Part shown: positions 1-37,443 of the stretch, piece by piece
Layout: each line of letters starts with the position of its first letter
Numbering within the stretch: the stretch's first letter is position 1
NCBI GenBank assembly: GCA_004282875.1
Contig: SHLT01000015.1
Location: 1-37,443, forward strand
Direction: 5' to 3'
Source: Chromatiales bacterium
Lineage (GTDB): Bacteria; Pseudomonadota; Gammaproteobacteria; Steroidobacterales; Woeseiaceae
DNA: 37,443 bases
Notes under the pieces: model-generated
The model's input: only the letters and a program-made list of their open reading frames with translations
What the model was told of the DNA's origin: nothing
Databases searched by the model: none
Program-made: the position numbers and the translations under genes

Positions 1-1183
1 TGTACGGCACGTTCTGTTCGATTTCGCCCGAGTTGATGACATCGACGATGACCCGGTCCCAATCCGAAATCGGCGTCTTGTTGTCGCGCTCGTCGTAGCG
101 GTAGCCGTATTTCACGCGCAGCTTGCTGATGGGTCGTGAGGTGATCGTGAAAGAGTAGTTCACGGTATCGACCTGCGCATCCAGCGACGTGGCGGGGAGT
201 GCCGAAGTCACGACGTCGGGATTGATCGTGTAGGGCAGGAAATCCGCATTTTGCTCGCCACGGCCCGACGCAACGAGAAACGCGACGACCGTGTTGCCGG
301 CGGCCATGCGGTAATTGCCGGCCAGTGAGATTTGCGAGAAGTCGTTGTCGGGTTCGCGGGCCGTGCTGAGCGTCGTGGCCCCCGGTACGGTAAGGAACGG
401 CGTTTCCCACGTGAGGGATGGGTTCTGATTGGTGAAGAACGAGCCGTAGTACGCGAGGGTCAGGCTGACCGCGTCGGACCGGTACTGCACGCCCGCATCG
501 ACCTGGTCCGTTTCGTGATCGACCCAGCGCGGCAGGAACGCAGCCTGCGTGTAACTGCCGGCACTCGAGATGTCGATTCCGTCGCGAGTCTGCCGCCGGA
601 AGTCGGCGAACAGCCGAAACATCTCTGCAGGTGTCCAGTCTGCGCCGACATCGACGATCTGGCGGTCGGTGCCGACGACGCGTTGTTGCAATGACGCAGC
701 AAGCTGCGTCATCTGGTCGGTCGTGCCCGCCGATACCCAGCCGGCAGGCAGCGTCAGCGTGCCGTCCGCAGCCCGGGAGAAAATCGTGCTGGTGGTATCG
801 AAGCGACGGAAAGGCAGTTCGCTATAGCCTGCGCGAAATTCGTACACGCCCTGTCGGCCCATACTGAGCTCGACGGCGCGGGAATCGAGGCCAAGGTCCT
901 CGACCGACCAGTCGAGCCGGTAGCCGTCGTTGACATAGCGGCCGTGGCCGTCAACGTTGCCGTAGGCCCCGTCTTCGTCGTAGCCGGTGTAGTTGCCAAA
1001 GCGTGCCGCTTCGTCGCTGACGTTGGTGACGCCCGCATCGATCTCGGCACGATAGCCCTGCTCAAAGGGGCAGGATTCACATGCCCAGTCGCTCGTATCC
1101 ACCTGCGCGAGGCTGATGGCCGGCGCCAGGAGAATCAGTGGAGCAACGAGTGTGCGGCCTGATTTCATTGTTCGTTTCAACAT
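1..1183 (-). CDS. mtrB: MtrB/PioB-family outer-membrane beta-barrel porin, partial (C-terminus outside window)
   Basis: The reverse strand reads openly from an ATG at 1183 to the window edge, giving 394 residues. The first 26 residues form a signal peptide ending near SLAQ. It is followed at residues 33-40 by WACESCPF, the N-terminal CXXC (C35, C38) typical of gammaproteobacterial MtrB, and by a Gly/Asp/Asn-rich first strand (GNYTGYDEDGAYGNVDG). The remainder alternates short amphipathic stretches ending in aromatic residues, as in a beta-barrel. In the MtrCAB complex this barrel sheathes the decaheme MtrA so that electrons cross the outer membrane. The start is fixed by AGGAG (1193-1197, reverse strand) at good spacing. 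That site overlaps the TAG stop of the upstream decaheme gene, so translation is probably coupled. MtrB proteins are usually about 650-750 residues, so roughly half is missing here. Confidence 0.9.
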   Translation of the reverse strand, partial: MLKRTMKSGRTLVAPLILLAPAISLAQVDTSDWACESCPFEQGYRAEIDAGVTNVSDEAARFGNYTGYDEDGAYGNVDGHGRYVNDGYRLDWSVEDLGLDSRAVELSMGRQGVYEFRAGYSELPFRRFDTTSTIFSRAADGTLTLPAGWVSAGTTDQMTQLAASLQQRVVGTDRQIVDVGADWTPAEMFRLFADFRRQTRDGIDISSAGSYTQAAFLPRWVDHETDQVDAGVQYRSDAVSLTLAYYGSFFTNQNPSLTWETPFLTVPGATTLSTAREPDNDFSQISLAGNYRMAAGNTVVAFLVASGRGEQNADFLPYTINPDVVTSALPATSLDAQVDTVNYSFTITSRPISKLRVKYGYRYDERDNKTPISDWDRVIVDVINSGEIEQNVPY

Positions 1184-1192
1184 CGTTCCAGG

Positions 1193-1197
1193 CTCCT
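1193..1197 (-). promoter_or_regulatory. Shine-Dalgarno of mtrB overlapping the mtrA stop codon
   Basis: AGGAG on the reverse strand lies nine bases before the mtrB ATG (1183) and shares bases with the TAG stop (1196-1198) of the decaheme gene. This selects 1183 over the in-frame ATG at 1168 and suggests coupled translation of the two conduit subunits. Confidence 0.6.
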
Positions 1198-2155
1198 AGC
1201 GCATCAGCTTCGAACCAGACGGGTGATTGGACCCGTGAACCTGGTCATGGCAGTTGAGGCAGGACTGTCCCAGCAGCAGTGCTGAGGGAATATTGTTTGC
1301 GAGGCCGCGGGCATCCTGCGGCACGCTCGGGTGGCCGTCCTGTGAGTGACAGCTTTGGCACAACATCGGGGCACGCATGCTCAGCATGCCCGGCTGCGTC
1401 GAGCCATGTGGGTTATGGCAGCTGTTGCAGTCTTCCGTAACCGGCGCGTGTTCCCAGAGATACGGGCCGCGCAGCTCCGCGTGGCAGTCGTAACAGGTGC
1501 CGTTCACCGTGCTGCCGGCGAGCAGCTGCTCCGTAGTGTCGCCGTGCGGGCTATGGCAGCTCGTGCAGGCCATCTTGCCCTGGCGCACAGGATGCGCGTA
1601 CGGCTTCATTGACTGGGTGCGTTGCTGCTGGTGGCAATCGAAGCAGACGTCTGCCTGTGTTGACGTAGCCAGAACCGGGTCGCGCTCGATATGCATCGTG
1701 TGACAGTCGGAGCAGGCAACCGTGTTGTCGTCATGCGAACTGCCATGCCAGGCGAAACCCGTGTCCGCATCATGGCACGCGGCGCAGTAGGCGTTTTGGT
1801 CCGTAATCGACATCGTGGAGTTCGAACCGAATGCCGGAATCGCCGGCCTTTCTTGGCCACGCCGCACGCGACCGGCGTGATCGCCGGCAGGACCGTGGCA
1901 GGCCTCGCACTGCAGCTGACCTTGCCCGAAGGGAGAGTTCGGGTCCTGTGGCATCGCATGCTTGGTGCGGAACACTGCCAGCGTCGCCTGGTCGTCATGA
2001 CACTGGAAACACGTGTCGGCACCCTTGCGACTGTAGTCGGGGAGTTCGGCCCCGTCGTCAGTCGCCTGGGCATGGGTGATTGCAGGGGTGGCGATGGCCG
2101 CTAGGGCCACCGCCAGTACTGCGAATCTTGCTGTCATTTTAGTGAGCATCTGCAT
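1196..2155 (-). CDS. mtrA: Periplasmic decaheme c-type cytochrome, MtrA/DmsE/PioA family
   Basis: This protein has 319 residues, close to the usual ~330 of the family. An N-terminal signal peptide (hydrophobic FAVLAVALAAIA, cleavage near THAQ) is followed by exactly ten CXXCH heme sites: CFQCH, CEACH, CAACH, CSDCH, CFDCH, CTSCH, CYDCH, CNSCH, CQSCH and CLNCH, spread evenly to the C-terminus. In known complexes MtrA is a heme wire threaded into the MtrB barrel, passing electrons between periplasmic donors and the surface MtrC. The gene lies nine bases after mtrC and is followed by mtrB, the canonical partners. The start is uncertain by a few codons: ATGs occur at residues 1, 3 and 7, and a weak GGA lies just upstream of the first two. 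No DMSO reductase genes (dmsAB) lie in the window, so an MtrA role fits better than a DmsE role. Confidence 0.93.
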   Translation of the reverse strand: MQMLTKMTARFAVLAVALAAIATPAITHAQATDDGAELPDYSRKGADTCFQCHDDQATLAVFRTKHAMPQDPNSPFGQGQLQCEACHGPAGDHAGRVRRGQERPAIPAFGSNSTMSITDQNAYCAACHDADTGFAWHGSSHDDNTVACSDCHTMHIERDPVLATSTQADVCFDCHQQQRTQSMKPYAHPVRQGKMACTSCHSPHGDTTEQLLAGSTVNGTCYDCHAELRGPYLWEHAPVTEDCNSCHNPHGSTQPGMLSMRAPMLCQSCHSQDGHPSVPQDARGLANNIPSALLLGQSCLNCHDQVHGSNHPSGSKLMR

Positions 2156-2164
2156 GTGTCCAGT

Positions 2165-4411
2165 CTAGTTGAACTGGAAGTCACCAACGCCGTGCATCTC
2201 GGCGACATCGGCGCTCGATCCAGGTCCATGACAGAGCTGGCAGGTTTCGACACCGGACGAGACGAGATTGCTGTCGGCGTCCTTCGTCGCATTGAAATCA
2301 CCGCCATTCTGGATCATGTGGTTGGCTGCGAGGTCACTGACGTGGCAGGAGGAGCAGACGGCCGAGTTCGGAGAGACGACGACGTCATCTGTCGGCGTTG
2401 ACGTGTCATTGGCATCGACCGTCGTTCCGAGTACCGCAGTAGGATCCACAGGGTAGAAACCATCTTCGACGTGGCAGCCTTCGCAGTTATTCAGCTTGCC
2501 TGGATAGACGAAGTCAAACGTATGCGGTGTGCCGCCGGACGGGAACGCGAAGCCACATGCCTCGTAGGCTTCGTCCGTGTAGTCGTACGCATGCAACGCG
2601 TGAATCATAACCTTCATATCGACGGTGTTGTCGTCCGTGCCGAAGTCTGTCGCGCATTGACCGGCACGACGGTTGATGTCCGTGACGTTAGGCGCGTGGC
2701 AGGTGACGCACACTTCGATGTTGTCGGTGCGGTTGTTGCCGTGCATCGACAGCTGGTTGTGGCAGTCGTCGCACTTGTCGATATCGACCGCATTGCGGCG
2801 AGTCACCAGCGTGTTCGCGCCGATCGGGGCATAGGCAACAGCATTGGTCACCGCGATGCGCTCGACAACGCCATCGATATCCACGCCCGGGTGGCCATCC
2901 ATCGTGACCGCCAGTGAACCACCGGCATTGGCCGGAATCGCTATCGGCATGGTGACGCTGTAGACACCGTCCTGACCTGCAACCGCTTGTGGTGTACCGC
3001 CCGAACACGGAATCGCGCTCGTAGATGTGGGCAGACCAGGCGTGTTCGCGCCGTTGTTATGGTAGTCCGAAGTTGCCCAGGCGACGCCAACGACGAGTCG
3101 TGACGGGCCGCAGGTCGTCCATTCGGCATCATTCAGGAGATCCCAGGCTACGCCTGTATCCGGATTGTTTACACGATAATGTACGGTCGTGAAATCACCG
3201 ACATTCGTATCGAGGATATCGACAATCTCGAACTCGAACGCAGACTGAGCTTCAATAATCGGCTGCCTGTGTACTTCCGTGACACGCCAGGCGCCGCCGT
3301 TCAGGTCTGAGTCTTCGCCGTGGCAGGTAACGCAGTCCATGTCATCGAGGAACACGAGGCCGCCGAAGTGCAGCTGGTCCGGATCGTTCTCGGATCCATC
3401 CCAGTCAATCCAGTCGTGGCAGGAGCCACAGGAAGCGCGGTTCTGTACCTGGCGCCAGTTACTGGCTTGCGGGATCGTAGTATCGGATTCCTGGTGACAG
3501 GTCGTGCAGTTGCGCACGTCCTGCGGGAAAACGACGTCCGAGTAGTCGTGCAGCGAACTGCGAAAACCGATAATAAAGTATCCGTTGTCCAGGTTTTCAC
3601 CGTAGTGAATCTTGTGGATCATTTCCTTCATGTCCACGGTGCCACCCCACGGCTCGGCAGCCGTGTCGCCGTCTATCGAGTACGGATTGTGGCAGGTCAC
3701 GCAGTATTCGATGTCGAATCGCGCTTCGCCATGGAAGCCGAGGTTGTCGTGGCAGGCGTTGCACGTCGCATTGTTCACGATCAGGCGCGTGTCAATGGGT
3801 GCTCCGCCGGTTGGAACGAAGTCGAAAGGTGCGTTGTTGGCTGGTGCGCCGCCGCGAATTTCAAGGCCGAGGCGGTGAGTTTTGGCCGCATCAAATACGG
3901 GTCCTGCCGGATATGCGGTCAGGGCCTGTGCAAACGTATAGGTGTAGGTACCGTCGCCATTATCAGTAAAGGTGCCTGAGGTCGCGCCTTCGGCATTCGC
4001 CTGTGCATCGGCAATACCGCCGCTGTCGCGCGTGATGTATGACTGCCATTCACTCGACGACCCATCTTGCCCGAGGGATAGCTGGGCGAGCGTGAATCGC
4101 AAGGCGCTGGCCGGCATGTCCTTCAGGCCAAAGCCAACATCGTCGGTCAGGCTCAGCGTCACCGTCGGGGCGCCGCCGCCGGCTGGAACCGTGACGCTCT
4201 GCACTTCGACGTTGATCTTGTCGGCAGCCGTCCAGGAGATGGCGCCGGCAGAGCCCGGAGTTCCAGGCGTTCCGGGCGTGCCCGGAGGTCCTGCTGTACC
4301 CGGAGGCCCGGCGGGGCCGGCGGGACCGGTGGAACCATCGCATGCGAAGAGTAGGGCGCTGGCGAGCAGCAGACCTACCAATCCTGTATTGCGGCTGAAT
4401 GAGCGTCTCAT
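2165..4411 (-). CDS. mtrC: Outer-membrane surface decaheme c-type cytochrome lipoprotein, OmcA/MtrC family, with collagen-like linker
   Basis: The start at 4411 (MRRSFSRN) is preferred over an upstream in-frame ATG. It is preceded by AAGGGG and immediately yields a lipoprotein signal, LLLASALLFAC (Cys24). Directly after the lipid-anchor Cys come ten uninterrupted Gly-X-Y triplets (residues about 26-56), a collagen-like spacer. There are ten CXXCH sites in two groups of five (CNACH, CVTCH, CTTCH, CGSCH, CVTCH; then CDDCH, CVTCH, CEGCH, CSSCH, CQLCH) separated by about 160 residues of beta-rich sequence. This is the pentaheme/beta/pentaheme layout of OmcA/MtrC proteins. The mature protein of ~725 residues is in the family range. 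The role is terminal exchange of electrons with extracellular acceptors or donors. Two Cys in the middle beta domain (TTCGPS and AIPCSGG) could form a disulfide. It is first in the mtrC-mtrA-mtrB operon. Confidence 0.93.
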   Translation of the reverse strand: MRRSFSRNTGLVGLLLASALLFACDGSTGPAGPAGPPGTAGPPGTPGTPGTPGSAGAISWTAADKINVEVQSVTVPAGGGAPTVTLSLTDDVGFGLKDMPASALRFTLAQLSLGQDGSSSEWQSYITRDSGGIADAQANAEGATSGTFTDNGDGTYTYTFAQALTAYPAGPVFDAAKTHRLGLEIRGGAPANNAPFDFVPTGGAPIDTRLIVNNATCNACHDNLGFHGEARFDIEYCVTCHNPYSIDGDTAAEPWGGTVDMKEMIHKIHYGENLDNGYFIIGFRSSLHDYSDVVFPQDVRNCTTCHQESDTTIPQASNWRQVQNRASCGSCHDWIDWDGSENDPDQLHFGGLVFLDDMDCVTCHGEDSDLNGGAWRVTEVHRQPIIEAQSAFEFEIVDILDTNVGDFTTVHYRVNNPDTGVAWDLLNDAEWTTCGPSRLVVGVAWATSDYHNNGANTPGLPTSTSAIPCSGGTPQAVAGQDGVYSVTMPIAIPANAGGSLAVTMDGHPGVDIDGVVERIAVTNAVAYAPIGANTLVTRRNAVDIDKCDDCHNQLSMHGNNRTDNIEVCVTCHAPNVTDINRRAGQCATDFGTDDNTVDMKVMIHALHAYDYTDEAYEACGFAFPSGGTPHTFDFVYPGKLNNCEGCHVEDGFYPVDPTAVLGTTVDANDTSTPTDDVVVSPNSAVCSSCHVSDLAANHMIQNGGDFNATKDADSNLVSSGVETCQLCHGPGSSADVAEMHGVGDFQFN

Positions 4412-4635
4412 GTCATACCCCTTGAACTTAGTTTTGCCTGAAACTTTGCGGGTTGTGTCGGTCACCGTTCATGGCGCATTCAGGAACGGTCTTTTGTAAT
4501 GTCCTTTCTAGGGAATTTGGACCGATTCTTGAATCGCGAAAACTACCTATGGATTCTCGGTATGTAGCAGGACGACAACAGGTGCGATCTATGTACAATT
4601 ATCTCGGGCCCAACCGGGCTTCTAGGAGACTACAA
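4412..4635. promoter_or_regulatory. Divergent promoter region between mtrC and the cytochrome c4-like gene
   Basis: These 224 bases separate two diverging cytochrome genes and must hold both promoters. I see a perfect inverted repeat, CGATTC-TT-GAATCG, at 4523-4536 that could be an operator. A TACAAT (4594-4599) could be the -10 of the plus-strand gene, but no good -35 lies at the expected distance. AGGAG at 4624-4628 is the ribosome site of the c4 gene. No clear FNR-type box (TTGAT-N4-ATCAA) was found by eye. Confidence 0.4.
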
Positions 4636-5244
4636 ATGAAACGAAAATTTATCTTTGTTTTATCAGCACTTACGCTTGGAATCCCGGCACTGGCCAGCGC
4701 AGATGTCGACGCCTTGATGCAGGATTGCAACAGCTGCCACGGTGATAACGGCGTGAGCCAGTCGAGCGATATTCCGACAATTGCGGGCCTCGCCGAGTTT
4801 GTGCACGTTGATGCCCTGTTTATTTACCAGGACGAAGCGCGCCCCTGTAAGGAATCCGAGTACCGCCAGGGCGACACGAGCCGTGCTGCTACAACGATGT
4901 GTGCGCTAGCCGCCGATCTGAGTGAGGACGACATCGAAGCGCTTGCCATGGCCTATGCCGAGCTGCCCTACGTGAAAGCCACACAGGAATTCGATGCGGA
5001 CAAGGCTGCTGCTGGCAAGGCAATCCACGACAAGGATTGCGATCGCTGCCATACCGAGGAAGGCACCAATCCTGACGACGAAGCCGGCATGCTTGGCGGA
5101 CAACAGATGGGTTACCTGCGTGACACGTTTGCCGCCTACGCGGATGGCTCGCGCGAGCAACCCGGAAAGATGCAACAGAAGCTCGACGCATTGTCTGCGG
5201 ATGACATAGAGGCGCTGGTCCACTATTACGGCAGCGTTCAATAG
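4636..5244 (+). CDS. Periplasmic diheme cytochrome c, c4/c553-like
   Basis: The start is set at ATG 4636 (MKRKFIFVL), which follows AGGAG at seven bases and begins with a clean signal peptide cleaved near ASADV; a longer in-frame reading from 4453 has no leader. The 202-residue product has two class-I cytochrome c domains, with CNSCH at residue 31 and CDRCH at residue 135. Each is followed by a candidate axial Met (TTM before residue 90, GKM near 168) and the LSxDDIEAL C-terminal helix typical of c4. Cytochromes c4 are soluble or loosely bound two-domain electron shuttles. Here it is transcribed away from mtrC and lies just before the 19-heme fusion gene, so a shuttle between inner-membrane quinol oxidase and MtrA is plausible (inference). 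Two extra cysteines (residues 71 and 89) in domain 1 are not heme ligands and may form a disulfide. Confidence 0.85.
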   Translation: MKRKFIFVLSALTLGIPALASADVDALMQDCNSCHGDNGVSQSSDIPTIAGLAEFVHVDALFIYQDEARPCKESEYRQGDTSRAATTMCALAADLSEDDIEALAMAYAELPYVKATQEFDADKAAAGKAIHDKDCDRCHTEEGTNPDDEAGMLGGQQMGYLRDTFAAYADGSREQPGKMQQKLDALSADDIEALVHYYGSVQ

Positions 5245-5258
5245 GATATCAACAGCCA

Positions 5259-5282
5259 GCCGCCGGTGGCGACACCGGCGGC
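5259..5282. repeat. Perfect 10-bp stem-loop in the spacer between c4-like and 19-heme genes
   Basis: GCCGCCGGTG and CACCGGCGGC flank a GCGA tetraloop. There is no T-run afterwards, so it is not a typical intrinsic terminator. It could stabilise the 3' end of the small c4 transcript, act as a weak or Rho-assisted terminator, or attenuate the downstream gene. Confidence 0.55.
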
Positions 5283-5425
5283 ATTCGGCCGGCCTCCTGG
5301 ACCGGCCTGCTGTGCCCACAGCACTTTCCTCCAAGCTTGAGCGAGAGGCCACTCTCGGAAATCCCTGATGGCGGGTAATACCGTATTGGCTTACTAAGAC
5401 GCCAGACTTCAGGGAAATAAGAAAA

Positions 5426-8287
5426 ATGACTCAGCCGAATCGGCCTGCCAGTTTCTTGCGCGCGCTATCACTCCTGTCCCGGCCCTCGACTCGGGGTCCC
5501 GGAAATCAATGGTTCGCGGCCGTCGTTGCCGCGATTCTATGGTTTGCCGGCAGCCCGGCAATGGCCCAGGAAGACAGCCGGTGTCTCAGGTGTCATGACG
5601 ATCCGGAACTGACTGCCCTCAAGGGCGATACCGAGATATCGGCTCACGTCACTGCGGAGATGATCGCAGGGTCGGTCCACGCCGAGCTAACGTGCGTCGA
5701 ATGCCACAGTGACCTCGCGGGCAGCAAACGTCGGCGGCATGCCGAAGAGCTCGAGCTCGTGGTCTGCGACGATTGCCACAGGCGTGAAGCCAGAGCGCAT
5801 GGTAGAAGTCTCCATGGCGTTGCGGCGGAGCAAGGCGACCCGATGGCTCCGACTTGTGCCGACTGCCACGGCAAACACGATGTTCTGTCCGCCGCGAATA
5901 CCGACTCGCCGACCGCAGTGATGAATATCCCGGTCCTTTGTGGCAACTGTCATCGAGAGGGAGCCCCGGTATCTCGCACGCACGAAATATCGCAGGACAA
6001 TATTCTCGAAAATTATTCGATGAGCATGCACGGAGAGGGCCTGTTCTCGCAGGGCCTGACCGTCACAGCAGTCTGTACTTCCTGCCACACGTCGCATGAC
6101 ATTCTGCCGCACACCGATCCGAAGTCGAGCATCCACGCAGACAATGTCGGAGAGACTTGCACCGCATGCCACAGTCAGATTGAAAATGTGCACCGCAAGG
6201 TAATCGAGGGAAATCTGTGGACCGAAGATCCGGGCAAGATCCCTGCCTGCGTCGATTGCCACGCCCCACACAAGATTCGCAATGTTTTCTATCCCGATGG
6301 CCTGGCTGACAAGGATTGCCTCACTTGCCATGCTCAGGAAGACCTGACAATGGATCGCGACGGCGCGACCGTCAGTCTGTACGTCGATGAGAACGCTTAT
6401 GAGAACTCGGCGCATGCGGATACGGCGTGTGCTCAATGTCATACGGACGTCACTGTTGCCGAAGAGCGCGCCTGCTCAACGATCGAGACCAAGGTCGACT
6501 GCGCCATCTGTCATGCCGAGCAGGTGACGGAGTACGACGGCAGTACGCACGGAACGCTGCACGCTGAGAACGACCCGGATGCACCGTCTTGCCAGGACTG
6601 TCACGCCAAGCACGCGACGCTGAGCAAGGAAACGCAGGCGTCGCCAACCTATGCACTCAATGTGCCGACGCTCTGCGGTGAGTGTCACCGTGTCGGTGAG
6701 CAGGCTGCGACGCGCATAGACGCGAAGGTCGAAGACATTGTCGGGAGCTATGAAGACAGTGTGCACGGCCGCGGCTTGATCGAGAGCGGCCTTGTCGTAA
6801 CGGCAACGTGTGCGGATTGCCATGGGGCACATAACGAACTTCCCCCGGAAGACCCGAACGCGTCGACGAATCCACAGAATATCGCCGGGACCTGCGGTTC
6901 CTGCCATCACGGGATCGAGGAGCAGTTCCGCGAGAGTGTCCACTGGACCAGCGACCCGATCGCCGAGGATGATCACCCCACTTGCGAAGACTGCCATGCC
7001 TCGCACACGATCATGCGCACGGAGCAGATCGGGTTCCGGGACCTCATGATGGAGCAGTGTGGACGTTGTCACACTGACGAGACCGAAACTTTCTTCGATA
7101 CGTTCCACGGCAAGGTTTCGCGCCTGGGCGGTGAAGGCGTCGCGAAGTGCTACGACTGCCATGGTACCCATGACATTCTGAGCCCGTCCGATCCGGCCTC
7201 GCACCTGGGTCGCGACAATGTTGTCGAAACCTGCGGCCAATGCCACGAGGGATCACATCGGCAATTTGCGGGCTACCTGACACACGCGACGCATCATGAT
7301 CGCGAGCAGTACCCGTACCTGTTCTGGTCGTTCTGGGGTATGACGGCGTTACTGGTTGGCACCTTGTCCTTTGCTTTCCTGCACTCATTCGCCTGGGTAA
7401 TCCGGCTAATGCTGAATCGTAAGGAATGGCAGGCCCACAAGGCGCTGAGCCAGAGTAGAGAACAGAAATTCTACCGGCGATTCAGCCGCCTCCAACGCAC
7501 GATGCATATCATCATGATGCTCAGCTTCTTTATGCTTGCCCTGACCGGCATGGCGCTGAAGTTCTCGTATATGCCGTGGGCACAGGCTGTCTCCGACTTC
7601 CTGGGCGGCTTTGACAGCATGGGCTTCCAGCACCGCGTTGGCGCGTTTGGCCTGCTAATCGTCTTTGTTCTCCACGCCTACGACATTGTTAATTACAAAC
7701 GCCGGACGAAGCAGACGATGTGGCAGATCATTACCGGACCGGACTCGATCATCTTCAACGGTCGTGATCTCAAGGAGTTTGTACAGTCCGTCAAGTGGTT
7801 CTTCGGTTTCGGTGAGCGCCCGGATTATGGTCGCTATACCTACTGGGAGAAGTTCGATTACTTCGCGGTCGGCTGGGGTATTATCATCATCGGTTCGACA
7901 GGACTCGTCTTGTGGTTCCCCGAGCTCTTCACGCGCATCGTTCCGGGCTGGGCCGTCAACGTAGCGACTATCATTCATAGTGACGAAGCGCTGCTCGCAG
8001 TCGGCTTCATCTTCACGATTCACTTCTTCAACACGCACTTCCGGCCCGACAAGTTCCCGATGGATCCTGTGATTTTCACCGGGCGCATTTCCGTCGACGA
8101 GCTGAAGTATGACAAGCCGGGCGAATACGAGAAGCAAGTGGAGTCCGGTGAGCTTGAGGGCAACCTCGTGAGAGCGTTCCCGCGGACCAAAGACAAGGGC
8201 GTGAGAATATTCGGATTCCTGGCGCTCACATTTGGACTGGTGCTACTGGGTCTGATCGTCTACGCGATGTTGTTCGGCTATCGTTAA
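5426..8287 (+). CDS. 19-heme c-type cytochrome fused to a cytochrome b561/FdnI-like membrane domain (CbcL-like quinol oxidoreductase)
   Basis: The product has 953 residues. A signal peptide with a long polar start ends near residue 48 (SPAMA). Residues ~53-608 carry 19 CXXCH motifs. Hemes 2-9 and 10-17 are two copies of one eight-heme block: for example the SPT...N.P.LCG.CHR segment recurs at about 161 and 406, followed each time by VHG/MHG, CTSCH/CADCH and a matching tail. From ~632 on come about six membrane helices with paired histidines (MHIIMMLSF, HRVGAF, VLHAY, IIHSDEALL, IHFFNTHF), as in diheme-b subunits of formate dehydrogenase and thiosulfate reductase. The HFFNTHFRPDKFPMDP tail segment is shared with the 11-heme protein at 9720-11606. 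This architecture matches Geobacter CbcL (multiheme c plus cytochrome b), a quinol oxidase for extracellular electron transfer, but with about twice as many c hemes. The quinol-oxidising role is inference. Confidence 0.88.
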   Translation: MTQPNRPASFLRALSLLSRPSTRGPGNQWFAAVVAAILWFAGSPAMAQEDSRCLRCHDDPELTALKGDTEISAHVTAEMIAGSVHAELTCVECHSDLAGSKRRRHAEELELVVCDDCHRREARAHGRSLHGVAAEQGDPMAPTCADCHGKHDVLSAANTDSPTAVMNIPVLCGNCHREGAPVSRTHEISQDNILENYSMSMHGEGLFSQGLTVTAVCTSCHTSHDILPHTDPKSSIHADNVGETCTACHSQIENVHRKVIEGNLWTEDPGKIPACVDCHAPHKIRNVFYPDGLADKDCLTCHAQEDLTMDRDGATVSLYVDENAYENSAHADTACAQCHTDVTVAEERACSTIETKVDCAICHAEQVTEYDGSTHGTLHAENDPDAPSCQDCHAKHATLSKETQASPTYALNVPTLCGECHRVGEQAATRIDAKVEDIVGSYEDSVHGRGLIESGLVVTATCADCHGAHNELPPEDPNASTNPQNIAGTCGSCHHGIEEQFRESVHWTSDPIAEDDHPTCEDCHASHTIMRTEQIGFRDLMMEQCGRCHTDETETFFDTFHGKVSRLGGEGVAKCYDCHGTHDILSPSDPASHLGRDNVVETCGQCHEGSHRQFAGYLTHATHHDREQYPYLFWSFWGMTALLVGTLSFAFLHSFAWVIRLMLNRKEWQAHKALSQSREQKFYRRFSRLQRTMHIIMMLSFFMLALTGMALKFSYMPWAQAVSDFLGGFDSMGFQHRVGAFGLLIVFVLHAYDIVNYKRRTKQTMWQIITGPDSIIFNGRDLKEFVQSVKWFFGFGERPDYGRYTYWEKFDYFAVGWGIIIIGSTGLVLWFPELFTRIVPGWAVNVATIIHSDEALLAVGFIFTIHFFNTHFRPDKFPMDPVIFTGRISVDELKYDKPGEYEKQVESGELEGNLVRAFPRTKDKGVRIFGFLALTFGLVLLGLIVYAMLFGYR

Positions 8288-8296
8288 GAACTGGTC

Positions 8297-8337
8297 CCCG
8301 GCATCATCCTTTGCCATGATGCCGGGTATCGTTTCTT
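8297..8337 (+). terminator. Probable intrinsic terminator after the 19-heme gene
   Basis: A perfect 11-bp stem (CCCGGCATCAT / ATGATGCCGGG, 8-base loop) is followed by the T-rich TATCGTTTCTT. It lies ten bases after the stop and upstream of nhaD, so nhaD may receive only part of the transcript or use its own promoter. Confidence 0.6.
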
Positions 8338-8357
8338 ACGCTTAGGAAGAACTCACA

Positions 8358-9695
8358 TTGGATCTGACCGGACACTGGGTTGGTGCAACCGCCCTCGTTT
8401 TATTCGTGCTGGCGTACTTGCTGGTAATCGTTGAAGAGTTTACGCACCTCAGGAAATCCAAACCCGTCATCCTGGCAGCGGGACTGATCTGGGCCATCAT
8501 CGCCTATCAGTACGCGACGGCGGGTATCACGCATGAGACGGAGGAGGCCGTTCGGCATTTCCTCACCGAATTTGCGGAGTTGTTCCTGTTCCTGCTCACG
8601 GCCATGACGTATGTCAACGCCATGAGTGAGCGCCGTGTTTTTGAAGCGCTACGATCGTGGCTCGTCAATCGGCAATATAGCTATCGCAAGCTGTTCTGGA
8701 TTACCGGCATCCTCGCGTTCTTCCTGTCACCTATCATCGATAACCTTACGACGGCCCTGGTGATGTGCGCGGTATTGCTGGCGGTCGGCAAAGACAATAA
8801 GAAGTTCGTCAGCATCGGCTGCGTCAACATCGTGGTGGCTGCAAATGCGGGCGGAGCTTTCAGTCCATTTGGTGACATCACTACGCTTATGGTCTGGCAA
8901 AGAGGCGTACTGGATTTCCAGACGTTCTTCGCGCTCTTCATACCATCCGTCGCCAATTACCTGGTGCCGGCTGTTCTCATGTCGTTGGCGGTACCCCGAG
9001 CGACCCCGGACGCGGAGAGCGAGGTTATCGAAATGCAGCGTGGCGCCAAGAGGATGATGTTTCTCTTCGGTTGCACCATCGCGACAGCCGTTGGGTTTCA
9101 TAACTTCCTGCACCTCCCGCCATTCCTCGGCATGATGACGGGACTCGCGTACCTTCAGATCTTCGGCTATTACCTGCGCATCACGCATGATTCAGAATCC
9201 GGCAACGCGAAGCCCCGTGGCAGGCACGGAGAGGTCACGGCATTCGACAGCTTTCGAGAGATTGCGCGCGCCGAATGGGACACGCTGCTGTTCTTTTTTG
9301 GCGTGATCATGTGTGTCGGCGGCCTGGGGTTCATTGGCTACCTCGATCATTTGTCGCTGTACGCCTATACGGAACTCGGCGCGACCGTTGCCAACATACT
9401 GGTCGGTATTGCGTCCGCCATCGTCGACAACATTCCCGTCATGGTTGCGGTCCTGCAGATGTATCCCGAGATGGATGTGGCGCAATGGTTGCTGGTCACC
9501 TTGACCGCAGGCGTTGGCGGCAGTCTTCTCTCCATCGGATCCGCGGCGGGCGTCGCACTGATGGGCCAGGCGCGTGGACAATACACGTTCTTTTCCCATC
9601 TCAAGTGGACGCCGGCAATTGCTGCCGGCTTCGCACTCAGTATCTGGGTGCATTTTCTGGTCAACAGCCACTACATCGGGATCGTCCCGACGTAG
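8358..9695 (+). CDS. nhaD: NhaD-type Na+/H+ antiporter
   Basis: This is a 445-residue polytopic membrane protein with about 11-12 hydrophobic helices. It has the two inverted-repeat signatures of the NhaD/ArsB (ion transporter) superfamily: SPIIDNLTTALVM near residue 120 and ASAIVDNIPVMVAVL near 355. It also carries the GGAFSPFGDITTLMVW and GGSLLSIGSAAGVALMG re-entrant segments. The role is exchange of internal Na+ for external H+ in the inner membrane, known mainly from marine and alkaliphilic bacteria. The start appears to be TTG at 8358: AGGAAG lies eight bases upstream and no ATG fits. Its position inside a cytochrome cluster, together with Na+-NQR at 23.2-30.3 kb, suggests a sodium cycle linked to this respiratory chain (inference). 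Confidence 0.88.
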   Translation: MDLTGHWVGATALVLFVLAYLLVIVEEFTHLRKSKPVILAAGLIWAIIAYQYATAGITHETEEAVRHFLTEFAELFLFLLTAMTYVNAMSERRVFEALRSWLVNRQYSYRKLFWITGILAFFLSPIIDNLTTALVMCAVLLAVGKDNKKFVSIGCVNIVVAANAGGAFSPFGDITTLMVWQRGVLDFQTFFALFIPSVANYLVPAVLMSLAVPRATPDAESEVIEMQRGAKRMMFLFGCTIATAVGFHNFLHLPPFLGMMTGLAYLQIFGYYLRITHDSESGNAKPRGRHGEVTAFDSFREIARAEWDTLLFFFGVIMCVGGLGFIGYLDHLSLYAYTELGATVANILVGIASAIVDNIPVMVAVLQMYPEMDVAQWLLVTLTAGVGGSLLSIGSAAGVALMGQARGQYTFFSHLKWTPAIAAGFALSIWVHFLVNSHYIGIVPT

Positions 9696-9720
9696 GCCAG
9701 GCGCCTTGCTGCGCCTGACC
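9695..9720. terminator. Stem-loop between convergent nhaD and 11-heme cytochrome genes
   Basis: The sequence GGCCAGGCGC-CTTGCT-GCGCCTGACC forms a 10-bp stem with one mismatch, exactly filling the gap between two convergent stop codons. It could serve as a bidirectional terminator, although T-runs are short on both sides. Confidence 0.5.
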
Positions 9721-11606
9721 TAGGTGTCTTTCTCGGGAGTCTCCCCGTAGACGACCTCACCGCGTTCCTCGGCCCTCGAGAAAGGCGGTTTGCCGGTAAG
9801 CCAGGTCATATCCATCGGGTAGACCGCCGGGTCGAGCATAACCGAGTAGAAATGCCAGATAAGGATTGCCAGTGTCGCCAGGACTGCCTCGAGGAAATGC
9901 AGAACCGTGGCGGCTTCAGGCACCCAACCCGGGAGCCATGCCAGTGTAAGGTTCTCGAACCACAACACTAGTCCCGTAATCGCCGTGACGAACGTACCCC
10001 ACAGTGCGGCCCAATATTCGACTTTCTCAACGTAGCCGACGCGTACCGGGGCCGGTGGGTCGGAACGCAGCCCCAGGTTGTAGCCGGTCCGGTGAACAAA
10101 CTCCCTGAAATCGGCGGTCTTCGGCAGGAAAGCTGCCATCTGACCGCGCGCGCGCGCGCTGATTGCGAGATGGCCGAAATGTATCAGGCAGGCTCCCATG
10201 AGACCCACGGCGGCAATACGATGGACCACGCCGCGAAATTCGTTGTCCCCGAACTGCAGCAACTCGGCCCACCAGCTTTCCGGGTACTTCAATGCAAACC
10301 CTGTGTACACGAGCACGAAGAAGCTGACGGCTGCCAAGGCGTGCATAAGTCGAAATGGTCGTGACATGCGTTCCTTGATCGAGCTTTGCTCGGGAGCCCG
10401 GCGCCGCCACAATGAATAGGTGCGCGTCTTCTTGACCAGGTCGAGCAGATTGTGCAGCAGCATGCCGATGACGGTGACCCAGATCAGTGGAATGTAGATC
10501 TTCCGGATCCAGTAGGCGACGACGTTGGGGGTGTCGTCGGCTATCACATGCACGGGACCGATCGTAAACCGGGTTCCCGCTCCGGCATGGCATTGTCCGC
10601 AGGTCTCCGCCAGGTTGTCCGGATGCGTATGCGAGTCCGGATCGGTCGACGGCAGAATGTTGTGCACGCCGTGGCAGCTTGCGCAATTGGCGACGCGTTG
10701 TGAACCACCGCGTGCGGCCAGTCCATGAAAGCTCTCGCCATAGGAGGGGACCTGGTCCGCGGGCAGGCCGTATTTCTCGCTGAGCTTGAGGTCTGAGTGG
10801 CAGGGACCACAAACCTGGATCGGGACGTTGCTGGCCGAAACAGGCGATCCCGGAGCCGCAATCGCTAGAATCCGATGCTCGCCATGACAATCTGTGCACA
10901 CCGGCGATTCGTAGACGCCGGCAGCTGCCGCCATCCCGTGAATGCTGCGATCGAATTGCCTGGTGATTTTTCTATGGCAACCTCCGCAAGTGTCGGGAAC
11001 GTTCTGACGGTGAATCGAAGAATCCGGATCGGTGGCGGGCAATGGCGAGTGGGCTGAATGACAATCGCTGCAACCGGGTCCCGGGTCATGATCGTGCACA
11101 GCTTGTGCGTGCACGCTGGCCGTGTAGGCTGCGATCGGGCGAATAGTCGACACGCTTCGTTCCGTAGGCGGTTCCGCACCATGACAAGCCCCGCAGGTCT
11201 CACCCTGGGAGAGGGAGGAAACCGGGGACGATTCGTCTGTGTACGGCATCATCGTGTGGACTTCGCCGTGACAATCTGTGCAGCTCGGCAGAATCGGGTC
11301 AGGGAATTTCTGCGGACCCAACTCGCCGTGGGCGCTCGTCGACTGCTCCTCGACGACGTCGTCGTGACAGGATCCGCAGTCGACGGGATCGAGCCCGCGC
11401 TTATGCCGTCGTTCGTCAGCGCCAACGTGGCAGTCGAGGCACTCGGTCGTGCCGTGTACAGTGGCCTCAAATTGCGCCAGGTCCGTTTCGTGGCAGTCGA
11501 GGCAAGGATTTGCCTGTGCGGTATCGTCCGCTGTCGAGGTGAGCGGAAGGCAGGCAAAGAGGAGAAGGGCGATGCCGGTAGTAAACGTACGCACAGCGAT
11601 ACTCAC
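9720..11606 (-). CDS. 11-heme c-type cytochrome fused to a cytochrome b membrane domain (second CbcL-like protein)
   Basis: The product has 628 residues. After a signal peptide (cleavage near TSTADD, residue 26) come 11 CXXCH sites between residues 35 and 340, arranged in the same style of units as the 19-heme protein (CTDCHGEH...SPVSASNVPIQVCGPCH; NILPSTDPDSHTHPDNLAETCGQCH is nearly the same phrase as in the larger protein). From ~363 there are about five membrane helices with histidine pairs (LLHNLLDL, LMHALAAVSF, VVHRIAA, IHFGHLAI, TVLHFLEAV, WHFYSVMLDPAVYPMD). It is evidently a paralogue of the 953-residue protein, with about half the heme domain. The likely role is quinol:periplasmic cytochrome electron transfer in the inner membrane (inference). 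It is transcribed alone, divergently from the NapC-frd operon. A 15-base CG run (10145-10159) lies within its coding sequence. Confidence 0.85.
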   Translation of the reverse strand: MSIAVRTFTTGIALLLFACLPLTSTADDTAQANPCLDCHETDLAQFEATVHGTTECLDCHVGADERRHKRGLDPVDCGSCHDDVVEEQSTSAHGELGPQKFPDPILPSCTDCHGEVHTMMPYTDESSPVSSLSQGETCGACHGAEPPTERSVSTIRPIAAYTASVHAQAVHDHDPGPGCSDCHSAHSPLPATDPDSSIHRQNVPDTCGGCHRKITRQFDRSIHGMAAAAGVYESPVCTDCHGEHRILAIAAPGSPVSASNVPIQVCGPCHSDLKLSEKYGLPADQVPSYGESFHGLAARGGSQRVANCASCHGVHNILPSTDPDSHTHPDNLAETCGQCHAGAGTRFTIGPVHVIADDTPNVVAYWIRKIYIPLIWVTVIGMLLHNLLDLVKKTRTYSLWRRRAPEQSSIKERMSRPFRLMHALAAVSFFVLVYTGFALKYPESWWAELLQFGDNEFRGVVHRIAAVGLMGACLIHFGHLAISARARGQMAAFLPKTADFREFVHRTGYNLGLRSDPPAPVRVGYVEKVEYWAALWGTFVTAITGLVLWFENLTLAWLPGWVPEAATVLHFLEAVLATLAILIWHFYSVMLDPAVYPMDMTWLTGKPPFSRAEERGEVVYGETPEKDT

Positions 11607-11811
11607 TGTTGCAGAATGGTCTGGTTAAGAAACGCCGGTACCTATTATGGGCCCGCAATAACAATATCCCAACACCCTGAGCCTGCGAGAAATACGGATT
11701 TTCGTGCCACTGCTACGTAGTTTAGTATTGCTCCCGCTACGGTAGAGATACTAAATCTGAGTGTTGCTCAGCCATCAATAACAAGCGTTCCAGCGAACAC
11801 TGAGGAACACC
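11607..11811. promoter_or_regulatory. Divergent promoter region with nested inverted repeats
   Basis: This spacer lies between the 11-heme gene (minus) and the NapC-frd operon (plus). TTTAGTAT (11721-11728) and ATACTAAA (11748-11755) are perfect 8-bp inverted arms 19 bases apart. Next to and inside them are the palindromes CTACGTAG (11713-11720) and CTACGGTAG (11737-11745). The symmetry suggests binding of a dimeric regulator controlling one or both directions. GAGGAA just before 11812 is the ribosome site of the plus gene. Confidence 0.45.
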
Positions 11812-13218
11812 ATGTTTAAGAATTTCCTTGCATCGATAACCCATAATAGCGTCAGTTTTATTGGCACGGCGATCGCCGTTGCCATGCTGGTGCTGATGGC
11901 GAGCCTGTTTGCCATGGAGCTTTGGGGCTTCGAAGGCGGCCCGTACATTGGCATCCTGACGTACTTGATCTTGCCCATGATATTTGTCTTCGGGCTGATC
12001 CTGATTCCGATTGGTGCGGTACTTTACCGACGTAAGCTACGTCGAATGGATGGCAGTGAAGACACACCATTGCTTCCTGTATTCGATCTGAACGTGAAGG
12101 CCACGCGACGCTGGATGCTGATTCTCGCGGCTGCAACGATGTTGAATATTGTCATTGTGGCCGGCGCAACCTACAAGGGCGTGCATGTCATGGAGACGGT
12201 TGAGTTTTGTGGCCTTGCCTGTCATTCGGTCATGGAGCCCGAGCACACTGCTCATGCCCGTTCACCGCACTCCCGCGTTGCCTGCGCAGAGTGCCACATC
12301 GGTCCTGGCGCCGACTGGTTCGTCAAATCGAAACTGGATGGTGCCTGGCAGCTGGTGTCCGTGGCATTTGACCTGTATCCACGCCCGGTACCGACGCCCT
12401 TGCACGATTTGCGCCCGGCACGAGAAACCTGCGAGCAGTGCCATTGGCCGACGAAATTCGTCGGCGACAAGCTCAAGGTAATCAAGCACTACGAAGAGGA
12501 TGAAGAGAACACCGAGTTGACGACGGCGCTATTGCTAAAGGTCGGCGGTTCCCGCGCCAACAATTCACACGGGATTCACTGGCACGTCGATCGAGATGTC
12601 GATATTCGCTACCGCTCGGATGAGACGCGCGAGGAAATTTACGAGATCGAGTTCACGCATGGCGAGAACGAGACGATTACGTACGCGGACCGTAGGGCTC
12701 CCGAGGACGGCGGCGTCTGGCGCTCGATGGACTGCGTCGACTGTCATAACCGGCCATCGCATATCTATGAGTCCCCGGGTCCCGCTATCGACGAGGCCAT
12801 GGTATCCGGCCTGATCGATCGAACGCTGCCGTTCGTCAAGCGCGAAAGCCTGCGGATCATCAAGACGGAGTACGAGTCTCACGAAGTGGCGCGCGATGCG
12901 ATAAACGGCGAATTCGCGGCGTTCTACGCGGCGAACTATCCCGACATCGCAAACGAGCGGGCAGAGGACATCGCGGCCGCCGCGACAGTGCTTGGCGATA
13001 TCTATTCGGTCAACGTATTCCCGGGAATGAATGTTTGGTGGGATACCTATCCAAATCACATCGGGCACGAGCAATCGGATGGTTGCTTCCGATGCCACAG
13101 GCGCAGCATGCGAACAGCGGACAGGGAGCAGGTCTCGACTGACTGCGAGAATTGCCACGTCCTGCTCGCGGAGGAAGAAGAGAACCCCGACATCATGTCG
13201 GTCTTGAGGCCAGAGTAA
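11812..13218 (+). CDS. NapC/NirT/ImcH-like membrane-anchored multiheme cytochrome c, predicted quinol dehydrogenase
   Basis: The product has 468 residues. The N-terminus has two close membrane helices (about 12-36 and 46-72) and a third (101-118) that anchors the periplasmic domain. Five standard CXXCH motifs are seen (CAECH, CEQCH, CVDCH, CFRCH, CENCH). The first site is CGLACH (residues 133-138), a CX3CH motif, followed by SVMEPE, which matches the first-heme region of NapC/NrfH-type proteins (CHXM). Members of this group (NapC, NirT, CymA, Geobacter ImcH) take electrons from quinol and hand them to periplasmic cytochromes. The protein is more than twice the size of NapC and nearer to ImcH. 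Its stop overlaps the frdC start (TAATG at 13216-13220), so it is co-translated with a fumarate reductase, an unusual partner. Confidence 0.82.
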   Translation: MFKNFLASITHNSVSFIGTAIAVAMLVLMASLFAMELWGFEGGPYIGILTYLILPMIFVFGLILIPIGAVLYRRKLRRMDGSEDTPLLPVFDLNVKATRRWMLILAAATMLNIVIVAGATYKGVHVMETVEFCGLACHSVMEPEHTAHARSPHSRVACAECHIGPGADWFVKSKLDGAWQLVSVAFDLYPRPVPTPLHDLRPARETCEQCHWPTKFVGDKLKVIKHYEEDEENTELTTALLLKVGGSRANNSHGIHWHVDRDVDIRYRSDETREEIYEIEFTHGENETITYADRRAPEDGGVWRSMDCVDCHNRPSHIYESPGPAIDEAMVSGLIDRTLPFVKRESLRIIKTEYESHEVARDAINGEFAAFYAANYPDIANERAEDIAAAATVLGDIYSVNVFPGMNVWWDTYPNHIGHEQSDGCFRCHRRSMRTADREQVSTDCENCHVLLAEEEENPDIMSVLRPE

Positions 13219-13970
13219 TGAAGACTCTTGCGGCAACACCCGCGTCGCATTCGCTGACGCATGAAATTATCAGTGGCGGCAGCGGGCTCGTACTCGCGCT
13301 GTTCATGTGGGGCCACGTGGTCCTGGTTGGCTCGATCCTGACCGGGGAACGCGGTTTTGACTGGATGGCGACGTTTCTCGAGGACTATTACATCGCGCAG
13401 CCGACTGTTGCAGTCATCTTCGCCCTGTTTCTGGTGCATGCGGTATTCGCGGCACGCAAGGTCCCGGCGCAATTGCGAGAACGCAAACGAATCATCGCGC
13501 TGGCGAAGGGGCTCAGCCGGTCCGGCCGAGAAAAGGTAGCCACACGGACTGAACACTCGCCATTTCGGCCTCACGTCGAATCCATGCTCTGGATCTGGCA
13601 GGTACGGACCGGAATGGTCATGCTCGTGCTAGGCAGTTTCCACCTGATACTGCTAGGGCTGGACGTATTCACACCGTTGTTCGGCGACATCGCCGGTATC
13701 GAGTCGCAAACGTCGATGGCCAGGGTCGGTGCAGGGCTGTGGTTGCCCTACGCGATACTGCTGCTGTGTGTTGAATTCCATGCGAGCGTCGGCCTGTATC
13801 GGCTCGCGATCAAATGGGGCGCGGATCTCTGGCTGTCCCGCAGTGCAATGCATCTCATCGAGCAGATTATTTTCTGGACGATTCTCGTGATCGGCGGCCT
13901 CACGTTGTGCGTCCTGGCGGGCTGGGTGGATCCTCCGCTCGCATTCCTGCTTGAAGGAGGTGCGTCGTGA
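13218..13970 (+). CDS. frdC: Fumarate reductase / succinate dehydrogenase diheme cytochrome b subunit (Wolinella type)
   Basis: The start is ATG 13218, overlapping the previous stop by one base; an earlier in-frame start at 13152 would lie inside the NapC-like gene. The 250-residue product has five membrane helices. The VEFHASVGLYRLAIKWG segment (near residue 186-201) closely matches the heme-binding fourth helix of Wolinella succinogenes FrdC. Candidate heme ligands are H33, H74, H142 and H188, fitting a di-heme b subunit. This subunit anchors FrdAB to the inner membrane and exchanges electrons with (mena)quinone. The length agrees with the ~255 residues of epsilon/delta-proteobacterial FrdC and differs from the separate FrdC/FrdD pair of enteric Gammaproteobacteria. 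Confidence 0.85.
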   Translation: MKTLAATPASHSLTHEIISGGSGLVLALFMWGHVVLVGSILTGERGFDWMATFLEDYYIAQPTVAVIFALFLVHAVFAARKVPAQLRERKRIIALAKGLSRSGREKVATRTEHSPFRPHVESMLWIWQVRTGMVMLVLGSFHLILLGLDVFTPLFGDIAGIESQTSMARVGAGLWLPYAILLLCVEFHASVGLYRLAIKWGADLWLSRSAMHLIEQIIFWTILVIGGLTLCVLAGWVDPPLAFLLEGGAS

Positions 13971-15913
13971 CGGGAAGGCTGGTTACAACGGATGTTCTCA
14001 TCATTGGCGGCGGGCTCGCCGGTGAACGCTGCGCCATCGAGGCAGCCGCCGCAGGGCACGAGGCGATCATCCTGTCATTGGTCCCACCGCGCCGCAGCCA
14101 CAGCTGCGCGGCGCAGGGCGGAATGCAGGCATCGCTGGCCAATTGTGTCAAGGCGGCCGGCGATAATCCCACGGTCCATTTCCTCGACACGGTGCGCGGT
14201 TCGGATTGGGGCGCCGACCAGGAAGTTGCGACTATTTTTGCCGAGGAAGCGCCGATCGCCGTTCGCGAGCTTGCGCATTTCGGTGTGCCGTGGTCGCGGG
14301 TACGCGGCGGCAAGAATCACTACTTCATCAAGGGTGAAGAAGTCGACATCGATGAATCGCTGGAGAACGACGGGCTTATCGGTCAGCGCGACTTTGGCGG
14401 TACCGCGAAGTGGCGCGCCTGCTACGCAGCGGCGGGTACGGGTCATGCAGCCCTGTACGCGGTGGATAGCGAAGTCGTCCGGCTGGGCATCACGGTGCGC
14501 GACCGGACCGAGGCCGTGGCACTGATTCATGACGGCAGCCGGTGCACTGGCGCAGTTGTTCGCGACCTGCGCAATGGCTCGCATTTCACCGTCATCGCCA
14601 AGGCAACGGTCATTGCGACTGGCGGTTACGGCCGCATCTACGGGCAGTACACCAGTAACGCGACGATCAACGAGGGTACGGGTGCAGCCATTGCACTCGA
14701 TACCGGCGTCGTGCCGCTTGGCAACATGGAGGCCGTGCAGTTCCATCCGACCACCCTGTCACCAAGCGGCATTCTGGTCACAGAAGGATGCCGAGGCGAC
14801 GGTGCCTACCTGCTTGACAAGAATGGCGACCGTTTCATGGTCGAGCTCGAGCCCGAGAAGCAGGAACTCGCCAGTCGCGACGTGGTTTCCCGCCATATGC
14901 AGCAGCGTATGCGCGATGGCCTGGGCATCGACTCGCCTTACGGTCCGCACCTTTGGCTCGACTGTCGGCATCTTGGTGAGGAGCACATGCGCACCAAGCT
15001 ACTCGAGGTCTGGGATATCTGCCGGGACTTCGTCGGCCGAAATCCCGCGAAGGATCTGATTCCCGTGCGCCCGACGCAGCATTATTCGATGGGTGGTGTG
15101 CGCGTGAACAAGGATGGCCAGGCGTACGGCCTGGCGGGGCTGTTCGCGGTCGGCGAGGCATCGTGCTGGGACATGCATGGCTTCAACCGGCTTGGCGGTA
15201 ACAGCCTTTCCGAAACCCTGGTCAGCGGCAGGATCGTGGGGCGACGGGTCGCCGAGTATGCGTCCGGTCATGCACTCAGAGCCGACACCGGATTGGCTTT
15301 TGCGGCATTGGCCGACGCCGAACGCAAGGCGGCGAACTGGCTGGCGCGCAGCGGGTCAGGACCTAACGTCTACGAGATTCGTGACGCAATGGGCGAAACG
15401 ATGATGCACAAGGTCGGCATCTTCCGGAACGGCGACGAGCTGCAGGAAGCCATCGCAGAGCTCGGTCAATTATTGGATGACTGCGACAACGCCGTCCTGC
15501 GCTGCAAGGATCCGGGCGTCAATCCTGAACTGGCTTTTGCGCTGCGGCTGAAAGGCATGCTACGCCTTGCAATGACCGTGGCGAAGGGCGCGCTGGCGCG
15601 TACCGAGAGTCGCGGCGCGCATTATCGGTCAGACTATCCGCTGCGCAACGACAAGGAGTGGCTGAGCCGAACGCTGGTTCGCTGGGGCGCCGGTGACAGC
15701 GAGCCGACGCTAAGCTACGAGCCGACCGGCATCATTGACTTGCCGCCCGGGCATCGTGGCTATGGCAGCGACGAGCGTATCGAGATGACTGAAACACTCG
15801 AGAAACATAATGAAGACGTGCTGCAGGAGCAGACACGTCACGGCCGACTGGCCAGTACCGAAGACATGGGCAGCCGATTGCGTCGTGGTGCCTGGAAATC
15901 TGCAACAGGATAG
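13967..15913 (+). CDS. frdA: Fumarate reductase / succinate dehydrogenase flavoprotein subunit
   Basis: GTG start at 13967 overlaps the frdC stop (GTGA) and is preceded by the strong site AAGGAGGT, so coupling is clear. The 648-residue product has an N-terminal dinucleotide fold (IIGGGLAGE), the covalent-FAD histidine in RRSHSCAAQGGMQ (H45), the substrate-site motifs QFHPTTL, TEGCRGDGAYLL and QHYSMGGVRV, and the C-terminal capping and helical domains. No export signal is present, so the active site faces the cytoplasm. It reduces fumarate to succinate, or the reverse, with electrons via FrdB. FrdA and SdhA cannot be told apart by motifs alone; the Wolinella-like partner FrdC and the C-A-B gene order favour a QFR-type enzyme, though diheme enzymes of this type can also run as succinate:menaquinone reductases. 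Confidence 0.93.
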   Translation: MTGRLVTTDVLIIGGGLAGERCAIEAAAAGHEAIILSLVPPRRSHSCAAQGGMQASLANCVKAAGDNPTVHFLDTVRGSDWGADQEVATIFAEEAPIAVRELAHFGVPWSRVRGGKNHYFIKGEEVDIDESLENDGLIGQRDFGGTAKWRACYAAAGTGHAALYAVDSEVVRLGITVRDRTEAVALIHDGSRCTGAVVRDLRNGSHFTVIAKATVIATGGYGRIYGQYTSNATINEGTGAAIALDTGVVPLGNMEAVQFHPTTLSPSGILVTEGCRGDGAYLLDKNGDRFMVELEPEKQELASRDVVSRHMQQRMRDGLGIDSPYGPHLWLDCRHLGEEHMRTKLLEVWDICRDFVGRNPAKDLIPVRPTQHYSMGGVRVNKDGQAYGLAGLFAVGEASCWDMHGFNRLGGNSLSETLVSGRIVGRRVAEYASGHALRADTGLAFAALADAERKAANWLARSGSGPNVYEIRDAMGETMMHKVGIFRNGDELQEAIAELGQLLDDCDNAVLRCKDPGVNPELAFALRLKGMLRLAMTVAKGALARTESRGAHYRSDYPLRNDKEWLSRTLVRWGAGDSEPTLSYEPTGIIDLPPGHRGYGSDERIEMTETLEKHNEDVLQEQTRHGRLASTEDMGSRLRRGAWKSATG

Positions 15914-15919
15914 GAATTC

Positions 15920-16678
15920 ATGAGCGACACAGCGACAGCCCGCCGACTCCGATTTGAGATTTTCCGCTACAACCCGGAAGACGAAGACTCTGTGCCGCAC
16001 ACGGACGTTTTCGAACTGGAAGAGACGCCGTTCATGACCCTGTACATCGCGCTAAGCCAGATTCGCGAGAAACAGGACCCCGGTCTGCAGTTCGATTTTG
16101 CTTGCCGGTCAGCCATCTGCGGGTCCTGCGCAATGATGGTGAATGGCCGGCCGGCATTGGCCTGCCGGACGTTGACTGCGGACCTTCCTGAAAGTATCCA
16201 GTTGTATCCGCTGCCGACTTTCAAATTGATTGGCGACCTGTCCGTCGACACCGGGACCTGGTTTCGGGAGATGGCGGAAAAGACAGAAGCGTGGATCCAT
16301 GAACGCCTGCCGTTCGACCCCGACGCCACCGAGGAGCGCATGAGCGACGATGTCGCCGCTGCAATCTACGAGGGTGACCGTTGCATCGAGTGTGGTTGTT
16401 GTGTCGCCTCGTGCGGTCTCGCAAACGTGGACGACACATTTCTCGCTGGCGCCGGCCTCAATCGTGTGGCCCGCTTTATGATGGATCCGCGTGACAGTCG
16501 TTCAGACGCAGAGTGGTTCGACATCGTGGCCGGGGACCAGGGTGTGTTCGCCTGCATCGGCATGATGGCCTGCGAGGACGTGTGCCCGAAAGAGCTGCCG
16601 CTGCTCGAAGTCTATGCGTATTTACGGCGTCGTACGCTGGGTGCGCGCTTTGTTGCCAAGTCCGACAGGGCCGTGTGA
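15920..16678 (+). CDS. frdB: Fumarate reductase / succinate dehydrogenase iron-sulfur subunit
   Basis: The 252-residue product has the three expected clusters: a plant-type [2Fe-2S] (CRSAICGSC at 62-70 with C82), a [4Fe-4S] (CIECGCCVASC, 155-165) and a [3Fe-4S] ending in CIGMMACEDVCP. The double-Cys form CIECGCC is common in the Wolinella-type group. It relays electrons between FAD in FrdA and the b hemes in FrdC. The AGGA before the start overlaps the frdA stop region (6-base gap), so frdCAB form one transcription unit with the NapC-like gene. Confidence 0.92.
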   Translation: MSDTATARRLRFEIFRYNPEDEDSVPHTDVFELEETPFMTLYIALSQIREKQDPGLQFDFACRSAICGSCAMMVNGRPALACRTLTADLPESIQLYPLPTFKLIGDLSVDTGTWFREMAEKTEAWIHERLPFDPDATEERMSDDVAAAIYEGDRCIECGCCVASCGLANVDDTFLAGAGLNRVARFMMDPRDSRSDAEWFDIVAGDQGVFACIGMMACEDVCPKELPLLEVYAYLRRRTLGARFVAKSDRAV

Positions 16679-16745
16679 CATGGCCGGCAACGGCGGCATC
16701 TTTTCCAGCGTTCTTTCGACAAACCTTTGGTAGTGACCTGATCCG

Positions 16746-16767
16746 GCCGTAATTTCCTACGGCTTTT
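16746..16767 (+). terminator. Probable intrinsic terminator after frdB
   Basis: GCCGTA-ATTTCC-TACGGC is a perfect 6-bp stem followed directly by TTTT. It lies 68 bases after frdB in the 236-base gap before the tetraheme gene. The rest of this gap shows no gene; GGGGAGAGGT at 16901-16910 is the next ribosome site. Confidence 0.5.
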
Positions 16768-16914
16768 ACGTATTCTCTCGCGCTCGTGCCTCCTGTTGTA
16801 TTAGACGGAGGGGAATACCGAGCGCAGTTCAGGTACTGCCAGCCAATAGGCAGTAGCGCACAATCAACGCCTGATCGACCTTTCAAGTGCGACAAGACAC
16901 GGGGAGAGGTAGAT

Positions 16915-17388
16915 ATGAAGCGGCACGTCTTGCACCCGTTATGGGTCGCAATAGGGGTAGTTGGACTCATCCTTTTCGCCAGGCTGTTGCTGGTGCCGGA
17001 TGACTTCGGCGTCCATGGCGAGAGTTTTACTTACAGCTACTATCGCCTGGGAAATATCGAGGAATGGAAGAACTTCCCCGTAAAGTACCAGGGCACCGAT
17101 ACCTGCCTCGAATGCCACGAAGACAATGCGAAAACGCATCGTCGTTCTCCGCACAAACGGGTGCAATGCGAAAACTGCCACGGTCCGGCCGGCAATCACC
17201 CGGACGATGTCGAGTATCTCCCTCTCAATAAAGAACGCGCCATGTGTCTCAGGTGCCACGCAGACCTTGGCTATCCCGAGTCAACCGCCCGATCCTATCT
17301 GCCCGCTATTGTTGACCGCCATCACAAACGCAGACGCGAATGTGTGTCGTGTCACGATCCACATGACCCGAGGGAGGATGCCGAATGA
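16915..17388 (+). CDS. Membrane-anchored tetraheme cytochrome c of an NrfD-type quinol oxidoreductase complex
   Basis: The start is ATG 16915 (MKRHVLHPL), preceded by GGGGAGAGGT; the longer reading from 16786 lacks a ribosome site. The 157-residue protein has one N-terminal hydrophobic helix (about 8-27), probably an uncleaved anchor, and four CXXCH sites (CLECH 64, CENCH 85, CLRCH 111, CVSCH 143). Its stop overlaps the start of the ferredoxin gene (ATGA) and the NrfD gene follows. The trio tetraheme c / four-cluster FeS / NrfD resembles the Geobacter Cbc4 complex (CbcSTU) and, more loosely, NrfBCD. A role as the electron-accepting head of a quinol dehydrogenase is inferred from that context. 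Confidence 0.82.
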   Translation: MKRHVLHPLWVAIGVVGLILFARLLLVPDDFGVHGESFTYSYYRLGNIEEWKNFPVKYQGTDTCLECHEDNAKTHRRSPHKRVQCENCHGPAGNHPDDVEYLPLNKERAMCLRCHADLGYPESTARSYLPAIVDRHHKRRRECVSCHDPHDPREDAE

Positions 17389-18155
17389 GCTGTTCTCGCC
17401 GAGACTTTCTCAAGGAATCCGTTGGCGCAGCCTTTGTGTCTTCTCTGCCACTCAGTGCATTTGTCGTTCTAACGACAGAAGAGGCCATAGCGGCGGTTGC
17501 CGAATCAACGGTGCGATGGGGATATCTCGTGGATACGACCAAGTGCACTGGCTGTGGAATGTGCGTCAAGGCGTGTAAGAACGAAAACGAGATACCGTAC
17601 GACGCACCTGTGACGCGAACGTGGGTTGAACGTTATGTCGTTACAAAGGACGGTCAAACACATGTCGACTCACCGAACGGTGGACGCGATGGCTTCACCA
17701 GCGGCAACATCCGTGAAGAAGAAATCGATCCGGACACGATTGACAAGGCCTTCTTCGTACCGAAGCTTTGCAATCAGTGTGAAAACCCGGCCTGTGTCCA
17801 GGTCTGTCCGGTCGGCGCAACCTACCAGACCGAAGACGGTGTCGTGCTGGTCGACAGGGATTGGTGTATTGGTTGCGGCTACTGCATCATGGCCTGCCCG
17901 TACGGCGTCCGCTTCTTCCACCCGGATCACAAGGTCGCCGACAAATGTAACTTCTGCTACCACCGCATCACCAAGGGCATGATGCCGGCTTGCGTAGAGA
18001 GTTGTGCCTTCGGCGCACGTCGGTTGGCAAATCTCAGGGATCCGGACGATCCTGTAACCAGAATCATCAAGACTGAGAGGGTGGCGGTGCTCAAAGATGA
18101 GTACGGTACCAAGCCACATGTGTTCTACCTCGGCCTAGACAACAACGTGAGGTGA
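17385..18155 (+). CDS. Tat-exported four-[4Fe-4S] ferredoxin subunit, NrfC/PsrB/CbcT-like
   Basis: The 256-residue product begins with a twin-arginine signal (SRRDFLKESVGAAF). It has four cysteine clusters in the order typical of DMSO/polysulfide reductase electron-transfer subunits: CTGCGMCVKAC, CNQCENPACVQVCP, CIGCGYCIMACP and the split CNFC...CVESC. Such subunits carry electrons between the NrfD-type membrane subunit and a periplasmic partner. Because no molybdopterin or NrfA catalytic subunit is nearby, the partner is most likely the tetraheme protein encoded just upstream (4-base ATGA overlap). The Tat signal places it on the periplasmic side. Confidence 0.9.
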   Translation: MSCSRRDFLKESVGAAFVSSLPLSAFVVLTTEEAIAAVAESTVRWGYLVDTTKCTGCGMCVKACKNENEIPYDAPVTRTWVERYVVTKDGQTHVDSPNGGRDGFTSGNIREEEIDPDTIDKAFFVPKLCNQCENPACVQVCPVGATYQTEDGVVLVDRDWCIGCGYCIMACPYGVRFFHPDHKVADKCNFCYHRITKGMMPACVESCAFGARRLANLRDPDDPVTRIIKTERVAVLKDEYGTKPHVFYLGLDNNVR

Positions 18156-18159
18156 TCTG

Positions 18160-19413
18160 ATGAATGAAGACCTCATTGTTCATGGCGCCGAATGGACGAT
18201 CAAAGAGCTATTCGTCTACCCCAATGAGTTTATTTACTGGAGTATCCAGATCGTCATGTATCCGTACATGACCGGACTGGTCGCCGGTGCCTTTGTTCTG
18301 TCGTCCCTTTACCACGTATTCGGGCAGAAGGACCTCAAGGAGATCGCACAGTTCTCGTTGGTGTTTTCCCTCGCATTATTGCCCGTAGCGGCGCTGCCTC
18401 TGCTCTTACATCTGCAGCAGCCCTTAAGAGCGATGGAGCCCCTGCTGACGCCTCACTTTACTTCGGCGATTGCCGCTTTCGGTATGGTGTTTACCGTCTA
18501 CGGACTGATTGTTGTCAGCGAAATCTGGTTCGTCTATCGCGTGTACTTCGTGCATCAATGCGAAGCCCTGAAGGGAGCGCCGGGATTTTGGAACGCGCAG
18601 CGCCGCATTGTCTACAGGATACTGACTCTGGGTGCGAAAGACGTCAGTGACGATGCCGTTAGAGTCGATCACAAGGCGGCAAAGATACTGGCAGGTGTCG
18701 GAATTCCTGTTGCCTGTTTTTTGCATGGCTATGCCGGATTCATCTTTGGGTCCGTCAAGGCTAATGCGCTGTGGATGTCACCGCTGATGCCCGTGATTTT
18801 TATCATGTCGGCGGTTGTTTCTGGCATCGCACTCTGCATGCTGACGTATATCGTGATCATGGAATACCAGGCGTTTCGACTGCGGCGCAAGGGCGGTGCG
18901 ATGGAGGCAGGCGAAACAAAAGGTGCAGAGATCGATATTATTTCGAAGGCGACACGCTACCTGCTGGGCTTCCTCGTGGCGGCCATCAGTCTCGAACTAC
19001 TGGATCTGATCTTCCGCGGTTATACGGCGATGAAGTCCTGGGATATCCTCCGATCGGTCATGTACGGCAAAGACTTTGTCAACATCTTCGTCTTGCAGTA
19101 CACGCTTGGCAATCTCGTACCATTCGTGCTTCTGCTGTTGCCGGGTCGGACAATCAAGCGCACCGTACTTGCGTTGTTACTTGTCCTGTTTGGCGTGTTC
19201 ATGATGCGCTGGAACGTCGTTATCGGCGGGCAGGCATTCTCCTTGTCCTTCTCTGGTTACATGCATTACCACATACCCATCATCCCGCACAGCTTGGAGA
19301 CGTTTAAGGAAGGCCTGTTCGGCGCGGTGACGGTCATTGCGACGCCATTCCTGCTGTTCTGGTTTATCAACAAATTCGTGCCGTCCTTGCGGAGGAATAT
19401 AGGGGAGACATAG
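18160..19413 (+). CDS. NrfD/PsrC/CbcU-like quinone-binding membrane subunit
   Basis: This is a 417-residue polytopic membrane protein with about ten helices, longer than eight-helix PsrC and NrfD of ~320 residues. The start region (YPNEFIYWSIQIVMYPYMTGLVAGAF) and the LLLHLQQPLRAM helix end are characteristic of the NrfD family; HGYAGFIFGSVKANALW is another family-like segment. NrfD proteins bind quinol at the periplasmic side and pass electrons to the FeS subunit; some are proposed to move protons. It sits five bases after the ferredoxin gene, completing the three-subunit module. Confidence 0.88.
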   Translation: MNEDLIVHGAEWTIKELFVYPNEFIYWSIQIVMYPYMTGLVAGAFVLSSLYHVFGQKDLKEIAQFSLVFSLALLPVAALPLLLHLQQPLRAMEPLLTPHFTSAIAAFGMVFTVYGLIVVSEIWFVYRVYFVHQCEALKGAPGFWNAQRRIVYRILTLGAKDVSDDAVRVDHKAAKILAGVGIPVACFLHGYAGFIFGSVKANALWMSPLMPVIFIMSAVVSGIALCMLTYIVIMEYQAFRLRRKGGAMEAGETKGAEIDIISKATRYLLGFLVAAISLELLDLIFRGYTAMKSWDILRSVMYGKDFVNIFVLQYTLGNLVPFVLLLLPGRTIKRTVLALLLVLFGVFMMRWNVVIGGQAFSLSFSGYMHYHIPIIPHSLETFKEGLFGAVTVIATPFLLFWFINKFVPSLRRNIGET

Positions 19414-21134
19414 TGACAGCGAGCGTTGCGGAGCTTGAGGCCCGGCTTATCCGAGTTGAGAAACGGCTGGCGAAACTGGAAGGCACGGTGCCGGCGGAGC
19501 CTGATTACGACGCCGAAGCGGCTGCACCAACCCTGGGTATGGGATACGCAGCGAACGCTTCAACGCACATCGGTCGGGTGCTTCTGATTTTCGGTGGCGC
19601 TTACCTGCTTCGAGCTATAACCGAGTTCCAGTTCCTGCCGACCGCTATCGGTCTGTCATTAGGCGCCATCTACGCGGTGTTCTGGCTGTTCATGGCTTAC
19701 CGCAAGGGCGGGCTGGAATTGCAGCACACGAACGCCGCGTTCTTTGGTGGTACCTCGGTGGTCCTTACGCTGCCACTTCTGCATGAGGCGACAACACGTT
19801 TTGCCTTGCTGTCCGGCACGGAAGGCGTTCTCGCACTTGGTGTCTATTGTGGAGTAGCCCTGCTCGTCGCGGCCGTGCGCAACCTGAGAACGCTGGCCTG
19901 GCTCGTCACGGCGGGTGGTATTGCAGCGGCGGTTGCGTCGCTGGTCGCCAATCACGCGGCCGTCCCGGTATCGGTCTTCCTGTTACTGCTCGGACTTGGT
20001 TCACTTTGGGCCGTTTACTGGCGTGAATGGCTGGGATTGCGCTGGCTTGGGGCTATCGGCGCCAACCTGGGTGTCATCGCGCTCGTGGTGCTGGCGGCCA
20101 ACGACCGCTGGCCAATCGACCCACGGCTGCCCTTTGTGTTTGCTGTTGGGCTATTGAGCACCTATTTGCTGAGTTTTACTTTTCATTCACATGTTCGTGG
20201 TCTGCTGGTGGGCTGGTTCGAGGTCATGCAGGCCCTGGTCGCCGGAGGCATAGTGCTTGGTTCCGCCATCATCGCCGTGCAGGACGGTAACCTCGCAATT
20301 GCGACTGTTGGAATTATGGGTGTCATTCTTGGGGTCGGCGGGTATGCACTCGCGATTGCCAGACACACACGGGACCTTCGGTACATCAACTTCTTCTACT
20401 ATTCGTCGTTCGGACTCGTGTTCCTCCTGGTGGGCACCGGCTTGCTCATACCGCTGGTCTGGGCGGCGGTAATCTGGGCGCTACTGGCTATCGTGATGGC
20501 CACGTTCAGTGGCCGCATGGGCTGGGTTAGCCTGAGCCTGCAATGTACGTTTCTCCTGCTCGCCGCGAGCACCGGTTCCGGGTTGTTATCGTCCGGGCTG
20601 GAAGCTTTGGTAGGTGATCCCTCCAATGGCTGGGCTGTTCTCGAACCAACCCACATCATGGTTGCCGTGGCGACCGTGGCGTGCCTTTTCATCCCCGTAG
20701 CTCAGCATTCTGATCGATGGGGTACGCTTGCTGGATTGCCCCAACTCGTTGTCCTGGCGCTTTCCGTCTGGGGCGTTGGTGGGCTGGCCATTGCGGCGAT
20801 CGCCCAGCTACTTGCCGGCACGGCAGGTGGCGAACCGAATCTCGCGATCCTGGCTGCGATTCGGACGGCGATTCTATCTGTCGCTTCGGTGACGCTCGCG
20901 ATCTCCAGCGGCCATTGGAGATGGCCAGAGGCACGCTGGCTGGTCTATCCTGTTCTGATCCTGGTGGGAATCAAACTGTTTGTCGAAGATTTCCCGCATG
21001 GTCAGCCGGCGACGTTGTTCGTTGCCCTCGCATTTGTGGGTACCGCGCTGTTGTTGGTCGCACCTCTGCTGAAACGGGAGCCTGGTTCGAGTTCAGAAAA
21101 TGAAGCGCAGCACACGGATACGGTCGATACTTAA
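19413..21134 (+). CDS. Polytopic membrane protein of unknown function, possibly DUF2339-like
   Basis: GTG start at 19413 shares one base with the nrfD-like stop (TAGTG) and is preceded by AGGGGAGA. The 573-residue protein starts with a short charged coiled-coil-like stretch (VAELEARLIRVEKRLAKLEG) and then consists of some fifteen hydrophobic helices with few charged residues between them. The layout, a short coiled coil followed by many helices, resembles the DUF2339 family of predicted membrane proteins, but I cannot confirm this. No cofactor motif is visible. Coupled translation with the NrfD-type subunit suggests it is an extra subunit, an assembly factor or a membrane-domain partner of that complex. 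Confidence 0.6.
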   Translation: MTASVAELEARLIRVEKRLAKLEGTVPAEPDYDAEAAAPTLGMGYAANASTHIGRVLLIFGGAYLLRAITEFQFLPTAIGLSLGAIYAVFWLFMAYRKGGLELQHTNAAFFGGTSVVLTLPLLHEATTRFALLSGTEGVLALGVYCGVALLVAAVRNLRTLAWLVTAGGIAAAVASLVANHAAVPVSVFLLLLGLGSLWAVYWREWLGLRWLGAIGANLGVIALVVLAANDRWPIDPRLPFVFAVGLLSTYLLSFTFHSHVRGLLVGWFEVMQALVAGGIVLGSAIIAVQDGNLAIATVGIMGVILGVGGYALAIARHTRDLRYINFFYYSSFGLVFLLVGTGLLIPLVWAAVIWALLAIVMATFSGRMGWVSLSLQCTFLLLAASTGSGLLSSGLEALVGDPSNGWAVLEPTHIMVAVATVACLFIPVAQHSDRWGTLAGLPQLVVLALSVWGVGGLAIAAIAQLLAGTAGGEPNLAILAAIRTAILSVASVTLAISSGHWRWPEARWLVYPVLILVGIKLFVEDFPHGQPATLFVALAFVGTALLLVAPLLKREPGSSSENEAQHTDTVDT

Positions 21135-22080
21135 GTACTTTGTGCTGATCGTCGTCCTGTCGATCTCACTCTCACTCGCATGGCTGCGTTGGGAGTCCAG
21201 TCGCCCGAGAGAGGAATGGTGGGCCGAACGGCATGGCCGTATCGAGACTGTCGCCACGGAAGCATCGGCGACCGTACATGGGCAGCAATCGGTGTCGGTG
21301 CGGCTCTCATCCGTCTCGGGTCTGGAGGTTTTCTTTCGCGTGTTACGCAACGGGGCATCGGCAACACCAAAGCCGGTGCTTGTCGTGCTCGGTGGGCATC
21401 GGACGGGCAGTGACGCCGTGGAGCTGTTCGGCGACGTCGGGCCGCATGCTGTCGTCGGCGTGGACTACCCCTACGACGGGCCGCAAAGAGTCAAAGGGGC
21501 GTTGCCGATTGCCAAGACCATTCCAAAGGCCCGGCAGGCGTTCCTGGACACGGTACCTGCTGTGTCACTGGTCATCGATTGGCTGGTCGAACAGCCCTGG
21601 GTAGACCAGGAGCGCATCATCCTGATCGGCGCGAGCCTGGGCGTGCCATTCGCCACCACGGCTGCCGGCCGAGACCCGCGCATAGCCGGTCTGATACTCG
21701 TGCACGGCGCAGCCGACAATCGGCTATGGCTGCAGACCCAGGTTGAGCGTCGGATCGAAACCGAGATGCTGCATTATCCGGTGGCCACTGTGCTTCACTG
21801 GCTGGCCTATGGCCCGGTTCTCGATACACGTGAACACATTGCCAGGGTTGCGCCTCGCCCGGTCCTCATCATTGGCGCGAGGGAAGACGAACGCATGCCG
21901 GAAGGACAGACCGAGCTGTTATTCAAAGCGGCAGGAGAGCCGCGTCGCCTTCGGTACACGGACGGTCAGCACATCCAACCGAATCGGACGGAGATTATTA
22001 CCGAGTTGCTACGCGTCGCAGACGAGGAACTGGTTTTCCTGACGAACCCGGTGACTGACGCTAGCGATGCTGATCGATAA
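21100..22080 (+). CDS. Membrane-anchored alpha/beta hydrolase-fold protein
   Basis: The 326-residue product has an N-terminal hydrophobic helix (about 12-29), probably an anchor or signal, followed by an alpha/beta hydrolase domain. The nucleophile elbow is GASLG (Ser179). The acid and histidine are probably in GAREDERMP and the TDGQHIQP segment near the C-terminus. VLGGHRTGSD near residue 95 would be the oxyanion-side loop. It overlaps the preceding membrane-protein gene by 35 bases in another frame, so it belongs to the same transcript. The substrate is unknown; its location suggests the periplasmic face. The link to the redox complex may be only positional. Confidence 0.75.
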   Translation: MKRSTRIRSILKYFVLIVVLSISLSLAWLRWESSRPREEWWAERHGRIETVATEASATVHGQQSVSVRLSSVSGLEVFFRVLRNGASATPKPVLVVLGGHRTGSDAVELFGDVGPHAVVGVDYPYDGPQRVKGALPIAKTIPKARQAFLDTVPAVSLVIDWLVEQPWVDQERIILIGASLGVPFATTAAGRDPRIAGLILVHGAADNRLWLQTQVERRIETEMLHYPVATVLHWLAYGPVLDTREHIARVAPRPVLIIGAREDERMPEGQTELLFKAAGEPRRLRYTDGQHIQPNRTEIITELLRVADEELVFLTNPVTDASDADR

Positions 22081-22135
22081 GAATCGTGTTGATCTGCTGC
22101 TTTGACCGACCGCCACGTCGCTTGCGATAGCGCTT

Positions 22136-22840
22136 CTAGTCGGCGGGGAAGGGGTTTCCTGCAACGATACTGTCAGCCCATGCGTTCGCCGTTTCGCGTG
22201 TCCACAAGAGGTCTGACTGCGGCCCGTAAACATACAGAAACAGTACCTTGTCACCGACGTGCAGGCTGAGCATCGTTGCCGACAGGATCTCGCTGCCCAT
22301 ATCCTCGCCGTTCACCGTTGCCGAGACGGTCATGTACATGGAGCTGGCGATGGCATTGTCGGTATCGTGATGCACCGGCAGGGGTACGACGCCTCCGAGG
22401 TCGACGGCGAGATCGGCATCGAACTGCTCGCTCAGGGCCGCGTTTCCGGCGCTCGTGATTTCGGGTAAATGCTCCTGCACCCTGGCGGTCAATTCGAAGA
22501 GCTGATTGCGAATGATGTCCTGGAATTCGCCAAACTGAGTCGCAGAGATGGACATCCGGCTAATGCTCTTCTCCGCCTCGATATTCATATAGCGACCGAC
22601 CTCGACAGCGTCCCCACGCAGAATGGCTGCGGCCGTGGATTCGTGAATGAGCGTCAGGTAACGATGGTTGCTCGCCGCAACATACGCCCACATCGACTCG
22701 TAGTAAGGGGACATATCCGGAGTGAGCTCGACGTATCCATCCGGGAGCGGGACACTAATCGTGCGCTCACCGACGACGATATCGGCTGCGCCGGCCTGCA
22801 GGCAGAACAAGCCCAGTAAGAGAATAATCAGCGGTCGCAT
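22136..22840 (-). CDS. Exported protein of unknown function at the end of the nqr operon
   Basis: The 234-residue product has a clear signal peptide (LIILLLGLFCLQAGAA, cleavage after residue ~19). The rest is a mixed soluble domain with no Cys or metal motif that I recognise; it opens with ERTISVPLPDGYVEL. It begins 7 bases after the stop of the CBS-domain gene on the same strand, so it is likely the last gene of the nqr transcript. It is convergent with the hydrolase gene (55-base gap without an obvious terminator). Confidence 0.7.
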   Translation of the reverse strand: MRPLIILLLGLFCLQAGAADIVVGERTISVPLPDGYVELTPDMSPYYESMWAYVAASNHRYLTLIHESTAAAILRGDAVEVGRYMNIEAEKSISRMSISATQFGEFQDIIRNQLFELTARVQEHLPEITSAGNAALSEQFDADLAVDLGGVVPLPVHHDTDNAIASSMYMTVSATVNGEDMGSEILSATMLSLHVGDKVLFLYVYGPQSDLLWTRETANAWADSIVAGNPFPAD

Positions 22841-22847
22841 AAAGTCG

Positions 22848-23252
22848 CTAGCCGGCCGAGATCACTTCCAGCGCCCGCAGGACATCGCGGCGACTGATCT
22901 GTCCGACCAGCCTGTTCTTGTCCGTAACCGGGAAGCGCCGATAGCGCTTGTCGATGAATACTTCGGCGAGGTCGACGATACTCATTTCGGCATTAACCGT
23001 CTGCACGCCATCTGACATGTAATCGCGAACCGGACCGCCGTACTCGCCATGATAACCGGCCTGCAGTGCGACTTTCATGCAGTCGAGTTCAGACAACATG
23101 CCGACAAGATTGCCTTCGTCGTCAACAACAGGGGCACCGGCGATGCGATTCTTTACCAGCACGTGCACGGCATCGAGGACCGGTGTGTCGGGCTTGAACG
23201 TCACGAGCGTTCGCGCCATATAGTCTTTTACGAGACAGGACTTGATGTTCAT
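22848..23252 (-). CDS. Small CBS-domain-pair protein coupled to nqrM
   Basis: The start at 23252 (MNIKSCLVKDYM) follows GGAGAA at seven bases and overlaps the nqrM stop by four bases (ATGA). The longer reading from 23309 lies inside nqrM. The 134-residue protein is a tandem CBS pair and nothing else: VKDYMARTLVTFKPDTPVLDA...GAPVVDDEGNLVGMLSELD and VRDYMSDGVQTVNAEMSIVDLA...RRFPVTDKNRLVGQISRRDVLRAL. CBS pairs bind adenine nucleotides, so it could sense energy or NAD(H) status. Coupling to nqrM suggests regulation of Na+-NQR assembly or activity (inference). Confidence 0.85.
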   Translation of the reverse strand: MNIKSCLVKDYMARTLVTFKPDTPVLDAVHVLVKNRIAGAPVVDDEGNLVGMLSELDCMKVALQAGYHGEYGGPVRDYMSDGVQTVNAEMSIVDLAEVFIDKRYRRFPVTDKNRLVGQISRRDVLRALEVISAG

Positions 23253-23449
23253 GTTGCTTCTCCGTCCGCGCGCTTGCGCTTCTTGCGGCATTGACCTTTG
23301 CCGCTGCATAGCTCACAGCCGCCGCCGTTCAGGCCGCCGCAGCTTCCGCTGATTGCCTTGCGACCGTTGATCACGCCAACGCTCATGCCCGTGATGACGA
23401 GCAGAATAATGACAAAGCTGAACAGCAGGGTTGTGATGATCGTATTCAT
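23249..23449 (-). CDS. nqrM: Na+-NQR maturation protein NqrM (DUF539)
   Basis: This 66-residue protein has a single membrane helix (about 5-28) and then a Cys-rich tail: SGSCGGLNGGGCELCSGKGQC (Cys37, 45, 48, 54). The NGRKAISGSCGGLN stretch is the family signature. NqrM is needed for assembly of Na+-NQR, probably by delivering iron to the Cys-coordinated site between NqrD and NqrE. The ATG overlaps the apbE stop by four bases, and the CBS gene overlaps its own stop. A short basic tail (CRKKRKRADGEAT) ends the protein. Confidence 0.9.
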   Translation of the reverse strand: MNTIITTLLFSFVIILLVITGMSVGVINGRKAISGSCGGLNGGGCELCSGKGQCRKKRKRADGEAT

Positions 23450-24480
23450 TGTGTACTCAGTGTATCGAAATCGGGCGTCGTAATTTCTTGAATGCCGCTC
23501 GCATCGCGTACCAGGAAGTAAGCGGCAAGGCCCAGCTCCCGGGCAAGCTCAGGGCCATCGTCAGGTCCGAGCACCAGCAGCGCGGTGGCCATTGCATCTG
23601 CGAAGGCTGCCGACGCGTTTACCACGGTAACAGCTGCAAGCTTGTGCGTCACCGGTCGGCCGGTCCGTGGGTCGATAGTGTGCGAATAGCGCTGGCCATC
23701 GTGTTCAAAATAGTTACGGTAATCGCCGGACGTGGCGACGCTGGTATCGGTCACATGCACGACCGCGTGCGGCACGCGCTCCGATGTTGACGGCGCCTCG
23801 ATGCCGATCGCCCATTTGCGGCCGTTTCGATTGTGGCCGCGGATGCGCAACTCACCGCCAATCTCCGCCATGTAGTTGTCAATGCCGCGGGACTCGAGGA
23901 GTCCCGCAACCAGGTCCACTGCATGGCCCTTGGCCCAGCCCGAGAGATCCACGTACAGATCCGGCACGTCCTTGCGCACGAGTTGCTCGTTGCAGTCCAC
24001 CTCCAACAGATCGAAGCCGACCCGGTGTTGCGCGGCCACAATATCGCCGTCCGTTGGCGGTTCGGTGATCGCCCCGGCGGGGCCGAATCCCCACAGGTTG
24101 ACGAGCGGGCCCACGGTCGGGTCGAAAGCGCCCTTGGTGATCCTGCTGATTTCGAGTGAGCGCTCGAGCAGGTCGCAGAACGGCGCGGATACCGCGACCC
24201 AGTCGACCGACAAGGCCATATTCAATGCACTGAGCTCCGAATCGTCGCGCCAGGTGGAGGCAAGCTTATCGAGGGAGCCCAACGCGTCGAGTATGTCCTG
24301 TCGCAGGACGTCGGCGTCCAGTTCCGCGGGAAAATCGACCACGGAAACGACGAACGACGTACCCATTGCACTGCCCTGGAGATCCGTTTGTGGCGATGCG
24401 TGGTCGCATGCGCAGAGGGCCAGCAGTGCAAGACAGAGGATGAACGAGCGCAGCACGATCAGGCTAGCCGCCGAAATCAT
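23446..24480 (-). CDS. apbE: FAD:protein FMN transferase ApbE, lipoprotein
   Basis: The 344-residue product has a lipoprotein signal ([12 protein letters not shown]) and the ApbE core: GTSFVVSV near the start, [29 protein letters not shown], the GGELRIRG strand, [13 protein letters not shown] and [13 protein letters not shown]. ApbE transfers FMN from FAD onto the target threonines of NqrB and NqrC, outside the cytoplasmic membrane. The ATG at 24480 lies inside the end of nqrF (17-base overlap); a GTG at 24456 ([12 protein letters not shown]) would give a more ordinary lipoprotein leader and no overlap, so the start is uncertain. Confidence 0.93.
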
Positions 24481-25708
24481 CCAGCAGGATGTTCTCTTTC
24501 GGAACGCCCAGGCTGTCCAGCATCTTGATGACGGCCGTGTTCATCATGGGGGGGCCACAGAGGTAGAATTCACAGTCCTCGGGCGCCGGGTGTTTCGACA
24601 GGTACTCGTCATACAGGACCTGGTGAATGAAGCCCGTGAGTCCGTCCCAGTTATCCTCGGGCTGCGGTTCTGACAAGGCGAGGTGCCACTCGAAGTTGTC
24701 GTTCTTCTCGGCCAGCTCATCGAATTCCCCGGCGTAGAACATTTCCTTGAGACTGCGCGCGCCGTACCAGAAGGACATCTTGCGGGTACTGTGTTTGCGT
24801 TTCAGCTGGTCGAAGATGTGGGCGCGCATCGGTGCCATGCCGGCGCCGCCGCCGATGAAGACCATTTCGTTGTCCGTATCCTTGGCAAAGAACTCGCCGT
24901 AGGGGCCGGAAATCGTCGTGTGGTCACCGGGTTTCAGGTTGAAAATGTACGACGACATGATGCCCGGCGGAATTGACGCGTCGGCGCCTGGAGGCGGCGT
25001 TGCTATGCGGACGTTGAGCTTGATGACCGTTTTCTCTTCGGGGTAACTGGCCATCGAATAGGCCCGCATCTCCGGGTGTTTCACATGGGATTCGTACTGC
25101 CACAGGTTGTACTTGTCCCATTCGTCGCGGAAGCGCTCGTCGATATCGAATTCGCTGTACTTCAGGTCATGGGGCGGGCATTCGATCTGGATGTAACCGC
25201 CGGCCCTGAACTCGAGTTCGTCACCCTCCGGAAGGGCGACGACGAGTTCCTTGATGAAACTCGATACATTCCGGTTTGAGACCACGGTACAGTCATAGCG
25301 TTTGACCCCGAACACCTCCTCCGGGACCTGGACTCTCATGTCCTGTTTAACGGCAACCTGGCAGGCGAGTCGATAGTGGTCCGCGGCATCGCGCTTGTTA
25401 ATGACCGAGGTTTCGGTAGGCAAGATGGCGCCACCGCCCGAGAGGACCCGCACGCGGCATTGGGCGCAGGTGCCGCCGCCGCCACAGGCGGAGGGCACAA
25501 ACAGCTCGTTGTCAGCGAGGCTCTGCATGAGCTTGCCCCCGACCGGGATTGCCAGTTCAAGTTCGTCGTTGACGATGACTTTGACATTGCCGGTTGCAAC
25601 CAGCTTGGAGCGTGCCAGAAGAATGACGAATACGAGAATCAGGACGACGGCGGTAAAGAGGCCGACGCCAAGCAGTACTTCCTGAAGTACGGCAGAGTCG
25701 ATGTTCAC
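24464..25708 (-). CDS. nqrF: Na+-translocating NADH:quinone reductase subunit F
   Basis: The 414-residue product has one N-terminal membrane helix (about 10-32), then a [2Fe-2S] ferredoxin domain ([10 protein letters not shown], Cys75/81/84, with Cys116), an FAD domain with RAYSMASYP and GPYGEFF, and an NADH domain with [15 protein letters not shown] and [14 protein letters not shown]. It is the NADH-oxidising entry subunit: NADH to FAD to [2Fe-2S]. The length is usual (about 407). It ends LDDFGG, the conserved tail. It starts two bases after the nqrE stop. Confidence 0.97.
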
Positions 25709-25710
25709 TG

Positions 25711-26313
25711 TTATATTCCCGAGAAGCCCATGAAGCTAAGCGACATGAGGCCAACGATGATGAATGCGATACCCAGTCCCTGGAGACCATCCGGAACGTC
25801 GGAGTACTTGAGTTTCTCGCGAATGCCCGCCAGTGCGATCAACGCAATCGCCCAGCCGGCGCCGCTACCTATACCGTAGACGACGGATTCAGGCAGGTTG
25901 TACTGGCGTTCGACCATGAACAACGTGCCGCCGAGGATGGCGCAGTTCACGGTGATGAGCGGCAGGAAGATACCGAGGGCGTTGTAGAGCTTCGGCACAA
26001 AGCGATCGAGCGTCATTTCGAGTATTTGCACGAGCGCCGCGATGACGCCGATGTAGCTGACCAGTCCCAGGAAGCTCAGGTCGACATTCGGTAATCCGGC
26101 CCAGGCGAGCGCACCATCGGCGAGCAGGTACTTGAAGATGAGGTGGTTCACGGGAACCGTGATGACCTGGATGACGATGACCGCAAGGCCCAGCCCGATA
26201 GCCGTCTCTACGCGCTTCGAGACAGCCAGGAACGTGCACATGCCAAGGAAGAAAGCGAGGGCGAGGTTTTCGACGAACGCGGCCTGAACAAAGAGGCTGG
26301 CATAGGCTTCCAT
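25711..26313 (-). CDS. nqrE: Na+-translocating NADH:quinone reductase subunit E
   Basis: A 200-residue, six-helix membrane subunit. [25 protein letters not shown] and [16 protein letters not shown] carry the two conserved cysteines that, with those of NqrD, hold the membrane-embedded iron centre. The start shares one base with the nqrD stop (TGATG). Homologous to RnfA, but the surrounding nqr genes settle the identity. Confidence 0.96.
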
Positions 26314-26972
26314 CAGAACACCTCCGTGCGGTGGACTTCATGGATCTGATATTCCGGCTTCTCGACCTGCTGCTTGCGCCAGGTACGGATGCCCCAGATC
26401 AAAAGTCCGATGATGAAGAACGCGCTCGGCGGTAACAGCATCAGGCCGTTAGCCACGTACCAGCCACCGTTCGATGTGAGTTCGAACACCGGGTAACCGA
26501 GCAGCGTGCCCGCGCCGAACAGTTCGCGCAGGGTTGCGACGGCGATGAGGATGATGCTGTAGCCAAGGCCGTTGCCAAGACCGTCGATGAAGCTCATGAC
26601 GACACCGTTCTTCATCGCGAAGGCTTCGGCGCGGCCGAGGACGATGCAGTTGGTGATAATCAGGCCGACGAAGACCGACAGCTGTTTGCTGGTTTCGAAG
26701 GCATAAGCCTTGAGGAGCTGATCGACGAGGATCACGAGCGACGCAATGATCGTCATGTGGACGATGATGCGGATGTTGTTCGGAATCCTGTGGCGCAGGG
26801 CACTGATTGCGGCACCGGCGAGCGCGGCAACGCTGGTCAGCGCGACGCACATGAGCAGTGCCGGCAACAGCGAGGTCGTTACGGCGAGCGCCGAGCAGAT
26901 ACCGAGCATCTGCAGCGTTACCGGGTTGTTGTCGACAAGAGGGTCGATCAGGACTGTTCTTGCTTCACTCAT
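26313..26972 (-). CDS. nqrD: Na+-translocating NADH:quinone reductase subunit D
   Basis: The start is placed at 26972 ([17 protein letters not shown]), inside the last codons of nqrC; the longer reading from 27056 has no family-like N-terminus. The 219-residue protein has six helices and the two conserved Cys segments ([10 protein letters not shown] and [17 protein letters not shown]). It pairs with NqrE to form the intramembrane iron site. Homologous to RnfE. Confidence 0.96.
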
Positions 26973-27723
26973 CTGTATTGCCCTCGCGGAAATTGGCCAG
27001 ATAGGGGCCGAAGCCGTGCGACCCGGTCCAGTACTGCACCAGCCCGGTAATGCCATTGCCTGTCAGCGTTGCGCCCGCCAGGCCGTCGAGCATGTGTTCA
27101 GTGCCGGTCACACCTTGCGGGACCAGCCCCTTGATGACGCGGATCACTGGCTCGCCCTCGTCACCGTAGATTTTTTTGCCGTCCACCTGCGCGCGCCAGG
27201 ATTCCTTGTCCATCTGGTCACCGAGGCCAGGCGTTTCGGCATGTGAGTAGAAGCGCAGTCCCTTGATCGTATTGCCGTCCGGGGCAACCGACAGGTAGCC
27301 GAGCATCGTTGACCAAAGGCCTTTGCCGTAAACCGGCAGGATGACCTGGTTGACGCGTCCGTTTTCCGTGACGAGGTACACGTCGATACTGGCGGCTCGC
27401 TGTGCGATCCCTGCGCTGTCCAGGTCGTCAGGGATGGCGACGGTCGCCTCCATGTCCGCGCCGTCCGCATAGGTGCCGGACGCGAGGTCGACGGTCCGCG
27501 TATCAATCGAGGCGAACAGCGCGTCGACATCGGCGCCGGGCTCCATGAGCCCCGCGACATCGAGGATGATCTGCTTGCGGAACAGGTCCTCGTTCCTTGC
27601 CTGCACCGGCTTCAGAACGATGGCCGCGCTGGAGACGATGATCGAGCAGACGAGACTGAGCCCGATCGCTACGATCAGCGTATTCGAGATGCTGTCGCGG
27701 TCGAATTCTTTCTTGTCAGACAT
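26965..27723 (-). CDS. nqrC: Na+-translocating NADH:quinone reductase subunit C
   Basis: The 252-residue product has an N-terminal membrane helix (about 15-37) and a periplasmic FMN-binding domain. The covalent FMN site is [12 protein letters not shown] (residues ~213-224), with the acceptor Thr expected in GAT (T219). Family members usually read SGAT; here alanine replaces the serine. [11 protein letters not shown] and [13 protein letters not shown] are typical. The start overlaps the nqrB stop by 8 bases. Confidence 0.95.
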
Positions 27724-28924
27724 TGCGTTTCAGCCTCCGCTTGACGTTGGCTTGCACCACGAAGTGGTCGATGACGGGCGCGAACACGTTGGCAAACAGG
27801 ATCGCGAGCATGATGCCTTCCGGGAATGCCGGGTTGATGACCCGAATGAGCCAGGTCATAAATCCAATCAGGAAGCCGAACACCCATTTGCCGGTGTTCG
27901 TCTGGGCAGCGCTCACGGGGTCGGTCGCCATGAAGACCGCGCCGAACGCAAAGCCACCGAGCACCATGTGCCACTCCCATGGCATGGAAATCATCGGGTT
28001 GCTGCTCTCGAGGTTGCCGAACAGCAGTGTCGGGATGATGAGGCCTGCGCAGACGGCCACGATAATGCGCCAGGAAGCAATGCCCGTGTAGATGAGAATC
28101 ACGGCACCGAGCAGGCAGGCTGCTGCCGATACTTCACCGATCGAGCCCTGCATCTGGCCAATGAAGGCTTGCGTCCAGGTCAGGCCTGAATCGATCACTC
28201 CCTCGAAGCCCTCTATGGCGCTGATGCCAAGGGCCGTTGCGCCACTGAAGCCATCGACCGGGGTCCACACTGCGTCGCCGGAAATCTGCGCCGGATACGC
28301 GAAGTACAGGAATGCGCGGGCGACGAGCGCCGGGTTCAGGAAGTTCTTGCCGGTGCCGCCGAACACTTCCTTGCCGATGATGACGCCAAAGCTGATGCCG
28401 ACCGCAACCTGCCACAGGGGTATCGTTGCGGGCACGATCAGCGCGAACAGCCAGCCCGTGACGAAAAAGCCCTCGTTGACTTCATGATTGCGGATGCCGG
28501 CAAACAGGATTTCCCAGCCGAGGCCCACGACCATGGTCACGATGTAAATCGGGACGAAGTAGAGCGCGCCCTGCAGCGTGCAATCCCAGATGCTGGCCGG
28601 ATCGTAGCCGGCGCCGAGCATCGCGATGACCGCGCCGCGCCAGCCTTCAAGCCCTGCAACACCGAGGCCCTGCATGGCCATGTTGGCCTGGTATCCCGTG
28701 TTCCACATGCCGACCAGCGCCGCAGGCGCTGCCGCAATCACGACGATAATCATGACGCGCTTCAGGTCAAGCGCGTCACGTATGTGCGGGGAACCGCGGC
28801 TCAGGTCGCCAGGCGAATACAGGAATGTGTCGACAGCCTCCCACAGTGCATGAAAGCGATGAAAGCGACCGCCCTGCAAGAACAGGGGTTCGAGGGTATC
28901 GAGAAACGAGCGTAGTCTTTTCAT
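27716..28924 (-). CDS. nqrB: Na+-translocating NADH:quinone reductase subunit B
   Basis: The 402-residue product has about ten helices. The covalent FMN site is VDGFSGATALG, with Thr230 corresponding to Thr236 of Vibrio cholerae NqrB. GKEVFGGTGKNFLNPALVARAFL and NPAFPEGIMLAILFANVFAP are family hallmarks. This subunit holds FMN and riboflavin, forms the Na+ path and reduces quinone. The ATG shares one base with the nqrA stop region (28924), indicating coupling. Confidence 0.97.
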   Translation of the reverse strand: MKRLRSFLDTLEPLFLQGGRFHRFHALWEAVDTFLYSPGDLSRGSPHIRDALDLKRVMIIVVIAAAPAALVGMWNTGYQANMAMQGLGVAGLEGWRGAVIAMLGAGYDPASIWDCTLQGALYFVPIYIVTMVVGLGWEILFAGIRNHEVNEGFFVTGWLFALIVPATIPLWQVAVGISFGVIIGKEVFGGTGKNFLNPALVARAFLYFAYPAQISGDAVWTPVDGFSGATALGISAIEGFEGVIDSGLTWTQAFIGQMQGSIGEVSAAACLLGAVILIYTGIASWRIIVAVCAGLIIPTLLFGNLESSNPMISMPWEWHMVLGGFAFGAVFMATDPVSAAQTNTGKWVFGFLIGFMTWLIRVINPAFPEGIMLAILFANVFAPVIDHFVVQANVKRRLKRNV

Positions 28925-30267
28925 CAGCCGTTTACCTCGATTTCATGCAAGGTGTTTCGCAGGTGGGGCCCATATTCATACTTGCCGTTGCAAACAAAAG
29001 AGCACAGGGCGAGGTCTTCCTCGTCCAGTTCCAGGCATCCGAGCGCGCGCGCACCGTCGGTGTCACGCACAAGAATGGCCTTGAGCAGGGGCGTCGGCAG
29101 GATGTCGAGCGGCATGACCTGCTCGAAACTCCCGATAGAGACCATTGCGCGAGGACTGCCGTTCTGTGACGTCGTCATTCTGAGTTTCTTGCCGAACAGC
29201 CGGCCCGCAAATGCGCGCGCCGCCGAGAACTTGCCGAAGCCGGGTCGCAGAAAACTCAGGAACTCGCGTTCATTGCCTTCCTGCAAGATCGTAATCTGGT
29301 CGTCGTAGCGACCGAGGTAGGCGGCCCAGCCTGCGGCGCGGTGCCCATTGAGAACCGAGCCGGATACAACACGAACATCGCCTGGCTCGAGTTCACCGCT
29401 AATCAGTTCGCTGGTATTTGCACCAAGCCTGGTCTCGATCAGGCGGGGGTTCTTTACCTTGGGTCCGCCGATTGACACGACGAGATCGACCGGCAGTCGG
29501 CCGCTCGTGAACAGCTTGCCGACGGCGATGACGTCCTGGTAGCCAATGTGCCAGACGATTTTCTGTTCGTTGACAGGTTCCAGGAAGTGAATATGGGTGC
29601 CAGCAAGGCCGGCCGGATGCGGTCCGGAGAATTCGGCGTGCCGGAAGGTTTCACCGTCGGGCGCAGCGATGCCGGAGTTGACAGCCGTGCAGACGTAGAC
29701 CGGCCCGTCCGTCAGTTTCGACAGGACCACCAGGCCATTGGCGAAGGCCTCGGGATCGCGCTTGATAACCACGGTGGGATCGGCCGCGAGCGGGTTCGTA
29801 TCGATGGCCGTTACGAACAGCGCGCGGGCTTGTGCGTCAGGCGCCGGAATCTTGCTGAAGGGGCGTGTTCGTAGTGCCGTCCAGAGACCCGACTCCAGGA
29901 GGTTTTTGCGCACGGCCTCGCCGTCGAGCTTGGTCAGCTGCTCGGCGGAGTAGCTGGCGAACTCAACTTCGTCGTTACCATCGAGCTTGATGACGACGGA
30001 TTGCAGGACCCGCCGTTCACCGCGATTCACGGCGGCGACCGTGCCGCTGCCCGGCGATGTGAAATAGACGCCGGGATTCGATTTGTCGGTGTAAATAGCC
30101 TGTCCGAGCTTCACCCGGTCGCCTTCACGCACCAGCATCCTGGGCTTCAGGTCATTGGTGTCGGGTCCGAGCAGGGCGACCGACGAGACTTCGTGGCCGG
30201 CGGAGACGCTCTGTTCGGGGGCTCCGGGCAAAGGAATATTGAGGCCTTTCTTGATTTTAATGTGCAT
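28924..30267 (-). CDS. nqrA: Na+-translocating NADH:quinone reductase subunit A
   Basis: The 447-residue soluble subunit begins [19 protein letters not shown], the standard NqrA start. [38 protein letters not shown] and [15 protein letters not shown] are typical. It docks on NqrB at the cytoplasmic face and contributes to quinone binding. It is the first gene of a tightly overlapping operon nqrABCDEF-apbE-nqrM-CBS. The sequence before the ATG has no strong Shine-Dalgarno (reads GACCAATCTT), which is odd for a highly used operon. Confidence 0.96.
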
Positions 30268-30499
30268 AAGATTGGTCGCTGATCAGAACCGTACGCGTCA
30301 CTGGCCGGCTGAGTGCGGCCGGGCGGTTTTTGTTGTGAACCTTTTATACCGGAATAAGACTCTATATACATACGCGCTTTCCGAGGACTGCGGGGGGGAA
30401 GATTTCGCAGTTCGAGACGCTGTACAATAGCTCGCTTTGCCGGATTTGTGTCCTACAGGGCGGCATCCGAAAAACTCTCAATATTTGGATAAAAAAATT
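30268..30499. promoter_or_regulatory. Divergent promoter region between nqrA and the M3 peptidase gene
   Basis: This 232-base spacer should contain the nqr promoter (minus) and the peptidase promoter (plus). CCGGC (30305-30309) and GCCGG (30318-30322) can form a stem; on the plus strand it is followed by TTTTT (30327-30331), and on the minus strand it would lie in the nqrA 5' leader. TACAAT at 30423-30428 is a possible plus-strand -10; TATAAAA around 30340 (reverse strand) is a possible nqr -10. Neither has a convincing -35. Confidence 0.4.
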
Positions 30500-32680
30500 A
30501 TGAAATTCAACAGGTTGATGGGCCTTGGCCTGATCGCACTCATGCTTGGCGCCTGCGGCGGCTCAGACCAGGAAGACGTGGCCGACGACGCGTCCGCGTC
30601 CGCAGCTGACGAGATTAGCGTCAGCGACGCGGAGCTTGCGGGCAATCCGTTCATGGAAGAATGGGACACGCCCTACGGCGTGCCGCCTTTCTCTGACATC
30701 GAGAACGCGCACTATATGCCGGCCATCAAGAAGGGCATTCTGGAGCTGCGTGCGGAGATCGATGCGATCGTGAACAATGCCGAGGCGCCTACGTTCGAGA
30801 ACACGATAGTGGCGCTGGAGCTTGCCGGCGATTTGCTGGGTGACGTGGCCAGCACGTTTGGCAATATTACGGGCACCGACACCGATGACGAGCTGCGCGC
30901 GCTGGAGTCCGAAATTTACCCGATGCTCACGCGCGAATTCGACGCTATCACGCTGAACCCTGATCTCTGGGCGCGCGTGCAGGCCGTGTACGAGCAGCGC
31001 GACAGCCTCGGCCTGGACGAACAGGATGCTCGCTTGCTCGAGCTCCGGCATCGTTCTTTCGTCAGGGCCGGCGCCGCGTTCACCCCCGAAGTGAAGGAGC
31101 AAATAGCGGAAATTAACGCCGAGATGTCGGCATTGACCACGAAATTCTCGCAGAACCTGCTGCTGGAGACGAAGGCGTTCACGCTGGAGCTCACCGAAGA
31201 TGACGAGATTGCCGGCTTGAGCGATGACTTCAAGGCGGCTATCTGGGATGAAGAGAAGGCGGCCTGGGTGGTAGGCCTCAACCGCTCGTCCTATGAGACG
31301 TTCATGGTGCAGTCCGAGAATCGCGAGCTGCGCGAAAAGCTGTTCAACGGCTATCGCCTGCGCGCCACTGCCGGTGAACGCGACAACGGTCCGCTGGCGA
31401 TCAAGATCGCGCAGCTGCGGGCCAAGCGCGCCGAGCTCATGGGCTACGCCTCGCACGCGGACTACATCCTCGAGTACAACATGGCGAAGACACCGAAAGG
31501 TGCCGAGGACTTCCTGCTGCGCGTCTGGCGTCCGGGCCTCGAACGCGCCAAGGAAGAACGTGCCGATATGCAGGCCATGATCGGCGACGAATTCACGTTC
31601 GCCGCGCATGACTGGTGGCACTACGCCGAGAAAGTGCGCAAAGCGCGCTTCGATCTCGACGAGAACGAGACCAAGCCGTATTTCAAACTGGAAAACGTCC
31701 GCACGGGCGCCTTCGAGATGGCGAACCGGCTGTTCGGCATCACGTTCGAGGAGATCGATGTCGAGGGCTGGAACCCGGTCGTCGTCTCGTTTGACGTCAA
31801 GGATGAGAATGGTGAGCACCTTGGTCTGTTCATGACCGATATGTATGCCCGCGATTCCAAGCGCGGCGGCGCATGGATGAATTCCTACCGCGGCACATCC
31901 AACATCGACGGCGATAACATTCGTCCGCTGATTACGAATAATCTTAATCTGCCGACGCCACCGGAAGGTGATCCGACGCTCATGCGATTTTCGGATGTCG
32001 AGACATTGTTCCACGAATTCGGCCATGGCCTGCACGGACTCATGACCAAGATCGATTACCCGACGTTCTCGGGTGTGGACGGTCCGCGAGACTACACGGA
32101 ATTCCCGGCGCAGATTCTCGAGCACTGGACCTCGCAGCCCGAGATGCTGGAGTTGTATGCCCGCCACTACGACACGGGCGAAGTGATTCCGGCCGACCTG
32201 GTCGAGCGCATGCTGGCAGCCGGCAATCACAACCAGGGCTTCGCAACGACGGAGTACGTCGCCGCATCGCTGCTCGACCTGCGCTGGCACATGCTGAGCT
32301 CGGAAGAGGCTGCGCAGATTACGGATGCGCGCGCGTTCGAAAAAGAAGTGCTTGAGGGCTACGGGCTGATCCCCGAGATCGAGCCGCGCTACCGCAGCAA
32401 CTACTTCGCGCACATCTTCTCGAGCTCCACGGGTTATTCGTCCGGCTACTACGCGTATTTGTGGTCCGAGATTCTCGATGCCGATGGCTTTGATGCCTTC
32501 AAGCAGGCCGAGAACATCTTCGACCCGGCGACGGCAGCGCGCCTTAAGAAATGGGTGTACGAGGCGGGCGGTTTACGGCCGGCGGATGAGCTGTATCGTA
32601 ACTTCCGCGGTTCCGACCCGAGCATCGAGCCGCTGCTCGAAGGTCGCGGCTTCGCGGTTGAAGAGGCGGGCGGCAACTAG
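30500..32680 (+). CDS. M3-family (Dcp/oligopeptidase A-like) zinc peptidase, lipoprotein
   Basis: The start at 30500 (MKFNRLMGLGLIALMLGACGG) gives a lipoprotein signal with lipobox LGAC; the earlier in-frame ATG (30437) would spoil it. The 726-residue product is all-helical M3 in character, with the zinc motif HEFGHGLH at residues 505-512 and the third ligand expected in TEFPAQILEHW about 25-30 residues later. The C-terminal YRSNYFAHIFSSSTGYSSGYYAYLW segment is typical of peptidyl-dipeptidase Dcp. An Asp/Ser/Ala-rich linker follows the lipid anchor. It is predicted to be tethered in the periplasm, in contrast to cytoplasmic Dcp of E. coli, and would trim oligopeptides. Confidence 0.93.
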   Translation: MKFNRLMGLGLIALMLGACGGSDQEDVADDASASAADEISVSDAELAGNPFMEEWDTPYGVPPFSDIENAHYMPAIKKGILELRAEIDAIVNNAEAPTFENTIVALELAGDLLGDVASTFGNITGTDTDDELRALESEIYPMLTREFDAITLNPDLWARVQAVYEQRDSLGLDEQDARLLELRHRSFVRAGAAFTPEVKEQIAEINAEMSALTTKFSQNLLLETKAFTLELTEDDEIAGLSDDFKAAIWDEEKAAWVVGLNRSSYETFMVQSENRELREKLFNGYRLRATAGERDNGPLAIKIAQLRAKRAELMGYASHADYILEYNMAKTPKGAEDFLLRVWRPGLERAKEERADMQAMIGDEFTFAAHDWWHYAEKVRKARFDLDENETKPYFKLENVRTGAFEMANRLFGITFEEIDVEGWNPVVVSFDVKDENGEHLGLFMTDMYARDSKRGGAWMNSYRGTSNIDGDNIRPLITNNLNLPTPPEGDPTLMRFSDVETLFHEFGHGLHGLMTKIDYPTFSGVDGPRDYTEFPAQILEHWTSQPEMLELYARHYDTGEVIPADLVERMLAAGNHNQGFATTEYVAASLLDLRWHMLSSEEAAQITDARAFEKEVLEGYGLIPEIEPRYRSNYFAHIFSSSTGYSSGYYAYLWSEILDADGFDAFKQAENIFDPATAARLKKWVYEAGGLRPADELYRNFRGSDPSIEPLLEGRGFAVEEAGGN

Positions 32681-32704
32681 ACCCTCCGTTTTGCAAGACT
32701 CAGG

Positions 32705-32729
32705 AACGCCGGCGCAAGCCGGCGTTTTT
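32705..32729 (+). terminator. Intrinsic terminator after the M3 peptidase gene
   Basis: ACGCCGGC-GCAA-GCCGGCGT stem with a T run (TTTTT). It lies between the convergent peptidase and HupE-like genes and is the most convincing terminator in the window. Confidence 0.85.
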
Positions 32730-32735
32730 GATTAT

Positions 32736-33521
32736 TCAGGCCAACAGCCGGGTGATGCCCCACCACAGGCCTGTGAGCCCGATGAGCAGGGAGCCGGGAC
32801 GCGCGATCAAGCTACGATAACGCTGCAGGCCGTCCGGGTCCTGCAACCACTTGCGTAGCAGCATGCCTAGAATCGCGGCGACCAGAATGACCGAGAGCTG
32901 ACCGATTTCGACGCCCACGTTGAAGCCGATGAGCGCACTCCAGAACTGTCCGGGCGGCAATCCGAGTTCGCCGAAGAAGCCCGCGAAACCCAGTCCGTGG
33001 ATCAGGCCGAAGCCGAAGACGACAACCGGCCGCCATTTGGTCATTTCCTTAAAGACCAGATTCTCAATCGCGACAAACGCGATCGTGAACGCGATCAGTG
33101 GTTCGACCACGGCCGACGACGGCGTGATGACGCCGCTGGCGGCGAGGGCCAGTGTTGCGGTGTGGGCGACGGTGAACGCAGAGATTTGCCAGATCAACGC
33201 CTTGAGCCGGACGGACGCGAGAAAGATCGCCAGGACGAAGAGGATGTGGTCAGCACCGTCGGGCAGGATATGGCCGATGCCGATCGTGATGTACAAGCCG
33301 GCCGTGGACATGAAGCTTCGTTCGTTGCCCGACTCATCCAGGATCGGTGCGAGTTCTGACTGCTTAAGTTCGCCTTCAGAACTGTTCATCTCGGCGAGTG
33401 CAGCGCAGAGGGCCGGGTCCATGCCGTCCTGTCCGGGCACGCAGAGCTCGTCTTCGGGGTGGCCGAGAACGAGTCCGGCTGCGAGCAGGAGCAGCAACGT
33501 AATGGCGAGTCTGTAGTGCAT
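32736..33521 (-). CDS. HupE/UreJ-family membrane protein
   Basis: The 261-residue product has a cleavable or anchoring N-terminal helix, a ~50-residue polar region, then six or seven helices with the HupE/UreJ signatures GIGHILPDGADHILFVLAIF, AFTVAHTATLALAA and GFGLIHGLGFAGFFGELGL. The family includes nickel permease-like proteins of hydrogenase and urease clusters and many members of unknown substrate. No hydrogenase or urease gene is in the window, so a metal-uptake role is only a guess. It follows the quinone oxidoreductase gene by 44 bases on the same strand. The Shine-Dalgarno is weak. Confidence 0.82.
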   Translation of the reverse strand: MHYRLAITLLLLLAAGLVLGHPEDELCVPGQDGMDPALCAALAEMNSSEGELKQSELAPILDESGNERSFMSTAGLYITIGIGHILPDGADHILFVLAIFLASVRLKALIWQISAFTVAHTATLALAASGVITPSSAVVEPLIAFTIAFVAIENLVFKEMTKWRPVVVFGFGLIHGLGFAGFFGELGLPPGQFWSALIGFNVGVEIGQLSVILVAAILGMLLRKWLQDPDGLQRYRSLIARPGSLLIGLTGLWWGITRLLA

Positions 33522-33565
33522 GCCGGGATTCTGACAGGAGTGATGTAATAAGTTCGAAATGCGAC

Positions 33566-34540
33566 CTAGATCGTCAGAACGACCTTGCCGAGCACGCGGC
33601 GCTCCGTTATCACGCGAAAGGCATCCGCAAAGTCATCCAGCGCGAACGACTCGCTGAATCTTGGCCGCAGCCGCCCGTCCTGCACCATCTCGTCGAGCTC
33701 CTGCATGTTTTGCAGCATATCCGCGGTGTGCCGGGCGGCCCAGGTTCCCCACCAGACGCCCACGATGCTCGCCTCCTTGAGCAGTGCGAGGTTCGCCGGA
33801 AATTTCGGAATGTCGCCGCTTGCAAAACCGACCACCAGGTAACGGCCGTGCCAGCCGGTGGCACGCAGCGCCTGGTTCGCGAGTTCGCCGCCGACCGGAT
33901 CGTAGACGACATCGACACCGCGACCGTTCGTCAGCGCCTTGACGCTGTCTTTCAATGACGCGTCTGCATAGTTGATCGTCATATCGGCGCCGGCTTCCCT
34001 GGCAAAAGCAAGCTTGGCGTCGCTGCTCGCGGCAGCGATGACCGTCGCGCCCATCGCTTTTGCAATCTCGACTGCCGTGTAGCCGACGCCACCGGCGGCC
34101 CCGAGGACGAGCACGGTCTGCCCGGGCATCAATGCGGCACCCTGCTTGAGCCCGTGATAGCTCGTGCCGTAAGCGACGGGGTAGCCCGCACCCTGTTCGA
34201 ATCCGAGCGCGTCCGGCAGTGGAATCGCGAAGTCTTCGGCGACGACGGACTGTTCGGCAAACGCACCACCGCGAAGTGCCCCAATGATCTTGTCGCCGGC
34301 CTTAAAACGCGTGACGTTTTTACCCACCGCCGTAACGATGCCGGCGGCCTCATTGCCCGGGATAAATGGGGGCGGGGTCTTTACCTGGTACTGGCCGGCA
34401 ATCATCAGGACATCGGCGAAATTCAGCCCGGCAGCCTTGACGTCGAACGCGACTTCATCGTCGCCGGGAACCGGTTCGTCCCACTCCCCGACGCTCATCG
34501 TATCCGGTGCTCCGTATTCCCTGCAGATCACTGCGCGCAT
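33566..34540 (-). CDS. Zinc-less NADPH:quinone oxidoreductase (MDR superfamily)
   Basis: The start at 34540 (MRAVICREYG) is preceded by AAGGAGG, so the upstream ATG (34582) is rejected. The 324-residue product has the GroES-like catalytic fold (GLNFADVLMIAGQY, PFIPGNEAAGIV) without zinc-binding cysteines, and the nucleotide site VLGAAGGVGYTAVEIAKAMGA. DVVYDPVGGELANQALR is typical of the quinone oxidoreductase group. It would reduce quinones or enones with NADPH in the cytoplasm; the actual substrate cannot be told. No link to the respiratory cluster is evident. Confidence 0.88.
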   Translation of the reverse strand: MRAVICREYGAPDTMSVGEWDEPVPGDDEVAFDVKAAGLNFADVLMIAGQYQVKTPPPFIPGNEAAGIVTAVGKNVTRFKAGDKIIGALRGGAFAEQSVVAEDFAIPLPDALGFEQGAGYPVAYGTSYHGLKQGAALMPGQTVLVLGAAGGVGYTAVEIAKAMGATVIAAASSDAKLAFAREAGADMTINYADASLKDSVKALTNGRGVDVVYDPVGGELANQALRATGWHGRYLVVGFASGDIPKFPANLALLKEASIVGVWWGTWAARHTADMLQNMQELDEMVQDGRLRPRFSESFALDDFADAFRVITERRVLGKVVLTI

Positions 34541-34642
34541 GCATTGCCTCCTTAGTTGGCGACAGTCTACATTGGCCGTCACATTGTCGCTCGGCCTGTA
34601 TTAGAATCCCGGCTCCGCCGCGTTCCACCCACTGAGGTCACT
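34541..34642. promoter_or_regulatory. Short divergent promoter region between quinone oxidoreductase and M1 peptidase genes
   Basis: These 102 bases hold the ribosome site of each gene (AAGGAGG on the minus strand, GAGGT on the plus strand at about 34634-34638). I recognise no clear -10/-35 pair. Confidence 0.35.
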
Positions 34643-36529
<1,887 letters not shown>

Positions 36530-36584
36530 CGGGCAGGGTAAATACCTATCGTCGCAGGATGAGTGCCGGGCGTAAGCTCGGGTA

Positions 36585-37292
36585 ATGAATGATGCTCAGA
36601 TCCTGTTGGTGACAGCAGCATCGATTGCGTTCCTGCATACGATTCTGGGTCCGGATCACTACCTCGTCTTCACGGCGATGGGCAAGGCTCGTTCATGGAG
36701 CCTGAACAAGACGCTGCGTGTCACCCTGATCTGCGGGATCGGGCACGTACTGGGTTCGGTCATCATCGGCATTGTCGGCATCATGCTGGGCGCGCAGCTT
36801 GCGTCAATGGTCGAGATCGAGAGTGTGCGCGGCAATCTTGCCGGTTGGGCATTGCTGGCTTTCGGCCTGATGTATTTCGCCTGGGGTCTCAAGCAGGCAG
36901 GGCGTTCGCAGCGGCATTCTCATCTGCACGTCCACGATGACGTCGTGCACGACCACGAGCACAATCATCACGCCGATCACTCGCACGTACACGACGAGAA
37001 GGCAGGAAATTCAATCACGCCCTGGGCAATGTTCATCATTTTCGTGCTGGGTCCCTGCGAGGCGCTGATTCCCCTCTTCATGTACCCGGCGGCCCAGCAG
37101 AGCTCAGGCCTGGTCGTATCGGTGGCCGTCGTCTTTGGCCTCGTGACCTTGTTGACCATGCTGGCCTGCGTCACTCTGACGACCATTGGCCTGGAAAAAC
37201 TCAGGCTTCCTGCATCAGGCCGCTATGCGCACGCCGTTGCCGGCGCGTCGGTCGCTGTGTGCGGTGCCGCGATCAGCTTCATCGGACTCTGA
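36585..37292 (+). CDS. Membrane transporter-like protein with His-rich loop (TauE/SafE or NicO/RcnA-like)
   Basis: The 235-residue product has about six helices. The N-terminal half contains FLHTILGPDHYLVFTAMGKAR, with an HX4-5D pattern seen in nickel/cobalt exporters and in UreH/TauE-like proteins. Between the two helical halves is a loop, residues ~108-145, with about a dozen histidines (HSHLHVHDDVVHDHEHNHH). FVLGPCEALIPLFMYP in the second half repeats the first-half pattern. Such a loop usually binds Ni, Co or Zn. A role in metal efflux is plausible, not proven. The ribosome site is weak. Confidence 0.7.
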   Translation: MNDAQILLVTAASIAFLHTILGPDHYLVFTAMGKARSWSLNKTLRVTLICGIGHVLGSVIIGIVGIMLGAQLASMVEIESVRGNLAGWALLAFGLMYFAWGLKQAGRSQRHSHLHVHDDVVHDHEHNHHADHSHVHDEKAGNSITPWAMFIIFVLGPCEALIPLFMYPAAQQSSGLVVSVAVVFGLVTLLTMLACVTLTTIGLEKLRLPASGRYAHAVAGASVAVCGAAISFIGL

Positions 37293-37414
37293 AATACGCC
37301 GGTCTGCATCGTTTGGCGAAACGCAGGACGGCGCGGTACATTATCCCGCAGGTATTACGCGTCAACGGTGGGGCCTGCGACTTTGGCACCCCTGAACCCA
37401 ATGGGAGTGCTGCA

Positions 37415-37443
37415 ATGTCCAATCTGGCAACGAGCTTCGCCTG
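37415..37443 (+). CDS. Start of a further gene, truncated by the window edge
   Basis: ATG at 37415 follows GGGAG at seven bases and reads MSNLATSFA to the window edge. Only nine codons are visible, so no function can be given. The 122 bases before it contain a small stem (CGTTT-GGCG-AAACG) and a possible -10 (TACATTAT, around 37338). Confidence 0.4.

Follow-up and report, generated by a model that had tools for sequence, protein, structure and literature searches.

An mtrC-mtrA-mtrB locus with CbcL-, ImcH- and PdsA-like partner genes in a marine-sediment Woeseiaceae bacterium

Electron conduits of the MtrCAB type are already known, Woeseiaceae included, and mtrCAB genes from benthic members of this family have been published before (PMC12175321, PMC11442690). 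In Geobacter, the inner-membrane protein ImcH is required above about -100 mV, and CbcL is required below this potential (PMC9129911). In other bacteria, Mtr and CbcL/MtrH/MtoC proteins operate in either direction. A 2018 survey found no mtrAB or mtoAB genes adjoining imcH. The locus described here is a good fresh example of such conduits, not a new type of system.

The window, that is, the whole stretch of 37,443 nucleotides that we analyzed, is contig SHLT01000015.1 of a fragmented Woeseiaceae metagenome-assembled genome (MAG; 210 contigs, 86% complete). The host is a marine-sediment bacterium in which mtrCAB makes up one arm of a divergent locus. That the contig starts with an intact mtrC-mtrA-mtrB set for an electron conduit across the outer membrane is strongly supported. 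Our best overall reading, to which we give a probability of roughly 0.78, is that the divergent locus supplies the greater part of a chain for extracellular electron transfer, in which a reductive Mtr conduit is fed by two alternative kinds of quinol oxidase. The features are as follows.

2..1183, minus strand: 5' part of mtrB (394 of 705 aa), outer-membrane porin sheath; remainder at G000:C77:1-990 (L003:1-990)
1196..2155, minus strand: mtrA, 319-aa decaheme cytochrome inside the porin (TIGR03508)
2165..4411, minus strand: mtrC, 748-aa surface decaheme lipoprotein cytochrome, OmcA/MtrC family (TIGR03507)
4412..4635, no strand: intergenic region separating the divergent mtrC and pdsA-like genes
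4636..5244, plus strand: PdsA-like periplasmic diheme cytochrome, 202 aa, 2 CXXCH (NF049874)
5426..8287, plus strand: CbcL/MtrH/MtoC-like quinone oxidoreductase, 19 CXXCH and a six-helix b-type cytochrome domain
8358..9695, plus strand: NhaD Na+/H+ antiporter, within the 19-heme/11-heme sub-module (NF038006, 601 bits, cut-off 80)
9720..11606, minus strand: second CbcL/MtrH-like protein, 628 aa, 11 CXXCH and a b-type cytochrome domain (PF01292, 43 bits, cut-off 30)
11812..13218, plus strand: ImcH-like quinol oxidase, 468 aa, three N-terminal transmembrane (TM) helices, an atypical CX3CH and five CX2CH
13152..13970, plus strand: frdC, fumarate reductase cytochrome b; overlaps the ImcH-like gene, start position uncertain
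13967..15913, plus strand: frdA, fumarate reductase flavoprotein (PRK08626, 941 bits, cut-off 663)
15920..16678, plus strand: frdB, fumarate reductase iron-sulfur subunit (PRK13552, 366 bits, cut-off 264)
16786..17388, plus strand: tetraheme c-type cytochrome, 4 CXXCH, doubled CXXCH domain
17385..18155, plus strand: NrfC/TtrB/DsrO-like 4Fe-4S protein (TtrB, 207 bits, cut-off 416; DsrO, 197 bits, cut-off 200)
18160..19413, plus strand: NrfD-like membrane quinol-interacting subunit (PF03916, 116 bits, cut-off 26)

An earlier note on this DNA had described three conduit families in order on one strand, and the minus strand indeed carries mtrC, mtrA and the 5' part of mtrB in that order, at the coordinates it gave, with the 9-bp spacing it reported between mtrC and mtrA (ACTGGACAC). 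The ribosome site that it placed over a stop codon is likewise present: the TAG stop of mtrA runs into TAGGAG, 12 bp ahead of the mtrB ATG. MtrC, which begins with an ATG at 4411, scores 490 bits against TIGR03507 (cut-off 209), and it matches MtrF (3pmq, E 4e-51) and also MtrC (4lm8/6r2q_C). It has a lipobox, LLFAC, whose Cys24 is invariant among 18 relatives; together with its ten CXXCH sites, these features place it in the OmcA/MtrC family. MtrA scores 285 bits against TIGR03508 (cut-off 192), has ten CXXCH sites and aligns end to end with 6r2q_A (residues 35-319 to 54-333, E 1e-85), as expected of the MtrA/DmsE family. We recounted the heme motifs and found exactly ten in each protein, as previously claimed, far above composition-matched shuffles (mean 0.03 for MtrC and 0.09 for MtrA; maximum 2 in 2000 shuffles). 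The N-terminal CXXC attributed to the porin is CESC at residue 35, the one CXXC in MtrB; it aligns with CKGC of Shewanella baltica MtrB (6r2q_B) when the intact MtrB of a sister genome, which matches 6r2q_B over 19-695 (E 6e-72), is used for the alignment. The window half of MtrB scores 253 bits against PF11854 (cut-off 23; profile positions 3-332) and, by itself, 240.4 bits against TIGR03509 (cut-off 240.05).

The earlier note took these genes as a sign of extracellular electron exchange in a lineage that the rest of the window did not flag as a metal reducer. An outer-membrane electron conduit is strongly supported; the statement about the remaining sequence fails, since PdsA-like, CbcL/MtrH-like, ImcH-like, fumarate reductase and tetraheme/NrfC/NrfD genes occupy 4.6-19.4 kb. 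The divergent layout around the intergenic region is conserved, and a block common to nine aligned loci (ATCGCGNNANNTAC) suggests that this region may have a regulatory role. We call the diheme cytochrome only PdsA-like because it matches NF049874 over its full length with 180 bits, below the cut-off of 330. CbcL/MtrH/MtoC proteins are defined by 3-23 CX2CH motifs and, after them, roughly six TM helices of the FdnI/HydC type with a conserved His. The 19-heme protein fits this description: it matches PF01292 and formate dehydrogenase gamma (FDH-gamma) profiles, has six predicted TM helices and finds its best fold match in FdnI (1kqf_C, Z 14.6, TMt 0.80), and its b-domain His is invariant in 33 relatives. 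The 11-heme protein can be aligned with it and shares the invariant His. The order of this sub-module, NhaD included, is the same in locus L044 and partly so in L068. ImcH proteins are defined by three N-terminal TM helices, an adjoining atypical CX3CH and five to nine CX2CH. The gene at 11812 agrees with this definition, with three hydrophobic segments and a CX3CH (CGLACH) that is invariant in 14 homologues, and it matches NapC/NirT (PF03264) with 31 bits (cut-off 24); its structure model had a mean pLDDT of 52, too low for a fold search. We discarded a CymA label, which denotes a single-TM tetraheme NapC/NirT protein, for this product with three TM helices and six heme motifs. We base the CbcL and ImcH labels on protein architecture, supplemented by the fold match in the case of the 19-heme protein, as compared with the described features of the Geobacter proteins. 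The fumarate reductase is of the Wolinella type; its cytochrome b scores 112 bits against PRK13553, below the cut-off of 187, and 41 bits against PF01127 (cut-off 26). The tetraheme protein gave no match to NetB (NF049875), so the genes were not assigned to NetBCD.

The PdsA-CbcL-ImcH layout beside mtrCAB recurs across Woeseiaceae. Of the 31 loci with more than 1.5 kb of sequence upstream of mtrC, 29 have a divergent PdsA-like gene there, and within the mtrCAB clade CbcL-like and ImcH-like neighbors occur at 17 and 14 of 25 loci, respectively. Among 37 genomes of the genus, mtrC and the CbcL-like gene were both present in 16, mtrC only in 6, the CbcL-like gene only in 4 and neither in 11 (Fisher p 0.008), the table for mtrC and the ImcH-like gene was the same, and the CbcL- and ImcH-like genes were still more tightly associated (19/1/1/16, p 2e-8), all p values being uncorrected for relatedness among genomes. 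CbcL- and ImcH-like genes are thus absent from 6 of the 22 mtrC-bearing genomes. In a concatenated tree, the window falls within a well-supported clade of 34 rows, most of them Woeseiaceae, at a large distance from the Shewanella row.

According to our best reading, menaquinol in the inner membrane would be oxidized by the CbcL/MtrH-type proteins, in which 19 and 11 c hemes are joined to a six-helix b-type cytochrome domain, and by the ImcH-type protein. Electrons would then pass through the periplasm, probably via the PdsA-like cytochrome. If MtrC, MtrA and MtrB assemble as their families suggest, the ten MtrA hemes inside the MtrB barrel would carry electrons across the outer membrane, and the ten hemes of MtrC would deliver them to an acceptor outside the cell, such as Fe(III)/Mn(IV) minerals or an electrode. 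If the Geobacter precedent applies, the CbcL-type and ImcH-type oxidases would each suit acceptors in a different potential range.

Two alternatives question what the mtr genes are. The contig ends within mtrB and the MAG is fragmented, as might be seen if the locus were a nonfunctional remnant or an assembly chimera. We consider this scarcely credible: the missing half of mtrB opens another contig of the same genome (G000:C77; PF11854 positions 323-635, without stops), and an exact overlap of 55 bp with the window edge joins the two into one open frame of 705 aa. This completion beyond the left edge, a check that the earlier note had proposed, rules out a truncated or frameshifted mtrB and makes MtrB a full-length porin of the MtrB/PioB family. 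In addition, the sister genome carries the whole locus, in identical order and with mtrC-A-B intact at 92-96% identity, on a single 403-kb contig (CALZJH010000003.1), and the heme and partner genes are strongly conserved in about 30 relatives. It is also very improbable that the MtrAB homologues work for an extracellular reductase of the DmsEFAB kind, acting on DMSO or iodate, instead of a general metal or electrode conduit. The matched MtrA model does bear the name DmsE family, and the locus has a DmsB/TtrB-like Fe-S protein and NrfD; yet the third gene, here and in conserved relatives, encodes an OmcA/MtrC decaheme lipoprotein instead of a molybdopterin reductase. A DmsEF assignment was rejected, as no molybdopterin catalytic subunit was seen among the window open reading frames of at least 150 aa that were read or searched.

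A further alternative concerns direction: MtrCAB could take in electrons supplied by Fe(II) or reduced minerals, by an electrode or by partner cells, and the CbcL/MtoC-type proteins could reduce quinones in support of CO2 fixation by RuBisCO. Genes for RuBisCO, CbbQ and CbbO are present in this genome, the sister also has RuBisCO, and the CbcL homologue MtoC is found in Fe(II) oxidizers, the two directions not being separable by any sequence feature (PMC6295460). Given these genes, and Mtr and CbcL/MtrH/MtoC proteins working either way elsewhere, we regard electron uptake as unlikely but worth retaining. Hydrogen could equally feed RuBisCO, since the genome also encodes a NiFe hydrogenase, and the 37 genus genomes searched for RuBisCO include just six others with a match, one of them lacking mtrC and one with a weak match. 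ImcH homologues have so far been implicated in quinol oxidation only, and the menaquinone genes (MenD and MenB above cut-off) and fumarate reductase suggest low-potential anaerobic respiration. The oxidative MtoAB and PioAB systems are described without MtrC, and we rejected this assignment because the operon here begins with mtrC. We dropped the Mtr tree as a guide to direction because oxidizing and reducing homologues do not separate in it (PMC8805035). Overall, the menaquinone genes, fumarate reductase, ImcH-like gene and hydrogenase favor reduction.

Within the genus, menaquinone genes were found only in the window's species and the sister. MenD, MenB and MqnA were absent from the 20 other mtrC carriers, and PF02621 of the futalosine route was found in 0 of 41 genus genomes. 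Tentatively, most Woeseiaceae with mtrCAB may couple the conduit to a menaquinone-free pool (ubiquinone or rhodoquinone), so that it would serve high-potential acceptors such as Mn(IV) or carry electrons inwards. The window lineage and its sister might then owe their menaquinone genes to a secondary gain and be able to use Fe(III) of lower potential. The locus would be a two-gear system, with quinol oxidases of the Geobacter type linked to a conduit of the Shewanella type. This distribution raises a testable question: which quinone feeds Mtr in Woeseiaceae, and does it set direction and acceptor? As Woeseiaceae are among the most abundant marine-sediment bacteria (PMC12175321), an intact conduit with quinol oxidases is relevant to the question of which organisms reduce Fe and Mn in marine sediments.

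Like Shewanella MtrCAB (S. oneidensis; S. baltica 6R2Q), the locus has a decaheme MtrA in an MtrB barrel, a decaheme lipoprotein MtrC, an N-terminal CXXC in MtrB and the order mtrC-mtrA-mtrB. Its MtrC is only distantly similar, and it has CbcL-, ImcH- and PdsA-like partners, whereas Shewanella has separately encoded CymA, FccA and CctA. The benthic Woeseiaceae sets published in 2025 (PMC12175321) and 2024 (PMC11442690) share the family, the three genes and the inferred role; the available text of these papers gives gene presence only, and does not present the PdsA-CbcL-ImcH-fumarate reductase layout or the quinone gene distribution. In Aeromonas and Vibrio mtrCAB-pdsA-netBCD loci (PMC8805035), as here, a pdsA-like diheme gene adjoins mtrCAB and Nrf-like Fe-S and NrfD genes lie near; the window differs in its subthreshold PdsA score and in having a tetraheme protein in place of a NetB match. 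The Rhodoferax ferrireducens cluster mtrABC-cymA-mtrH (PMC6295460) likewise combines mtrABC with a CbcL/MtrH-type b-c cytochrome, with CymA where the window has an ImcH-like protein. Geobacter CbcL shares the N-terminal c hemes and six TM helices of the FdnI/HydC type, with nine c hemes against 19 or 11 here, and Geobacter ImcH shares the three TM helices, one CX3CH and CX2CH sites, six of the latter against five. Unlike in Geobacter, the quinol oxidases of this locus would be coupled to an Mtr conduit.

The mtr genes lie at the edge of the window, which is the entire contig C16 of a 3.39-Mb metagenome-assembled genome (MAG) estimated as 86% complete. The earlier note proposed an mtrC-mtrA-mtrB operon, and both the gene order and the single strand are borne out, as is a 9-bp gap. 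The features of the locus are as follows.

2165-4411, minus strand: mtrC, surface decaheme lipoprotein
1196-2155, minus strand: mtrA, decaheme cytochrome
1183 to the window edge, minus strand: mtrB, porin sheath
224 bp from mtrC, divergent: PdsA-type diheme cytochrome (180 bits, short of the strict cut-off of 330)
next after the PdsA-like gene: CbcL/MtrH/MtoC-like protein, 953 aa, 19 CXXCH sites plus a b-cytochrome domain
between the 19-heme and 11-heme CbcL-like genes: NhaD antiporter
9720-11606, beyond the antiporter: second CbcL-like member, 11 hemes
11812-13218: ImcH-like gene, whose product has three hydrophobic segments at its N terminus and five CX2CH sites plus an atypical CX3CH
rest of the neighboring stretch: frdCAB (fumarate reductase) and a tetraheme/NrfC/NrfD set

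Exact counting returned the ten CXXCH sites claimed for each of MtrC and MtrA (shuffled sequences average <0.1). The predicted ribosome site is a Shine-Dalgarno-like TAGGAG overlapping the mtrA stop, and the N-terminal CXXC of MtrB is CESC at residue 35. All three proteins score above their family cut-offs (MtrC, 490 versus 209 bits; MtrA, 285 versus 192; MtrB, 253 versus 23). Among solved structures, MtrC aligns to MtrF and MtrC, and MtrA matches chain A of 6R2Q, the MtrCAB complex of Shewanella baltica, from one end to the other; this chain carries a wrong database label. Chain B (6r2q_B) aligned full length with MtrB from the sister genome described below, in which the gene is intact. MtrC also has four non-heme cysteines beyond that of the lipobox (434, 469, 586, and 619). 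Of these, 434, 586, and 619 recur in most of the close relatives and may take part in disulfide bonds.

A truncated or frameshifted mtrB had been named as the result that would count against the operon. Searching the MAG for MtrB gave two half matches, at the window edge and at the start of contig C77; the two contig ends share an exact 55-bp overlap, and joining them yields an uninterrupted frame of 705 aa. The earlier note had also called for a look beyond the edge: no further conduit gene occurs in the 6 kb downstream of mtrB on C77. Past mtrB, this contig carries hypE, hypF, hypD, and hypB at 7.4-12.6 kb (L003:7427-12606, a part of C77), hydrogenase maturation genes at a distance of 6-12 kb from mtrB; it also encodes a further diheme cytochrome at 12.9 kb.

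Other multiheme genes are present in the MAG. At about 22-28.6 kb of C77 (L004:2168-8575), a cluster encodes 21-heme and 19-heme c-type cytochromes, a 299-aa membrane protein that no Pfam family matches, and an 819-aa protein combining SPOR/TPR parts with what may be a barrel; the cluster may be a second, undescribed electron transfer system. Outside the mtr locus, contig C192 (L037:301-5236) carries the gene of a decaheme OmcA-like lipoprotein and, after it, an eight-heme gene; both products are candidate further surface cytochromes.

The published CbcL/MtrH/MtoC architecture consists of 3-23 heme sites followed by about six HydC/FdnI-type helices (PMC6295460). The predicted structure of the 953-aa protein has six membrane helices. 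Its best fold match is FdnI, the cytochrome b subunit of formate dehydrogenase-N (Z 14.6, TM-score 0.80 on the target), and the next best is hydrogenase-1 cytochrome b; as modeled, the protein has that architecture. The gene at 11812-13218 fits ImcH as described in the literature, and its CX3CH is invariant among 14 homologues.

Among named records, the closest is that of an uncultured Woeseiaceae bacterium (CALZJH010000003.1; MtrC 95% identical), in which mtrC-mtrA-mtrB is unbroken on one 403-kb contig. Divergent to it are PdsA-like, CbcL-like, ImcH-like, fumarate reductase, tetraheme, NrfC, and NrfD genes, with NqrA further along. The CbcL-like gene at this sister's mtr locus is a different, 11-heme form, whereas the window has the 19-heme form beside pdsA (within 5426-11606, the stretch that also holds the window's own 11-heme gene); the sister's homologue of the 19-heme form is on the same contig as its mtr genes, at a distance of about 300 kb (G030:C3:379545-382325). 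Judging from these gene arrangements, quinol oxidase modules therefore appear to be exchanged at this slot. The 19-heme form is found at the mtr locus in other species too.

A phylogeny from the concatenated sequences of the three Mtr proteins (MtrC, MtrA, and MtrB) places the window within a fully supported 34-row clade, mostly Woeseiaceae, apart from the Shewanella row. Within this clade, a PdsA-like gene lies upstream of mtrC in opposite orientation at 29 of the 31 loci where the upstream sequence exceeds 1.5 kb; where it exceeds 6 kb, CbcL-like genes occur in 17/25 and ImcH-like genes in 14/25. Across 37 genus genomes, CbcL-like and ImcH-like genes co-occur (19 have both, 1 and 1 have a single one, and 16 have neither), and each co-occurs with mtrC (corresponding counts 16, 6, 4, and 11; P = 0.008), all uncorrected for relatedness. 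One Woeseiaceae MAG (L083; JANQPG010000093.1) carries a distant mtrCAB that falls in another clade than the family's main one, which suggests a separate acquisition.

The window's genome encodes MenD and MenB, both above cut-off. Only this genome and its sister do so (37 genus genomes searched for MenD, 41 for MenB), and MqnA is absent from all 41 (G000-G036, G060-G063). Given these negative searches, 20 other genus genomes with mtrC have, in their sequenced portion, neither of the known menaquinone routes; among them are several that are 98-100% complete (G002, G015, G021, G022, G023, and G027). Because ubiquinol reduces less strongly than menaquinol, high-potential acceptors, Mn(IV) among them, may serve these carriers; alternatively, they may use rhodoquinone or run the conduit inward. 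For the window's species, we favor outward electron flow, since its gene content includes the menaquinone genes, fumarate reductase, a NiFe hydrogenase away from the mtr locus (G000:C203:1520-3079), and the ImcH-like gene; ImcH has so far been implicated in quinol oxidation only. The hydrogenase, the nearby hyp genes, and a hydrogenase about 4.5 kb from mtrC in another genus genome (G033) suggest hydrogen as an electron donor. Electron uptake is possible, given a RuBisCO large subunit with CbbQ-like and CbbO-like genes (contig C186). RuBisCO is also present in the sister, and most of the genus is without it.

The mtrCAB system itself is of an already known kind: it was published for benthic Woeseiaceae in 2024 and 2025 (PMC11442690, PMC12175321), and a CbcL relative adjoins mtrABC in Rhodoferax (PMC6295460). 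A 2022 MtrCAB survey does not name Woeseiaceae in its main text. A 2018 survey reported imcH without any adjacent mtrAB or mtoAB, and our search of a collection of open-licence papers found no later report of such adjacency. The composite locus and the distribution of quinone genes are the parts that a specialist might not know.
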